Below, piece after piece: positions 1 to 64,000 of a DNA stretch of 64,000 bases. Numbering within the stretch: position 1 is the stretch's first letter; every line of letters starts with the position of its first letter. Position numbers and translations under genes: made by a program. The notes beneath the pieces were generated by a model. That model made no database searches. It worked only from the letters and a program-made list of their open reading frames with translations, and was not told where the DNA came from. The DNA is from Lentzea sp. NBRC 105346 (lineage in GTDB: Bacteria > Actinomycetota > Actinomycetes > Mycobacteriales > Pseudonocardiaceae). The stretch is from contig NZ_BSTQ01000002.1 in NCBI RefSeq assembly GCF_030269605.1, positions 124,001 to 188,000 on the forward strand, written 5' to 3'.

Positions 1-1973
1 CGGAACGCGTACTGCCGGATCGTCCACAGCTCGTCGATGATCGCGGCCTCGTCCCACGGCGGGTCGAGCTGGCCGGGCACCGCCGGGTAGGAGTCGATCA
101 TGATCACGCGGGAGACCTGCTCACCGCGGGCGCGCAGCTGCCGGCCCACCTCGTAGGCGACGATGCCGCCGAACGAGTGGCCGCCGATGACGTACGGGCC
201 GTACGGCTGGATCAGCTTGATCTCGTCGATGTACCGCGCCGCGAGGATCTCGACCTCGTCGATCGGCTCCTCGGTGCCGTCGAAACCGGGGCCCTGCAGG
301 CCGATGAACGGCTGCCCCTGCCCCATCGCCCGCGCGAGCGGCAGCAGGTAGTAGGCCGCGCCGACCGCGCCCCCGATGCAGAAGAACGGCCGCTGCGGCG
401 TGAGCGACAACGCGAGCTTCGGCTGCCGCTGCTCGACGACCTCGGGTTCGGCAACCGAGACCTGTTGCGCGGCAAGGTGTGCGGCGACCGCGTCGACGGT
501 CGGCAGTTCGAGGAACAACGTGTGCGGCACGCGGAACCCGAGCCAGTCCGACAGCGCGGACTGCAGGGTCGCCACCGACAGCGACTCCAGGCCCAGCGAG
601 CTCAGCGGGGTGTCGGCGCTGATCGACCGCGGGGACACCCGCAGCTCCAGCGCGATGTGCTCCAGCAGCCAGGCGCGGATGGTGTCCGCGGTGATCGCGC
701 TCTTGGGCACGACGCCCTCGCGGAAGAACCGGTCCACCACGTCGTGCGCGTACGCCATGTTGCACTCGACGAGCTCGAACGCCTGCAGGCTGCCGACGTG
801 GTACGTGTGCCGCTGTCCCTGCAGCAGCTCGATGCGGTCGAGCACGCCGTCCGCGAGCTGGTCGGTGGTGAAGTGCGGCATGAACTGCCAGCCGCGCTGC
901 GCGTGCGGCGTGCGCATGGCGCCGCCCATGTCCGCGAGGTCGCGCCGCAGCTCCTCGGACACGTCGAGGCCCTCGTGGCCGTCGACGCCGTCCAGTTCCG
1001 AGGCGCCGTAGGAGTAGCACGCGTAGACGTCGGTGTCGGCGTAGCGGTGGTGGAACGACACGCAGTGCCCGGCGCGGTCGGAGTGCACCGTGTTGCGTTC
1101 CACGAGTGAGAAGGCGTTGTGCGGCAGGCCTTCCGCGGAGCACATCGTGGTGTAGTAGTCGAGGTAGCGGACCTGCCGGGCGAGGTCGCGTTCCTCGTCG
1201 CACGCGTCGAGCGCGGGCAGCACCTGGTCGATCGGCACGGTGAGCACGAGCGCGTCGGCCTCGATGACCTCGTGGTCGACGCGGATGCGCACGCCGTCCT
1301 CGTGCCGTTCGATGCTCTCGACACGCACGCCACAGCGCACGTCCCCCAGCTCGGCGGCGACGCGCTGCCACAACGAGCCGAAGCCGCCCTTGATGGTGAA
1401 GCTGCCCGCGTGGCCCAGCAGGTCGCGCGTCGACGACAGCAGGCCGGTCATCTCGGCGTACTTCACGAAGTACAACGCCGGGATGTCGCGGTCGAGGTAG
1501 CCGTACCCGGCGGCGGTGTAGCCGGTGCCGAGCGACTCGGCCATCTCCTCCAGCCGGTGCTCGCGCAGCCACTCACCGATCGGCGTGCTCAACGCCTTGG
1601 CGGAGTGGGCGAGACCGGGGTCGCCGATGCGCGGGAATTCCTCCGCGCGCAGCTTCGTGTAGCGCTGGAACACCTCGCGGGTGAAGAAAGCCGAGCTCTG
1701 CGGCCGTGACTCGGTGCCGTCGAACACCCGGTGCGGCGTGGTGTCCTCGGTCTCCATGCCGAGCTCGGTGACCAGCTCGGCGAGCCGTTCGTACTTGGTG
1801 GTGCAGACGTGGCCGCCGAGGTCGTAGGCGTGGCCGTCGATCTCGATGGACGCGCACTTGCCCGCGATGGTCTTGGCCTGTTCGAGCACGATGACGCGGT
1901 GGCCGGCCTTCTCCAGCTCGCGCGCGGTGGTCAGACCGCTGACGCCGGCTCCGATGACGCAGATGGTCTTCAT
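1..1973 (-). CDS. FAD-dependent oxidoreductase-ACP-thioesterase fusion (C-terminus beyond window edge)
   Basis: The protein starts with ATG at 1973; its end lies left of base 1. Residues 4-13 form a Rossmann dinucleotide-binding loop (VIGAGVSG: G8, G10, G13), and about the first 420 residues resemble the flavin amine-oxidase/protoporphyrinogen-oxidase family. A carrier domain follows, with the phosphopantetheine serine S464 in LGLESLS, then an alpha/beta-hydrolase thioesterase with nucleophile S600 in GGHSFGG. The start overlaps the stop of the acyl-AMP ligase by four bases (ATGA), so the two are probably translationally coupled. I infer that the ligase loads an acyl group on this ACP, that the flavin domain oxidises or desaturates it, and that the thioesterase releases it. 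The family of each domain is fairly clear; the substrate and order of steps are guesses. Confidence 0.82.
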   Translation of the reverse strand, partial: MKTICVIGAGVSGLTTARELEKAGHRVIVLEQAKTIAGKCASIEIDGHAYDLGGHVCTTKYERLAELVTELGMETEDTTPHRVFDGTESRPQSSAFFTREVFQRYTKLRAEEFPRIGDPGLAHSAKALSTPIGEWLREHRLEEMAESLGTGYTAAGYGYLDRDIPALYFVKYAEMTGLLSSTRDLLGHAGSFTIKGGFGSLWQRVAAELGDVRCGVRVESIERHEDGVRIRVDHEVIEADALVLTVPIDQVLPALDACDEERDLARQVRYLDYYTTMCSAEGLPHNAFSLVERNTVHSDRAGHCVSFHHRYADTDVYACYSYGASELDGVDGHEGLDVSEELRRDLADMGGAMRTPHAQRGWQFMPHFTTDQLADGVLDRIELLQGQRHTYHVGSLQAFELVECNMAYAHDVVDRFFREGVVPKSAITADTIRAWLLEHIALELRVSPRSISADTPLSSLGLESLSVATLQSALSDWLGFRVPHTLFLELPTVDAVAAHLAAQQVSVAEPEVVEQRQPKLALSLTPQRPFFCIGGAVGAAYYLLPLARAMGQGQPFIGLQGPGFDGTEEPIDEVEILAARYIDEIKLIQPYGPYVIGGHSFGGIVAYEVGRQLRARGEQVSRVIMIDSYPAVPGQLDPPWDEAAIIDELWTIRQYAF

Positions 1974-3679
1974 CCGGCGGTTCCTTCCAAGTAGGCCTGG
2001 CGGCACGCGCGGCGGCGGATCTTGCCGCTGGTGGTCTTGAGCACCAGTCCCTGCCGGCCGACGACGACCTCGGCCACGAGCTGATGGGTGGCGAAGAGGC
2101 GTTGCCGGACGGCGTCGGCGATGTCGGCTCGATGTTCGTCGGAGGGCTTCTTCTCCTTCGACTCCACGAAGATGACGAGCTTCTCGCTGTCCTCGCCGGG
2201 GACGCTGAACGAGGCGAGGCCGCCGGGCCGGATCTCCGGGTGGCTGTCGCGGACCGCGTCCTCGATGTCCTCGGGGTAGAAGTTGCGGCCGTTGATGATG
2301 ATGACGTCCTTGTGCCGTCCGGTGATGTAGAGCTCGTCCTCGTGCAGGAAGCCGAGGTCGCCGGTGCGCAGGTACTCGACGTCGTCGCCGGGCAGGGTGG
2401 CGTGGAACACCCGCCGGGTCTCGGCCTCCAGGCCGTAGTAGCCGAGCGCCGTGGTGGCGGCGTGGACCCAGACCTCGCCGACACGGCCGGGTTCGCACGG
2501 CAGCAGCGTCTCCGGGTCGACGATGCGGACGCGGCCGCCGGGCTTGGTCATCCGGCCGCAGCCCATGAACCGGGTGCCGCCGGGTGCGATCTTGACCTCA
2601 CCCCGCTGCAGCGCGTGCTTGTCGAGCGTGAGCTCCCGCTTGCCGCCCATGGTCACGCTGACCGTGGCCTCGGCCAGGCCGTACGCGGGATAGAAGGTGT
2701 AGCGCTGCAGGCCGCTGGGCCCGAACGCGCGGTAGAACGAGTCCACAGTGGAGGGCCGGATCGGCTCCGCGGCGGACATGACGACCCGCAGCGAGCTCAG
2801 GTCCCACGCGGCGCGCTGCGCCGGTGTCGTCTTGCGGACGGCGAGCTCGAACGCGAAGTTCGGCGCGGCTGTGTGGGTCGCCTTGACGCGCGACATCACG
2901 TCGAACCAGACCGACGGGCGCTGCAGGAACGTCAGCGGCGACAGGAGGTGGGTGTGCGAGTTGCCCGCGATCGTGCTGATGATGCAGCTGATCAGCCCGA
3001 GGTCGTGGTACTGCGGCACCCAGAAGACACCGCGCGTGCCGTCACCGAGCTCCAGGTCGCGCGCGTTGGAGCGGACCTCCTCGCTCAGGTTGCCGTGTGT
3101 GATGATCACGCCCTTGGGCGCCGCGGTGGAGCCCGAGGTGTACTGCAGCAGCGCCGGTTCGTCGGCGTGCGCCGGCTCGTGCCACTCGAACGCCCCGCCG
3201 GCCGGTCGGCACTTGTCCGTGCGGTGCCAGCGGATCCGGGGCCAGCTGGGCTTGGTCTTGTCGAACAGGCCCGTGACCGCGCCGACCGTCCGCGCGCGTT
3301 CATAGGTGGAGTTGGTCAGGACCGCTTGTGGCTTGCAGCTCTCCACGATGCGGTTGAACCCGACGAGATCCTGCTTGAGCCGCATGGGGTTCGGCGGGTA
3401 CACCGGCACCGGCACGACGCCGGCCGCCATGCAACCCAGCAACGCTCGCACGAAGTCGGGGCCTGGCGGGTAGACCAGCACGGCGCGATCACCGGGCAGG
3501 AACCCCCAGGCGCGCAACGAGGAGGCGATCATCTCCGCCGAGTCCGCCAACCCGGCGACGGTGATCGTCTCCTCGTCGCGCCCACGTTCGTCGACGAACG
3601 TGAACAGCGGCCGCTCTGGCTCGCGATTGCGCAACGAACAGAAAGCGGAGAGCAGGGAATGCTCGGTGCTTGTTTTCAT
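1970..3679 (-). CDS. Fatty acyl-AMP ligase (FAAL)
   Basis: This 569-residue member of the acyl-adenylate-forming superfamily has the ATP-binding loop LLQYTSGSTAAPKG and the later YGLAEAT and GRHKDVIIINGRN motifs. The TSGSTAAPKG loop and the RHKDVIIINGRNFYPEDIE stretch are those of FAAL enzymes, which make acyl-AMP and pass the acyl group to a carrier protein rather than to CoA. It carries no ACP of its own. The nearest acceptor is the ACP in the overlapping downstream gene, so the two likely work as a pair. It is transcribed away from the PUFA-like synthase genes out of a shared 600-bp control region. The start is ATG at 3679; no strong ribosome-binding site is visible. Confidence 0.9.
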   Translation of the reverse strand: MKTSTEHSLLSAFCSLRNREPERPLFTFVDERGRDEETITVAGLADSAEMIASSLRAWGFLPGDRAVLVYPPGPDFVRALLGCMAAGVVPVPVYPPNPMRLKQDLVGFNRIVESCKPQAVLTNSTYERARTVGAVTGLFDKTKPSWPRIRWHRTDKCRPAGGAFEWHEPAHADEPALLQYTSGSTAAPKGVIITHGNLSEEVRSNARDLELGDGTRGVFWVPQYHDLGLISCIISTIAGNSHTHLLSPLTFLQRPSVWFDVMSRVKATHTAAPNFAFELAVRKTTPAQRAAWDLSSLRVVMSAAEPIRPSTVDSFYRAFGPSGLQRYTFYPAYGLAEATVSVTMGGKRELTLDKHALQRGEVKIAPGGTRFMGCGRMTKPGGRVRIVDPETLLPCEPGRVGEVWVHAATTALGYYGLEAETRRVFHATLPGDDVEYLRTGDLGFLHEDELYITGRHKDVIIINGRNFYPEDIEDAVRDSHPEIRPGGLASFSVPGEDSEKLVIFVESKEKKPSDEHRADIADAVRQRLFATHQLVAEVVVGRQGLVLKTTSGKIRRRACRQAYLEGTAG

Positions 3680-4062
3680 CTGGAGCCCGATCCGTCAGAA
3701 CCGTAGAACAACGAGACACAGACGAAAGCAACGTCTGAAGCTTTTGACCGGGACCGTAGCAACCGAGACGGCCCGGTCAAAGCCCGAGATACCCGATTGG
3801 CTGATCGCCGTTACGGTTGCACCGCTCACCGCAAACGAAACAGCGCGTCAAGGTGAGACAAGGTTCTTGACTTCCGGACAACCGAGTACTTTTGGATACC
3901 GTTGTCCTGTCGATCGAAACCGACAGACTGTCGATTCCATGTCACACGTCTGACCAGCGGATACATAACATTGAGTACTCCATTTGACGTACCAAAGATT
4001 GTTCGTTTGGGCACGAAGAGTGCAGCTGGCGGACGCTGTTGCGGCCATTGGCAGGCATCCAG

Positions 4063-4148
4063 TTGAGACGTAGCAGGTCCGCTCGACCGCTCGTCGCAAA
4101 TCTGGTGCCAATTGAGACGAGATGTGGCCGTTGGATACCTATTGAGAC
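4063..4148 (+). repeat. Three TTGAGAC direct repeats upstream of the synthase genes
   Basis: TTGAGAC occurs at 4063-4069 (preceded by G), 4112-4118 and 4142-4148 (both preceded by A). All are on the plus strand, spaced 49 and 30 bp apart. A near match, ATGGAGACAA, reads on the minus strand at about 4235-4245. The same heptamer returns twice after the last synthase gene. Direct heptamer repeats are typical of SARP-type activator sites, but no SARP gene is in the window, so that link is only a possibility. Confidence 0.55.
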
Positions 4149-4244
4149 AACGGCTCCCCCCTTCGTGTGATTGCACAGAAAAGCATCGGGAAGTCAATAT
4201 TTCTGCGGTAGCTTCGGCCCCGACTAGAGATACATTTGTCTCCA

Positions 4245-4264
4245 TTGGGTTCGAATGGACCCAA
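4245..4264. promoter_or_regulatory. Inverted repeat TTGGGT-N8-ACCCAA, possible operator
   Basis: A 6-8-6 inverted repeat lies 22 bp before the pfaD-like start codon. This position, over or just after the likely promoter, suits an operator or an mRNA leader stem. No regulator can be named. Confidence 0.35.
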
Positions 4265-4285
4265 ATAAAGTGAAGTCGAGCAGGC

Positions 4286-5950
4286 ATGTTCCCACTCCGC
4301 CAGGGACTGACCCGCACCTACTTGTCTGGAGTGACGGAAGTGCTGGCCTATTCTCCCGACGCACGAGCGGTTTTGCCGTCGATCTCCGAGTGGAGTGCGG
4401 GCACCCCACGGTTCAGCCCGGACGCCATCGCGGCGGCACTGCAACGCTGCCGGGACCCCCTGCACATCATCGCGGGCGACGAGGGCGTGGGCGTCGCGGT
4501 CGACGGTGTGGCCGCCGGTCCGGGTGAAGGCACTCACCGGCTGTTGGGCGTGCTGCCCCCGCTCTACCCCGAATGGCTGGGAGACCGCTCGTTCTGCACC
4601 ACTCACAGTGTGCGTTTCCCTTATGTCGCAGGCGAGATGGCCAACGGCATCGCGACGACGCGCATGGTGATCGCGATGGCGCGCGCGGAGATGCTCGGCT
4701 TCTTCGGCGCCGGCGGTCTGGGGTTCGAGGCCGTGGAGCGCGCGGTCGACGAGCTGGTGTCAGAGCTCGGGTCCCAGGAGCAGAACTGGGGCGTGAACCT
4801 GATTCACTCGCCCAACGAGCCCGAACTGGAGGAGCGCGTCGCCGATCTGTTGCTGCGCCGCGGGGTGCCCAAGATCTGCGCGTCGGCGTTCATGGGCCTC
4901 ACGCCCGCGGTCGTGCGGTGTGCGGCGGCGGGCCTGCGGCTCGCGGCGGACGGCACGGTGGTGCGCCGCACCTCGGTGTTCGCCAAGGTGTCCCGGCCGG
5001 AGGTGGCCGAGAAGTTCATGTCCCCGGCGCCGCAGGAGCTGCTGAACGTCCTGGTGGCGCGGGGACAGCTGACCGCCGACGAGGCCGCCTTGGCGGCTCG
5101 CGTGCCGGTGGCCGAGGACGTGACCGTCGAGGGCGACAGCGGTGGTCACACGGACAACCGGCCGCTGGTGTCGTTGCTGCCTGCGGTACTCGGGTTGCGC
5201 GACGAGTGCGTGCGGAAGTTCGGTTATGCCCGGCAGATCCGCGTCGGCGCGGCCGGCGGGCTCGGCACGCCTTCGTCGGTGGCCGCCGCGTTCGCGCTGG
5301 GTGCGGCCTATGTCGTGACCGGTTCGGTGAACCAGGTCGCGGACGAGTCCGGACTGTCGGCGGACGCGAAGTCGATGCTCGCTGAGGCCGACGTGGCGGA
5401 CGTCGTGATGGCGCCGGCGGCCGACATGTTCGAGCTCGGCGTGAAGCTGCAGGTGTTGCGGCGCGGCACGATGTTCGCCGGCCGCGCGCAGCAGCTGTAC
5501 GACGTGTACCGCTCGTGTGCCGGGCTGGAGGAGATCCCGGCCGCCACGCGGGCCCGGCTGGAGCGCGACGTGTTCCGCGCGCCGCTTTCGTCGGTGTGGG
5601 CCGAGACCGAACGGTTCTGGCTCTCGCGTGATCCCGGTGAGGTGGAGAAGGCCTCCCGTGATCCAAAGCACCGGATGGCGCTGGTGTTTCGTTGGTATCT
5701 CGGGAAGTCCTCCCGGTGGGCCATCGAAGGCGACACCTCGCGCCGGACGGACTACCAGATCTGGTGCGGCCCCGCGCTGGGCGCGTTCAACCGCTGGACG
5801 CGCGGCAGCTTCCTCGCGGCCGACCGGCCGGTCGTGCAGATCGCACTGAACCTTCTGGAGGGCGCCGCGGTCCTGACCCGCGCCCACCAGGCCCGTTCCT
5901 ACGGCGTCGCGGTGCCGGCGCTGTCGTTCACCCCTCGCCCTCTTTCCTAG
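4286..5950 (+). CDS. PfaD-like trans-acting enoyl reductase (FabK/nitropropane-dioxygenase family)
   Basis: This 554-residue flavin-dependent enoyl reductase is of the kind that serves PUFA synthases in trans. The sequence shows a TIM-barrel FMN-binding protein: the stretch VGAAGGLGTPSSVAAAFALGA followed by VTGSVNQ is the phosphate-binding region, and the C-terminal part (FWLSRDPGEVEKA, then KHRMALVFRWYLGKSS and DYQIWCGPALGAFN) is characteristic of PfaD. In PUFA synthesis PfaD reduces the enoyl intermediates on the megasynthase ACPs. It is the first gene of the rightward operon, and the next gene starts only 8 bp later. The start at 4286 follows the weak site GTCGAGCAGG; a GTG at 4331 is an alternative. 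Because this reductase is iterative but selective, the product may keep some double bonds. Confidence 0.88.
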   Translation: MFPLRQGLTRTYLSGVTEVLAYSPDARAVLPSISEWSAGTPRFSPDAIAAALQRCRDPLHIIAGDEGVGVAVDGVAAGPGEGTHRLLGVLPPLYPEWLGDRSFCTTHSVRFPYVAGEMANGIATTRMVIAMARAEMLGFFGAGGLGFEAVERAVDELVSELGSQEQNWGVNLIHSPNEPELEERVADLLLRRGVPKICASAFMGLTPAVVRCAAAGLRLAADGTVVRRTSVFAKVSRPEVAEKFMSPAPQELLNVLVARGQLTADEAALAARVPVAEDVTVEGDSGGHTDNRPLVSLLPAVLGLRDECVRKFGYARQIRVGAAGGLGTPSSVAAAFALGAAYVVTGSVNQVADESGLSADAKSMLAEADVADVVMAPAADMFELGVKLQVLRRGTMFAGRAQQLYDVYRSCAGLEEIPAATRARLERDVFRAPLSSVWAETERFWLSRDPGEVEKASRDPKHRMALVFRWYLGKSSRWAIEGDTSRRTDYQIWCGPALGAFNRWTRGSFLAADRPVVQIALNLLEGAAVLTRAHQARSYGVAVPALSFTPRPLS

Positions 5951-5958
5951 GAACCACC

Positions 5959-8900
5959 ATGAACTCCACCGTTCCCGTCGCCGTGGTGGGACTCGGCGCG
6001 TTCACGCCGGGCGCTTCCGACGTCGCCGGTTTCTGGCGCACCGTGCTCTCGGGCCGCGACATGATCACCGACGTACCCGCGTCGCACTGGCTGATCTCGG
6101 ACTACTACGACCCCGATCCCAGCGCCCCGGACAAGACCTATGGCCGGCGTGGCGCGTTCCTCTCGCCGGTCGACTTCGACCCGCTTTCCTATGGCGTGCC
6201 ACCGAAGTCCGTGCAGGCGACCGACACGACGCAGCTGCTGTCGCTGATGGTCGCCGACGCCGTGCTGCGGGACTACTCGGGTGAAGTGGACCGCGACCGC
6301 ACGTCCGTCATCCTCGGCTCCGCGCCGCTGGAGCTGCTGTACAACATGGCGTCGCGACTGCAACGTCCCGTGTGGCTGAAGTCGTTGCGCGAGGCCGGTG
6401 TCGCCGAGTCCCTGGCGGTGGAGGTGTGCGACCGGATCGCCGCGCACTACGTGCCGTGGCAGGAGGCGTCGTTCCCCGGCATGCTGTCCAATGTGGTCGC
6501 CGGCCGCATCGCCAACCGCTTCGACCTGCACGGCACCAACTGCACGACGGACGCCGCCTGTGCCTCCTCGCTGGCGGCGGTGTCGGGCGCGGTGAACGAG
6601 CTGTCGCTCGGGGTGAGCGACATGGTGATCACCGGTGGCGTCGACACCCTCAACGACATCTTGATGTACATGTGTTTCTCCAAGACACCCGCGCTGTCTC
6701 CCACCGGCGACTGCCGCCCGTTCTCCGACTCGGCCGACGGCACGATGCTGGGCGAGGGCCTGGTCATGTTCGCGCTGAAGCGGCTGGCTGATGCGGAGGC
6801 CGCGGGTGACCGGATCTACGCGGTGATCCGCGGCATCGGCACCGCGTCCGACGGGAAGAGCACGGCGATCTACGCGCCGCTGCCTTCGGGGCAGGAGCGC
6901 GCGCTTTCGCGTGCGTATGTTTCGGCCGGCTACGGGCCCGACACCGTGGAGCTGGTCGAGGCGCACGGTACCGGGACCGTGGCCGGTGACGCGGCGGAGT
7001 TCGCCGCCCTGCGTTCGGTGTTCTCGGCTTCCGGACGCTCGGATACCCAGTGGTGCGCTTTGGGATCCGTGAAGTCGCAGATCGGTCACACGAAGGCCGC
7101 GGCGGGTGCGGCCGGGATGTTGAAGGCCGTGTTGTCGTTGCAGCACAAGGTGTTGCCGCCGACGATCAAGGTGGATACGCCGAACCCCGCTTTGGACCTG
7201 GAGTCGTCGCCGCTGTACCTGAACACCGCCGCCCGCCCGTGGGTACGCTCGGCCGACCACCCGCGGCGCGCGTCGGTGTCGTCGTTCGGGTTCGGCGGCA
7301 GCAACTTCCACCTGGCGCTGGAGGAGTACACCGGGCCGACGCCCGCCTATCGTTCGCGGTCGATGCCGTGCGAGCTCGTCCTGTTCAGCGGCACTTCGGT
7401 GGACTCACTGGTGCCTTCGTCGTTCACCGGCTCGCTGGCGAGCATCGCTCGTTCGTCGCAGCTGTCGTTCGACGCCTCTGCTCCTTGCCGCTTGGCCATT
7501 ATCGCCACCTCGGTTGAGGATCTTTCTTCGAAGGCTTCACAGTTCGCTTCCCGGCGAACCTCTCTGCCCGGTGTCTGGTACAGCTCGGGTCCGGCCGCGG
7601 GTCCGGTCGCGTTCCTGTTCCCCGGCCAGGGCAGCCAGTACGTCGGCATGGGCGCTGACGTGGCGATGCACTTCCCCAGCGCCGGTGCGGTGTGGGACGA
7701 CGCTGCCTCTCTCGGTCTGCACAATGTCGTGTTTCCGATTCCGGCGTTCTCTGAATCTGAACTGGCGGCGCAGCAGGATCGTTTGACGGCAACGGAATGC
7801 GCCCAGCCCGCCCTGGCTCTGACAAGCCTGTCCCTGTTGTCTGTTTTGGACTCTCTTGGGTTGCGAGCTTCGTTCGCCGGCGGGCACAGCTTCGGCGAGC
7901 TCGTGGCTTTGCACTACGCCGGGGCACTGTCTGTTTCATCTTTGCTCGCTTTGGCGCGCCGGCGCGGCGAGCTGATGCGCGATGCCGCCTCGACGCCCGG
8001 CGCGATGCTGGCGGTGACGGCGTCGCGTTCGTCCGTCGAGTCGGCGTTGTCCGGTGTCTCGGACTGGTGGATCGCCAACCACAACGCGCCTTCGCAGGTG
8101 ATCATCTCCGGTTCGCTCGAGGCGATCTCTTCGGCTTCGTCGCTGCTGGCGTCGTTCAACCCGCAACGCCTCAACACCGCGACGGCGTTCCACAGCCCGA
8201 TCGTGTCGTCGGCCAGCGCTCCCCTGCTGGAATTTTTGTCTACTATGGATGTCAGCGCTTGTTCTCTTCCCGTGTACGGCAACGCTGATGCGGCCGTGTA
8301 TCCGTCGTCGGCCGACGAGATCCGGTCGCGGGTGGCGTCGCACCTCGCCACGCCGGTCGACTTCGTGGCGCAGATCGAGGCCATGTATGCCGCTGGGGCG
8401 CGCACGTTCGTCGAGGTCGGCGCCGGTTCTACCGTGTCGCGCCTGACTTCGCGCATTCTCGCCGACCAGCCCCACGTCGCGGTGAGCCTGGACCGCAAGG
8501 GGCGTGACGGCGTGACGAGCCTGTTCGACGCCCTGGGGCAACTCGCCGTTGCGGGTGTCGCCATGGATTTCGCGGCCCTGTGGGCCGATTACGCGCCCGA
8601 ACCGGAGGTTGGCGCCAAGCCGAGGATGACGTTGGCGATCTCCGGCGCCAACTACGACCGCCCGTACCCGCCGGTGAACGGCGAGGCCGAGCTCCCGCCG
8701 CCGAACCCGGTCGCAACTGCTCGCGCCGATGCTGCCGCATTCGGGCTCACGGCAGGGTTGTCCGGGGCCGCCGCAGGAGTGTCCGCGCTCGCCACCAACC
8801 CTGCCGGGCTCGACGCCGCATCCGGCATCCCCGCCGCATCCGGGCCTGCGGCGGGCGGCCCTGGGCTCGCGGCGACCAACAGTTCCCGCGCAGCGGCCGC

Positions 8901-11900
8901 CACCCCAGCGCTCGTCACTTCCGGTTCCCCCGCCGCCGCACCGCAAACGACCCCACAGCCCGCAACTGTGCCGCCAGCCCGACTGGCCGAAGGAGCACCG
9001 GTGACGCTGCCCACCGCCCGCCTCGGCGCCGCACCCCTCGCCGCCACCACGACGTCGCCGACCATCGCGGCCCCGGCCGCATCACCGACGACCGCTGCGT
9101 CGCCGGCCGTCTCCGCACCGCCCGTCGCGTCGCCGGCCACCGCAGCACCTGGCGCGTCGCCGATCCTCGCCCCCGCCGCACCGCCGGCCGTGTCCCCCAC
9201 CGCCGCGCCGACGGCCCTCACCTCATCTTCCCCAGCCGACTCCGGCTGGCTCGCCGCCTACCAGGACCTGCAGCGCCAGACGGCCGAGGTACACGCCGCC
9301 TACCAGCAGGCGATGACCGAGACCCACCTCAGCTACCTGCGCGCCACCGAGGCGGCCCTGCGCAACCTCGCCGGCTCCGACCTCCCGCCCACGGGTCCCG
9401 TACTCCCGACAGCCGACTCCTTCCTCCCCGCCGCCCCGCCCGCGCTTCCTCTTTCGCGGAACGAACCGATCGCGGCACCGGTTCCCGCGCCGGCGGGTCA
9501 ACGGCCCGTTGACGAACCCGACTTCCCGACGGCCCTCGCAACCCCGCCTGCCACGCCGCCGCCACTCCCCCTGCCGACGGCGCCGCCCGCTCCGACGAAC
9601 GATCTCCGCACCACTCTCCTAGAGGTCGTCGCGGACAAGACCGGTTACCCGGCCGACCTGCTCACCCCGGACATGCAGCTGGAGACCGACCTCGGCATCG
9701 ACTCCATCAAGCGCGTCGAGATCCTCTCCGCGCTGCGCGAACAGGCCCCGCACCTGCCCGAGGTGGACGCCGCCGAACTCGGCAAACTCCAGACCCTCGG
9801 CCAGATCGCCGCCGCCTTCGGCACCACTTCGGCGCCCCCACCGGCACCCGACCTCACCACCACAGCAGCCTCGGCACCCGACCTCAACACCACCCTGCTC
9901 GCCGTGGTGGCCGACAAGACCGGCTACCCGGCCGACCTGCTCACCCCGGACATGCAGCTGGAGACCGACCTCGGCATCGACTCCATCAAGCGCGTCGAGA
10001 TCCTCTCCGCGCTGCGCGAACAGGCCCCGCACCTGCCCGAGGTGGACGCCGCCGACCTCGGCAAACTGCAGACCCTGGGCGAAATCGCCGCCGCCTTCGG
10101 CGCTACGCCCGCACCGGCAGCCAACGTCACTACCACCGCGGCCCCAGCCGCCCTCACCATCCCCGCCCCGACCACCCCGGACCTCAACACCATCCTGCTG
10201 GCGGTGGTCGCGGACAAGACCGGCTACCCGGCCGACCTGCTCACCCCGGACATGCAGCTGGAGACCGACCTCGGCATCGACTCCATCAAACGGGTCGAGA
10301 TCCTCTCCGCGCTGCGCGAACAGGCCCCGCACCTGCCCGAGGTGGACGCCGCCGACCTCGGCAAACTGCAGACCCTGGGCGAAATCGCCGCAGCCTTCGG
10401 CACCACCCAGGCGCCGGCACCAGCCGCATCGGACCCCACCACCACGATCCCGGCCGCACCCGACCCGACCACGCCGGACCTCAACACCATCCTGCTCGCG
10501 GTGGTCGCGGACAAGACCGGCTACCCGGCCGACCTGCTCACCCCGGACATGCAGCTGGAGACCGACCTGGGCATCGACTCCATCAAACGGGTCGAGATCC
10601 TCTCCGCGCTGCGCGAACAGGCCCCGCACCTCCCCGAAGTCAACGTGGCAGACCTGGGCAAACTCCACACGCTCGGCGAAATCGCCCAAGCCCTCGACAC
10701 ATCCCCGACAACCACACTGAGCCGACAGGTGGTCCGGATGGTGCCGGCCCAGGCCCCAGGCCTGAGCGTCGCCGGGCTCACCGGCCGCCTCGTCGTCACC
10801 GACGACGGCCACGGCACGGCCGAGCAGGTCGTCAGTCTCCTGGCGGACCTGGACGTCAAGGCCGAAGTGGTGACCGAAGTGCCGCAGGACGCCGACGGCG
10901 TCATCTTCCTCGGCGGCCTCAAGGACGGCGACGTCATCCACGAAGCGTTCGAAGCCGCGCGCAGGGCGGCCGGCAAGAAGCTGTTCGTCACCGTGCAGGA
11001 CACCGGCGGCGACTTCGGGTTGAGCGGCAGCGCGCCGGACCGGGTCCGCCACGGCGGCATCGCCGGGCTCGCCCGGTGCGCGGCGCGCGAGTGGCCGGAC
11101 ACCGCGGTGAAGGTGATCGACGTGCGACGCGACGAGCACACCGCGAAGCACATCGTCGACGAGTTGTGGCGCGGCGGCGACACGCTCGACGTCGGCATTC
11201 GCGACGGGGCGCGGTACACGGTCGCGACGGTCGAGGAGCCCGTCGGGGACACCGCACCGATCAGCGGCGTGATCGTCGCGACCGGCGGGGCGCGGGGCGT
11301 GACCGCGGAAGCGCTCATCGAGCTGAGCAAGCAGGACGTCAAGCTCGTCCTCATTGGACGGACGCCGCTGGAGCCGGACGAGTTCGCCCACATCACCGAC
11401 GAGAACGAGCTCAAGCGCGCGGTGATCACGGGCGGCGGCTCGCACGCCACGACGCAAAAGATCCTGGCGGCACGGGAGATCCGGCGCACGCTTGAACGGA
11501 TGCGGTGCGAGGTCCGTTATGAGGCGGTCGACGTCACGGACGCGACGGCGCTCAACGAGAGGCTCGACCGCGTCCGCGCGGAGTGGGGTCCGATCACGGG
11601 CATCGTGCACGGCGCGGGCATCCTCGCGGACCGGCGCATCACCGATCTGAGCGTCGAGGAGTTCGACCGCGTCATCGACACGAAGGTCAAGGGGCTCCAG
11701 GCGTTGCTCGACGCCACGCACGACGACCCCATCACGCACCTGTGCCTGTTCTCCAGCATCGCGGCGCGCGCGGGCAACGCCGGGCAGAGCGCGTACGCGA
11801 TCGCCAACGAGGTGCTCAACCAGGTCGCCGGCGCCGAACAGGCGAAGAACCCGGACCGCAAGGTCGTCTCCATCGCCTGGGGCGCCTGGGCGGGCGGCAT

Positions 11901-12756
11901 GGTCACGCCCAGCCTGGCGCAACACTTCCACAGCATCGGGGTTCCGTTGATTCCGCTCCGCGAAGGCGCCGAGCAGTTCGTGAAAGAGCTCACCGGCCAG
12001 GGACGTGCCGCGCAGGTCGTCATCGCACCGCACGGCACGGCCTCACTGACCGACGAGGTGCGCACGGTCAAGGCCGACGTCCGGCTGGAGCACTTCCCGG
12101 TTCTCGCCGACCACGTCATCGAGGGCACGCCGGTCGTGCCGATCGCGCTGGCCGTCGAGTGGTTCGCCGCGGCCACCGGGCACGACACGCTGCTCGACCT
12201 CACCGTGCTGCGCAGGATCACCGCCGAGGACGGCGTGATCACGTTGCGCGGCAAGGGGAACACGGTCGAGCTGAGCACGGGCGTGCCGCACTATCGCGCC
12301 GTGCTGGGCACGCCGTCGGACAAGTCGCGACAGTGGAATGCGAAGACTCCCAACGAGAAGACGTCCTACGACGGCTTCCCGTTGTTCCACGGCCCGCGGT
12401 TCCAGGCGATCACCGATCACGTCGTAACCAACAACGACGCGACGGCGAACGTTGTCGGGGCGCGGCGGCTCGGGTGGGATGGCGACCACTGGCGCACGGA
12501 CCCGGCGGCGGTCGACGCGTGCCTGCAGCTCGCTCTGTTGTGGGGCAAGGAGGTCTTCGGCGGCAACAGCCTGCCGATGGGCGTCCGCGAGTTCCGGCTG
12601 CACCGGCCGGGCCTGCTCGACGGCGGCGCGCGATGCGTGCTCAACGGCGGCGTCGTGCACGACGGCCGCGCCGAGTGCGACGTCGCCATCGTCGACGCCG
12701 ACGGCGAGGTCCGCGCCGAGCTGTTCGGCATCTCCATCGTCCGCCGGCCCCAGTGA
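5959..12756 (+). CDS. PfaA-like iterative PUFA synthase, KS-AT-ACPx4-KR-DH
   Basis: This 2265-residue megasynthase begins with a ketosynthase at about residues 1-450, with the complete Cys201/His336/His377 triad (DAACASS, HGTGT, IGHT). An acyltransferase at about 540-900 has active serine S644 in GHSFGE. An Ala/Pro linker follows, then four carrier domains with LGIDSIKR serines at 1249, 1342, 1442 and 1541. A ketoreductase has TGGARG at 1775 and the YAIAN tyrosine at 1946. A terminal PS-DH hot-dog domain has the dehydratase motif HVIEGTPVVP starting at H2052 and a later VDACLQ aspartate. The order matches PfaA of marine PUFA synthases. ATG at 5959 follows AGGAA at 5949-5953. The gene is coupled to the upstream pfaD-like gene and runs directly into the next synthase gene. 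Confidence 0.93.
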   Translation: MNSTVPVAVVGLGAFTPGASDVAGFWRTVLSGRDMITDVPASHWLISDYYDPDPSAPDKTYGRRGAFLSPVDFDPLSYGVPPKSVQATDTTQLLSLMVADAVLRDYSGEVDRDRTSVILGSAPLELLYNMASRLQRPVWLKSLREAGVAESLAVEVCDRIAAHYVPWQEASFPGMLSNVVAGRIANRFDLHGTNCTTDAACASSLAAVSGAVNELSLGVSDMVITGGVDTLNDILMYMCFSKTPALSPTGDCRPFSDSADGTMLGEGLVMFALKRLADAEAAGDRIYAVIRGIGTASDGKSTAIYAPLPSGQERALSRAYVSAGYGPDTVELVEAHGTGTVAGDAAEFAALRSVFSASGRSDTQWCALGSVKSQIGHTKAAAGAAGMLKAVLSLQHKVLPPTIKVDTPNPALDLESSPLYLNTAARPWVRSADHPRRASVSSFGFGGSNFHLALEEYTGPTPAYRSRSMPCELVLFSGTSVDSLVPSSFTGSLASIARSSQLSFDASAPCRLAIIATSVEDLSSKASQFASRRTSLPGVWYSSGPAAGPVAFLFPGQGSQYVGMGADVAMHFPSAGAVWDDAASLGLHNVVFPIPAFSESELAAQQDRLTATECAQPALALTSLSLLSVLDSLGLRASFAGGHSFGELVALHYAGALSVSSLLALARRRGELMRDAASTPGAMLAVTASRSSVESALSGVSDWWIANHNAPSQVIISGSLEAISSASSLLASFNPQRLNTATAFHSPIVSSASAPLLEFLSTMDVSACSLPVYGNADAAVYPSSADEIRSRVASHLATPVDFVAQIEAMYAAGARTFVEVGAGSTVSRLTSRILADQPHVAVSLDRKGRDGVTSLFDALGQLAVAGVAMDFAALWADYAPEPEVGAKPRMTLAISGANYDRPYPPVNGEAELPPPNPVATARADAAAFGLTAGLSGAAAGVSALATNPAGLDAASGIPAASGPAAGGPGLAATNSSRAAAATPALVTSGSPAAAPQTTPQPATVPPARLAEGAPVTLPTARLGAAPLAATTTSPTIAAPAASPTTAASPAVSAPPVASPATAAPGASPILAPAAPPAVSPTAAPTALTSSSPADSGWLAAYQDLQRQTAEVHAAYQQAMTETHLSYLRATEAALRNLAGSDLPPTGPVLPTADSFLPAAPPALPLSRNEPIAAPVPAPAGQRPVDEPDFPTALATPPATPPPLPLPTAPPAPTNDLRTTLLEVVADKTGYPADLLTPDMQLETDLGIDSIKRVEILSALREQAPHLPEVDAAELGKLQTLGQIAAAFGTTSAPPPAPDLTTTAASAPDLNTTLLAVVADKTGYPADLLTPDMQLETDLGIDSIKRVEILSALREQAPHLPEVDAADLGKLQTLGEIAAAFGATPAPAANVTTTAAPAALTIPAPTTPDLNTILLAVVADKTGYPADLLTPDMQLETDLGIDSIKRVEILSALREQAPHLPEVDAADLGKLQTLGEIAAAFGTTQAPAPAASDPTTTIPAAPDPTTPDLNTILLAVVADKTGYPADLLTPDMQLETDLGIDSIKRVEILSALREQAPHLPEVNVADLGKLHTLGEIAQALDTSPTTTLSRQVVRMVPAQAPGLSVAGLTGRLVVTDDGHGTAEQVVSLLADLDVKAEVVTEVPQDADGVIFLGGLKDGDVIHEAFEAARRAAGKKLFVTVQDTGGDFGLSGSAPDRVRHGGIAGLARCAAREWPDTAVKVIDVRRDEHTAKHIVDELWRGGDTLDVGIRDGARYTVATVEEPVGDTAPISGVIVATGGARGVTAEALIELSKQDVKLVLIGRTPLEPDEFAHITDENELKRAVITGGGSHATTQKILAAREIRRTLERMRCEVRYEAVDVTDATALNERLDRVRAEWGPITGIVHGAGILADRRITDLSVEEFDRVIDTKVKGLQALLDATHDDPITHLCLFSSIAARAGNAGQSAYAIANEVLNQVAGAEQAKNPDRKVVSIAWGAWAGGMVTPSLAQHFHSIGVPLIPLREGAEQFVKELTGQGRAAQVVIAPHGTASLTDEVRTVKADVRLEHFPVLADHVIEGTPVVPIALAVEWFAAATGHDTLLDLTVLRRITAEDGVITLRGKGNTVELSTGVPHYRAVLGTPSDKSRQWNAKTPNEKTSYDGFPLFHGPRFQAITDHVVTNNDATANVVGARRLGWDGDHWRTDPAAVDACLQLALLWGKEVFGGNSLPMGVREFRLHRPGLLDGGARCVLNGGVVHDGRAECDVAIVDADGEVRAELFGISIVRRPQ
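9601..10700 (+). repeat. Four tandem, nearly identical ACP-coding repeats
   Basis: About 225 bp encoding a carrier domain is repeated four times. The phosphopantetheine serine codons lie at 9703, 9982, 10282 and 10579, so the periods are 279, 300 and 297 bp. Long runs are identical even at third positions, and only the Ala/Pro/Thr linkers differ. Tandem ACPs are a hallmark of PUFA synthases; the DNA-level identity suggests recent duplication or gene conversion. Confidence 0.9.
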
Positions 12757-19914
<7,158 letters not shown>

Positions 19915-20069
19915 CGGTTCAAAAGAGGGACGACGACAGTTCTTTCGGTTACTCATAGGGCAATACATTCGGGATGCGATCTGCGACACACCGGATCGGC
20001 CCAATCTGACCGATCAGTCGTTCCACCAGGCGGTCCATTGCTGGCAGGAACCGACAAGGCGTTGGGTAA

Positions 20070-20088
20070 AACCGACGCTTCGTCGGTT
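20070..20088 (+). terminator. Short hairpin downstream of the synthase operon
   Basis: Eight-base arms AACCGACG and CGTCGGTT around a CTT loop lie 155 bp after the PfaC-like stop. There is no clear U-run after it, so the terminator role is tentative. Confidence 0.4.
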
Positions 20089-20127
20089 CCGCCTATTTCC
20101 CGGACGTGCACATATCAAACCTTCCAA

Positions 20128-20150
20128 TTGAGACACGAACCTATTGAGAC
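20128..20150 (+). repeat. Two TTGAGAC elements downstream of the synthase genes
   Basis: TTGAGAC occurs at 20128-20134 and 20144-20150, 16 bp apart, each preceded by A. They are the same sequence and orientation as the three upstream of the pfaD-like gene, 16 kb away. They may be binding sites in the promoter of the small gene at 20333. Confidence 0.5.
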
Positions 20151-20332
20151 GAATTGCTCCGGCGATTGACCGCCCCGCCCGGCGTCAGGCAACATCATTG
20201 CGCTGGACCGATGCGGCCGACCGCTGCCCGTTCCGCCGACAATGGTGTGTTTCACGTAGTGGAGAGAGAATTCCGCCTTTGTCCTCACCAGCCGCAGCGG
20301 TCCACCTGGTGCAGCACGATCGGGAGGCAACC

Positions 20333-20620
20333 GTGGACCAGGCCCTGGACGCCCTGCGTGACCGCCTGGCGGAGATCGTGGCGTCGCCGCCGGAGAACAC
20401 CGAGGACCTGGTGGAGACCCTGGCCACGCTCGCCAAGCTGTCGAACCAGTGGTCCGAAGCGATCCAAGCCCTGCGCGCCCCCACCAGACGCCTCGTCGGC
20501 CCCGCGGCCGCCGCGTCGGTGAGCGTCGCCGCGCGCCGCGCCGAAGAGTCGTTCATCGAGCTCGAAATCACTCTCGGTGACGCGTTGGCCGCACAGCCAC
20601 GCGTGATCCGCCAGCCCTGA
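20333..20620 (+). CDS. Small hypothetical protein at the end of the lipid cluster
   Basis: The protein has 95 residues and I do not recognise the family. I chose GTG at 20333 because GGGAGG lies five bases upstream; the open frame continues back to 20144, but those residues look non-coding. The sequence is mostly helical, acidic at the start (VDQALDALRDRLAEIVAS) and Ala-rich in the middle, without a signal peptide, membrane segment or cysteines. The upstream TTGAGAC pair suggests co-regulation with the synthase genes, but a functional link is inferred only from position. Confidence 0.6.
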   Translation: MDQALDALRDRLAEIVASPPENTEDLVETLATLAKLSNQWSEAIQALRAPTRRLVGPAAAASVSVAARRAEESFIELEITLGDALAAQPRVIRQP

Positions 20621-20911
20621 GCAGGCCTCTGCACTCTGCGTAGTGCTTTCCCGATCGATCCTGTCCCTAGACACACCCGATCGGAGGTTCCCGGACGTCC
20701 TCCGGCTGGCGGATGATGCGCCCGATCAAGGTCGTCGAGATGGGGTGGAGGTGGCGACGTTGCGTGGGCACACCCCCGCTCACAGTCACCCTCCGTGACG
20801 GTACATGATCGCGTATCCATCGCTGCCGACTCACCGGGCGCGAGCGGGCCTCCCGTGGTCTAATCGCCGCCACGTGAGGGTCGGCCGTAAACAGTTTGGA
20901 CTCGATCTCGA
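20621..20911. other. Intergenic region before the LytR-type regulator
   Basis: About 290 bp separate the small hypothetical gene from the response regulator. I see no gene, strong hairpin or repeat. It presumably carries the promoter of the LytR/symporter/LytS operon. Confidence 0.4.
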
Positions 20912-21826
20912 ATGACCTCAGGTCTGCCCTGCCCCGTGTGCGAGGGGCCAGATCGACGTGGCAGCCTCGAGCGCTCCCTGCGGGTGCTCGCAGTTGACGA
21001 CGAGGCACCCGCGTTGGAAGACCTCGTGTACCTGTTGCGCTCCGACCCGCGCATCGCCCACGTGGAAGCCGTGACCGACGCGACCAAGGCCCTGCGCGTG
21101 CTGCACCGCGCGATGGACGCCGGCCAGCCGCTCGACGCGGTCTTCCTGGACATCCGCATGCCCGGACTCGACGGCCTGGACCTGGCGCGCGTGCTCTCCC
21201 GGTTCGCGCAGCCGCCGCCCGTCGTGTTCGTGACCGCCCACCAGCAGCCCGCGGTCGAGGCGTTCGAGCTCAAGGCGCTCGACTACCTCCTCAAGCCCGT
21301 GCGGGCCGAGCGGCTCGCCGAGTCGGTGCACCGCATCGTGCACGAGGTGTGGGACAGCAAGGCCCCGGCCGAGTCGGCGCCCGCCGCGCAGCAGCAACAG
21401 CAGGGCGCGCCGCCCGAGGTCGGCGACGAGGTCATCCCGGTCGAGCTCGGCGGCGTCACGCGGTTCATCCGGCTCGCCGACATCCGGTACGTCGAGGCGC
21501 ACGGCGACTACGCCCGGCTGCACACGGCGACCGGTAGCGGCCTGGTACGCGCCGCGCTCAACGGGCTCGAAGAGCGTTGGCGCTCCGCGGGTTTCGTCCG
21601 GATCCACCGCAGCCACCTGGTCTCGCTCGGGCACATCGACGAGCTGCGCCTGGAGGACGGCCACCTGAGCGTCACGATCGGCGGCGCCGTGCTGCCGGTG
21701 AGCCGCAGGCACGCCCGGCACCTGCGTCAGCTGCTCGTGCGCCGGGCCCGGCCGATCGTGCCGCCCGCCGGTCAGGGCCAGAGCGTGCCCACAGCGCCGC
21801 AGCCCCGGAACGGACTCGGTTCGTGA
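20912..21826 (+). CDS. LytR/AlgR-family response regulator
   Basis: The protein has 304 residues. The N-terminal receiver domain starts at LRVLAVDDEAP (about residue 24) and has phospho-acceptor D80 in VFLDIRMPG, with the conserved lysine in LLKPV. After a Gln-rich linker comes a LytTR DNA-binding domain (about 175-280; IRYVEAHGDYARLHT, then FVRIHRSHLVS). LytTR regulators act with LytS-type kinases, and one is encoded two genes downstream in the same operon. The stop overlaps the next gene's start by four bases (GTGA). The first 20 residues look non-conserved, so the true start may be a little later. Confidence 0.9.
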   Translation: MTSGLPCPVCEGPDRRGSLERSLRVLAVDDEAPALEDLVYLLRSDPRIAHVEAVTDATKALRVLHRAMDAGQPLDAVFLDIRMPGLDGLDLARVLSRFAQPPPVVFVTAHQQPAVEAFELKALDYLLKPVRAERLAESVHRIVHEVWDSKAPAESAPAAQQQQQGAPPEVGDEVIPVELGGVTRFIRLADIRYVEAHGDYARLHTATGSGLVRAALNGLEERWRSAGFVRIHRSHLVSLGHIDELRLEDGHLSVTIGGAVLPVSRRHARHLRQLLVRRARPIVPPAGQGQSVPTAPQPRNGLGS

Positions 21827-22245
21827 CGAACCCGCCGTCGTCGCCGAACAGACCGGCCGAGAACAGACCAGTCCAGAGCAAACCGGTTCAGCGCGTGACG
21901 GTGACGAGTCCCCGCACCCGTGCGCCTCGCGCGCGCCGCCCGTACTCGGGCACGCGGGAGATCAACGAGCAGAGCGAGCTCGGCGCGGTGTACATGCGCA
22001 CGCTGATCCGCGCGCAGCGCCGGCTCGGTCTGTTCGTCTGTCTCATCGCGTGCGGCAGCCTGATGACGCTGCCGTTGCTGTTCACGTTCACCGACGTCGG
22101 CCGGGTCAAGGTGATGGGGCTCGGCCTGCCGTGGTTCCTGCTGTGCGTCCTCGTCTTCCCGATGCTGCTGCTCGCGGGCTGGTTCTACGTGCGGCAGGCC
22201 GAGCGCAGTGAACGCGAGTTCGCGGAGCTGGTCGAACGTCCATGA
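21823..22245 (+). CDS. DUF485 membrane protein, partner of an acetate-type symporter
   Basis: The protein has 140 residues and starts at the GTG overlapping the regulator's stop. A Pro/Arg-rich N-terminal 45 residues precede two membrane segments (LGLFVCLIACGSLMTLPLLF and GLPWFLLCVLVFPMLLLAGW). This is the DUF485 (YjcH-like) pattern, which is found next to ActP-type sodium:solute symporters. The gene ends with ATGA shared with the symporter start, so translation is coupled. Confidence 0.85.
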   Translation: MTNPPSSPNRPAENRPVQSKPVQRVTVTSPRTRAPRARRPYSGTREINEQSELGAVYMRTLIRAQRRLGLFVCLIACGSLMTLPLLFTFTDVGRVKVMGLGLPWFLLCVLVFPMLLLAGWFYVRQAERSEREFAELVERP

Positions 22246-23969
22246 CGCACACCTCCGCGATCGTCGCCGTGATCACCGTCGCGCTGGGCACGATCCTGGT
22301 CGGGACCTACGGCCTGCGGGTCTCCCGGACCACTTCGGACTTCTATGTCGCGTCGCGGACGGTGTCGCCGTGGTGGAACGCCTCGGCGATCGGCGGTGAG
22401 TACCTGTCGGCGGCGTCGTTCGTCGGCATCGCGGGCCTGATCTTCGCCTACGGGCCGGACATGCTGTGGTTCCCGGTCGGCTACACGGCCGGGTATCTGG
22501 TGCTGCTGACGATGGTCGCGGCGCCGCTGCGCCGGTCCGGCGCCTACACGCTGCCGGACTTCGCCGAGGCGCGGTTCCGTTCACGTGTCGTACGCGCGGT
22601 GGCGAGCGTGCTGGCGCTGATGATCGGCTGGCTGTACCTGTTGCCGCAGTTCGAGGGCGCGGGCCTGACACTGCACACGGTCACGGGCGCGCCGGACTGG
22701 GTGGGCGCGCTGATCGTGGCGGTGGTCGTCACGGTGAACGTGATCTCCGGCGGGATGCGCAGCATCACGTTCGTGCAGGCGTTCCAGTACTGGCTCAAGC
22801 TGACCGCGATCACCGTGCCGATCGTCTTCCTGATCGGCGCGTGGCAGTCGCAGGGCGCGGAGAGCCTGACGAAGCCGGAGTTCCCCGTGTTCCGCGAGGA
22901 CACCACGGTGACGTTCCCGAAGACGACCGGCGTGCACGCCGAGAAACCGGTCTTCATCAACGGTTCCGGGGTCGTCGACGGGCTGCGGATCGAGAACGCG
23001 GGGCACTTCCTGACCACGGGCGACCACGTGATCGGGGAGAACTCGCGGTTCGAGTTCCCCGCGGGCGCCGTCGTGCCGCACGTGCACGGCACGGGCCACA
23101 ACACCAACGAGTCGTGGTCACTGCCGCTGTCGAGCAACTCGCCGTTCCCGCTCTACGCGGCCTACTCGCTGATCATCGCGACGTTCCTCGGCACCATGGG
23201 GCTGCCGCACGTCATCGTTCGCTTCTACACCAACCCGAACGGCCACGCGGCACGCCGCACGACGCTGATCGTGCTGGGGCTGCTGAGCGTCTTCTACCTC
23301 ATGCCGCCGATGTACGGCGCGCTCGGCCGGCTCTACACCCCCGAGCTGCTGATGACCGGGCAGACCGACGCGGTGGTCCTGGTGTTGCCCAGCAAGATGA
23401 TCGCCGGTTTCGGCGGCGAACTGCTGGGCGCGCTGGTCGCGGGTGGCGCGTTCGCGGCGTTCCTGTCGACGTCGTCCGGGCTGATGGTGTCGCTCGCGGG
23501 CGTGCTGTCGCAGGACGTGCTGCGGCTCGGCGGCGTGCGCGGCTTCCGGGTGTCCACCGTGCTCGCCGGGCTCGTGCCGCTGTCGATGACGTTCCTGTCG
23601 ACCGGGATGCCGGTGGCGGACATGGTGGGCCTGGCGTTCGCGGTGGCGGCGTCGTCGCTGTGCCCGTTGCTGCTGCTGGGAATCTGGAGCAGTCGCATCA
23701 CGACGGTCGGGGCCGTCGCGGGGATGCTCGCGGGTGGTCTGCCCGCGTTGACGGCCGGGCTGGTGACCATGTTCACCGAGACCGGCAACGCGTGGTACCA
23801 GGTCCTGCTGTCGCGCCCGGCGGCGTGGACCGTACCGCTCGGTTTCACCGTCATGTACGTCGTCTCGCTGCTGACCCCGCGCAGGGTGCCCGCCGGCGTG
23901 AACCGTGCGATGGTCAAGCTCCACGCCCCGGAGAACCTCGGACTCGAGGCGGGCGAGGACCGGAGTTGA
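22242..23969 (+). CDS. Sodium:solute symporter, cation-acetate (ActP-like) type
   Basis: This 575-residue polytopic membrane protein of the SSS family has about 12-13 hydrophobic segments beginning at residue 5. Typical stretches are SDFYVASRTVSPWWNASAIG with GGEYLSAASFVGIAG near the N-terminus and MGLPHVIVRFYTNPNG in the middle. ActP-type members import acetate or other short carboxylates with sodium. An extra loop of about 90 residues between segments 6 and 7 (PVFREDTTVTF to NTNESW) is long for the family and faces outside by prediction. It is placed between its DUF485 partner and a LytS kinase, which suggests carboxylate sensing controls uptake. Confidence 0.88.
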   Translation: MTHTSAIVAVITVALGTILVGTYGLRVSRTTSDFYVASRTVSPWWNASAIGGEYLSAASFVGIAGLIFAYGPDMLWFPVGYTAGYLVLLTMVAAPLRRSGAYTLPDFAEARFRSRVVRAVASVLALMIGWLYLLPQFEGAGLTLHTVTGAPDWVGALIVAVVVTVNVISGGMRSITFVQAFQYWLKLTAITVPIVFLIGAWQSQGAESLTKPEFPVFREDTTVTFPKTTGVHAEKPVFINGSGVVDGLRIENAGHFLTTGDHVIGENSRFEFPAGAVVPHVHGTGHNTNESWSLPLSSNSPFPLYAAYSLIIATFLGTMGLPHVIVRFYTNPNGHAARRTTLIVLGLLSVFYLMPPMYGALGRLYTPELLMTGQTDAVVLVLPSKMIAGFGGELLGALVAGGAFAAFLSTSSGLMVSLAGVLSQDVLRLGGVRGFRVSTVLAGLVPLSMTFLSTGMPVADMVGLAFAVAASSLCPLLLLGIWSSRITTVGAVAGMLAGGLPALTAGLVTMFTETGNAWYQVLLSRPAAWTVPLGFTVMYVVSLLTPRRVPAGVNRAMVKLHAPENLGLEAGEDRS

Positions 23970-23979
23970 GGTGTCAGCA

Positions 23980-25155
23980 ATGCAGGACTTCCTGACCGCC
24001 GGGGCGATCCTGATCGTCGGCGGCGCCGCCGTACTGGTGTTGTGGCGCGGGACGCGCAACAAGCAGTCGCTGTCGACCGAGGCGCAACGCGTCACGTACG
24101 AGACGCTGCACACCGCGTGGTCCGCCGCGCCGCCGCTGCGCGCCGGTCTGGTGCCCGACGCCGCGAAGAAGTCCGCGCGGCACCTGCGCACCCTGCTGGA
24201 CACGCCCGCGCTGGCGCTGACCGACGAGACCGAGGTCGTCGCGTGGGAGGGCGTGTCCGAGCACCACGCACAGGACGCCATGGCGCAGGCGGAGGACGTG
24301 TTCCTGACCGGCCGCACGCAGGCGTTCGACATCGGCTGCACCGAGCCGAACTGCCCGATCAACTGCTGCGTGGTCGCGCCGCTGACCGTCGAGGGCCGGG
24401 TCGTCGGGACGCTGGCGGCCTACTCGCGTGAGGCGTCGGCGGGCCTGGTGCGCGCGACGAACCAGGTGGCGCGCTGGGCGGCCGGTCAGCTGGAGCTGGC
24501 CGAGCTTGACCGCTCGCGCACGCGCCTGGTGGAGGCCGAGGTGCGCGCGCTGCGGGCGCAGATCTCGCCGCACTTCATCTACAACTCGTTGTCCGCCATC
24601 GCTTCTTACGTGCGGACGAACCCCGAGCGGGCGCGGACTCTGTTGCTGGACTTCGCGGACTTCACCCGCTACTCGTTCAGGCGACACGGCGACTTCACGA
24701 CGTTGGCGGAAGAACTGAAGTCGATCGACCAGTACCTGGCTTTGGAACGCGCCCGGTTCGGCGAGCGGTTGAAGGTCACTTTGCAGGTGGCGCCCGAGGT
24801 GCTGCCGGTGACCGTGCCGTTCCTTTGCTTGCAGCCGTTGGTGGAAAACGCTGTCCGGCACGGCATGGAGGGCAAGGTCGAGCCGGGGCACATCCAGATC
24901 CACGCGGCGGACGGCGGCGCCGAGGCCGAGATCACCATCGAGGACGACGGCATCGGGATGGACCCCGAAAAACTTCGGCGCACCTTGGCCGGTCAGGTCG
25001 ACGAGTCGGCCGGAATCGGGCTGGGCAATATCGACGAACGGCTGCGCCGCGTCTACGGCGACGAGTACGGACTCGTTGTCGAGACGGCGTGCGGCTTGGG
25101 CACGAAGATCACGGTCCGCGTGCCCAAGTACCACGCGGGCATCAACGGCATGTGA
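23980..25155 (+). CDS. LytS-type sensor histidine kinase
   Basis: The protein has 391 residues: one N-terminal membrane helix (FLTAGAILIVGGAAVLVLW), a GAF-like sensor region (about 60-180), then a His_kinase domain with H198 in ISPHFIYNSL and an ATPase region (PLVENAVRHGMEG, DDGIGM, GIGLGNIDERL). The sensor region has a tight cysteine group (C120, C125, C129, C130 in GCTEPNCPINCC). ATG at 23980 has GTTGAGG upstream; a GTG at 23971 is also possible. It completes an operon with the LytTR regulator and the symporter it probably controls. Confidence 0.88.
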   Translation: MQDFLTAGAILIVGGAAVLVLWRGTRNKQSLSTEAQRVTYETLHTAWSAAPPLRAGLVPDAAKKSARHLRTLLDTPALALTDETEVVAWEGVSEHHAQDAMAQAEDVFLTGRTQAFDIGCTEPNCPINCCVVAPLTVEGRVVGTLAAYSREASAGLVRATNQVARWAAGQLELAELDRSRTRLVEAEVRALRAQISPHFIYNSLSAIASYVRTNPERARTLLLDFADFTRYSFRRHGDFTTLAEELKSIDQYLALERARFGERLKVTLQVAPEVLPVTVPFLCLQPLVENAVRHGMEGKVEPGHIQIHAADGGAEAEITIEDDGIGMDPEKLRRTLAGQVDESAGIGLGNIDERLRRVYGDEYGLVVETACGLGTKITVRVPKYHAGINGM

Positions 25156-25161
25156 TCTCCG

Positions 25162-25512
25162 CTAGAGGAAGCTCCAGGTGACTTTGACCCGGCCTTCGCG
25201 CGTACCGCCGATCTTGTTGAACGCGGCCGGACTGAGGTCGATGTCGCCCTTCTTGCATCCATCACACTTCTGCGTCACCGTGGCCTGCCCAGTGCCTTCG
25301 GGACCGGTGACGGTGATCTTGCTGCCGCACCCGTGTGCTTCGTAGAGCTCGTCGGGGATCGCGGCCGTGTCGTCGAGGAGGCCGGGCAGTCCCGCGCACG
25401 TGGACGGCACGAGGACGTTGAGGCCCGCGGTCCCGTCGATCGCGAAGGCAGGGGTGGCGGTCGATAACAGCAGGAGAAGCACGGCGCATAACGCGGTAGT
25501 TGTTCGTCTCAT
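25162..25512 (-). CDS. Secreted RlpA/expansin-like double-psi beta-barrel protein
   Basis: The protein has 116 residues. A signal peptide (MRRTTTALCAVLLLLLSTATPAFA) is followed by a small domain with VTGPEGTGQATVTQKCDGC and DIDLSPAAFNKIG, the pattern of RlpA-like or barwin/expansin-like barrels, with KVTWSFL at the end. Four cysteines could form two disulfides. Such proteins bind or loosen cell-wall polysaccharide; no enzymatic activity is claimed. It converges on the LytS gene with only six bases between them. Confidence 0.75.
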   Translation of the reverse strand: MRRTTTALCAVLLLLLSTATPAFAIDGTAGLNVLVPSTCAGLPGLLDDTAAIPDELYEAHGCGSKITVTGPEGTGQATVTQKCDGCKKGDIDLSPAAFNKIGGTREGRVKVTWSFL

Positions 25513-25579
25513 GACTAACGAGTCTGCGCTCCCGTGCAGCCCAGGTCGCCTGGCATCACCCGTTCGCGTCGCCGAGCGG

Positions 25580-25816
25580 TCAGGCGGCCAGCGCGTGCAT
25601 CCCCGCGGGAGTCAGCTGGGCGGGCACCCACGTGCCGACCGGCCCCTCGCACTTCGGCGCGACGAGGCCCAGCGCCACCAGCAGCCGGGTCACGCTCTGG
25701 TCGCAGCAGCAGAGGTGGTCGACCCGCAGGTCGGGCTCGCAGCTACGGGTGAGTTCGGCGCGGCCGGCGGCGACAGCGCGGAGCATCGCGATGGCGCGAT
25801 GGGACAGGGTTTCCAT
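25580..25816 (-). CDS. Small cysteine-rich hypothetical protein
   Basis: The protein has 78 residues and starts at ATG 25816 with a good ribosome-binding site (GGAAGGGAG, five bases spacing). The middle has a cysteine cluster (C29-ish, then HLCCCDQ, then KC), and the ends look like parts of a winged-helix fold (SHRAIAMLRAVAAGR; QLTPAGMHAL). It might be a small metal- or redox-binding regulator, but I do not recognise the family. Confidence 0.6.
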   Translation of the reverse strand: METLSHRAIAMLRAVAAGRAELTRSCEPDLRVDHLCCCDQSVTRLLVALGLVAPKCEGPVGTWVPAQLTPAGMHALAA

Positions 25817-25867
25817 GACGACTCCCTTCCATGCGGAGAAGACGCCATCGACGATGTCCCATGACGG

Positions 25868-26482
25868 TTATATTCCGGCGATGTTTTCGGGTGCTCGTTC
25901 GTTGCGGCTGAGCGCCCGGATCACGTTGGTCGCACCGTGCCGCTGTATCGCGATTCGGGAGAGCAGGTCGACCACGGCCTCCACGGCGCCCGGCGGGAAC
26001 TCGGGCGTCTCGACGCCGACGCTGAACGCCAGATCGTCGGCGTGCACGACAAGTTCCATCATGCGGGTGATCAGCAGGTCGTCGGTCGTCAATGAGTACG
26101 GCCCCCAGAACGGCAGCCTGGCGGGGCCGTCGCGGAACTCCAGCTCGCCGATGGCCGCCTCGACCTTTGCCGCCAGGTCCTCGGGACCGTTCGCGGCTAT
26201 GCGTTCGCCGCCTTCGCGGATGCCGGTGTTGAACTGTGAGTCGAGCGGTTCGCCGATCCACTGCGCTCGGTTGTAGTGCTCGAGCAGCGGGATCGTCTCT
26301 TCGGCGGGGACGGTTTTCAGGGCGTCCGGGAGTACGAGGACCTGAAACGCCAGGTGACCGGCGAGCCCGCTGACCCGGAACTCGGGCAGTGCGCTGGGTT
26401 TGTGCCAGTTCGCTTTCACAGCCGGGTTACGAAGGAGAGCTGCGGCGCCGCGGGCCACGGAAACGAAGTCGTCTCTGATCAC
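25868..26482 (-). CDS. Maleylpyruvate-isomerase-fold (DinB-like) mycothiol-dependent enzyme family protein
   Basis: The 204-residue protein is a helical bundle with the metal-site pattern of the MDMPI/DinB group: GLAGHLAF early and MMELVVHADDLAFSVG later (the ExxxH part of the site), followed by a short C-terminal domain. In actinobacteria this family includes mycothiol-dependent S-transferases, although most members have no known substrate. It is monocistronic, or follows the IS5-like gene after a hairpin. Confidence 0.75.
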   Translation of the reverse strand: MIRDDFVSVARGAAALLRNPAVKANWHKPSALPEFRVSGLAGHLAFQVLVLPDALKTVPAEETIPLLEHYNRAQWIGEPLDSQFNTGIREGGERIAANGPEDLAAKVEAAIGELEFRDGPARLPFWGPYSLTTDDLLITRMMELVVHADDLAFSVGVETPEFPPGAVEAVVDLLSRIAIQRHGATNVIRALSRNERAPENIAGI

Positions 26483-26504
26483 TTGTTCAGTGTGCCAAGT
26501 GAAA

Positions 26505-26540
26505 TCGGCCCGGCCGGCATGACTCCACCGACCGGGCCGA
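26505..26540 (-). terminator. Hairpin after the IS5-like gene
   Basis: Nine-base arms TCGGCCCGG and CCGGGCCGA enclose an 18-nt loop between two leftward genes. It probably ends the transcript of the gene at 26554-27339. Confidence 0.55.
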
Positions 26541-26553
26541 AGACTCGGGTAAA

Positions 26554-27339
26554 TCAGCTGGCAGCCTTGGCCGCCCGACGGTCAGCAGCGTCCAGCACAG
26601 CGCGAATCCAGTCGACCTCGTCGGCACCGGTGGCGCCCTCCATGGCAGCGCGACGCAGCCGCACCCACAGCCCGAGGTCGGTCCACTCCTGGAACCGCCG
26701 GTGCACGGTCGGCACAGTCACCCCGAAGGACGCGGGCAAGTGCCGCCACGCACAACCGGACGAGAGCACGAAGACGATCGCGGTGAAGACGGCGCGGTTG
26801 CACACACGGCCGCGGCCGCCGCCCTGGCGGCGGACCTTGGCCGGCGGGATGAGCGGCTCGACGACCGCCCACAGCGACGGCGGCACCAGGCGGGCCGACA
26901 GCTGCTCGATCACGTCACCACGGCCACCGTCGCAGCTGTGCTCGGGCCACGCACCGGGGCGCATCCACGAGTCCTGGCGCGGCGTGCTGCAGTCGGCGTT
27001 CCGTGTGTCCTGGCGGGCGGACTCGGCACGCTGACGCGAACGCAGCAGGGTGGCCAGTGCGGTGTCCTCGGCCGTGGTGCGGCGCTGCGGGACGCCGGCG
27101 TACGCGGACTGCTGCTGCGCGTGCCGGGCGATCTCGGCGCCGACGGTCCGGCGGAACGAGGGGGAACCCGCGAGGCGCGGGTCGACGGGGGCGCCGTAGC
27201 GCTGGGGGACCTGACCGGATGCGTGCGGCCCGGCCGGCACATGCCTCGGGGGAAGCGGCCGTTGCGGCGCTTGGCGTGGCGGTACCTGCCGCGCGAGGCG
27301 TGGGTCGGGGGTGCGAGCTGCGAACTGTGACTCGGTCAT
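26554..27339 (-). CDS. IS5-family transposase N-terminal (DUF4096) domain with a Pro/Arg-rich extension
   Basis: The protein has 261 residues. The C-terminal half (about 135-245) is the DNA-binding first part of IS5-type transposases: LWAVVEPLIPP, GGRGRVCNRAVFTAIVFVLS, SGCAWRHLP and VPTVHRRFQEWTDLG. The first 130 residues are a Pro, Arg and Gln-rich extension unlike a transposase. No catalytic DDE partner frame follows, and no terminal inverted repeats were seen. The start has GGAGG seven bases upstream. It looks like a captured transposase domain now used as a DNA-binding protein, rather than a live element. Confidence 0.72.
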   Translation of the reverse strand: MTESQFAARTPDPRLARQVPPRQAPQRPLPPRHVPAGPHASGQVPQRYGAPVDPRLAGSPSFRRTVGAEIARHAQQQSAYAGVPQRRTTAEDTALATLLRSRQRAESARQDTRNADCSTPRQDSWMRPGAWPEHSCDGGRGDVIEQLSARLVPPSLWAVVEPLIPPAKVRRQGGGRGRVCNRAVFTAIVFVLSSGCAWRHLPASFGVTVPTVHRRFQEWTDLGLWVRLRRAAMEGATGADEVDWIRAVLDAADRRAAKAAS

Positions 27340-27549
27340 TTGGGGTCCTCCGCCAGGACTTCTACCGTTCAGGTGACTGCGATCACAGTAGGAAGCGTCC
27401 GGAGAAACAGGTAAGTAGGTAGGCCATCCCCGGCGACGAGCGGGGCGGGTATCGCGGCACGTGGTAAGACGTACTGAGACGAGCGGACGCGCACCTGCGA
27501 CGAACGGATAGACGGTCGTTTCCCGTCAAACGCCACTGGTCGGTGAGAT

Positions 27550-28380
27550 ATGGTCCGAAGCGTGAAGCTCTTGGCCACCAGCGACCTCCACGTCTCCTAC
27601 CAGGACAACCGTCATGTTGTGGAGACGATGCGTCCGTCGTCCGACGACGACTGGCTGATCATCGCTGGCGACATCGGCGAACGGTTCACCGACATCGAGT
27701 GGACCCTCACGACGCTGCAGAAGCATTTCGCGAAGCTGGTCTGGTCGCCGGGCAACCACGAGCTGTGGACCACGAAGGACGACGCGGTCCAGTCGCGCGG
27801 CGAGGTTCGCTACAAGCAACTCGTCGAGCTGTGCCGCGGCCTGGGCGTCGTCACGCCGGAGGATCCGTACGAGGTCTTCGACGGCGAGGGCGGGCCGGTC
27901 ACCGTGTGCCCGCTGTTCATCGGCTACGACTACACGTGGCGCCCGAAGGGCACGCACGACACGACGAGCGCGCTGAAGGCCGCCCACGACGCGGGCGTGG
28001 TGTGCACGGACGAGTACTTCCTGCACCACGAGCCGTACGCCTCACGCGCCGAGTGGTGCGCCGCACGCGTCGAGGAGACCGCGCAACGACTGTCCGCGGT
28101 CGAGGGACCGACGGTGCTGATCAACCACTACCCGCTCGTGCGCGACCCCACGTTCGTCCTGCGCTACCCCGAGTTCGCGCTGTGGTGCGGAACGGATGCG
28201 ACCGCCGACTGGCACCTGCGGTTCAACTGCAGGGAGATGGTCTACGGGCACCTGCACATTCCGCGCACCACCTGGTACGACGGCGTACGGTTCGACGAGG
28301 TCTCGCTGGGCTACCCGCGCGAGTGGCAGCCGCGCGGCGACCGGCAGGTCCTTCTCCACGACGTGCTGCGGGAGTCCTAG
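27550..28380 (+). CDS. Metallophosphoesterase, calcineurin-like
   Basis: The 276-residue protein carries the full two-metal motif series: TSDLHVS, AGDIGE, SPGNHELW, INHYPL and YGHLHIP. The next gene, a PPTase, begins within its stop codon (TAGTG). This phosphoesterase-PPTase pairing is common in actinobacteria, as I recall it, although why they travel together is not known to me. GTG at 27562 is an alternative start. Confidence 0.85.
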   Translation: MVRSVKLLATSDLHVSYQDNRHVVETMRPSSDDDWLIIAGDIGERFTDIEWTLTTLQKHFAKLVWSPGNHELWTTKDDAVQSRGEVRYKQLVELCRGLGVVTPEDPYEVFDGEGGPVTVCPLFIGYDYTWRPKGTHDTTSALKAAHDAGVVCTDEYFLHHEPYASRAEWCAARVEETAQRLSAVEGPTVLINHYPLVRDPTFVLRYPEFALWCGTDATADWHLRFNCREMVYGHLHIPRTTWYDGVRFDEVSLGYPREWQPRGDRQVLLHDVLRES

Positions 28381-29015
28381 TGCTGAAGGAGTTGCTGCCG
28401 CCGCCGATCGCGGCGGTGGAGCGGTTCGACGACGCCGAGATCACCCTCTTCCCCGAGGAGGAGGCCGTGCTGGGCAAGGCCGTCGAGAAGCGCCGCCGCG
28501 AGTTCAGCACCGCTCGCTGGTGCGCGCGCGAGGCGTTGAACGTCCTGGGCCTCCCGCCGTCGCCGATCCTGCCCGGTCCCAAGCGTGAGCCGCTGTGGCC
28601 GACCGGCATCGTCGGCGCCATCACGCACTGCACCGGGTATCGGGCCGTCGCACTGGCCCGCGGCACGGACTTCGCGACGATCGGCATCGACGCCGAGCCG
28701 CACGCGCCCGCGCCGGACGGCGTGCTGAAGGCGATCGCCGTGCAGACCGAGCTCGACCGGATGCCGAAGCTCGAGGCCATCGATCCCACCGTGTGCTGGG
28801 ACCGGTTGCTGTTCAGCGCCAAGGAGTCCGTCTACAAGGCGTGGTACCCGGTGGCGAAGCGCTGGCTCGGGTTCGAGGACGCCGACATCACGCTCGACCC
28901 CGGCGGCACGTTCGAGGCGCGCATCCTGCTGCCCGACGCACCCGTGAGCGGGTACAGCGGCCGGTGGATCGTTCGCGACGGCATCCTGCTGACCGCTATC
29001 GCCGTGCCGGCCTGA
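28380..29015 (+). CDS. 4'-phosphopantetheinyl transferase, EntD/Sfp-like
   Basis: The protein has 211 residues. The GTG start overlaps the phosphoesterase stop by one base. Hallmarks are GAITHCTGY, the magnesium motif GIDAEPH and FSAKESVYKAWYP. It transfers phosphopantetheine from CoA to carrier-domain serines. It is the only full PPTase in the window, so it may serve the five visible ACPs of the lipid cluster 8.5 kb upstream; it may equally be the general enzyme of the genome. Confidence 0.9.
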   Translation: MLKELLPPPIAAVERFDDAEITLFPEEEAVLGKAVEKRRREFSTARWCAREALNVLGLPPSPILPGPKREPLWPTGIVGAITHCTGYRAVALARGTDFATIGIDAEPHAPAPDGVLKAIAVQTELDRMPKLEAIDPTVCWDRLLFSAKESVYKAWYPVAKRWLGFEDADITLDPGGTFEARILLPDAPVSGYSGRWIVRDGILLTAIAVPA

Positions 29016-29054
29016 CCTGAGTCCCAACACCCTCAGGTCGCTCGCCGCAGCCCA

Positions 29055-29081
29055 TTGACAAAAAGTTTTTTGACGTAAAGA
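29055..29081 (+). promoter_or_regulatory. Promoter/operator of the ArsR-family gene
   Basis: TTGACA at 29055-29060 and TAAAGA at 29076-29081 fit -35 and -10 boxes with a short 15-bp spacer. Between them CAAAAAGTTTTTTG is a near-perfect palindrome, suited to binding the dimeric ArsR-type product of the next gene. Confidence 0.55.
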
Positions 29082-29093
29082 CTGGTTTTCGCC

Positions 29094-29657
29094 ATGAGAG
29101 ATGTCGTCTACCTCGATCAGATCGAGCAGGCCGAGGCCCTGCTCAAGCCGCAGCGGATCGAAGTGCTGCGGCACCTCGCCGAGCCCCGGTCGTGCACCGA
29201 GGTGGCGGTGGAGCTCGACCAGACCCCGCAGCGGGTCTACTACCACGTGAAACGCCTGCTCGAGGCCGGTCTCGTCCGGCTGGTGGCCGAGCGCCGGGTG
29301 CGCGGGATCAACGAGGGCATCTACCAGGCGGCCGGCCGGTCGTACTGGCTGTCCCCGAGCCTCGTGGGCCGGATCGGGCTGCGGCAGACCCGCGACCAGC
29401 TCAGCCTGGGCTACCTGGTCGACCTGATGGAGGACGTGCAGGCGGACGTCGCCGCGCTCGACCTCACCCGGCCGGACCTGCCGTCGATCGGCGTGTCCGG
29501 CGAGATCCGGGTGCGCCCGGAGCAACGCAAGGCGTTCCTCGACGAGTTGCAGCAGTCGTTGCAGGACCTGTTCACCCGCTACGGCGGCGCCGAAGGCGAC
29601 GCGTTCCGCCTGGCCGTCGCCTGCTATCCCAAGGGAGATCCCGATGACCGAACCTGA
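29094..29657 (+). CDS. ArsR-family winged-helix regulator
   Basis: The protein has 187 residues. The N-terminal 80 residues are a winged helix (LLKPQRIEVLRHLAEPRSC, QRVYYHVKRLLEAGLVRL); the rest is a longer effector part without the metal-binding cysteines of metal sensors. Its last 14 bases overlap the AHSA1-domain gene, the usual ArsR-SRPBCC pair, in which the regulator represses its own operon. Confidence 0.85.
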   Translation: MRDVVYLDQIEQAEALLKPQRIEVLRHLAEPRSCTEVAVELDQTPQRVYYHVKRLLEAGLVRLVAERRVRGINEGIYQAAGRSYWLSPSLVGRIGLRQTRDQLSLGYLVDLMEDVQADVAALDLTRPDLPSIGVSGEIRVRPEQRKAFLDELQQSLQDLFTRYGGAEGDAFRLAVACYPKGDPDDRT

Positions 29658-30528
29658 CATGCGTCTGACCGCCGTCGTCGCGGCGCCGCTGAAGCTCACG
29701 TACGAGGCGCTGACCGATCCGGCCGCGCTGCGCGTCTGGCTGGCCGAGCACGCCGAGGTCGACCTGCCCGGCAAGTACGAGTTCTGGGGCCGCTTCACAC
29801 CGGACGGTGCCGAGCCGCACCAGCGCGTGCTGCACGTGGACGACCACACCATCCGGTTCGGCTGGACCGTGGAGGGCGTGGAGGCCACGGTGGAGTTCGC
29901 GTTGGCCGAGGACGAGGAAGGCACGCTGGTCACGCTGAGCCACAGCGACCTGCCCAGCTTCGAGGACATCATTCACGACCGGGCCGGTGCCCGTGGCGCG
30001 CTGCAGACGTTCTGGTCGCTGGCGATCGCCAACCTGGCCGACTATGTGGCCGGGCGCGAGCTGACCCCGATGGTCGACTTCACGTCGAGGGAACTGAGCA
30101 CGTCGGTCGTCATCGACGCGGCACCGGAGCAGGTGTTCGACTCGATGATCCAGCCGGAGGTGTTCGAGAAGTGGTTTGGTGCCAAGGTGGACATCGAGCC
30201 CTATCTGGGCGGCCGCTTCGCGATGGGCGGGTTCGAGGTGGACCCCGGCGGGGCCAAGTTCGTCGAGTTCGAACCGGGCCGCAAGGCGGCGCTGCGGTTC
30301 GTCGACAACGAGACCACCACCTGGGAGCTGGAAGGCTCGGAGGGCAAGACCCGGCTCACCCTGGTGCACAGCGGGTTCGACCCCGACAACCCGCCTTATG
30401 CCGCGTGGGGCGGCTGGCTGAGCGGCGTCGCCGGGCTGCGGCGCTACCACGAGCTGCCGGGCACGCGTCAGATCTGGCGCCAGGTCGACGTCGCCGGCAT
30501 TCCCGAGGGCATCCTGGTGACCGACTGA
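29644..30528 (+). CDS. Double SRPBCC/AHSA1-domain protein
   Basis: The 294-residue protein has two AHSA1-type domains in tandem. The first (about 5-140) has APLKLTYEALTDPAALRVWL; the second (about 150-285) has APEQVFDSMIQPEVFEKWFGA and GGRFAMGG. Both are START-like hydrophobic-pocket folds that bind small ligands. Overlap with the ArsR gene implies coupled expression. No substrate can be named. Confidence 0.8.
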   Translation: MTEPDMRLTAVVAAPLKLTYEALTDPAALRVWLAEHAEVDLPGKYEFWGRFTPDGAEPHQRVLHVDDHTIRFGWTVEGVEATVEFALAEDEEGTLVTLSHSDLPSFEDIIHDRAGARGALQTFWSLAIANLADYVAGRELTPMVDFTSRELSTSVVIDAAPEQVFDSMIQPEVFEKWFGAKVDIEPYLGGRFAMGGFEVDPGGAKFVEFEPGRKAALRFVDNETTTWELEGSEGKTRLTLVHSGFDPDNPPYAAWGGWLSGVAGLRRYHELPGTRQIWRQVDVAGIPEGILVTD

Positions 30529-30575
30529 CGAGATCGCGCTGACGAGATCGCGCCCCGGAACCCGTTCCGGGGCGC
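30525..30575 (+). terminator. 14-bp tandem repeat and terminator hairpin after the ArsR/AHSA1 operon
   Basis: CTGACGAGATCGCG occurs twice in tandem (30525-30538, 30539-30552), the first copy covering the stop codon. A hairpin with arms GCGCCCCGGAA and TTCCGGGGCGC (30550-30575) follows, with a CGTTTTG run shortly after, so it probably acts as the terminator. Confidence 0.65.
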
Positions 30576-30668
30576 TCCCGCGCCGTTTTGAGGACTGCAC
30601 ACGGCTGTCGGATTGATCAACCATGGTGCACAGTGGTGGGGTGAAGCCTCGACCGCGAGGAGGCAGCC

Positions 30669-32144
30669 ATGGGTGAGGACGTCGCCAAGCACGAGTTCAC
30701 CCGAGAGGACCGGACGCGGTATCGCACGAAGGTGCGCCGATGCCTCGACGTGTTCGCCCGGATGCTGCGCGACTCCCGGTTCGAGTTCGAACGGCCGATG
30801 ACTGGCCTGGAGATCGAGCTCAACCTCATCGACGAGCACGGCGACCCGGCCATGAAGAACCACGAGGCCCTCGAGGTCATCGACGACCCGGACTTCGTCA
30901 CCGAGCTCGGCCAGTGGAACCTCGAGATCAACGTGGCGCCGCGCCGGCTCGCCGGCGGCGGCATCACGGCGTTCGAGGAGACCGTGCGGCGCAGCCTCAA
31001 CGACGCCGAGAAGAAGGCCCGCGGGGTCGGCGCGCACATGGTGGTCAACGGGATCCTGCCGACGCTGCGGGCCAGGCACCTCAACCCGGAGCAGCTGTCC
31101 AGCAACCCGCGGTACGCGTTGCTCAACGAGCAGGTGCTGGCGCAGCGGGGCGAGGACCTGCAGATCGCGATCGACGGCGTGGAACGGCTGCACCTCACCG
31201 CGAACTCGATCGTGCCCGAGGCCGCGTGCACCAGCACCCAGTTCCACCTTCAGGTCAGCCCCGAGCAGTTCCCCGCCTACTGGAATGCGGCGCAGGCCAT
31301 CGCGGGCGTGCAGGTGGCGCTCGGCGCGAACTCGCCGTTCTTCCTCGGCAAGGAGCTGTGGCGCGAGACGCGCATCGCGTTGTTCCAGCAGGCCACGGAC
31401 ACGCGTGGCGACGAGCTGAAGGCGCAGGGCGTCCGCCCGCGCGTGTGGTTCGGCGAACGGTGGATCAACTCGATCTTCGACCTGTTCGAGGAGAACGTCC
31501 GGTACTTCCCCGCGCTGCTGCCGATCTGCGAGGACGAGGATCCGGTCGACGTGCTCGACCGCGGCGACGTGCCGAAGCTGTCCGAGCTGCGGCTGCACAA
31601 CGGCACGATCTACCGGTGGAACCGGCCAGTGTACGACGTGGTTCGCGACAAGCCGCACCTGCGCGTCGAGAACCGCACGCTGCCGGCGGGCCCGACCGTT
31701 GTGGACACCCTGGCGAACGGCGCGCTCTACTTCGGACTCGTCCGCGCGCTCGCCGAGGACGAGCGTCCACTGTGGTCACAGATGAGCTTCAGCGCCGCCG
31801 AGGAGAACTTCTACGCGGGCGCCCGCAACGGCATGGACGCGCAGATGTACTGGCCGGGCGTCGGCACCGTCCCGGTCGTCGAACTCGTGCTGCGCAGGCT
31901 TCTTCCGTTGGCACACGAGGGACTGATCCGGTGGGGTGTGGACAGCACGGAACGGGACCGGCTCCTCGGCGTGATCGAGCAGCGCGCCCTCGCGGGTGTC
32001 AACGGGGCGACGTGGCAGGCCCGTGAGTTCCACAAGCTTTACGACCACAGCCACCTCGACCGGGCCGACGCGTTGCGCACGATGCTGCGCACCTACGTGG
32101 AACTCATGCACGCCAACGAACCGGTCCACACCTGGCCGCTATGA
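30669..32144 (+). CDS. Glutamate-cysteine ligase family (GCS2-type) protein
   Basis: The 491-residue protein shows the GCS2 pattern: a conserved glutamate-rich first strand (GLEIELNLID), ELGQWNLEINVAPR, ACTSTQFHLQ and GANSPFF. The family joins glutamate and cysteine or similar amines by an ATP-dependent reaction. Actinobacteria use mycothiol instead of glutathione, so this member may act in another gamma-glutamyl product, ergothioneine or gamma-glutamylcysteine. GAGGAGG precedes the ATG. It ends at a strong hairpin shared with the convergent cellulase gene. Confidence 0.82.
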   Translation: MGEDVAKHEFTREDRTRYRTKVRRCLDVFARMLRDSRFEFERPMTGLEIELNLIDEHGDPAMKNHEALEVIDDPDFVTELGQWNLEINVAPRRLAGGGITAFEETVRRSLNDAEKKARGVGAHMVVNGILPTLRARHLNPEQLSSNPRYALLNEQVLAQRGEDLQIAIDGVERLHLTANSIVPEAACTSTQFHLQVSPEQFPAYWNAAQAIAGVQVALGANSPFFLGKELWRETRIALFQQATDTRGDELKAQGVRPRVWFGERWINSIFDLFEENVRYFPALLPICEDEDPVDVLDRGDVPKLSELRLHNGTIYRWNRPVYDVVRDKPHLRVENRTLPAGPTVVDTLANGALYFGLVRALAEDERPLWSQMSFSAAEENFYAGARNGMDAQMYWPGVGTVPVVELVLRRLLPLAHEGLIRWGVDSTERDRLLGVIEQRALAGVNGATWQAREFHKLYDHSHLDRADALRTMLRTYVELMHANEPVHTWPL

Positions 32145-32147
32145 CAG

Positions 32148-32193
32148 TCGTGAGTGGTTTCCGTCGCTATGGCAACGGAAACCACTCACGACC
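32148..32193. terminator. Perfect hairpin between convergent genes
   Basis: Arms of 18 bases (32148-32165 and 32176-32193; outer part GTCGTGAGTGG) enclose a 10-nt loop. It lies four bases after the ligase stop and five bases before the end of the cellulase gene, so it can terminate both. It belongs to the family of long hairpins seen across the window. Confidence 0.75.
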
Positions 32194-32198
32194 GGTTG

Positions 32199-33884
32199 TC
32201 AGCTCGTCGGGAAGTCGTCCGGCGTGCGCATGCGGTCGCGCACCCAGACACCGGCGGGCTTCAGCACCGTGGTGCCGGTGAAGTTGCTGCCCGAGCAGGT
32301 GCCCGTCTTGAACACCGCGCCGGACCGTTCGTCGTCGGAGAAGTTCCAGTTGGCCCAGCTGATCTTCTTCTGTGCCATCAGGTCGATGTACTTCTGCGAC
32401 GTGGTGAAGTCGTTGCCGCCGTCACCGGACGAGGTCTGCGTGCCGAACTCGGTCACGAACACCGGCACGGCGTCCGCCACCTGCGACAGCGCGTTGATGT
32501 ACTCGGTCTTGTGCGACGCGGCGTAGAAGTGGAACGAGTACATGAAGTTCGTCGCGTTGACCTTGTTGTTCAGCACCGACGACACGTCCTGGCCGTCGGA
32601 GATGCCGAACGTCGACCAGCCGTGCGTGCCGGACACGATCAGGCTGTCCGCGTCGATCGCGCGGATCACCGGGACCATCTGCTCGGCGTAGGACTTGACC
32701 TTCGCCCACGAGACGTTGTTCGGCTCGTTCGCGATGTCGTAGATGATGTTCGTCTTGTCCTTGTGCCGCTGGGCGATCTCGGTGAAGAACGTCTTGGCGC
32801 GCGACAGGTTGTAGTTCGGGTCGCCGGGCGTCAGCTGGTGCCAGTCGACGAGCGCGTAGATGCCGCGCTGCGTGGCCTGCTCGATGATGCTGTGCACCAG
32901 GTCGGTGAACTTGCGCGGGTTGGTCTCGTAGCCGCCCTCCTGGATGTACATGGAGATGCGGATGAAGTCACCGCCCCAGTCGTTCACCAGCGCGTCGAGC
33001 GACGCGGGCTTGATGCACTGCGCGTACCACTGCAGGCCGTGCGTGCTCATGCCGCGCAACTGGATCGGCTTGTTGTACTGGTTGCACAGCTTCACGCCAC
33101 AGACGTGCAGCTGACCGTTGACCTCGGCCGGTCGCCCGCCGCTGGACGGCGGCGACGTCGTCACGGTCACCGGCGCGGAGGCGTCGGACAGGTTGCCCGC
33201 GGCGTCGCGTGCCTGGACGGTGAACGTGTAGGTCGAGCTGGGCTGCAGACCGGTGACGGTCGTCGTCGTCCCGGTCGCGGTCTGACCGCTGGAGAGCACG
33301 TAGCCGGTGACGCCGACGTTGTCCGTCGAGGCGTCCCACGCGAGCGTCACGCTGGTCGAGGTCTTCGACGGCGAGCGCAGGTTCTGCGGCTGGCTCGGTT
33401 TCTCGGTGTCCGGCGGTCCGGACGGCGGCTCGACGTCGAGGCGGTCGAGGTTCGGCCCGCCGTTCGCGGTGGTCGCGACGGCCTTGACCTTGTTGGTGCC
33501 CGCCGCCAGCGGCACCGTGACGGTGCGGGTCTGCCACGTCGTCCACGCGCCCGTGCCGGGGAACGACAGCTCGTCGGACGCGAGCGCGCCCGCGACGAAG
33601 ATGTCCATCGGCCGGTTCGCCGTGGTGCCGTTGGCGTACCGGAACGTGAGCGTCGCGAGGCCGGACGCCGGCGAGCTGACCGTGAACTCGACGGCGCTGC
33701 CGACCATGTTGTTGTAGTTGACGAAGCCGCTGCCGGTGAAGCCGGCGTGGTTCGACTCGACCACGCCCTGCGTGATCACCGTGCCGGTCTCTGCCTGGTA
33801 CTGCGTCGGAGCGGCGACCGCCGGCGCGGGGAGAGCGAACGCGAGCGCGGCTGCCGGGACTATGGCTAGCAGGGATCTGGCCAC
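32199..33884 (-). CDS. Secreted GH5 endoglucanase with CBM35-like and Fn3 domains
   Basis: The protein has 561 residues. A signal peptide (to about APAVAA, residue 24) leads to a carbohydrate-binding domain of CBM35/CBM6 type (YQAETGTVITQG, about 28-155). A fibronectin type III domain (about 160-250) follows, then a GH5 catalytic domain (about 265-555). The acid/base glutamate is in YDIANEPNN and the nucleophile in FVTEFGTQ. It cuts beta-1,4-glucan or similar chains outside the cell. A palindrome upstream may control it. Confidence 0.92.
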   Translation of the reverse strand: MARSLLAIVPAAALAFALPAPAVAAPTQYQAETGTVITQGVVESNHAGFTGSGFVNYNNMVGSAVEFTVSSPASGLATLTFRYANGTTANRPMDIFVAGALASDELSFPGTGAWTTWQTRTVTVPLAAGTNKVKAVATTANGGPNLDRLDVEPPSGPPDTEKPSQPQNLRSPSKTSTSVTLAWDASTDNVGVTGYVLSSGQTATGTTTTVTGLQPSSTYTFTVQARDAAGNLSDASAPVTVTTSPPSSGGRPAEVNGQLHVCGVKLCNQYNKPIQLRGMSTHGLQWYAQCIKPASLDALVNDWGGDFIRISMYIQEGGYETNPRKFTDLVHSIIEQATQRGIYALVDWHQLTPGDPNYNLSRAKTFFTEIAQRHKDKTNIIYDIANEPNNVSWAKVKSYAEQMVPVIRAIDADSLIVSGTHGWSTFGISDGQDVSSVLNNKVNATNFMYSFHFYAASHKTEYINALSQVADAVPVFVTEFGTQTSSGDGGNDFTTSQKYIDLMAQKKISWANWNFSDDERSGAVFKTGTCSGSNFTGTTVLKPAGVWVRDRMRTPDDFPTS

Positions 33885-33937
33885 AGGGTGCCTCCCACTT
33901 TCCGTTCTGGATGAGCAGGTGCGGCGGCGGGTTTCGG

Positions 33938-33953
33938 TAAAGAAAGTTTCCTA
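33938..33953. promoter_or_regulatory. Imperfect palindrome upstream of the cellulase gene
   Basis: TAAAGAAAGTTTCCTA is a 16-bp imperfect palindrome (12 of 16 positions symmetric) 54 bp before the cellulase start. The position fits a repressor or activator site for a secreted hydrolase. The regulator is not in the window. Confidence 0.4.
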
Positions 33954-34080
33954 TCTGTGCGATGGATCACAGCACTAAAGGGCTAGACCTGTCAACGTTT
34001 CGCGAACGTCCCGGCACAAGGCGTGAGCACCTCTCAAATGCGGTCGCGGGACCGGCGCCGGGTCGGGCACCCTGCTCCGC

Positions 34081-35094
34081 GTGCGACCAGCGTTCATTCC
34101 CGGTGTGGAGCTGTCCGGCCGCCTCTACCACGAGGCGGTCCGTCCCCTGCTGTCGCGGCACTTTCCCGGACTGGCCCATACCGCGGCGTTGATCGGTCGT
34201 GGCTCCGAGATCCTCGGGTTCGACACCCAGCGCTCCACCGACCACGACTGGGGACCACGCATTCAACTGTTCCTGCACCCCGGCGAACCGTGCGCCGAGG
34301 TGTCCCGCATGCTCACGGAACACCTGCCCGCCACGTTCGCCGGCTACCCGATGCTGCCGAACGGAATCGTGGTCACCGAGCTCGGCGCCTGGTTCGAAGG
34401 CCACCTCGGTTTCGATCCCCGCACCGAGATCACCACGCTCGACTGGCTGGCGACGCCCACCCAGACGTTCGCCGAGGTCACCGGCGGGGAGGTCTTCCAC
34501 GACGACCTCGGGCTGCACCGGATTCGGCGGGACCTGTCCTGGTACCCCGACGACGTGTGGCGCTACCTGCTGGCGTGCCAATGGCAACGCGTCTGCGAGG
34601 AAGAACCCTTCGTCGGGCGGTGCGGCGACGTCGGCGACGACCTCGGATCGGCGGTGGTCACCGCTCGCCTGGTCCGCGACCTGATGCGGCTGTGCCTGCT
34701 GCTGGAGCGGGTCTACCCGCCCTACAGCAAGTGGCTCGGCAGCGCGTTCGCCCGGCTACGGTTCGCGGCACGACTGACCCCGATGCTGACCGCCGCGCTC
34801 GCGGCCACCGACTGGCACGACCGCGAGCGGTGCCTGACCGCCGCATACGAAGCCGTTGGGACGCTGCACAACGAGGCCGGACTCACCGAACCGGTCGATC
34901 CCGCCACGCGTCCGTTCTTCGACCGGCCTTACCGCGTGCTGGCCGCCGGGCGGTTCTCTCTCGCCCTGATCGCGGCCATCGACGACCCGGCTTTGCGCGA
35001 CCTGCCGTTGACCGGCGCCATCGACCAGTTCGTCGACAACACCGTTGCCCTCGAGAGTCGCACGTTCAGCCGAGCGCTCTTCGGCCTGCGATGA
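34081..35094 (+). CDS. DUF4037 nucleotidyltransferase-fold protein
   Basis: This 337-residue protein, starting with GTG, has the beginning of a nucleotidyltransferase fold (AALIGRGSEILGFDTQRSTDHDWGPR). The STDHDWG stretch provides the acidic pair. The C-terminal part is the helical DUF4037 domain (SKWLGSAFARL; AYEAVGTLHNEAG). Its substrate is unknown. The stop overlaps the start of the next gene by four bases. Confidence 0.75.
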   Translation: MRPAFIPGVELSGRLYHEAVRPLLSRHFPGLAHTAALIGRGSEILGFDTQRSTDHDWGPRIQLFLHPGEPCAEVSRMLTEHLPATFAGYPMLPNGIVVTELGAWFEGHLGFDPRTEITTLDWLATPTQTFAEVTGGEVFHDDLGLHRIRRDLSWYPDDVWRYLLACQWQRVCEEEPFVGRCGDVGDDLGSAVVTARLVRDLMRLCLLLERVYPPYSKWLGSAFARLRFAARLTPMLTAALAATDWHDRERCLTAAYEAVGTLHNEAGLTEPVDPATRPFFDRPYRVLAAGRFSLALIAAIDDPALRDLPLTGAIDQFVDNTVALESRTFSRALFGLR

Positions 35095-35699
35095 TCGAGA
35101 TCGCGTGCGACGAGTCCGGCTCCGAGGGCACCAACCTCGTCGGCGGGGTCACGGACGTCTTCGCCCACGCGAGCGTCGGGATATCCCGGTCGGTCGCCGA
35201 GGACTGCGTGCGGCGGATCCGCGACTGGATCCGCTCCCCCGCCGTCGAGTACAAGGCGAACCACCTGTTGCGGGAGAAGAACCGCGCGGTGCTCGAATGG
35301 TTCCTCGGCCCGCGCAGTCCCATCCACGGCAACGCTTTCGTGCACCTGGTGGACAAGGCGCTGTTCCTCGAACGGCACGGCGCCTCGGATCCCTTGTACC
35401 CGGCCATTCTCCGGGCGGTCGAGCTGTGGCCCGGTCAGGTGTCGATCATCCACGACCGGCAGCGTGCGCTCACCGACGAACGCATCGCCGCGTTGCGTTC
35501 GCGGTCACCGCGGCTGGCAGGCATCACGCTCGTCGCCGCGCGGGCCGACGCCCGCATCCAGGTCGCCGACTTCCTCGCGGGCGTCGCGCGCCGCATCGCT
35601 TCCGATGCGTTGAACGGCCGCCCGGATCCCGTACTGACGGAACTACTGCTACCTCACGTGGACAAGAGCTCCATCTGGCACGCGGTCGGGTTCGCCTGA
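35091..35699 (+). CDS. DUF3800-like protein (RNase H-like fold)
   Basis: The 202-residue protein begins MIEIACDESGSEG, the acidic DESG signature of DUF3800-like proteins, which have a predicted RNase H-like fold. Later acidic residues are in IHDRQRAL and DARIQVADFLAG. It is coupled to the DUF4037 gene by ATGA. Nuclease activity is a family-based suggestion only. Confidence 0.65.
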   Translation: MIEIACDESGSEGTNLVGGVTDVFAHASVGISRSVAEDCVRRIRDWIRSPAVEYKANHLLREKNRAVLEWFLGPRSPIHGNAFVHLVDKALFLERHGASDPLYPAILRAVELWPGQVSIIHDRQRALTDERIAALRSRSPRLAGITLVAARADARIQVADFLAGVARRIASDALNGRPDPVLTELLLPHVDKSSIWHAVGFA

Positions 35700-35725
35700 C
35701 CGGCCAACAGGTCCGAGGTCGTACA

Positions 35726-36136
35726 TCAGTACCCGTCGCCGCCCCAGAACTGTTCCTCGAGCGTGTCCGCGGTGCCGGCGAGCAGGGCCAGCGGCTCGGT
35801 GAACTCCTCGATGTCGAGGTTCGCCAGCGGCAGCGAGTGGCGCAGCACCACGTGGTCGCCCATGATCGCGACACCCGCGGCGACGGTGGACTTGCCGACC
35901 TCCTCCAGCAGCGCGTGCAGGTTGACCGTGGACGCGAGGCCGCACGGAGAGGCGATCTGCACCCACTCGTGCTGCTTGTCGAGCACCTCGCGGCAGATGA
36001 GCACCACCTGGGTGCGCGGGTCGTCGTCCTCCTCCACGTCGCCGAAACCGACGAGAATGCGGATCTCGTCCGGCTCTTCGCTGATGACTTCGTAGGACTG
36101 GCGGACGTACTCCGCGAGGTGACCCCAAGTTGCCAT
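35726..36136 (-). CDS. YbjN / type III secretion chaperone-like protein
   Basis: The 136-residue protein is acidic. The pattern QHEWVQIASPCG, NLHALLEEVG, VVLRHSLPLANLDIEEFTEPLALLAGTADTLE matches the YbjN/CesT-like chaperone fold found in many actinobacteria. The role is unknown. It lies 10 bp downstream of the TetR gene and is probably co-transcribed with it. Confidence 0.7.
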   Translation of the reverse strand: MATWGHLAEYVRQSYEVISEEPDEIRILVGFGDVEEDDDPRTQVVLICREVLDKQHEWVQIASPCGLASTVNLHALLEEVGKSTVAAGVAIMGDHVVLRHSLPLANLDIEEFTEPLALLAGTADTLEEQFWGGDGY

Positions 36137-36146
36137 GGCAATAACC

Positions 36147-36686
36147 CTACGGGCGGACGACCGACCACACGGCGTCGATCACGAAAGATCGCGCTTCTCC
36201 CAACGGAAAAGCACCCATCAGGGCGCGGCGCACGGTCTCGTGTGCGGGGCCCATCACGACGGGATCCAGGGCCCAGTCCGGCAGTCGGCGCAGGTCGCCC
36301 GACTCCATTCGGCTGCCGAACCACGTCAGCACCGGTTCGAACAGGGCGCGCTTCGCCTCGACGTCGGCCGTCGCCGGGGCGGTGTAAAGGAAACGGGCAC
36401 GCGACGGGTTCGCCACGACCCAGTCGAGGTAGCGGCCCACCAGGTCTCGCACGACGAGAGCGGCCGGCCGGTCGTCGAGTGCGGGTCTCATCGCGGCCAC
36501 CGCGCTGGCGTAGCTGTCGACGTAGAGCGCGGCGAAGACCCCGGCCCGGCTGCCGAAGTGGTGGTAGATGCTCCCGTTCGACACGCCGGAACGGTCGGTG
36601 AGCGCGGTGATCGTGACGGCGTCCAGGCCGCCCGAGTCGACGAGCGCGAGCGCGGCGTCCAGCACAGACTTCCTTGGGTCGGCCAT
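36147..36686 (-). CDS. TetR-family regulator
   Basis: The 179-residue protein has an N-terminal HTH with VTITALTDRSGVSNGSIYHHFGSRAGVFAALY, typical of TetR. The C-terminal part is a helical ligand domain. It is divergent from an acyl-CoA synthetase gene with 47 bp between starts, and palindromes lie in that gap. It therefore probably represses itself and the synthetase, with a fatty acid or acyl-CoA as inducer. Confidence 0.88.
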   Translation of the reverse strand: MADPRKSVLDAALALVDSGGLDAVTITALTDRSGVSNGSIYHHFGSRAGVFAALYVDSYASAVAAMRPALDDRPAALVVRDLVGRYLDWVVANPSRARFLYTAPATADVEAKRALFEPVLTWFGSRMESGDLRRLPDWALDPVVMGPAHETVRRALMGAFPLGEARSFVIDAVWSVVRP

Positions 36687-36691
36687 AGGCG

Positions 36692-36712
36692 CTAGAGTAC
36701 CGCTCTAGAGCG
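36692..36712. promoter_or_regulatory. TetR operator candidates between divergent genes
   Basis: CTAGAG-N5-CTCTAG (36692-36708) overlaps a perfect 12-bp palindrome CGCTCTAGAGCG (36701-36712). Both sit in the 47-bp gap between the TetR and acyl-CoA synthetase start codons. Confidence 0.65.
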
Positions 36713-36733
36713 ACGCTCCAGAGGAGACCTGCA

Positions 36734-38329
36734 ATGGCGCAATCGATCCCGGACCTGCTGCGCGAGCGCGTCGGCGTGACACCCGGCGCGGAAGCGATGC
36801 GATACCGCGACGGCGACGGCTGGACCAGCCTGTCGTGGGCGCGGCTGCAGGACCGGGTGCGGCGCCAGGCGTTCGGCCTCAAGGAGCTCGGTCTCAAGCC
36901 CGGCGACCGGGTGGCGCTCATGGGCGCCACCAGCATCGACTGGGTGATCACCGACCTCGCGGTGCTCGCGGCGGGCGGCGCCACGACGACGATCTACCCG
37001 AACAGCACGCCGGGCGAGGTCGCGCACATCCTCACCGACTCGGGCAGCACGATCGCCGTCGTCGACACCGACGAGCAGGCTGCCATGGCCGACGTCGAGC
37101 ACGTGCTCAAGTTCGGCGCCGTGCCCGAAGCCGACGGCGACTACGACGCGTTGATCTCCGCGATCGGCCCCCAGGACCTCGCCACGCTGATCTACACCTC
37201 CGGCACTACGGGCACGCCGAAGGGCGTCGAGCTGACGCACGACAACTGGTTGCGCACCTCGGAGGCCGTGGCGTCGCTGGGCATCCTGCGCCCCGACGAC
37301 CTGCACTTCCTGTGGCTGCCGCTGTCGCACGCGTTCGGCAAGGTGCTGACGATGGCGATGATCGCGGCGGGCGTGCCGACCGCGGTCGACGGTTCGGTGG
37401 ACCGGATCGTCGACAACCTCGGCGAGCTCAAGCCCACCATCGTGGCCGCCGCGCCGCGCATCTTCGAGAAGATCCACGGCCGCATCGTGGCCGGCGCGCG
37501 GGCCAAGGGCGGTCTCGCGCTGAAGATCTTCGAGTGGGCCGACCGCGATCATCCACAGTGGACGCACTGGCTGGCCGATCGCCTGGTGTACTCCAAGCTG
37601 CGCGAGCGGGTCGGCGGCCGGATCCGGTATTTCGTGTCCGGCTCGGCGCCGCTGTCGGAGGAGATCGGCCGCTTCTTCGAACGGGCGGGCATCACGATCC
37701 TCGAGGGCTACGGCCTGACCGAGTCGTCGGCGGCGACGTTCCTCAACCGGCCGGGCGACCACGCGTTCGGCACGGTCGGCCCGCCCATCCCGGGCATGGA
37801 GGTCCGCATCGCCAAAGACGGCGAGGTGCTGGTGGCGGGCCCCGGCGTGATGCGCGGCTACCACAACCGGGCCGCCGACACGTCCGCCACGCTCATCGAC
37901 GGCTGGCTGCACACCGGGGACATCGGCGAACTGGACGAAGCGGGCCGGCTGCGCATCACCGACCGCAAGAAGGAACTGATCAAGACCTCCGGCGGCAAGT
38001 ACGTGGCGCCGACGCCCATCGAGTCGAAGCTGAAGGCGGCGTCGCCGTACATCAGCAACGTGCTGGTGCACGGCGACCGCCGCCAGTACTGCGTGGCGCT
38101 GGTGACCATGGACCCCGACACCGTCGCGTCCGACCTGGACATCGACCAGGAGGTCCAGCGCGCGGTGGCCGCCGTCAACTCCGACCTCCCCCGCCACGCG
38201 ACGATCAAGAAGTTCGCGGTGATCCCGTGGGACTTCAGCGTCGAGGACGGCCTGCTGACCGCGAGCCTCAAGCCACGGCGGCGGGAGATCGAGAAGCGCT
38301 ACGCGGACGTGCTGGACTCGCTGTACTAG
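36734..38329 (+). CDS. Long-chain acyl-CoA synthetase (FadD15-like)
   Basis: The 531-residue AMP-binding enzyme has the ATP loop TLIYTSGTTGTPKGVELTH, then EGYGLTESSA, HTGDIGELDEAG and the core TDRKKELIKTSGGKYVAPT. It makes acyl-CoA from free fatty acid, ATP and CoA. It is single-gene, divergent from a TetR regulator, with GGAGA before the ATG. The last 62 bases overlap the end of the convergent membrane-protein gene. Confidence 0.9.
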   Translation: MAQSIPDLLRERVGVTPGAEAMRYRDGDGWTSLSWARLQDRVRRQAFGLKELGLKPGDRVALMGATSIDWVITDLAVLAAGGATTTIYPNSTPGEVAHILTDSGSTIAVVDTDEQAAMADVEHVLKFGAVPEADGDYDALISAIGPQDLATLIYTSGTTGTPKGVELTHDNWLRTSEAVASLGILRPDDLHFLWLPLSHAFGKVLTMAMIAAGVPTAVDGSVDRIVDNLGELKPTIVAAAPRIFEKIHGRIVAGARAKGGLALKIFEWADRDHPQWTHWLADRLVYSKLRERVGGRIRYFVSGSAPLSEEIGRFFERAGITILEGYGLTESSAATFLNRPGDHAFGTVGPPIPGMEVRIAKDGEVLVAGPGVMRGYHNRAADTSATLIDGWLHTGDIGELDEAGRLRITDRKKELIKTSGGKYVAPTPIESKLKAASPYISNVLVHGDRRQYCVALVTMDPDTVASDLDIDQEVQRAVAAVNSDLPRHATIKKFAVIPWDFSVEDGLLTASLKPRRREIEKRYADVLDSLY

Positions 38330-38939
38330 CCAGCGCCCACACCCCGAGGATGAGCAGGGCCGCCACCTCGGTGGCCACGAGCAACCTTTCCGTGTAGCCC
38401 AACGGGAACACGCGCCACCAGGCCGTGCCCACGGCGACGTTCACGCCGACCGCGTACAGGATCGGCGCGAACGCCAGTACGGACAGCACGCCCGCCCCGA
38501 GCGTCCACCGGGCGTGTGAGGCCCAGCGCGCGTGCCGCAACCACGGCCGGGCCAGCAGGACCAGCGCCACCGGCAGGCTCACGAACGCCAGCAGGCTCGC
38601 GAACCGGTGGATGCTGCCGCTCATGCTGGGCCCGACCGCCCAGTTGTGCTTCGGGAACGCCACGACGAGGGCCAGCCCCACCGCCCACAGTTGCAGAAAA
38701 ATCGCCCCACCCGACCGCCAGCTGGTAAGCCCTCTATGCACCAGCACGCCGAGGATCGCCAGCGAGCCCGCGGCCAGCAACAGCACCGCGCTGTCGAACA
38801 CCCAGCGGTACGGGCCGAGCGCGTAGACGCTGATCGTGCGACTCACGGCGCCGACCGTCAGGTCGAGCGCGCCGATCATCGCCACGGTCACGAGCACGGC
38901 CAGCGATCCGCCGGCGGCGGTCAGTCGGGGTAGCAGCAC
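38268..38939 (-). CDS. DUF998 membrane protein
   Basis: The 223-residue protein has six hydrophobic segments (for example LAVLVTVAMIGALDLTVGAV and LLVATEVAALLILGVWALA). HNWAVGPSMSGSIHRFASLLAF in the middle is typical of DUF998. The function is unknown. The Arg/Ser-rich last 20 residues are encoded antisense to the end of the acyl-CoA synthetase gene, which is unusual but needs no frameshift. Confidence 0.75.
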   Translation of the reverse strand: MLLPRLTAAGGSLAVLVTVAMIGALDLTVGAVSRTISVYALGPYRWVFDSAVLLLAAGSLAILGVLVHRGLTSWRSGGAIFLQLWAVGLALVVAFPKHNWAVGPSMSGSIHRFASLLAFVSLPVALVLLARPWLRHARWASHARWTLGAGVLSVLAFAPILYAVGVNVAVGTAWWRVFPLGYTERLLVATEVAALLILGVWALASTASPARPRSASRSPAAVA

Positions 38940-38995
38940 GCCCGACCAACGGATGGGCGTTTCGCCCGGTTCCGGGCTTCAGCGAACCGACAGGC

Positions 38996-39721
38996 TCACC
39001 TCAGGTGCCGGTCGAAGAACCGGTTCCCGTCGTCTCCCTCGAACCACGGGACGCCGGTGTGCCCGCCCATGTTGGCGTGCAGCGTCTTCTCCTTGGAGCC
39101 GAAGGCGTCGAACAGGTCGAGGGCCTGCTGCCGGTCGTTGCCCTCGTCGTCCCACTGCAGCAGAACCAGCAGCGGAATGGTGACCTGCCGGGCCTCCTCG
39201 ACAATGCTGCGGGGCACGAAGCTCCCGGCGAACAGCAGGGCAGCCGAGATGCGCGGCTCGACCACCGCCAGCCGGGTGCCGACGGCGATCACCCCGCCCG
39301 AGTACCCGACCGGGCCGCAGATCTCGGGCAGCGCAAGGAGGGCGTCCAGGGCGGCCTGCCATTCCGGGACCGCCTGGTCGACCAGCGGGAGGACGAGCCG
39401 GTCGACGATGTCGTCGCCGACCGGTTCGCCTGCCTGCACCGCCCGGCGCAGGTCGGCGCGGGCCTCCTCCGCGGCAGCGGAACGAGGCCGGTCACCGCAT
39501 CCAGGCAGCTCAATGGTGGCCACGGCGTAGCCCTGCGCGACGGAGTGCCGGGCCCTGGCCGACAGGCGGGGGTACATCTTCTGAAGTCCGCCGGGATGGC
39601 CGGCCAGGATCAGCGGGGCCGGTGCGGATGCGGGCGTCCAGAGGATGCCGGGGATGTCGCCGAGGGTGAACTCGCGCTCGAGGACGCCGTCGTCGAAGCG
39701 CTGTTCGGAGGTGAATTTCAT
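38996..39721 (-). CDS. Alpha/beta hydrolase, dienelactone-hydrolase-like
   Basis: The protein has 241 residues starting MKFTSEQRFDDG at 39721, with AAAGG eight bases upstream. PLILAGHPGG forms the oxyanion turn, and VGYSGGVIAVGTRLA carries the nucleophile position: G-Y-S-G-G, with a serine. The acid and base are likely in LLQWDDEGNDRQ and NMGGHTGVPWF. It is a cytoplasmic esterase or hydrolase of unknown substrate. Its 5' leader may carry a tiny upstream frame and a hairpin. Confidence 0.8.
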   Translation of the reverse strand: MKFTSEQRFDDGVLEREFTLGDIPGILWTPASAPAPLILAGHPGGLQKMYPRLSARARHSVAQGYAVATIELPGCGDRPRSAAAEEARADLRRAVQAGEPVGDDIVDRLVLPLVDQAVPEWQAALDALLALPEICGPVGYSGGVIAVGTRLAVVEPRISAALLFAGSFVPRSIVEEARQVTIPLLVLLQWDDEGNDRQQALDLFDAFGSKEKTLHANMGGHTGVPWFEGDDGNRFFDRHLR

Positions 39722-39765
39722 GGTCGTGCCTTTCGGGAGCTCGTAAAACGGCGCTCCCGGACGAC

Positions 39766-39816
39766 CTATCGCCCGACCGTGACCCCTGAGGGGAGCACCC
39801 ATGTCGAAACGTTCAC
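39766..39816 (-). CDS. Possible 16-codon leader peptide upstream of the hydrolase
   Basis: A very short frame (GTG start, MNVSTWVLPSGVTVGR, TAG) follows a strong site, GGAGG with about nine bases spacing. A stem with arms CGGGAGC/GCTCCCG lies between it and the ATG at 39721. The layout resembles an upstream leader peptide, but nothing proves translation. This is speculative. Confidence 0.3.
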   Translation of the reverse strand: MNVSTWVLPSGVTVGR

Positions 39817-39899
39817 GGGTACCACCTCCTCGGTCTCTCGCACGGCTGCCGGCAAGGTAACAGGGGCCTCCGTGGTCCGCCAACGGTTTTAATCATCGC

Positions 39900-40391
39900 G
39901 TGAGGAACCTCTGGATCGTCCACGACGACCCGATGATCACGTGGGTCGCCGAGGGAGCGCACCCCGATGACTTCCGGGAAGCGGCCCAGCGCCACGACCT
40001 GAACCGCATGGCGTTCTACGACGCGACGGGCCGGATCGTCGAGCAGGAGATCGACAACCTGGGCGCGCTGCTGCGCGAACTCAGGCCCGAGGACGCGCGG
40101 CACGACGACATCCTGATGAAGGACCGGCCACCGCTGGAGATCTCCGCGGGGAAGGACCAGGTCCGGTTCCACGTGTACAGCGATATCTGGTTTCCGCACG
40201 TCACGGGCGTCCTGGACGGGTTCACGGACTTCCCGCCCACCCACGACAACCCGCTCGCGAAGTACCACACACCGCGCCTCAACGCGTTCCTCGAAGAGGC
40301 GAAGGCGATCACCAAGGGCGCCTGGTACCTGGACGAGGAGATCTACTACATCAGAAAAGAATTGGTCACCGACACGAGAATCATCGTGTGA
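39900..40391 (+). CDS. Hypothetical protein, 163 residues
   Basis: I do not recognise the family. It is a soluble, acidic protein with many aromatic residues (VRFHVYSDIWFPHVTGVLDG; YHTPRLNAFLEEAKAITKG), starting with GTG at 39900. The end overlaps the GNAT gene start (GTGA), and that gene overlaps the following hydrolase, so it is the first gene of a three-gene operon. Confidence 0.7.
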   Translation: MRNLWIVHDDPMITWVAEGAHPDDFREAAQRHDLNRMAFYDATGRIVEQEIDNLGALLRELRPEDARHDDILMKDRPPLEISAGKDQVRFHVYSDIWFPHVTGVLDGFTDFPPTHDNPLAKYHTPRLNAFLEEAKAITKGAWYLDEEIYYIRKELVTDTRIIV

Positions 40392-40885
40392 AGATCCGCG
40401 AGTTCACCGAGTCCGACTGGGACCAGACGTGGCCGATCCTGCGCGACGTGATCCGCGCCGGCGACACGTTCACCTACGAACCCGGCATGTCCGAACGGGA
40501 AGCGCACGACATCTGGGTCGAGCGCCCGCCGGGCCTGACCGTGGTGGCGACCCGGAACGACCGCGTACAGGGCACGGCCAAGATGGGCCCGAACCGGGCG
40601 GGCCCCGGCGCGCACGTCGCGACGGCCAGCTTCATGGTCGCCGCAGACGCGCGCGGCCTGGGTGTGGGAACGAAGCTGTGCGCGTTCGCACTTGATTGGG
40701 CGAGAACACAAGGGTTCGCGGGCATGCAGTTCAACGCCGTCGCCGAGTCCAACACCACGGCGACCGCGATCTACCAGAGGCTGGGCTTCGAGATCGTCGG
40801 CACGGTGCCCGGAGCGTTCGCGCATCCGCAAAAGGGCCGAACCGGCCTGTACGTCATGTACCGCGCCCTAGAATCGCGATCATGA
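40388..40885 (+). CDS. GNAT-family N-acetyltransferase
   Basis: The 165-residue protein has the acetyl-CoA loop VAADARGLGVGTKL and the later QFNAVAESNTTATAIYQRLGFEIVGTVPGAF, typical of the phosphinothricin-acetyltransferase-like group. The substrate is an amine of unknown identity. It is coupled by four-base overlaps to the genes on both sides. Confidence 0.85.
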   Translation: MKIREFTESDWDQTWPILRDVIRAGDTFTYEPGMSEREAHDIWVERPPGLTVVATRNDRVQGTAKMGPNRAGPGAHVATASFMVAADARGLGVGTKLCAFALDWARTQGFAGMQFNAVAESNTTATAIYQRLGFEIVGTVPGAFAHPQKGRTGLYVMYRALESRS

Positions 40886-41709
40886 ACGCAGGCTGCCGCG
40901 AGTTCGAGATCGACGACATCCGCGGGCACTTCATGTATCCCACCGAATCCGCGGAACGGACCGAGAACTTCGGCCCTTACCAGGTCGACGTCGCGCTCGA
41001 CGCACCCGTTGCGGGAACGGGGTTCCCGCTGATCGCGATCTCGCACGGCACGGGCGGCACGCACCTGATGCACCGCGAGCTCGCCGCGCACCTGGCGCGC
41101 AACGGGTTCGTCGTCGCCATGCCGGACCATCCGGGCAACAACCACCGGGACGACTCGCTCGCCCACACCGTGGAGATCCTGCTCAACCGGCCGCTGCACA
41201 TCAGCAAGGTCATCGACCACGCACACGAGGCCTTCGGCATCACGACCGTGGGCTTCATCGGCCACTCACTGGGTGGCTACACGGGCCTGGCGCTCGCGGG
41301 CGGCAACCCGGTCGCACCACCCGAGCAGGAGGGCGGCGAGCCGAGGCCGTTCGAGGTCCACCACGACGACCGGATCAAGGCCTTCGTGCTGCTCGCACCC
41401 GCCGCGCCGTGGTTCCCGGGGGACGCGCTCAAGGACGTCACCGCGCCGATCCTCGTGCGCAGCGCGGAGAAGGACCCGTACACGCCGCCGTGGCACGGCG
41501 AGGTCATCGCGAACGGCGCGAGCGGGCCGGTCGAGCACCTCGTGGTGCCCGGCGCGGGCCACTTCTCGTTCCAGGACCCGCTGCCGGCTGAGCTGGTCCG
41601 GCTGGACTTCGAGCCGTCAATCGACCCCGAAGGGTTCGACCGCGAGAGCTACCACGAGACGCTGAAGGACGACGTGCTCTCGTTCCTGCGCAAGGAACTT
41701 CAGTCGTAG
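40882..41709 (+). CDS. Alpha/beta hydrolase (dienelactone hydrolase/PAF-acetylhydrolase-like)
   Basis: The 275-residue protein has ISHGTGGTHLMHREL near the start, the nucleophile elbow GFIGHSLGGYT, and an acid and His in RSAEKDPYTPPWHG and VPGAGHFSFQD. It is the last gene of the overlapping trio. Its stop overlaps the end of the convergent GH16 gene by 10 bp. Confidence 0.85.
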   Translation: MNAGCREFEIDDIRGHFMYPTESAERTENFGPYQVDVALDAPVAGTGFPLIAISHGTGGTHLMHRELAAHLARNGFVVAMPDHPGNNHRDDSLAHTVEILLNRPLHISKVIDHAHEAFGITTVGFIGHSLGGYTGLALAGGNPVAPPEQEGGEPRPFEVHHDDRIKAFVLLAPAAPWFPGDALKDVTAPILVRSAEKDPYTPPWHGEVIANGASGPVEHLVVPGAGHFSFQDPLPAELVRLDFEPSIDPEGFDRESYHETLKDDVLSFLRKELQS

Positions 41710-42434
41710 GCACGGATCCAGTCGACGGCGAACTCCTGCGGGTACGTGGCGGGTTCGGCGCCGGGGAACTCGTACATGCCGAGCATGAACTGCATCGGAT
41801 AATCCGGCGCCTGGTCGACGACCTTGACCTGCTCGCCGTCCACGAAGAACCGCACGTTCCCGGGCCGCCACTCGGCCGCGTAGACGTGGAACTCGCGAGC
41901 GTCGATCGGGACGTCGACGACCTCGAACTCGTCGCGGATCCCCGGATCGTTGAACGGATGCAGCCCCATACCGATCCCGGCGCTGTCGCCACGCACGTTC
42001 TTGCCGAAGATCTCCGCGACGCAGATCTCGCCGGACCGGTGCGGCTCGTCCTCGTAGCCGATCATCCACAACGCCACCATGAACCTCGGGTGGTCGAGGG
42101 CTTTGGCGCGCATCTCGAAGCGGCCGTACGTCGGCGTGAACAGCCGCCGGTTCTCCTGCGCCTCGCGCACGACGAGGTCCTCGCGGAAGTGGCATTGGCC
42201 GAGACCGCTGCCCACCGGGCCGGAGAACACGCCGGTCTGCAGCACGGTGGCCTTGATGTCGCCGTCGAACTCCGGGCACCACGGCGCCTGGCCGGCGTCG
42301 ATGCGCAGCTTCAACCCGTCGCCGACGGTGTACCGGGTGGCGGTGGCCGCCCTCGAGCTCCACTGCGGCAGGTAGTACGGCAGCCAGCGGGCCTCGTCGA
42401 GCGTGTCGAACCTGTCCTCGAAGAGCAGGGTCAT
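41700..42434 (-). CDS. GH16-family (laminarinase-like) protein with altered active site
   Basis: The 244-residue protein is a jelly-roll with YGRFEMRAKALD, FMVALWMIGYE, FHVYAAEWRPGNVRFFVDGE and QEFAVDWIRAYD, all typical of GH16. The catalytic motif should read E-x-D-x-(x)-E; here residues 136-141 are EICVAE, so the two glutamates remain but the assisting Asp is Cys138. There is no signal peptide, which is unusual for a polysaccharide hydrolase. It may be a changed or non-catalytic member. The start overlaps the Nudix stop (ATGA). Confidence 0.8.
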   Translation of the reverse strand: MTLLFEDRFDTLDEARWLPYYLPQWSSRAATATRYTVGDGLKLRIDAGQAPWCPEFDGDIKATVLQTGVFSGPVGSGLGQCHFREDLVVREAQENRRLFTPTYGRFEMRAKALDHPRFMVALWMIGYEDEPHRSGEICVAEIFGKNVRGDSAGIGMGLHPFNDPGIRDEFEVVDVPIDAREFHVYAAEWRPGNVRFFVDGEQVKVVDQAPDYPMQFMLGMYEFPGAEPATYPQEFAVDWIRAYD

Positions 42435-42835
42435 TCCAGCAGCCCCTTCTCGTGCAGGTGGGCGAAGATGATGCGGTCCACCGGCGAGACGCGGTCGCGG
42501 TCGGCGAGTGTCAACCAGGCCAGTTCCTCGATCTCGTTGGCGGCCGCGAGGTTACCGCTGAACGACGCGGTGTAGCACGACATCCGCACGATCGTTCCAC
42601 TCGCGTGGCCATGCGCCTGCGCCTCGAACACACCGACGGGAACGGCCGACTCGCGATCCACGAGCACGGACAGCTCCTCGGCGATCTCGCGCACGAGAGT
42701 GTCCACATCGGACTCCCCCGGCTCGCGTTTGCCGCCGGGCAGATAGAACGTGTCCTTGCCCTTCGACCGGGTGCCCAGCACGCGCTTGTCCCGCAGCAGA
42801 ATCCACGCCACCTTGTCGATCACGAGGGTCAGCAT
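42431..42835 (-). CDS. Nudix hydrolase
   Basis: The 134-residue protein has the Nudix box from GGKREPGE to REIAEELSV, with a Ser in the place of the usual late Gly. It hydrolyses nucleoside-diphosphate-linked compounds; the substrate is not known. It is the first gene of a two-gene unit with the GH16-like gene. Confidence 0.88.
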   Translation of the reverse strand: MLTLVIDKVAWILLRDKRVLGTRSKGKDTFYLPGGKREPGESDVDTLVREIAEELSVLVDRESAVPVGVFEAQAHGHASGTIVRMSCYTASFSGNLAAANEIEELAWLTLADRDRVSPVDRIIFAHLHEKGLLE

Positions 42836-42883
42836 AGGCCGTGCCTGACGGATGCCGTTCGATGAGAGTCACGGGCGAGCGGT

Positions 42884-42952
42884 CCGGAGGCGGTGCCGCC
42901 GAAGTGGCCTCATACCGGGCGTATTCGGTCGCCTCGGCGGTGCCGCCTCCGG
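42884..42952. terminator. Imperfect long hairpin between Nudix and CHAT genes
   Basis: Arms of about 19 bases (42884-42902 and 42934-42952, CCGGAGGCGG...CCGCCTCCGG, two mismatches) are separated by about 31 bases. It follows the end of the leftward CHAT gene and probably stops its transcript. CGGGCGAGCG occurs on both sides as a short direct repeat. Confidence 0.55.
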
Positions 42953-42998
42953 GCCCCTCGGCCGCGACTATCGCGGGCGAGCGTCCGTCAGGCGCGGC

Positions 42999-45590
42999 CT
43001 AGCCCGCGCCGATGCAGACGAACCCCGCCGCGGCGGCCAGGTCGGCGGGGCCGCGCGACGCCACCTGTTGCTGTGCCAGCGCCAACGCCAGCGCGGGCGG
43101 TTCGCCGAGCGCGAGCCGCTGGTGCATCGCGATCATCAACGACCGGGTCTCCGCGTCCGGAATGGGCACCACGGAGGCGATGAGCCGGGCGCTGCCGCGT
43201 TCGATGAACGTGGCGCCCAGGCCGAGCAGTTCGTCGCCCGCGCAGACGACCGGCCGGCCGATGTCGCACGCGGCGAGCACGACGGTGTGCGGGACTCGGT
43301 CCAGGCGTTGGACGTCGTGCACGATCAGCGAGCCGTCGTGCAGGCGCAGCGCGGAGAACAACGGGTTGTCGGCGACCAGTTTGCCGTGGGCGGCGAGGTG
43401 CACGGTGGCGGCCGACGACAGGCCGCGCAACACGTCGTCTACAGAGGCGGTGACCGCGGCCGTGGTGCGGTGGATCGCGGCGACGGCGACGGCTTCCTCG
43501 TGGGCGCCGGGCAGGCCGGGGCCGCTGGCGACGAAGACGCCGTCCGACGACGGCGCGCGCGTCGCGGCCTCGTGCCAGAGCGTCGCGGACGGGCAGACGG
43601 TGACCGCACGGCCCACACAGGACGGCAGGATCGACCACGGCACGCTGTGCAGTACGCCGGTCGGCACCACGACGAGCGGGCGCGCGTCCAGGCCGAGCGG
43701 GGCGAGCAGGGCGGCGTCGAGCTGGGCGGCCGTGGCGCGCAACAGGCCTTCGGCGCGGGTGCGCGGTGACCGCGCGAGTTGCAGCAACGCGAACGGCACG
43801 CGGTCCAGCAGGCTCGCCACGGCCTGCGCGGGGCCGAGGTTCCACAGGCGCAGCCTGCCGTCGACCGAGGTCAGTGCGCGCAAGTCCGGGCCCACCTGGA
43901 TGAACTCGACCAGCACGCGGTCGCCCAGCGCGCGGCTCAGGTCCCTCGGCGACACCGGGTCCGGCGGCCGGCCCGGCACGCCGGGCAGCTGCCTGCTGCG
44001 GTCGCGGATGCGGCGTTCGAGGTCGACCTGGCGGGAGAACAGCTTGGCGGCCGGCAACCCGTTGGCGCGCGCCCGTTCCAGCTCACCGCTGGTCGCGCGC
44101 AGCTGCGGCAGCAACTCGGCCAGCTCCGGGTCGTCGGACGGCCGGGCCGGGCGGTGCAGCAACCGGCTGGCGCGGCCGCGTTCGGCCCACTCGAACACGC
44201 CAGCCGGGCGGCCGTCGCGCAACGCGATCCGCAGGCCCAGCTCGACCAGGTCCGCGCGGTGTGCCGCGGAGTACGCGCGGAGGTCGCTCGCGCCGAGCGC
44301 GGCGTGGTGCTCGTCGAGGATTCGCAAGCCGATCCGGGCCGCGCTCGCCGCACCTCGGGGGTTGGACTGCTCCCGCAGCAACGCCTCGGCGTACCAGCCG
44401 CGGGCGCGCACCGTGGCGGGTCCGCGCCGCCGGGCCACCCGGCTGGCCTCGACGAGGTGTGCGGCGCCGGACCGGCCGCGTTGCTCGGCGAGCCGGGCCG
44501 CGTCGAGCCGGGCCTGCAGGACCGCCAGCGGACGGCCGTTCGCCGCCAGCGTCGCCACCAGCTCGTCGACCTGCCGTGCGCTCATCCGGCTGCGCTCGCC
44601 CGCGCCCAGTTCGGCGCGCAGCCCCGCGAGCCGGGCGAGCGCCGCCCACCGGTCGCGGCCCTGGCGGGTGAACTGGCGCAGCGCGGCGCCCGACTGCTCG
44701 GCCGCGGCCGCCCAGTCGCCGCTGAACAACGCGGTCAGCGCGAGCAGCAGCCGCAGCTCCGGCACCTTCAGCTGACGCCCGCTCGCCTCGAACGCGGCGA
44801 CCGCGCGTTGCGCCGCGAGCCGGGCCTCGGTCACCAGGCCGACCGACAGCAGCAGTTCCGCCCGGTCCTGCAGGACGGACGCGACCTGCCCGCCGTGCGT
44901 CACGATGATCTGCTCGGCGCGTTCGAGGTACTCCAGCGCCACCGGCACGTCGCCGCGCTGGCTCGCCACGAACCCGAGGTTCTGCGCGATGATCCCGACT
45001 ACCAGGTCGTTGCCCAGCTGCCGGGCGAGCCGGTCGGCCTCCATCAGGTCGCGGGTCGCGGCCTCGAACTCCAGCCGTTCCGCCTGCAGCACACCGCGGT
45101 TCAGGATCGCGCGCTGCAGCTCGAGCGGGTCGTTGCCGCGGCGCAGCACGTGCACCGCGGCCTGGTAGTCGACGAGCGACTCGTCGAACCGCCCGACGTG
45201 GTACAGGATGACGGCCCGTTGCGACAGTGCGCGCGCCTGGCCGGGCATGGCGTGCACCGCGAAGTCGATCTCCCGCAACGCCGTCCGCGAGCTGCCGCGT
45301 TGCACGAGCACGAACGCCAGCTTCATCCGGCTCTCCGCCACGAGCTCGGTGAACCCGGCCCGTTGCGCGAGCCGGATCGCCCGGCGCAGGTGCCGGATCG
45401 CGGACGCCACCTCACCCCGTTGCACGAGGGCGCGCGCCCACGCCTGCTCGGCCACGACCTCACCCTCGAAGTCCCGGTCCCCCGAGGCCAGGCGCACCGC
45501 CCGCTCGGCAACCGGGATCGCGAGGTCTGGATCGACGTCGGCGAGCCTCATCGCCTCCCGCGCCACCAGCGCGGCGCTGTCCGGCGGCAT
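42999..45590 (-). CDS. TPR-CHAT protein (caspase-like peptidase)
   Basis: The protein has 863 residues. Roughly the first 450 are tetratricopeptide-like helical repeats (AILYHVGRFDESLVDYQAAV, VASQRGDVPVALEYLERAE). The last 300 are a CHAT domain (FVEF-like start VLVEFIQV, then VVVPTGVLHSVPWSIL). The catalytic His is H735 in HLAAHGK and the catalytic Cys is C775 in VVLAACDIG, with the following ELLGLGATFIERGSARLIASVVPIPD typical of active CHAT peptidases. CHAT proteins are cysteine proteases related to caspases and separase, often controlled by their TPR part. It is divergent from a subtilisin gene 107 bp away, so one may cut or activate the other. Confidence 0.9.
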   Translation of the reverse strand: MPPDSAALVAREAMRLADVDPDLAIPVAERAVRLASGDRDFEGEVVAEQAWARALVQRGEVASAIRHLRRAIRLAQRAGFTELVAESRMKLAFVLVQRGSSRTALREIDFAVHAMPGQARALSQRAVILYHVGRFDESLVDYQAAVHVLRRGNDPLELQRAILNRGVLQAERLEFEAATRDLMEADRLARQLGNDLVVGIIAQNLGFVASQRGDVPVALEYLERAEQIIVTHGGQVASVLQDRAELLLSVGLVTEARLAAQRAVAAFEASGRQLKVPELRLLLALTALFSGDWAAAAEQSGAALRQFTRQGRDRWAALARLAGLRAELGAGERSRMSARQVDELVATLAANGRPLAVLQARLDAARLAEQRGRSGAAHLVEASRVARRRGPATVRARGWYAEALLREQSNPRGAASAARIGLRILDEHHAALGASDLRAYSAAHRADLVELGLRIALRDGRPAGVFEWAERGRASRLLHRPARPSDDPELAELLPQLRATSGELERARANGLPAAKLFSRQVDLERRIRDRSRQLPGVPGRPPDPVSPRDLSRALGDRVLVEFIQVGPDLRALTSVDGRLRLWNLGPAQAVASLLDRVPFALLQLARSPRTRAEGLLRATAAQLDAALLAPLGLDARPLVVVPTGVLHSVPWSILPSCVGRAVTVCPSATLWHEAATRAPSSDGVFVASGPGLPGAHEEAVAVAAIHRTTAAVTASVDDVLRGLSSAATVHLAAHGKLVADNPLFSALRLHDGSLIVHDVQRLDRVPHTVVLAACDIGRPVVCAGDELLGLGATFIERGSARLIASVVPIPDAETRSLMIAMHQRLALGEPPALALALAQQQVASRGPADLAAAAGFVCIGAG

Positions 45591-45697
45591 TCGCCCATGT
45601 TCACCCGAAGAGCGCTACTACGCCAAGTAAGTATCTGGCGGCATCCGGGCGACATCTCAGTTAGGCAGCGAACCAAGCTTGCTGGGAGGCAACCGCC

Positions 45698-46855
45698 ATG
45701 CCTGACCAACCGCCCCTGAACTACGTACCCGACCAGCTGGTCATCGACAGCACCGAAGAGGCCGTCGTGCTGCCGGAGCTGGACGATCTCCAGATCAAGT
45801 ACAGCGCCGTGGAGACGATCCCCGAGTTCGATCTGAAGCTGTTGCAGCTCGAATACCGGGCCGATCTCGAGAAGAAGATCGACGCCACCCCCGTCCTCGA
45901 ACTCGACCCCATCCTCTTCGAACTGCGAAGACGGTTCGAGAACTCCAACCAGATGCCGTTCCTCGCCAAGAACCGCACAATCTCCAGCCGGTTCGGCGCA
46001 ACTCCCGAGACGCAGTCGCACACCGACTTCGATCCCGCCTTCATCGCTCCTCCGGCCACACCGCTCTTCGCGCCGAGCGGCGGCCGGGGCGTACGGATCG
46101 GCGTGCTCGACACCAAGATCGCCAAGCACGACAAACTGCTCGACCACATCGAGACGCGCAGCCCGGACCCTTACCTCCCGTACCTGCCTGCGGATTCCTA
46201 TGTGCAGTTGTGGGAGGAAGGCCATGCGACGTTCGTCGTCGGGCGCATCCTGGCCGCCGCGCCGGAGGCGACCGTCGTCGTGCGGCATGTGCTCGACCGC
46301 AAAGGCGAGGCGCCGGCGTGGGACACGGTCAAGGCACTGGCCGGGTTCCTCGCCGACGACGTCAAGATCCTCGTGCTGGCCATGGGGTGCTACACCGACG
46401 ACGGGAAGGCACCGAAGATCGTCGCGCGGGCCGTCGAGCGGCTCAAGTCCAAGATGCTCATCGTCGCGGCGGCGGGCAACCACGGCGCCGTCAAAGGCAT
46501 GAAGAACGGCATCACCAAGGACTCACCGACGTGGCCCGCCGCACTGGACGACGTCACCGCGGTCGGCGCGCACACCCAGACGGGGGCGCTGACGGAGTTC
46601 AGTCCGCGCCCGCTCTGGGTCAACTGCACGGCGCTCGGCGAGCACGTGGACAGCACATACCTGACCGGCGATGTCCGGCTACGCGAAGGCGGCGTCGTCA
46701 CCTTCCAGGGGTACGCGCGCTGGGAGGGCACCTCGTTCTCGGCCGCGACCGTGGCCGGGGCGATCGCCGTGGTGATGGCACGCGACAACGTCGACGCGCA
46801 CGAGGCGCTGAAGAAGGCGATCGCCGAGAACGGCGCCGTCCACAAGTACCCGTAG
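45698..46855 (+). CDS. Cytoplasmic S8 (subtilisin-like) serine protease
   Basis: The 385-residue protein has the full triad: D138 in GVLDTK, H176 in EEGHATFVVG and S346 in EGTSFSAAT, with the oxyanion Asn in AAAGNHG. An N-terminal region of about 115 residues (acidic, ELDDLQIKYSAVETIPEFDL) may be a propeptide or regulatory part. There is no signal peptide, so it should act inside the cell. GGGAGG precedes the ATG. Head-to-head arrangement with the TPR-CHAT gene is the main hint to function. Confidence 0.88.
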   Translation: MPDQPPLNYVPDQLVIDSTEEAVVLPELDDLQIKYSAVETIPEFDLKLLQLEYRADLEKKIDATPVLELDPILFELRRRFENSNQMPFLAKNRTISSRFGATPETQSHTDFDPAFIAPPATPLFAPSGGRGVRIGVLDTKIAKHDKLLDHIETRSPDPYLPYLPADSYVQLWEEGHATFVVGRILAAAPEATVVVRHVLDRKGEAPAWDTVKALAGFLADDVKILVLAMGCYTDDGKAPKIVARAVERLKSKMLIVAAAGNHGAVKGMKNGITKDSPTWPAALDDVTAVGAHTQTGALTEFSPRPLWVNCTALGEHVDSTYLTGDVRLREGGVVTFQGYARWEGTSFSAATVAGAIAVVMARDNVDAHEALKKAIAENGAVHKYP

Positions 46856-46861
46856 CGGCGC

Positions 46862-47440
46862 CTAACGGGCGGCCGGGGGCAGGTCCTCGGGGCTTGCCAC
46901 CGGCCACTTGAGGGGGTCCGGGCCGAGCTCCACCAGCTCAGCCACCTGCAGGCGGCACCACGGGGAGATGTCGCGCGACCCGTCCAGCACGGACGAGGCG
47001 AACTCGGCCCACGGCATGCGTTCCGTGGAGTCGACCTCGTCCGGGTTGGGTACCGGCAGTGCGTCGGTGACGACGCGGAACACCGGGCACATCTCGTTCT
47101 CGACGATCCCGTCGGGCATGACGGCCCGGTAGCGGAACCGCGGCAGCACGAGCTCGGGCACCAGACCGGACATGCCGAGCTCGTCGGAGAGGCGGCGCAC
47201 GACGGCGGACGTGACGTCCTCGGCGGGCAGCGGGTGACCGCAGCAGGTGTTGGTCCAGATGCCCGGCCACGTCTTCTTGTGCAGCGCGCGGCGGGTCAGC
47301 CAGAAGCCGCCCGAGGCGTCGAAGACGTAGCTGGAGAACGCCAGGTGCAGGGGCGTGTCGGCGTGGTGCACCACGGCCTTGTCCTCGACGCCGATCGCGG
47401 TGCCGTTCTCGGCCAGCAGGACGACCTGTTCCACAGTCAC
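46862..47440 (-). CDS. idi: Isopentenyl-diphosphate delta-isomerase, type I
   Basis: The 192-residue Nudix-fold enzyme interconverts IPP and DMAPP for isoprenoids. The active Cys is in TNTCCGHP and the active Glu in VENEMCPVF; AFSSYVFDASGGFWLTRRA is the first strand. It starts with GTG at 47440 and converges on the subtilisin gene with only six bases between ends. Confidence 0.93.
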   Translation of the reverse strand: MTVEQVVLLAENGTAIGVEDKAVVHHADTPLHLAFSSYVFDASGGFWLTRRALHKKTWPGIWTNTCCGHPLPAEDVTSAVVRRLSDELGMSGLVPELVLPRFRYRAVMPDGIVENEMCPVFRVVTDALPVPNPDEVDSTERMPWAEFASSVLDGSRDISPWCRLQVAELVELGPDPLKWPVASPEDLPPAAR

Positions 47441-47478
47441 GGAACGAACGTACCGAGCGACCAGGCCGAACGGCCAAT

Positions 47479-47564
47479 CCCGGTCTCGGTACGACCGTTA
47501 TGGCCACCTTCGCGGACCTGAGGTCCGCGAAGGTGGCCATAACGGCACTCCCGGTCTCGGTACG
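47479..47564. repeat. 51-nt perfect palindrome flanked by 15-bp direct repeats
   Basis: The palindrome (47495-47545) has two 25-base arms around one G. On both sides lies CCCGGTCTCGGTACG (47479-47493 and 47550-47564), an exact 15-bp direct repeat, as a target duplication would leave. The right copy ends nine bases before the sensor-kinase ATG. It stands between divergent idi and kinase genes, so it could act as a stem in either leader. Confidence 0.75.
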
Positions 47565-47573
47565 GTCGGGATC

Positions 47574-49085
47574 ATGCTGGTGGACGTCCTGCGGATCGGG
47601 CTCGGCGTGCTGTTCCTGGTGGCGGGCCTGGTGGGGCGGCGGTTCCAGCCGGGCAACCCGATCGGACTGCTGTTCGTCCTCGCCGGATGCAGCTGGCTGA
47701 TCGACCGCGTCGTGAGCGACACCTCGTTCTGGTGGCTGCTCCCGCAGAACGTGTGGGCACCGCTGCTCGGGCACCTCGTCGTGGCGTTCCCGACCGGACG
47801 GTTGCACACGGTGCCGCGGCTGGTGGTGGTGGGCGCGGCGTACCTGGAGACCGCGGTGCTGGCGGCGGCGCGGGCGTGGGGGAACCGAGCCCTGCTGGAC
47901 ACCGAGTTCGCGATGACCGCGGTCGTCGGGAGCGGGATGCTCGTGCTGCTGGTGCGGCAGTGGATGTGCAGCAGCCCGGCGCAGCGCCGCACGCTGAGCA
48001 TGATGGTGGGCGCGTCGCTGCTGGCGGTCGGCGTGGTCACGGCGTGGGCGCCCGCGTACCGGGCCGGGATGCAGCCGCCGTACGTCGCGCTGGTGCTGTC
48101 GCTCAGCGGCATCCCGCTCGCCTACCTCGTGGGACTGCTGCGAAGGCGGATGGACCGCGGTGCCGTCGCGGACCTCGTCGTGCGGCTCAGCGCCGGGCAC
48201 CCTCGTGCGAGCGTGCGGGACGCGCTGGCCACCACGCTCCATGATCCTGAGTTGCGCGTCGGGTACTGGCTCGCCGAGCAGCAGCGGTACGTCGACGCCG
48301 ACGGCAGTCCGATGGCGCCCGAACCGTCGAACGTGCTCACCCAGGTCAACCGCGGTGAACACCGCGTCGCGCTGCTCGCGCACGATCCCGTGCTGCTGGA
48401 CAACCCGGAGCTGGTCGACGCGGCGTGCGCGGCCGTCGCGCTGGCGCTGGACAACGAACGGCTCACCGCGGAGCTGCGGGCCCGGCTGCGGCAGCTCGCC
48501 GAGTCGCGCGACCGGGTGCTCCAGGCCTCGGAGGCCGAACGCCGGCGCATCGAACGGGACCTGCACGACGGTGTGCAGCAACGACTTCTGTCGGTCGCGA
48601 TGACGCTCGGGCTCGCCGAGGCGACGGCGCCGCACCAGCTGACATCCGAGGCGAAGGCGGCGGTGCTGGCCACGATCGACGAGCTGCGCGCGCTGTGCCA
48701 CGGCATCCACCCGCCGGTGCTGACCGAACGTGGGCTGCACGGCGCGGTGCGCGAGCTGACCGCCGTCACCGCGGGCGTCGACCTGACGTGGGAGCTGACC
48801 GATCCGTTGCCGCCGCAGGTGGAGACGACCGCGTACTACGTCGTCGCCGAGGCGCTCGCGAACGTCGTCAAGCACGCGCACGCCACCCGGACGGTCGTAG
48901 CCGTCACGGGCGGGGCCGGCTCGCTGCTGGTGCGGATCGAGGACGATGGACGCGGTGGGGTCGACCCGGAGCGGGGTTCCGGGCTGCGTGGCCTCACCGA
49001 TCGGGTCGAGGCGAACGGGGGGACCTTGCGGGTGCACAGCTCCAGCCGAGGCACCAGGGTGCACGTGGAACTGCCGTGCGCGTAG
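47574..49085 (+). CDS. NarL-type membrane sensor histidine kinase
   Basis: The 503-residue protein has an N-terminal membrane domain of about six segments to residue 190, then a GAF-like region and a HisKA_3 domain. H331 is in ERRRIERDLHDGVQQRLL. The ATPase part has EALANVVKHAHA and GSGLRGLTDRVEANGG. It starts directly after the palindrome region; no strong ribosome site is seen. The next gene is its regulator, overlapping by 10 bp. Confidence 0.9.
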   Translation: MLVDVLRIGLGVLFLVAGLVGRRFQPGNPIGLLFVLAGCSWLIDRVVSDTSFWWLLPQNVWAPLLGHLVVAFPTGRLHTVPRLVVVGAAYLETAVLAAARAWGNRALLDTEFAMTAVVGSGMLVLLVRQWMCSSPAQRRTLSMMVGASLLAVGVVTAWAPAYRAGMQPPYVALVLSLSGIPLAYLVGLLRRRMDRGAVADLVVRLSAGHPRASVRDALATTLHDPELRVGYWLAEQQRYVDADGSPMAPEPSNVLTQVNRGEHRVALLAHDPVLLDNPELVDAACAAVALALDNERLTAELRARLRQLAESRDRVLQASEAERRRIERDLHDGVQQRLLSVAMTLGLAEATAPHQLTSEAKAAVLATIDELRALCHGIHPPVLTERGLHGAVRELTAVTAGVDLTWELTDPLPPQVETTAYYVVAEALANVVKHAHATRTVVAVTGGAGSLLVRIEDDGRGGVDPERGSGLRGLTDRVEANGGTLRVHSSSRGTRVHVELPCA

Positions 49086-49720
49086 CGATCGCCGAGGACT
49101 CGATCCTGTTGCGGGAAGGGCTGACGCGGCTGCTCGCCGAGGCCGGGTTCGAGGTGACGGCGGCGGTCGAGGACGCGGCCGGGCTCCTCGACGCCGTCGC
49201 GGACGACCCGCCGGACGTCGCACTCCTGGACATCCGGCTGCCGCCGACGCACACCGACGAGGGGCTGCGGGCGGCGATCACGTTGCGCACCGACCATCCC
49301 GGCATCGGCGTGCTCGTGCTGTCGCAGTACGTCCGCGTCAGCTACGTCGCGGAGCTGCTGGAGTCCGGCGCGGACGGTGTCGGGTACCTGCTGAAGGACC
49401 GCGTGTCGGACCTCGCCGAGTTCGCGGCGGCGATCCGGCGCGTCGGCCGCGGCGGGTCGGCGTTCGACCCGACCGTGATCAGCCAGCTGATCGGCCGGCG
49501 CGCGCACAACCAGGGCCAGGACGAGCTGACCGACCGGGAACGCGCGGTGCTCGCGCTGATGGCCGAGGGCCGGTCCAACCAGGCGATCGCGCAGCGGCTG
49601 TCCATCGCCGAACGCACGGTCGAGAAGCACTGCACCAACATCTTCGTCAAACTGGACCTGTCGGCGAGCCCGCACGACCACCGGAGGGTGCTCGCCGTGC
49701 TGCGTCATCTGAACGAGTAA
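49076..49720 (+). CDS. NarL/LuxR-family response regulator
   Basis: The 214-residue protein has a receiver domain with D52 in ALLDIRLP and a LuxR-type HTH (ELTDRERAVLALMAEGRSNQ, RTVEKHCTNIFVKLDL). The GTG start lies inside the kinase gene. It is followed 83 bp later by a membrane operon it may regulate. Confidence 0.92.
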   Translation: MRVAIAEDSILLREGLTRLLAEAGFEVTAAVEDAAGLLDAVADDPPDVALLDIRLPPTHTDEGLRAAITLRTDHPGIGVLVLSQYVRVSYVAELLESGADGVGYLLKDRVSDLAEFAAAIRRVGRGGSAFDPTVISQLIGRRAHNQGQDELTDRERAVLALMAEGRSNQAIAQRLSIAERTVEKHCTNIFVKLDLSASPHDHRRVLAVLRHLNE

Positions 49721-49803
49721 CTTTCGGTGGTGCGGTTATCCGCACCGGTTTCCGGGTGGCAGCACGCTGGTGGCGCGCTTCGCTGATCACCAGGCTGGTC
49801 GAC

Positions 49804-50811
49804 ATGTTGCGACAAGGGCGCGCGATCGCCGGCGCACGCGCGGATTTCGTCACGGTACTGCTCGGAACGTGGTTCGCCGCCGGGCTTTTCCTGGACGCGT
49901 GGGCGCATTCGAACCTGACCGACCTGGAGTCGTTCTTCACGCCGTGGCACGCGGTCTTCTACTCCGGGTTCTCCGCGACAGGTGCGTGGATCTGCTGGCT
50001 CATCTACCGCAACTACCAGCGCGGCCGCCGGGGGCTGCAGGCCGTTCCCGTCGGGTACGGGCCCGCGGTGGTGGCCCTGCCGGTGTTCGCGGTGATGGGC
50101 GCGCTCGACTTCACGTGGCACTCGACGATCGGCATCGAGACCGACATCGAGATCGTGTTCAGCCCCACGCACCTCGGCCTGGTCTCGGCGATGATGGTGA
50201 TCATGGCGACGCCGCTGCGCACCGCGTGGCTGAACCGCGCGACGGACCGGCCGACGTTCCCCGCCCTGCTGTCGCTGGCGCTGTGCGCGTCGCTCGTGCT
50301 GCTGTTCCTGCCGTACGCCAGTGCGGCGACGTACAACTCCGAGCTGATCGTCCGGATCTACACGTTCATCAAGGGCCAGTCGACGAACGTGGTCGGCAAG
50401 CTGAGCGCATCGATCCTCATCACCAACCTGGTGATGCTGGCACCGCTGCTGTACGCCGCGCGCCGGTGGCGGCTGCCGTTCGGCACGGCCACGCTCCTGC
50501 AGGTCGTGCTGATGTCGCTCACCACGGCGGTCACGGAGTACACGACGATGAGCACGGCCGCCGCGTTCGTGGTGGCCGGTGTGGTCACCGATGTGCTGCT
50601 GCTGAAGCTGCGGCCGTCCGAGGAGCGGGTGACCCAGTTCCGGCTCTTCGGGTTCCTCACGCCGCTCGTGACTTGGTACCTGTACTTCGCGTCGGCGATC
50701 ATCGCGACCGGCCGGTTCCCGAGTGTCACCGAGATGTGGACCGGCGCGCCCCTCGTCGCCGCGTTCGCCGGGCTGCTGCTGGCCGTCGTGATGGTGCCGG
50801 GCCGCCGGTGA
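49804..50811 (+). CDS. Polytopic membrane protein, first gene of a three-gene membrane operon
   Basis: The 335-residue protein has about eight hydrophobic segments. Conserved-looking His residues sit at the membrane ends (DAWAHSNL, FFTPWHAVFYSG, DFTWHSTIGIETDIEIVFSPTHLG), which suggests metal binding. I do not recognise a named function. GTG at 49756 is an alternative start. The end overlaps the next start (GTGA). Confidence 0.7.
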   Translation: MLRQGRAIAGARADFVTVLLGTWFAAGLFLDAWAHSNLTDLESFFTPWHAVFYSGFSATGAWICWLIYRNYQRGRRGLQAVPVGYGPAVVALPVFAVMGALDFTWHSTIGIETDIEIVFSPTHLGLVSAMMVIMATPLRTAWLNRATDRPTFPALLSLALCASLVLLFLPYASAATYNSELIVRIYTFIKGQSTNVVGKLSASILITNLVMLAPLLYAARRWRLPFGTATLLQVVLMSLTTAVTEYTTMSTAAAFVVAGVVTDVLLLKLRPSEERVTQFRLFGFLTPLVTWYLYFASAIIATGRFPSVTEMWTGAPLVAAFAGLLLAVVMVPGRR

Positions 50812-51578
50812 TCGTGCTCGTTCTGGTGCTGTTGCTGGCTTTTCCGCCACCAGCACACGCGCACGCCGGCGGGCTGACGCCGCGCGACCAGCTGACCGAG
50901 GTGGTGTCCGTCGACCCGCCGCTGCCCGGTGTCGGGGTGCGGATGGTGAACCACGGCACGCAGCTGGAGATCCGCAACGACGGGACGGCCGCGCTGCCGA
51001 TCGGCGGCCGGACGGTGAAACCCGGTGAGACGTCCCGGTTCCGCGACGACCGCACCACCGCGGACCGCTGGGACATCGCCCTCGGTACGTCCGTGGTGCA
51101 CGGCAGGACCACGACGTTCCCGCCGCCGAACACCGTGCTGTGGCTGCTGATCACCGTGCTGGTGGCCGGTTCCGCCGTGGTGCTCAGCCGTGGTCTCGTC
51201 CTGCTCGGGGTCGGCACGGTCGTGGTGGCGGGCGCGAACGTGGCGCACGCGTTCGGCTCGGTGTTCGCGGTCACCGGCGGGGAGTTCCTGCCGTTGTTCT
51301 TCGGCGCGAGCGGCGTCGGGCTGGTGTGCTGGCCGCTGGCCGTGCTGTGCCTGGTCGCCGGGGTACGGCGCAGGCCCGCGACCGCGTTCGTCGCCGCGAT
51401 CGTCGGCGCGATGCTCGTCGTGGCAGGCGTTCCGGACTTCGACAGCTTCCGGTTCTCGCAGCTGCCGTTCGCGTGGAGCGCGACGCTGGACCGGGCTCTG
51501 GTCGCCGCCACGCTCGGCGGCGGCCTCGCCCTCGCGATCGGCGGGTTCGCCCGGATGAGAAGGGATACCGCACAGTGA
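50808..51578 (+). CDS. Exported protein with membrane C-terminus, second gene of the membrane operon
   Basis: The 256-residue protein has a signal peptide followed by AHAHAGG, so cleavage could leave a His at or near the new N-terminus. A beta-rich outer domain comes first (IRNDGTAALPIGGRTVKPG), then about five membrane segments. The arrangement recalls copper-handling CopC-type N-termini, which is a guess. Coupled by GTGA on both sides. Confidence 0.7.
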   Translation: MIVLVLVLLLAFPPPAHAHAGGLTPRDQLTEVVSVDPPLPGVGVRMVNHGTQLEIRNDGTAALPIGGRTVKPGETSRFRDDRTTADRWDIALGTSVVHGRTTTFPPPNTVLWLLITVLVAGSAVVLSRGLVLLGVGTVVVAGANVAHAFGSVFAVTGGEFLPLFFGASGVGLVCWPLAVLCLVAGVRRRPATAFVAAIVGAMLVVAGVPDFDSFRFSQLPFAWSATLDRALVAATLGGGLALAIGGFARMRRDTAQ

Positions 51579-52618
51579 ACCTGGCGCACGGCGTCGGCGA
51601 ACGCCACGGCCTGCCGCTGCCGCTGGACCTCGTCCTGCAGGCCGCCGCGATCGCCCTGCTGGTGTCGTTCCTCGGGCTCGGCCTGCTGTGGAAGCGGCCG
51701 CGGTTCACGGAGACGGTCGACGACGAGGGCCGTGACCGGTGGCCGGTTCGGTTGATCGTCCTCATCGGACTGCTGCTCGTGCCCGCGCATCACTGGCCGC
51801 ACCTGGTGTTCGTGGCGCTGTGGGTGGGCGTGGCGGTGCTGTCGATGCTGCTCGGCCCGGTCTGGCGGGTGCTGAACCCGTTGCGGCTCGCGGCGCGGTT
51901 CTCGTTCAACCGGGCCTACCCGGAACGCCTCGGACACTGGCCGGCCGCGGTCACGCTGCTCGCCTTCGCGTGGGTCGAGCACGTGGAACCCCATGCGCTG
52001 CCGTGGTTCCTCCTCGGCTATGTGATCGTCAACGTCGCGGGCGGTGTCGTGTACGGGCCCACGTGGTTCGCCCGCGCGGACGGCTTCGAGGTCTACTCGA
52101 CGTTGCTCGGACGCCTGTCCCCCATGCACGGCAACCCGTTCCGGCGGCTGATGAGCACGCCGGTGCGGCCGGGACTGGTCGCGGTGATCGCGGTGCAGCT
52201 CGGTGCGACCGCGTTCGACGCCATCGGCGGTGGCGGCACGGCCGGGCTGCTGCTGGCGGTCGTGATCGTGGCGGGCAGCTACCTGCTGTGCACGCAGTTG
52301 CTCGGCGGACCGCTGGCGCACTCGCTGATCCCGATCGTGGCCGGGTACGTGGTGGCGCACTACTACTCGCTGCTGGTCGTCGAGGGCCAGCGGATGTTCG
52401 GCGTACATCACCCGGACGAGACGCTGGTGGCGCCCGGAACCGTGGCCGCCGTGCAGATCGTCGCGGTGCTCACCGGGCACGTTCTGGCCGTGATCGCCGC
52501 GCACGACCGGACCATCGCGCTGCTGCCGAAGCAGCGGCACCTGACGGGCCAGGTGCCGCTGCTTCTGCTGATGGTCGGCTACACCGCGGGCGGACTCGCG
52601 CTGCTATTCGCAGGTTAG
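51575..52618 (+). CDS. Fenitrothion-hydrolase-like membrane protein
   Basis: The 347-residue protein has about nine membrane segments. The start HGVGERHGLPLPLDLVLQAA followed by FLGLGLLWKRPRF is the pattern I know from actinobacterial proteins annotated as fenitrothion hydrolase; that name rests on distant similarity, and the natural role is unknown. Several His pairs (PAHHWPH, WVEHVEPHA, VHHPDE) suggest metal. It ends 15 bp inside the convergent GH97 gene. Confidence 0.65.
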   Translation: MNLAHGVGERHGLPLPLDLVLQAAAIALLVSFLGLGLLWKRPRFTETVDDEGRDRWPVRLIVLIGLLLVPAHHWPHLVFVALWVGVAVLSMLLGPVWRVLNPLRLAARFSFNRAYPERLGHWPAAVTLLAFAWVEHVEPHALPWFLLGYVIVNVAGGVVYGPTWFARADGFEVYSTLLGRLSPMHGNPFRRLMSTPVRPGLVAVIAVQLGATAFDAIGGGGTAGLLLAVVIVAGSYLLCTQLLGGPLAHSLIPIVAGYVVAHYYSLLVVEGQRMFGVHHPDETLVAPGTVAAVQIVAVLTGHVLAVIAAHDRTIALLPKQRHLTGQVPLLLLMVGYTAGGLALLFAG

Positions 52619-55153
52619 CCGCGCGTCACCCCAGGTGGCGTGGTCGAGGCTCGTCCCGTCACCGCCGTCGGACACCTTGAGCGTCAACGACTTCACGCCG
52701 GTGACGTCCGCGGTGATCGGCAGTGCCTGGTCCGTCGACTTCAGCACCGGGCTCTCGTAGAGCACCCTGCCGTCGCCGATGACGGTGAAGACGACCGTGC
52801 CGCCCTGACCCGCGGCGCGGTCGACGCGGCCGTCGACCTCGTCGTCCACGCCGACCGTGGCCTGGAAGGACTTGCAGGTGCCCAGTGCGAGCGTCACCTC
52901 GTTCGGCGAGGCGACCCCGAGGCCCTTGCCGAACCGCCGGCCACCGGTCGTCAGGGTGTTGCCCTCGATCGACAGGTCGGTGCCCTGGACGTAGGACTGC
53001 CCGGCGGGCAACGGTTTCCACACGTGCGTCCGCACGGCCCGCTCGGACTGGTAGCGGGCGAGCCAGTGCAGCTCGGGCCGGAACTCCGCGATCACCGGCA
53101 CGTCCGTCAGGCCCACCACCGGGTCCGGGCCGACGGTGACCGTCCAGGTGCCGTTGATCGAAGCGCCGGGCAGCAACCGGGGCGTGCGCACCGGGCCTTG
53201 GGCGGCGCGCCAGCCCGCAGGCAGCTTCGGCGCGAACTCCACGTCCCACAACGCCTTCGGGCCGGTGTTGGTGAACGTGCCGGCGACCTGGAACGACTGT
53301 CCGGGTTGGACGGACGCCTGCTCCGGGGTCGTGGTCACCGTCGTCGGCGGGACGCCATGCGTCGGCCGTGCACAGGTGTCCGCGACCGGCCGGCACACCA
53401 GCGCGACGAACCCGCCGTCCTTCGCCACCGGAACGGTGATCTTTTCCGACGTCACCTGGGTTTCCTTGACCAGACCGGCGTCGCCGTCCCTGATCACCTC
53501 GACGAGCCACTTGCCCGGACCGAGCGCCGGCACGTCGAGCGTGCGTGCGGCACCGGAGACGGCGCCGCCGACGAACCACCGGTCACCGCTGCGCCGCGCG
53601 AGCACCGCGCTCTCGGTCGGGCGCCCGGAGATGAGCTTGGTGTCGTCCCAAGCGGTCGGCGTCTGCTCCAGGAACCAGCGGGCCAGCGGCCGCGCGTCGT
53701 AGGAGTCGGGGCGCCCGGCCAGGTTCTGCACACCGGACTCGAACAGCACCGAGAGCGCCAGCTCGCCGCCGTCGGTGTTGCTGCGGTTGGTGCGGTGGAA
53801 CGCGCCGGGCGTGTAGTCCATGCCGCCCACCACGTTGCGGGTGAACGGCAACGCCGTGAGATGCGAGGTGGTGACGCCGGTGGACTTCTCGGCGCCGTGC
53901 ACGGCCTCGACGGTCATCACGTGCGGCCACGTCCGGTGGTAGCCGTGCGGAATGACCGCGCCGTGGAAGTTGAGCAGGAAGTGCAGCTTCGCGGTCTCCG
54001 GCAGGATCTCGTCGTACCAGCGGTAGCGCTCCTGGCCGTCGGAGTCCATGAAGTCGATCTTCAACCCCTGCACGCCCCAATCGTGCAGCAACGGCAGGAA
54101 GTTCGCGCGCTTCTCGACGGTGTCGACGCTGCTGAACCGCACCCACGTGTGGATGCCGACGCCACGGCCCTTCGCGTACCGGACGAGCTCGGGCATCCAG
54201 CTCGTGGTGCGCCAGTTCGGATCGTCGTACCAGCCCGCGTCCACCACGACGTACGGCCAGCCGCGCGCCGCCGCGTAGTCCACGAACCCCTTCTGCTGCA
54301 CGAGGTTCTGCTGCGTGGACCGGCCACCCGCGATCCACGTCCACACCGCCGGTCCGGGCTTGATCCACGACGTGTCGCTCACTTTGGACTTCGGCGCCAG
54401 GTCGTCGATCAGCGTGCTCTCGGTCACGGTGGCCAGGCTGCCGACGATCATCGCGCGCCACGGTGTGCTGAGCGGCTTGTCGACCAGGACCTTGTCGTCC
54501 CACAGCTTGATCTGAAAGTTCCCGTTGCCGGTGTGCACCAAGTGCCCGCCGGAGTATCGTCCGTCCACATCGGACTCGCTGAGGAACAGGTAGTTCCCGC
54601 CGACGTCGAACAGCGCGGGGTGCATGAACTCCGCGAGCTCCACTCCCCCGGCCTGGTACTGGATGAACGGGTTCTCGTAGTCGCGCCTGAACTTCGCGAG
54701 CCACGCCGTGGCGTCCGCGGGCACCTTGAACGCCGAGCTCTCCTTCAGCACGTTGCCCGTGTGCTGCGGCAGCACATAGCGGTATGCGACGCCGTCCCGT
54801 GACGTGCGCACGACGAGGTCGAGCCGCGCGCCCTGCGGGTTCTCGTACTGGTAGGTGGTCTCGGTGGCGTTGACGAACCGGTCCAGTCGCTTGCCGACCG
54901 TCGCCCGGTACCTCTCGACGACCTTGCGCTGCGTACGGCCCACCCTGGTGAGGCCCTGCGACAGGTCGGCGCGTTCGGTGACGATGCCGACCGGCGACGG
55001 TTCCAGCACCGTCTTGCCGTTGTTCGTCACCGACAGCGTGACCGCGCCGCCGGTATCGCTCACGATCGCTTGTGGCCCAGCGGGTTCGGCTTGCGCGGGC
55101 ACGACAACGAACCCGGCCAGCAGGATCCCCAGGGCCAGCGTTCTCACCGCCAC
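52604..55153 (-). CDS. Secreted GH97 glycosidase with NEW3 and NPCBM domains
   Basis: The protein has 849 residues. I chose GTG at 55153 because GAGGGGAG lies six bases upstream and the signal peptide (VAVRTLALGILLAGFVVVPAQA) begins there. The catalytic part follows the GH97 pattern (AVWTWIAGGRSTQQN, VVVDAGWYDD, GLKIDFMDSDGQERYRWYDE, NFHGAVIPHG), an alpha-glucosidase or alpha-galactosidase family. A NEW3 domain (about 610-700) and a C-terminal NPCBM galactose-binding domain (about 720-849) follow. It acts outside the cell on alpha-linked sugars. Confidence 0.9.
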   Translation of the reverse strand: MAVRTLALGILLAGFVVVPAQAEPAGPQAIVSDTGGAVTLSVTNNGKTVLEPSPVGIVTERADLSQGLTRVGRTQRKVVERYRATVGKRLDRFVNATETTYQYENPQGARLDLVVRTSRDGVAYRYVLPQHTGNVLKESSAFKVPADATAWLAKFRRDYENPFIQYQAGGVELAEFMHPALFDVGGNYLFLSESDVDGRYSGGHLVHTGNGNFQIKLWDDKVLVDKPLSTPWRAMIVGSLATVTESTLIDDLAPKSKVSDTSWIKPGPAVWTWIAGGRSTQQNLVQQKGFVDYAAARGWPYVVVDAGWYDDPNWRTTSWMPELVRYAKGRGVGIHTWVRFSSVDTVEKRANFLPLLHDWGVQGLKIDFMDSDGQERYRWYDEILPETAKLHFLLNFHGAVIPHGYHRTWPHVMTVEAVHGAEKSTGVTTSHLTALPFTRNVVGGMDYTPGAFHRTNRSNTDGGELALSVLFESGVQNLAGRPDSYDARPLARWFLEQTPTAWDDTKLISGRPTESAVLARRSGDRWFVGGAVSGAARTLDVPALGPGKWLVEVIRDGDAGLVKETQVTSEKITVPVAKDGGFVALVCRPVADTCARPTHGVPPTTVTTTPEQASVQPGQSFQVAGTFTNTGPKALWDVEFAPKLPAGWRAAQGPVRTPRLLPGASINGTWTVTVGPDPVVGLTDVPVIAEFRPELHWLARYQSERAVRTHVWKPLPAGQSYVQGTDLSIEGNTLTTGGRRFGKGLGVASPNEVTLALGTCKSFQATVGVDDEVDGRVDRAAGQGGTVVFTVIGDGRVLYESPVLKSTDQALPITADVTGVKSLTLKVSDGGDGTSLDHATWGDARLTCE

Positions 55154-55232
55154 GGACGGCTCCCCTCGTGGTCCGGGGCGGCGGCCACCCGGAGACATCC
55201 AATGAATCCGGAACCTATGTCGGCGATTTCGC

Positions 55233-55706
55233 TCAGGTCAAGGGCATGTAACAAGCCTGAGCGAGGTGCTTCACGAAGAAGTGCTCCGCATAGAGCTTGT
55301 CGTGGTACGGGTCAACCTCCAGGTACCCGTGTCGCGCATACAGCGCGCGGGCTTCCACGAGGTCATTACGGGTGTCGAGGCGAATCTTCGTGATCCCCAG
55401 CCCCACCGCCGCGGTCTCGACCGCGTTCAGCAGCACGCCCCCGCCGCCCAGGCCGCGGTGCGACTCCCGGACGTACATCCGGGTCAGCTCCCCCACGCCC
55501 GGTTCGACGATCCGCATGCCCAGACATCCGACGGGCTCGCCGTCCCACGACGCCTCGACGTACACGGGCAGCACCTCGTCGTCCATCTCCTGCTCGACCT
55601 CGGCGATCGTCGCCGGGCGCCCGTAGTAGCGGCCGATGATGTCCGTCAGGTACTCGCGGGTGAGCGCGGGACGAAAGGAGTCGGCGGGGGCAACAGTCCA
55701 AGTCAC
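55233..55706 (-). CDS. GNAT-family acetyltransferase
   Basis: The protein has 157 residues. GTG at 55706 has GGGGAGGGTGG upstream, which favours it over starts further up that would run into the palindrome. Motifs are LTRMYVRESHRGLGGGGVLLNAVE and ALYARHGYLEVDPY. It acetylates an unknown amine. Leftward, following the kinase gene after a hairpin. Confidence 0.85.
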   Translation of the reverse strand: MTWTVAPADSFRPALTREYLTDIIGRYYGRPATIAEVEQEMDDEVLPVYVEASWDGEPVGCLGMRIVEPGVGELTRMYVRESHRGLGGGGVLLNAVETAAVGLGITKIRLDTRNDLVEARALYARHGYLEVDPYHDKLYAEHFFVKHLAQACYMPLT

Positions 55707-55760
55707 CGCGCCACCCTCCCCGAGCCCCGTCCCTTCGCGCGACCGAATAACGGCAGCGAC

Positions 55761-55815
55761 TGCTATGGGGGGAGCTTTCCAAGCGCCCAGCGCTTGGAAA
55801 GCTCCCCCCATAGCA
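55761..55815. repeat. 55-nt perfect palindrome downstream of the Ser/Thr kinase gene
   Basis: Two 26-base arms (55761-55786 and 55790-55815, outer bases TGCTATGGGG) enclose the loop CCA. It lies one base after the kinase stop and may end its transcript. It is the same element as the one inside the PfaC-like gene at 13999-14053. Confidence 0.8.
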
Positions 55816-55816
55816 C

Positions 55817-57127
55817 TCAGCGGGGGTCGTAGGAGCGAGGCAAATACCAGGCCAGCGCGGCCCGCAGCTCCGCCACGTCACGCTCCCGCCTGCGCCTGGA
55901 CCGTTCGTGCGCCACGGGATACACGCGCACGCCGCCGTGGTGCGCGCGGAAGAACCGGCGCTGCACCGGTTCCTTCAGCCACACCACGAGCCACGGGCGG
56001 CGCCGGTGCGGCACCACCCGTACGCGCGCGAGCTCGTACCACCAGTACTGCTTGAACGCTCCCGCACGGGTGATCGCGACACCCTCGCGGCTGACCTCTA
56101 ACGACACCTTGCGCCGCACCGCGATGCTGAAAAACCGCGCGGCGCGGATCATCAGCACGACGAACGCGGCGATCGCGAGCAGCTGCGTGGCGCCGTTCGC
56201 ACGAGCGGCCGGGTCGGCGATCGCGGCGGCGAGCAGGGCCGCGAACAGGTTCACGCCACCCCAGAACACCGGCACGAGGCGCGACGTCGTGAACCGCGCG
56301 CCCGGCGGGGTGTCCGCCGGCTTCACCAGCACCTTGGTGGCGGGCTTGAGCAGCTTGGTGAGCTCGGCGGGCTCCGGTCGGCGCGCCGGGTCGCGCTGCA
56401 GGCAGCGGGACACGAGCGGGCGCAGGGACGCCGGCACGCCGTCGAGGTCCGGCGAACCGTGCACCGCGCGGTACAGCATCGAGGCGGTGGCGCCCTCGCC
56501 GAACGGGCCGCGGCCGGTGCAGGCGTAGACGAGCACCGCGCCGAGCGAGAACACGTCCGACGCCGGGCCGATCTCGTGGCCGGTGATCTGCTCCGGGGAC
56601 AGGAATCCCGGCGTGCCGAACACCATGCCCGTCTCGGTCAGCGCGGAGTGCTCGAGTGCGCGCGAGATGCCGAAGTCGATCACGCGCGGGCCGTCGGCGC
56701 CGAGCAGGACGTTGGAGGGCTTGAGGTCCCGGTGCACCAGGCCGGCGCGGTGGATCGCGGTCAACGCGTCGGCGAGTCCGAGTGCAAGGCGGCGGACGTC
56801 GGCCTCCGGCAGCGGGCCGTTCGACTCGACGGCCTCCTGCAGGTTCGGGCCCGGCACGTACTGCGTGGCCATCCACGGGCGCGGGGCGCGGGTGTCGAAG
56901 TCGACGACGGCCGCGGTCGCGACACCGCCGACGGCCCGCGCCATCTCCACCTCACGGCGGAACCGTTCGCGGAACCGGGGGTCGTCGGCCAGCTCGGCGC
57001 GGGCGACCTTGACGGCCACGTGCCTGCCGTCCGGGGTCTGGCCGAGGTAGACCGTGCCCATGGCGCCCCGACCCAGCCTGCTGACGAGCAGGTACTGGCC
57101 GATGTGCTGGGGCTGATCCACCTTCAC
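55817..57127 (-). CDS. Membrane Ser/Thr protein kinase with a PH-like C-terminal region
   Basis: The protein has about 436 residues. The kinase domain (about 8-260) has the loop LGRGAMGTVYLG, the lysine in VAVKVAR, the catalytic HRDLKPSNVLL and DFGISRA. Two membrane segments follow (VFWGGVNLFAALLAAAI; LLAIAAFVVLMI), then a cytoplasmic beta-rich tail (SLEVSREGVAITRAGAF, WWYELARVRVVPH) rather than the usual outside PASTA sensor. The start at GTG 57127 is uncertain; GTG 57121 has GGTGAAG before it. Divergent from corA with 54 bp between. Confidence 0.85.
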   Translation of the reverse strand: MKVDQPQHIGQYLLVSRLGRGAMGTVYLGQTPDGRHVAVKVARAELADDPRFRERFRREVEMARAVGGVATAAVVDFDTRAPRPWMATQYVPGPNLQEAVESNGPLPEADVRRLALGLADALTAIHRAGLVHRDLKPSNVLLGADGPRVIDFGISRALEHSALTETGMVFGTPGFLSPEQITGHEIGPASDVFSLGAVLVYACTGRGPFGEGATASMLYRAVHGSPDLDGVPASLRPLVSRCLQRDPARRPEPAELTKLLKPATKVLVKPADTPPGARFTTSRLVPVFWGGVNLFAALLAAAIADPAARANGATQLLAIAAFVVLMIRAARFFSIAVRRKVSLEVSREGVAITRAGAFKQYWWYELARVRVVPHRRRPWLVVWLKEPVQRRFFRAHHGGVRVYPVAHERSRRRRERDVAELRAALAWYLPRSYDPR

Positions 57128-57181
57128 CGGTTCGAGGGTAGCGAACGGCGGGGTGCGTAGTTCTACGTATCTTTGTCGGTC

Positions 57182-58138
57182 ATGGCCCGGTCTCGGCTTT
57201 ACCGCAACGGCGAACTCGTCGAAGAGGACTTCCCGCTGGAACGCGTCGCATCGTTGTCGCGGGCGCCGGAAAACGTCGTCTGGTACGACCTCTGCCAGCC
57301 CTCCGACGACGAGATCGAACTGATCAGCGCAGAGCTGGGCCTGCACGAACTCGCCGTCGAGGACGCGTTCGGCGATCACCAGCGGCCCAAGCTCGACCGC
57401 TATCCGTCACACCTGTTCCTGACCGTATACGCGGTGCGCTACGACGAGTCCGGCATCGCCAAGACCGAGATCGACGTGTTCCTCACCGATCGGGCGATGA
57501 TCACCGTTCGGGGGAACCCCGATTTCGAGTTCACCGGAGTGTTGCGGAACTGGGATCGGGGCGCGTCACTCGCGCGCAGCGGCGTGGGATTCCTGTTGCA
57601 CGGCCTGCTCGACAACGTCGTCGACACCCACTACGCGGCCGCGCAGCAGCTCGACGACGACCTCGAGGAGCTGGAAGACCTGGTGTTCGAGGAACGGCCG
57701 CACCTCGGCCGGCGGGCGCTGCGGCTGCGGCGCAACCTCACGCTGCTGCGCCGGGTCGCGTTGCCGATGCGCGAGGTGCTCGGGTCGCTGATGCACCGCG
57801 ACCACCAGGTCGTCGACGAGCAGATGATGCCGTACTACCAGGACGTCAAGGACCACGCGCTGTTCACGTTCGAGCTGACGGAGTCCATGCGCGAGCTGGT
57901 CTCGTCGCTGCGCGAGTCCGAGCTGAACGTGCAGTCCAACCGGCTGAACCTGATCATGAAGAAGGTGACGAGCTGGGCGGCGATCATCGCCGTGCCCACC
58001 GCGATCAGCGGCTACTACGGCATGAACGTGCCGTATCCGGGGTTCGGCCAGCCCTGGGGTTTCTGGGGATCGACCGTCGCGATCATTCTGCTTTCGGTCT
58101 ATCTGTATGCGATGTTCAAACGACGTGATTGGCTGTGA
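57182..58138 (+). CDS. corA: CorA-family magnesium/cobalt transporter
   Basis: The 318-residue protein has a long soluble N-terminal domain (PENVVWYDLCQPSDDEI) and a coiled helix region (QLDDDLEELEDLVFEE). Two C-terminal membrane segments follow, with the signature YGMN between them (SGYYGMNVPYPG). It forms a pentameric Mg2+ channel. ATG at 57182 is chosen; TTG at 57173 is possible. The region before it has TACGTAT, a possible -10, so the mRNA may be nearly leaderless. Confidence 0.92.
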   Translation: MARSRLYRNGELVEEDFPLERVASLSRAPENVVWYDLCQPSDDEIELISAELGLHELAVEDAFGDHQRPKLDRYPSHLFLTVYAVRYDESGIAKTEIDVFLTDRAMITVRGNPDFEFTGVLRNWDRGASLARSGVGFLLHGLLDNVVDTHYAAAQQLDDDLEELEDLVFEERPHLGRRALRLRRNLTLLRRVALPMREVLGSLMHRDHQVVDEQMMPYYQDVKDHALFTFELTESMRELVSSLRESELNVQSNRLNLIMKKVTSWAAIIAVPTAISGYYGMNVPYPGFGQPWGFWGSTVAIILLSVYLYAMFKRRDWL

Positions 58139-58914
58139 GCATGATCGAGGTCGCTCCAGATCCAAACTTCGGCGGGCTCGCCGTGATCACCATCTCGGCA
58201 CCGCCGCTCAACCTGTACACGCCCGAGCTGGATGCCGCTTTCCACACCGCGCTGGACTCCCTCGGCGACGCGCGGGCGTTGCTGATCCGCGCTTCCGGAC
58301 GTGTGGTCAGCGGCGGCGTCGACGTGTCCGTGTTCGCGGCCCAGGAGTCCGCGATCGCGGCCCGCGACCTGTTCGACCGGATGCTGGTGCTGCCCAAGCG
58401 CATCGCGGCGCTGGAGATCCCGACCGTGTTCGCCGCGCACGCCCTGTGCCTGACGTGGGCGTTCGAGGTCGCAGTGGCGTGCGACATCATCCTGGCCGCC
58501 GAGTCGGCCTCGTTCGGTCTCGTCGAGAAGGTCATCGGCCTGACGCCGACGATGGGCGGCACCCAGCGCCTCGCCGCGCGGGCGGGCGTCGGGCGCGCGG
58601 CGGAGTTCGTGATGACCGGCGACCGGTACTCCGCTGCGACTTTGGAGCGGTGGAACGTGGTGAACCGCGTGCTGCCCGACGAGGGATTCGACGACGCCGC
58701 CCGCTCGTACGCCCAGAGCCTCGCCTCGGGACCTACGCGCGCGCACGCCGCGACCAAGCAGGTGCTGCGGCACTTCGAACACGGCGGCGTCGCCGAGGCC
58801 GACGCACACGTCACGTCGATCGCGGGGGCCCTGTTCGACACCGAGGACCTGCGCGGTGCCGTCCAGTCGTTCCTGACCGACGGGCCGGGCAAGGCTTCCT
58901 TCAGCGGTCGGTGA
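58135..58914 (+). CDS. Enoyl-CoA hydratase/isomerase family protein
   Basis: The 259-residue crotonase-fold protein has ALLIRASGRVVSGGVDVSVF, ALEIPTVFAAHALCLTWAFEVAVACDIILAA and GLTPTMGGTQRLAAR, although the second catalytic glutamate of true hydratases is not obvious. GTG 58135 overlaps the corA stop; ATG 58141 is an alternative. It acts on an acyl-CoA that cannot be named. It overlaps the end of the convergent SLATT-like gene by 14 bp. Confidence 0.85.
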   Translation: MSMIEVAPDPNFGGLAVITISAPPLNLYTPELDAAFHTALDSLGDARALLIRASGRVVSGGVDVSVFAAQESAIAARDLFDRMLVLPKRIAALEIPTVFAAHALCLTWAFEVAVACDIILAAESASFGLVEKVIGLTPTMGGTQRLAARAGVGRAAEFVMTGDRYSAATLERWNVVNRVLPDEGFDDAARSYAQSLASGPTRAHAATKQVLRHFEHGGVAEADAHVTSIAGALFDTEDLRGAVQSFLTDGPGKASFSGR

Positions 58915-59362
58915 GCTCGCGGAACCGCATCCACCGGGTGCTCAGGTTGGTCCAGATCTCCTGGTACTCGTCGAAGGCCGCCCGGATCCTCGCGGCGTCG
59001 AGTTCCTCCGCCGGAACCGACGCGATGTAGTACGTGAGCTCATCGTGCAGCAGGTGGAAGCGGGACGTCGCCTCCTCCATCAGCACCCACAGCGAGCGCC
59101 ACGCGAAGAACGGTTCCAGGGCGCCGAGCACCGTCGCGACCGCGACCAGAGAGAAGGCGGTTCCGGTCCACGGGTTCAGGTTCTGCAGCCCGAGGATGAT
59201 CGTGGACGCGGCGGTCATCCCCAGCGTCGTGACGCGGACCGCCACGGACTTCCAGCGGAAGCCGTGCTTGCGACTTCGCGTGTAGCCGGTCGCGCTCTCG
59301 ATTCGGGTCTGGACATGTCTGGCGAGTTCCAACGGGGTCAGCCCGCTCGGAAGATCGTTCAC
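58901..59362 (-). CDS. SLATT/DUF4231-like two-helix membrane protein
   Basis: The protein has 153 residues, starting with GTG at 59362. A basic N-terminal part is followed by two membrane segments (VRVTTLGMTAASTIILGL and GTAFSLVAVATVLGAL) and a long helical tail (EEATSRFHLLHDELTYYI, FDEYQEIWTNLSTRWMRFRELTD). This matches the SLATT/DUF4231 layout, predicted as membrane effectors near nucleotide-sensing defence genes. No such partner is beside it here. Confidence 0.7.
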   Translation of the reverse strand: MNDLPSGLTPLELARHVQTRIESATGYTRSRKHGFRWKSVAVRVTTLGMTAASTIILGLQNLNPWTGTAFSLVAVATVLGALEPFFAWRSLWVLMEEATSRFHLLHDELTYYIASVPAEELDAARIRAAFDEYQEIWTNLSTRWMRFRELTDR

Positions 59363-59481
59363 GCGCCGTAGGTTAGCCAGACGCGGGCGACGGTCAGCTC
59401 GGCGCGCCCTGCCACTCGAACCGGGTGTCCACTCCAGTAGACGTTCGCATGCGGACAACGTTAGCACCGACCGTCAACCCC

Positions 59482-59587
59482 AGTGGACAGCCAGTAGACG
59501 CACGCGGACGTCACGCGGGAGCCCCGCGATGCATGACATGCATCGCGGGGCTCCCGCGTGACCGAAAAGTGGACGGTCAGTGGACGC
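59482..59587. repeat. 51-nt perfect palindrome flanked by a duplicated gene end
   Basis: The palindrome (59511-59561) has 25-base arms around one A (outer bases TCACGCGGGAGC). On its right, 59568-59587 covers the last codons of the MAB_1171c-like gene; on its left, 59482-59501 matches that 20-mer at 17 positions. It looks as if the palindrome entered at the 3' end of the gene and left a duplicate that has since drifted. It also suits a terminator. Confidence 0.65.
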
Positions 59588-60653
59588 GCATCGCCCGGTC
59601 CAGCGCCAGCAGGTACCGCATCTCGGCGTGCATCGTGGACTGATCGGCCTTGAGCTCCGGCAACAGGTCGTGCCCGACCCCGCTGTGCCGCTGCGGCGCC
59701 CCGTCCAGCGCCGCGCGCCGGGTGACCTCGAGCCAGTGCGCGACGGGATGCTCGGCGGTCCGCGCCTCGTGCAGCAGCTGGGGCCACGCCCACGTGTCGT
59801 GCAGGTAGAACGCGCTGTCACGGATCTCGACGACCCGGCGGTGCAGGCGTTCCCACGAGTTGCCGAACGTCAGCAGGTCCCGCCAGCGCGCCGGCGGCGG
59901 TTCCAGCGCCAGCTCTTCCGTCGCGTCGCGCAGCCGCCGCCACAGGCCGTAGAGCCGGACGCGCCGGTAGTAGAACAGCGCCGCCTGCCGGACGGGTTCG
60001 AGCGCCGCGATGCAGCAGCCCAGCGGCACCAGGATGAACCGGACGACGCCCAGCACGAACGCGAGGTCCGGCAGCCACGGCGGGATGCCGGGCAGCAGCC
60101 GCTGCCACGTGCGGATCAGCATGAACGGCACCTGGGTCGAGTGGCCGACGGCCACCATCAGCAGGCCTGCCCACAGGGTCCGGCCGCGGATCAGCGGCAG
60201 CTCGCGGAACAGCAGGAACGACGCGTACCCGGCCGCACCGACCATGTACACCAGGGCGATCAGCGCGTACACGGTGAACCACGGGTGACCCGGCTTGAAC
60301 CGCAGCGGGCCCGGCGTCAGGAAGAACGCCACGGTCATGCCGAGAGCGGCGGCGAGCGCGTACGGCCACCGGCGGTGGGTGACGCCGACGAGGTAGGCGA
60401 CGAACTCCAGCACCACGGCCGCGTTCAGGATCCCGGACAGGCCCTGCACCAGGTTGTTGAACTGCGCGACGCCGGTGACCTCGTTGACGAACCGGCCGAA
60501 CCACGACTGGATGGTGATCGAGCCGAGCGCGAACACGGCGAGCACCAGCCACAGCCGCCGCTGGCGCCGGTCGCGCAGCATCGCCGGGGTGCGCAGCACG
60601 AGCACCGTCCACACGACCGCGAGCACGACGGTGCGGGAGATCTCCTCGAACAT
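59577..60653 (-). CDS. MAB_1171c-family putative transporter (seven-helix membrane protein)
   Basis: The 358-residue protein has about seven membrane segments to residue 225, then a soluble helical tail (RRVRLYGLWRRLRDATEELAL, AFYLHDTWAWPQLLHEARTAE) typical of the family seen next to XRE/ImmA genes in actinobacteria. Its role is unknown. The start overlaps the stop of the ImmA/IrrE gene (TGATG). Confidence 0.75.
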   Translation of the reverse strand: MFEEISRTVVLAVVWTVLVLRTPAMLRDRRQRRLWLVLAVFALGSITIQSWFGRFVNEVTGVAQFNNLVQGLSGILNAAVVLEFVAYLVGVTHRRWPYALAAALGMTVAFFLTPGPLRFKPGHPWFTVYALIALVYMVGAAGYASFLLFRELPLIRGRTLWAGLLMVAVGHSTQVPFMLIRTWQRLLPGIPPWLPDLAFVLGVVRFILVPLGCCIAALEPVRQAALFYYRRVRLYGLWRRLRDATEELALEPPPARWRDLLTFGNSWERLHRRVVEIRDSAFYLHDTWAWPQLLHEARTAEHPVAHWLEVTRRAALDGAPQRHSGVGHDLLPELKADQSTMHAEMRYLLALDRAMRVH

Positions 60654-61147
60654 CAGACCGTGCCGAACACTTCCCGCGCGCGTTGCTCGACCTCACCGAC
60701 CGGCGCGGGCCGGCGGGCGCTCTTCAGCACACGCGAGGCGAACATCTCGGCCAGTTCCTCCTGCCGGGTGTCGAACCGGTTGCGCGCGGCGTTCTCCACG
60801 AGGTCCTCGAACGTGAACGCCCGCGTGGTGTTGTGCCGGGCGAGCAGGTGGCAGATCTCGTGCAGCACGACGTGGTCGCGGTGGTAGCCGGTGACGCCCG
60901 ATCTGTACAGCACGTGATCGCGCTCCCCGTCGTCGTACCAGAGCCCGAACGGCAGCGCGGGCAGGTCGATCGGGTGCAGCAGGAGCGGCCGTTTGCGCTG
61001 GTCGGCGAGCCTACGGCACAGCTCGGCCACATCCCACGGCTCCGGCAGCGGCGGCAGCATCGCGACCAGCTCGTCGAGCTCGTCGTGGGTGCGGCGCCAG
61101 CCCATCGCACGCTCCAGTCCACCCGTGTTCGGGCAGCGTCGAGACAT
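60653..61147 (-). CDS. ImmA/IrrE-family metalloprotease-like protein
   Basis: The 164-residue protein has the zinc-protease motif HEICH in VVLHEICHLLARH and a later Glu in EELAEMFAS. ImmA/IrrE proteins cut or control XRE-type repressors, and one is encoded 23 bp upstream. The pair plus the membrane protein make one transcription unit. Confidence 0.85.
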   Translation of the reverse strand: MSRRCPNTGGLERAMGWRRTHDELDELVAMLPPLPEPWDVAELCRRLADQRKRPLLLHPIDLPALPFGLWYDDGERDHVLYRSGVTGYHRDHVVLHEICHLLARHNTTRAFTFEDLVENAARNRFDTRQEELAEMFASRVLKSARRPAPVGEVEQRAREVFGTV

Positions 61148-61170
61148 CCAAGCCCCCAGGATAGCGATCT

Positions 61171-61515
61171 TCAGTGACCGCGCGTGACGATCTCGATGGC
61201 CTGCTTGATCGCCGCGACCTGCTTCTCGTCGAGCGTGGCGAACCGCGCGGCCAGCGCCTGAACGGTGTCGTCGGTCTGTTCCGGTGGCAGGAACGCCGTG
61301 AGCGGCTTGTCGAAGAATCTCGCGAGCAACGCCCTGGTGCGGTCGGTCAGGTTGTCCGCTTCGCCGGACAGGATGTTGTGGATGTGCCCGTGCGAGATCG
61401 TCTCACCGTCGCACGCGGCCTTGATGTCCGCCGAGACGCGGCGGACGCCGGGCACCTTCCCGCCGTACTTCTCGTCGAGAAAACCCCGGATGGTCGTGGC
61501 GAGCCACGTGTCCAT
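61171..61515 (-). CDS. XRE-family HTH regulator
   Basis: The 114-residue protein has an HTH in the first 70 residues (VSADIKAACDGETISHGHIHNILSGEADNLTDRTRALLARFF) and a helical tail. It is the first gene of the XRE-ImmA-MAB_1171c unit and probably represses it until its metalloprotease partner acts. Confidence 0.82.
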   Translation of the reverse strand: MDTWLATTIRGFLDEKYGGKVPGVRRVSADIKAACDGETISHGHIHNILSGEADNLTDRTRALLARFFDKPLTAFLPPEQTDDTVQALAARFATLDEKQVAAIKQAIEIVTRGH

Positions 61516-61564
61516 CGGCCACCCCCAGAAGCCCGTCCATCAACCATCCACTGTACTGGACACC

Positions 61565-62413
61565 ATGACCCGAACGCTGCTGGCCGTGCACGCCCATCCC
61601 GACGACGAGTCCACGTCGACCGGCGGAATCCTCGCCCACTACGCCTCGCTCGGAGTGCGCGTCGTGCTCGTGACCTGCACGAACGGCGAGCTCGGCGACG
61701 CACCGGATGGCGCGAAGCCGTTCACGCCCGGTCACTCCCCCGCGGCCGTCGCGCGGCACCGGCTCGGTGAGCTGCAGGCGGCGTGCCGGCACCTCGGGGT
61801 CACTGACGTGGAACTGCTGGGCTACCACGACTCGGGCATCGCGGCCTGGGAGAAGCCGGTCGGCGCGTTCGTCGACGTGCCGGTCGCCGAGGCCGCCGAC
61901 CGCGTCGCCGCGCTGATCGAGCACTACGAACCGCAGGTCGTCGTCACCTACGACTACGAGAACCCCGCGCAGCACCGCGACCACCTGCACGCCGCGCGGG
62001 TCGCCCAGGCCGCCTGCGAGCGGGCGCCGGTGCCGAAGCTGTACCTGAAGGCGCACGGCCGGGCGTACTGGGAACGCATCGTCCGGATCGCCGCCTCGGT
62101 CGGGATCCACCGCGAGGTGCCCGCCGGCCTCGACGAGGTGGACCGCCGCATCACGACGACGATCGACGCCCGGCACGTCGTGGACCGCAAGCGGGCCGCG
62201 CTGCACGCCCACGCGAGCCAGATCGCGTCCTCGCTGGCCGGCAAACTCCCACCCGCCGAGTTCGCCGAGGCCTTCGGCATCGAGGACTACATCCTCACCC
62301 ACCCGACCAGTGCCGTGAAGGGCACCCTCACGGCACCAGACGCCCTGAGGGTGCCCTTCACGGCACCCCCGACCGCCGAGCGGGAAACCGACATGTTCGA
62401 CGGGATTGACTAA
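61565..62413 (+). CDS. PIG-L family deacetylase, mycothiol-conjugate-amidase-like
   Basis: The 282-residue protein has the zinc motif AHPDDE at residues 10-15 and TCTNGELGDAP. The later zinc His is in NPAQHRDHLHAA. It is closest to the MshB/Mca group of mycothiol enzymes, which hydrolyse GlcN-Ins amides. The last about 35 residues (TSAVKGTLTAPDALRVPFTA and on) are encoded by a long palindrome and look non-native to the fold. Divergent from the XRE gene. Confidence 0.85.
   Translation: MTRTLLAVHAHPDDESTSTGGILAHYASLGVRVVLVTCTNGELGDAPDGAKPFTPGHSPAAVARHRLGELQAACRHLGVTDVELLGYHDSGIAAWEKPVGAFVDVPVAEAADRVAALIEHYEPQVVVTYDYENPAQHRDHLHAARVAQAACERAPVPKLYLKAHGRAYWERIVRIAASVGIHREVPAGLDEVDRRITTTIDARHVVDRKRAALHAHASQIASSLAGKLPPAEFAEAFGIEDYILTHPTSAVKGTLTAPDALRVPFTAPPTAERETDMFDGID
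62310..62366. repeat. Long palindrome inside the 3' end of the PIG-L gene
   Basis: Arms of 21 bases (62310-62330 and 62346-62366, outer bases GTGCCGTGAAGGG) enclose a 15-nt loop. It is translated as about residues 249-268 of the deacetylase. A hairpin of this kind would normally stand after a stop codon, so the gene seems to have been extended through it. Confidence 0.75.
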
Positions 62414-62444
62414 CGGGTGGGGGGTGTTCGTCGACTAACGGGGC

Positions 62445-63314
62445 ATGCGAGTGCTCGTGACGGGCGGAAGCGGTTTCATCGGCGCGCACCTCATCCGGCG
62501 GTTGAAGGACGTCGAGGTGCACGCCGTCAGCAGGCATGACCAGGTGCCGGAGCACGGGGAGCGGTGGCACGCCGCCGACCTCACCGACGCCGTCGCGGTG
62601 CGCGAGCTGGTCGAGCGGGTCCAGCCCGAGGCGGTGCTGCACCTCGCCAGCGAGGTGACCGGGGTACGCGACGTGCACCAGGTGCGCCCGGTCCTCGACG
62701 CCAACCTGCTCAGCGTCATCAACCTGCTGACCGTGTGCGCCGACCGCGGGACGCGCGTGATCCTCGCGGGCAGCGTGGAGGAGCCACAGCACGGCGAGGT
62801 CCCGTCATCGCCCTACGCGGCGGCGAAGTCGGCGGCCACGAACTACGCGCGCATGTTCCACGCGCTCTACCAGGTCCCGGTCACCGTCCTGCGGCTCGCG
62901 ATGGTCTACGGGCCGGGCCAGAAGGACACGGGGAAACTGCTGCCGTACGTCACGTTGTCGTTGCTCCGCAAGGAGGAACCGCGGCTGACGAACGGCACGC
63001 GGCTGATCGACTGGATCTACGTCGAGGACGTCGTCGAGGCGTTCGTCGCCGCGATGTGCTCCGACCGCGCGGCGGGCGCGGTGCTCGACGTCGGTTCCGG
63101 CGAGCAGGTCTCCATCCGCGACACCGTCGAGCTGCTGATCCGGGTGGCGGGCAGCGACATCACGCCGCAGTTCGGCGCGGTCGCGGCGCGGCCGCTGGAC
63201 AGCGCGCAGGTCATGCGCATCGGGCCCACCGCGGACACGATCGGCTGGAAACCGCAGGTCGACCTGGAGGAAGGGCTGCGGCGCACCCTGTACTACTACG
63301 CGAACACCCTGTAA
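62445..63314 (+). CDS. NAD-dependent epimerase/dehydratase (extended SDR)
   Basis: The 289-residue protein has the Rossmann motif TGGSGFIGAHL at the start and YAAAK (SPYAAAKSAA) as the catalytic Tyr/Lys. VLRLAMVYGPGQKD is typical of sugar-nucleotide SDRs. It probably acts on an NDP-sugar. It precedes a polysaccharide deacetylase gene by 31 bp, so the two may share a cell-surface or glycan role. Confidence 0.88.
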   Translation: MRVLVTGGSGFIGAHLIRRLKDVEVHAVSRHDQVPEHGERWHAADLTDAVAVRELVERVQPEAVLHLASEVTGVRDVHQVRPVLDANLLSVINLLTVCADRGTRVILAGSVEEPQHGEVPSSPYAAAKSAATNYARMFHALYQVPVTVLRLAMVYGPGQKDTGKLLPYVTLSLLRKEEPRLTNGTRLIDWIYVEDVVEAFVAAMCSDRAAGAVLDVGSGEQVSIRDTVELLIRVAGSDITPQFGAVAARPLDSAQVMRIGPTADTIGWKPQVDLEEGLRRTLYYYANTL

Positions 63315-63345
63315 CCCCAAGCATTCGGGAACCGATACCGAGGGC

Positions 63346-64000
63346 ATGGCACCCAGAGTCGTCAACCTCACCGTCCACGGCGTAGGGCCGACGTCGCGCG
63401 CGCTCGAACCCGGAGAGGACCGCACCTGGGTGACCGTCGAACAGTTCGAGCAGGTGCTCGACGCCGTTGTCGGCCGTCCGGACGTGCGGATCACGTTCGA
63501 CGACGGCAACGCCTCCGACATCGAGATCGGGTTGCCGCGCCTGCTGGAACGGGGACTGTCCGCCGAGTTCTTCGTGCTGGCCGGGAAACTCGGTGAACCG
63601 GGCCGCCTCACGCGCCAGGACGTCAAGGAGCTCGTCGCCGCGGGCATGCGGATCGGGTCGCACGGCTGGGCGCATCGCGACTGGCGGCGGATCGACGAAC
63701 GGCAGGCCGCCGAGGAGATGGGCGACTCGCCCCGCGTGCTGGAGGACGTGAGCGGTCAGCCGATCACCACGGTCGCGATCCCGTTCGGCTCCTACGACCG
63801 GCACGTGCTCAGCAGGTTGCGCAAGGCGGAGGTCACGCGCGTCTACACCAGCGACGGCGGCCGCGCGAACCCGGACTCGTGGCTGCAGGCCCGCAACAGC
63901 CTCCACCACGACCTCGGGCCGGACTGGATCCACCAGGTGCTCGACGGGTCCGATTCGCCCAAGTTGCGTGCTCGGAGGCTCGCCGCGCGAGTGGTGAAAC
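63346..64000 (+). CDS. Polysaccharide-deacetylase (NodB-like) family protein, 3' end beyond window
   Basis: The visible 218 residues start at ATG 63346, with GAGGG just upstream. The NodB metal Asp pair is in RITFDDGN; AEFFVLAGKL and GMRIGSHGWAHRDWRRI supply the second motif with HxxxH-like histidines. AIPFGSYDRHVL is the next conserved strand. It should remove N- or O-acetyl groups from a sugar chain. Its C-terminus is not in the window. Confidence 0.85.
   Translation, partial: MAPRVVNLTVHGVGPTSRALEPGEDRTWVTVEQFEQVLDAVVGRPDVRITFDDGNASDIEIGLPRLLERGLSAEFFVLAGKLGEPGRLTRQDVKELVAAGMRIGSHGWAHRDWRRIDERQAAEEMGDSPRVLEDVSGQPITTVAIPFGSYDRHVLSRLRKAEVTRVYTSDGGRANPDSWLQARNSLHHDLGPDWIHQVLDGSDSPKLRARRLAARVVK

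Follow-up and report, generated by a model that had tools for sequence, protein, structure and literature searches.

The window, which is the whole 64,000-nucleotide stretch analysed here (G000:C2:124001-188000), belongs to the 9.4-Mb genome of Lentzea sp. NBRC 105346 and contains five genes that we group as one cluster (Table 1). A fatty-acyl-AMP ligase (FAAL) and a protein composed of FAD, ACP, thioesterase and P450 domains (the FAD protein) are encoded on the minus strand, whereas PfaD, PfaA and a PfaC-type synthase are encoded on the plus strand, and about 600 bases separate the two groups. The cluster starts to the left of the window, at C2:122326. The C-terminal P450 of the FAD protein falls outside the window and was therefore invisible to the sequence-only reading, an earlier inspection of the letters and their translations. 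Profile searches against Pfam and NCBIfam bore out the presence of the PfaD, PfaA, PfaC-type, FAAL and FAD-ACP-thioesterase genes that this reading had listed. The gene calls come from a GC-position script, so that the start codons are approximate.

Table 1. Features of the cluster and of the candidate PfaE gene in window coordinates
Feature	Position	Strand	Evidence or remark
FAD (isomerase-like)-ACP-thioesterase-P450 protein	1-1973 (C2:122326-125973; L005:16326-19973)	-	1215 aa, N-terminal 657 aa in window
FAD domain (Amino_oxidase), PAI-like	699-1973	-	
ACP of FAD protein, Ser464	474-671	-	Pfam PF00550, residues 435-500
Thioesterase start, cut by window edge	3-389	-	Pfam PF00975, residues 529-773 of whole protein
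Fatty-acyl-AMP ligase (FAAL)	1970-3679	-	Pfam PF00501 204 bits, PF23024 37 bits, both above cut-off
Intergenic region, FAAL/pfaD divergent	3680-4285	.	Three TTGAGAC-containing 11-base direct repeats
11-base direct repeats	4059-4069, 4108-4118, 4138-4148		TTGAGAC inside each
PfaD-type enoyl reductase	4286-5950	+	TIGR02814 643 bits, cut-off 449.25
PfaA-type synthase	about 5959-12756	+	TIGR02813 1388.6 bits, cut-off 1010.1
PfaA domains	KS ~5974-7173, AT ~7612-8493, four ACPs ~9600-10760	+	Pfam
PfaA domains	KR ~11272-11892, PS-DH ~12052-12732	+	Pfam
PfaC-type synthase (KS-CLF-AT-FabA-type DHs-PS-DH)	12757-19914	+	Pfam, NCBIfam, alignment to Pfa3
PfaC domains	KS ~12772-14133, then CLF, AT ~15232-16110	+	
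PfaC FabA-type dehydratases	His codons 17617 and 18676	+	
PfaC C-terminal PS-DH/DH4	~18934-19600; H2071 codon 18967	+	
Sfp-type phosphopantetheinyl transferase, candidate PfaE	28380-29012	+	Pfam PF17837 and PF01648

The sequence-only reading described a PfaD-type reductase and a PfaA-type synthase with four ACPs, and both descriptions hold. Each protein scores above the cut-off of its family (Table 1), and PfaA contains PP-binding domains in four stretches according to Pfam, with four identical ACP motifs DLGIDSIKRVEIL. PfaD and PfaA above the family cut-offs, tandem ACPs, a phosphopantetheinyl transferase (PPTase) and the KS, CLF and dehydratase features of PfaC given below place the system in the PUFA (Pfa) synthase family. 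The PPTase is the sole match to PF01648 in the genome at E ≤ 0.001 and, judging from its domains, could act as PfaE. It is perhaps a housekeeping enzyme, since a metallophosphoesterase adjoins it.

The Pfam search of the PfaC-type protein returned a KS and three FabA stretches, the FabA match scoring 244.9 bits. The KS residues C165, H300 and H336 are kept, as are the dehydratase histidines H1621 and H1974. The CLF is KS-like and lacks the cysteine, reading VSAEEASG. For the putative PfaB-like AT that the sequence-only reading placed inside PfaC, residues and profiles point different ways: the domain is co-linear with the AT of Pfa3, and S913 and H1029, which we take from the motif to be the AT dyad, are invariant in a six-row alignment, but the PfaB profile TIGR02816 gave 84 bits, under the cut-off of 144.3, and Pfam gave no acyltransferase match. 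The PS-DH-like end of the protein, also proposed earlier, scores below the Pfam threshold (E 0.0078, 16.2 bits, cut-off 23.7), yet it is co-linear with its counterpart in Pfa3 and retains H2071 and D2204, and we accept the assignment.

The search with PfaC scored 7990 candidates sharing most words and returned at least 4164 proteins at E ≤ 0.001. The protein is 48% identical to "Pfa3 [synthetic construct]" (P0098), with 99% of the query covered. H2071 aligns with H2270 of P0098; a hybrid Pfa3 with the substitution H2270A in DH4 reverted to the products seen without DH4 (excerpts of PMC6731297), an equivalence that presumes P0098 to be the hybrid construct of that study. Pfa3 of Minicystis rosea has the order KS-CLF-AT-DH2-DH3 followed by a PKS-type DH4 and an AGPAT (excerpts of PMC6731297 and PMC8436480). 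Both Minicystis and Aetherobacter have been described as having an AT within Pfa3, and an actinobacterial origin of these genes by transfer was proposed (excerpts of PMC8436480). Fused pfaBC genes likewise occur in Types C, H and L of the secondary lipid synthases classified by Shulse and Allen, who in 2011 listed the fusion KS-CLF-AT-DH2 as Type C. In Type L, the order is KS-CLF-DH2-AT, and in Type H, pfaA is split; these two types include actinobacteria (Saccharopolyspora, Streptomyces coelicolor), and the excerpts of the same paper give their products as uncharacterised and PUFA production by S. coelicolor as not demonstrated (PMC3098273). The claim of a "new-looking domain plan" fails, because the plan of KS-CLF-AT-DH2-DH3 with a PKS-type DH4 had been published for M. 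rosea Pfa3 and pfaBC fusions had been listed. A novel PfaC plan was rejected on these published plans and on the nearly full-length match to Pfa3.

The cluster resembles the myxobacterial Pfa1-Pfa2-Pfa3 systems of M. rosea and Aetherobacter in its PfaD, in its PfaA with tandem ACPs and PS-DH, and in the KS-CLF-AT-DH-DH order of Pfa3, with DH4 as in M. rosea. In contrast to these systems, the PfaC-type protein has no AGPAT, ending before the position of the AGPAT in the alignment with Pfa3, and the locus adds the pair of FAAL and FAD-ACP-TE-P450 protein. That unit is not described among the cluster types in the excerpts of Shulse and Allen (PMC3098273). The synthase is thus of a known kind, and the novelty sits in its surroundings, namely in the FAAL/FAD-ACP-TE-P450 pair.

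An AGPAT like that of Pfa3 is present in 48 of 120 PfaC homologues among the matches listed. A tree of 126 PfaC KS-CLF regions, calculated with a quick method and containing long branches (including that of G080 with G187), separated 50 rows with AGPAT and one unlabelled row from the other 75 (SH-aLRT 99). All 13 rows linked to an FAD protein are among the 75, and for 59 of the 75 linkage is not established; the linkage labels of the tree rest on 11 contigs taken as common to the PfaC and FAD-protein lists because their longest-contig values agree (2 from the source genome), and on direct reading of three loci, L036, L037 and L038.

The FAAL consists of an AMP-binding core and a DIP2-like C-terminal domain, and FAALs are among its best PDB matches. 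It scores 375 bits against the NCBIfam model PRK05850, the cut-off of which is 775. A FAAL-specific insertion is a further hallmark of the family. The FAD domain of the neighbouring protein has as its top PDB match 2b9w, a CLA-producing fatty acid isomerase, by sequence, profile, Foldseek and VIA. Its similarity to the isomerase PAI of P. acnes extends over the whole length in both sequence and fold and includes the FAD motif, the Gly8 and Gly10 of which are present in 76 of 77 aligned relatives. The identity to PAI is 22–24%, and in contrast to PAI, the domain is fused to an ACP, a thioesterase and a P450. R82 aligns with R88 of PAI, and S181 takes the place of PAI F193; these PAI residues presumably form the substrate gate. 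The R82 column contains arginine in all 20 rows of the modelling alignment; of the 77 relatives, 49 have arginine there, 16 have a different residue and 12 are gapped. Ser464 of the ACP is kept in all 77. Because the FAD domain is fused to these carrier, release and P450 domains, its substrate is probably carrier-bound.

The search with the whole FAD protein scored 7991 candidates sharing most words, and 81 of the 120 matches listed contain the FAD domain, three of them from the source genome and some being fragments. The architecture of the window protein, FAD-ACP-TE-P450, accounts for 28 of the 81. An additional N-terminal domain similar to coral allene oxide synthase (cAOS) is found in 47, including 26 with the order cAOS-FAD-ACP-TE and 16 with cAOS-FAD-ACP-TE-P450. 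FAD-ACP-TE and FAAL-cAOS-FAD-ACP-AGPAT occur three times each, and five other forms occur once each, among them FAAL-cAOS-FAD-ACP-TE and a protein with an N-terminus of the OsmC/Ohr type. The latter type is also present in the FAD protein of Micromonospora CB01531 (L036; OsmC-family PF02566, E 2e-17). The cAOS-like and OsmC/Ohr-like domains are unrelated types that occupy the same N-terminal place, and the window protein has neither.

A second cluster in the source genome (C32:11118-34030) contains pfa genes, a FAAL and an FAD protein in a gene order that differs from that of the window, and it also features a cAOS-like N-terminus and a further FAD enzyme. The N-terminal domain of this second FAD protein matches coral allene oxide synthase 1u5u with an E of 2.7e-27. 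The heme pocket of the coral enzyme comprises R64, T66, H67, R102, N137 and Y353, and Lys107 coordinates the free carboxylate of the substrate (excerpts of PMC5617202). In 45 aligned cAOS-like rows, the heme tyrosine Y353 and R102 are present in 45, the distal histidine H67 and R64 in 44, and N137 in 35. The domain differs from the coral enzyme in the position of T66, which is threonine in one of the 45 rows and phenylalanine in 36, in the loss of Lys107, and in having no fused lipoxygenase in its second-cluster form. The loss of Lys107 would fit a carrier-bound substrate. A lipoxygenase was considered as the supplier of a hydroperoxide; its profile PF00305 matched none of 7 genomes, and likewise none of 14 control genomes.

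The pair adjoins pfa genes outside the genus as well. The order is PfaC-FAAL-FAD protein in Micromonospora CB01531, where PfaD and PfaA are on the same contig (G163 C121), and in Amycolatopsis xylanica (L037). In Streptomyces phyllanthi (L038), it is FAAL-FAD protein-PfaD-PfaA, and the FAD protein lacks the P450. Among 26 loci in a scan of named genomes, 3 had pfa genes, one (L055) had a FAAL with no pfa gene in reach, and one (L057) had neither. The other 21 are stand-alone Streptomyces FAD homologues, 53–59% identical, with no pfa or FAAL genes in the fetched flanks; at the one of these loci scanned with Pfam (L044), the neighbours are GFO/IDH/MocA sugar-type dehydrogenases, PhyH, SDR and ABC-transport genes. 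The FAAL/FAD unit is rare, since a 502-residue FAD-ACP query matched 5 of 374 genomes of the class, two of which (G424 and G454) were covered in the FAD domain only and have shorter open frames. A whole-protein search at the level of the order gave 114 of 249, which is not a family count, as it was swamped by P450s and took two candidates per genome. PfaD matches above the cut-off were found at 43 places: 28 that were read in other genomes, the one in G163, two in the source genome and 12 unread. No FAD protein was found in the fetched stretch at the 28 loci, some of which end at contig ends. Judging from their large PKS genes, several of the 28 are trans-AT or other PKS loci. The open-licence literature that was searched contained no report of pfa genes paired with a FAAL and an FAD-ACP-TE-P450 protein.

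Of 24 genomes of the genus, 5 were matched by the FAD query (E ≤ 1e-80) and 4 by the PfaD query (E ≤ 1e-100), and the source genome alone has both an FAD protein and a close PfaD. Our reading of the genus covers G603, G595 and G592; G585, with a partial FAD match, was left out. In these three congeners, a FAAL that is 70% identical to that of the window lies beside an FAD protein, the FAD domain of which is 64–65% identical, at the corresponding position of the chromosome. The P450 part of the G595 protein is in a separate frame. The flanking proteins are 83–95% identical to those of the window, and the pair has thus diverged from its window counterpart far more than the flanks have. Blastn with PfaA and the PfaC end detected relics of pfa genes at these loci, with best E values of 7e-25 in G603 and 3.7e-8 in G595, and a single 24-base match to the PfaC end in G592 (E 4.9e-4). 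The relics indicate that these loci probably once contained pfa genes, which have disappeared, whereas the pair was retained.

Based on the domains of the five proteins and the recurrence of the pair, we propose that the locus combines a PUFA synthase with a carrier-bound tailoring unit, which would produce a conjugated or oxygenated PUFA. We put the probability of this reading at about one half. A conjugated or oxygenated product is our first guess because the FAD domain most resembles a fatty acid isomerase. The sequence-only reading had already assigned the FAAL and FAD-ACP-thioesterase genes to the finishing of the synthase lipid. The co-occurrence in three other genera, the second cluster and the gene fusions favour that assignment, whereas the chemistry that we infer differs from the unusual polyunsaturated or polyhydroxylated lipid suggested before.

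The strongest competing explanation is that the pair is independent of the synthase, with which it shares the locus and the promoter region, and uses a different fatty acid, either an ordinary or an exogenous one, as its substrate. The retention of the pair in G603, G595 and G592, where only relics of the pfa operon are left, and the stand-alone FAD genes of Streptomyces leave room for such a unit. Two further genomes, G414 and G574, have a FAAL and a cAOS-FAD protein with no match to PfaD, and the third FAD protein of the source genome has no adjoining pfa or FAAL gene. However, three other genera have pfa genes next to the pair, as does the second cluster in another gene order, and the relics suggest that the congeners formerly had pfa genes at this place. 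We consider an independent pair rather improbable, although it deserves more weight than the remaining alternatives. It is very unlikely that the locus encodes an ordinary membrane PUFA synthase next to which the FAAL and FAD genes lie by chance. PfaD, PfaA and PfaC are complete and of a widespread kind, and the FAD protein is absent at the 28 other PfaD loci that were read, which speaks for it, but this explanation has to contend with the recurrence in several genera, with the gene fusions, and with the lack of an AGPAT for putting the PUFA into phospholipid.

A different chemistry for the FAD domain also has to be considered. The domain could act as an oxidase or a desaturase and form hydrogen peroxide or a peroxide; the catalase-like and Ohr-like domains seen in relatives would then be scavengers, and the lipid would become more unsaturated or hydroxylated instead of isomerised. 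This appears unlikely, since the isomerase outranked oxidases in all four comparisons (sequence, profile, Foldseek and VIA) and the window copy has neither a catalase-like nor an Ohr-like domain. Furthermore, coral cAOS is not a scavenger of hydrogen peroxide (excerpts of PMC5617202).

For the combination of PUFA synthase and carrier-bound tailoring unit, the following pathway can be proposed. PfaA, PfaC and PfaD, primed by the PPTase, would build a methylene-interrupted polyunsaturated acyl chain, as expected from their families and from the intact active-site residues that were inspected. The FAAL would then adenylate the chain and load it onto the ACP of the FAD protein, a transfer suggested by the FAAL-ACP fusions in some relatives. 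Sequence and fold suggest that the FAD domain relocates double bonds while the chain is on the carrier, probably bringing them into conjugation, and the P450 may oxidise the chain. In the sister clusters, the N-terminal allene-oxide-synthase-like or Ohr-like domain may handle a lipid hydroperoxide. The thioesterase would finally release the product; an AGPAT stands in its place in three relatives. We speculate that these steps amount to a bacterial oxylipin line, in which the organism's own PUFA is tethered by the FAAL, remodelled by a flavin isomerase, a P450 and, in the sisters, a cAOS-like or Ohr-like domain, and then released. This wider interpretation is tentative, and we regard it as doubtful.

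Pfa-type clusters that lack an AGPAT occur commonly among actinobacterial sequences, and the sources consulted do not characterise their products. The pair suggests a role for some of them, the conversion of carrier-bound PUFA to conjugated or oxygenated lipids, and it includes an ACP-fused candidate enzyme that resembles a fatty acid isomerase. The cAOS-like, Ohr-like, TE, AGPAT and P450 domains constitute natural part swaps, and the idea is approachable through two genes. A Pfa-type lipid is also handed on for a specialised metabolite in the zeamine/fabclavine and chitinimine hybrids; in contrast to the FAAL and the flavin/P450 carrier protein of the present locus, the recipients there are NRPS/PKS lines (excerpts of PMC13291983).

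The small open reading frame at 20333-20620, downstream of PfaC, probably lies outside the cluster, because a counterpart with 89–92% identity persists at the same position in the three congeners, none of which has an intact pfa operon.

Three congeners of the Lentzea strain (G603, L130; G595, L131; G592, L132-L133) keep the pair formed by the FAAL gene and the gene for the isomerase-like FAD domain-ACP-TE-P450 protein. In all three, the stretch that separates FAAL from the small gene encoding 96 residues carries remnants of pfa genes. The FAD domain and FAAL of the congeners are 64-70% identical to those of the window, and the flanking proteins 83-95%, so that the pair has diverged far more than its surroundings. 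A pair of TTGAGAC motifs, spaced by 15-16 bases, is also located upstream of the 96-residue gene in the three congeners. The window contains six copies of TTGAGAC, compared with 4.4 expected, and therefore only the clustering of the motif is striking, not its number.

Features of the window and of the remaining genome (G000)
Feature	Position	Context
Three 11-base repeats, each with TTGAGAC at its end	window 4059-4148	upstream of pfaD
Two TTGAGAC, spacing 16 bases	window 20124-20150	upstream of 96-residue gene
Third FAD-ACP-TE-P450 copy	L031/L032, G000:C2:617462-621642	without FAAL or pfa
Stand-alone cAOS-like gene and overlapping stand-alone PfaA-like gene	L136:9800-11577 (G000:C6)	

Next to the third FAD-ACP-TE-P450 copy, and in divergent orientation, is the gene of a putative ECF sigma factor. 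The product of the gene overlapping the catalase-related, allene-oxide-synthase-like (cAOS) gene is 41% identical over 249 residues to the ACP-KR-DH part of PfaA, and apparently corresponds to the PfaA dehydratase.

Five proteins (P0203, P0204, P0208-P0210), one of them from Halomonas binhaiensis, are FAAL-TE-P450 fusions without the FAD domain, and their precomputed Pfam domains also include PP-binding. In G187, from a different family of the same order, a further FAAL-like gene (33%) and a gene for a PKS lie after those for PfaD, PfaA and PfaC with AGPAT (L114-L115). Twenty-one Streptomyces loci (L039-L061 except L055 and L057) have a stand-alone isomerase-like FAD gene. The family may have a different role there, since the neighbours in L044 are sugar-type dehydrogenase, PhyH and ABC transport genes.

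Elsewhere in the window (42999-46852), the gene of a CHAT-TPR protein adjoins a divergent subtilase-family gene, and the two products are perhaps a putative protease pair.
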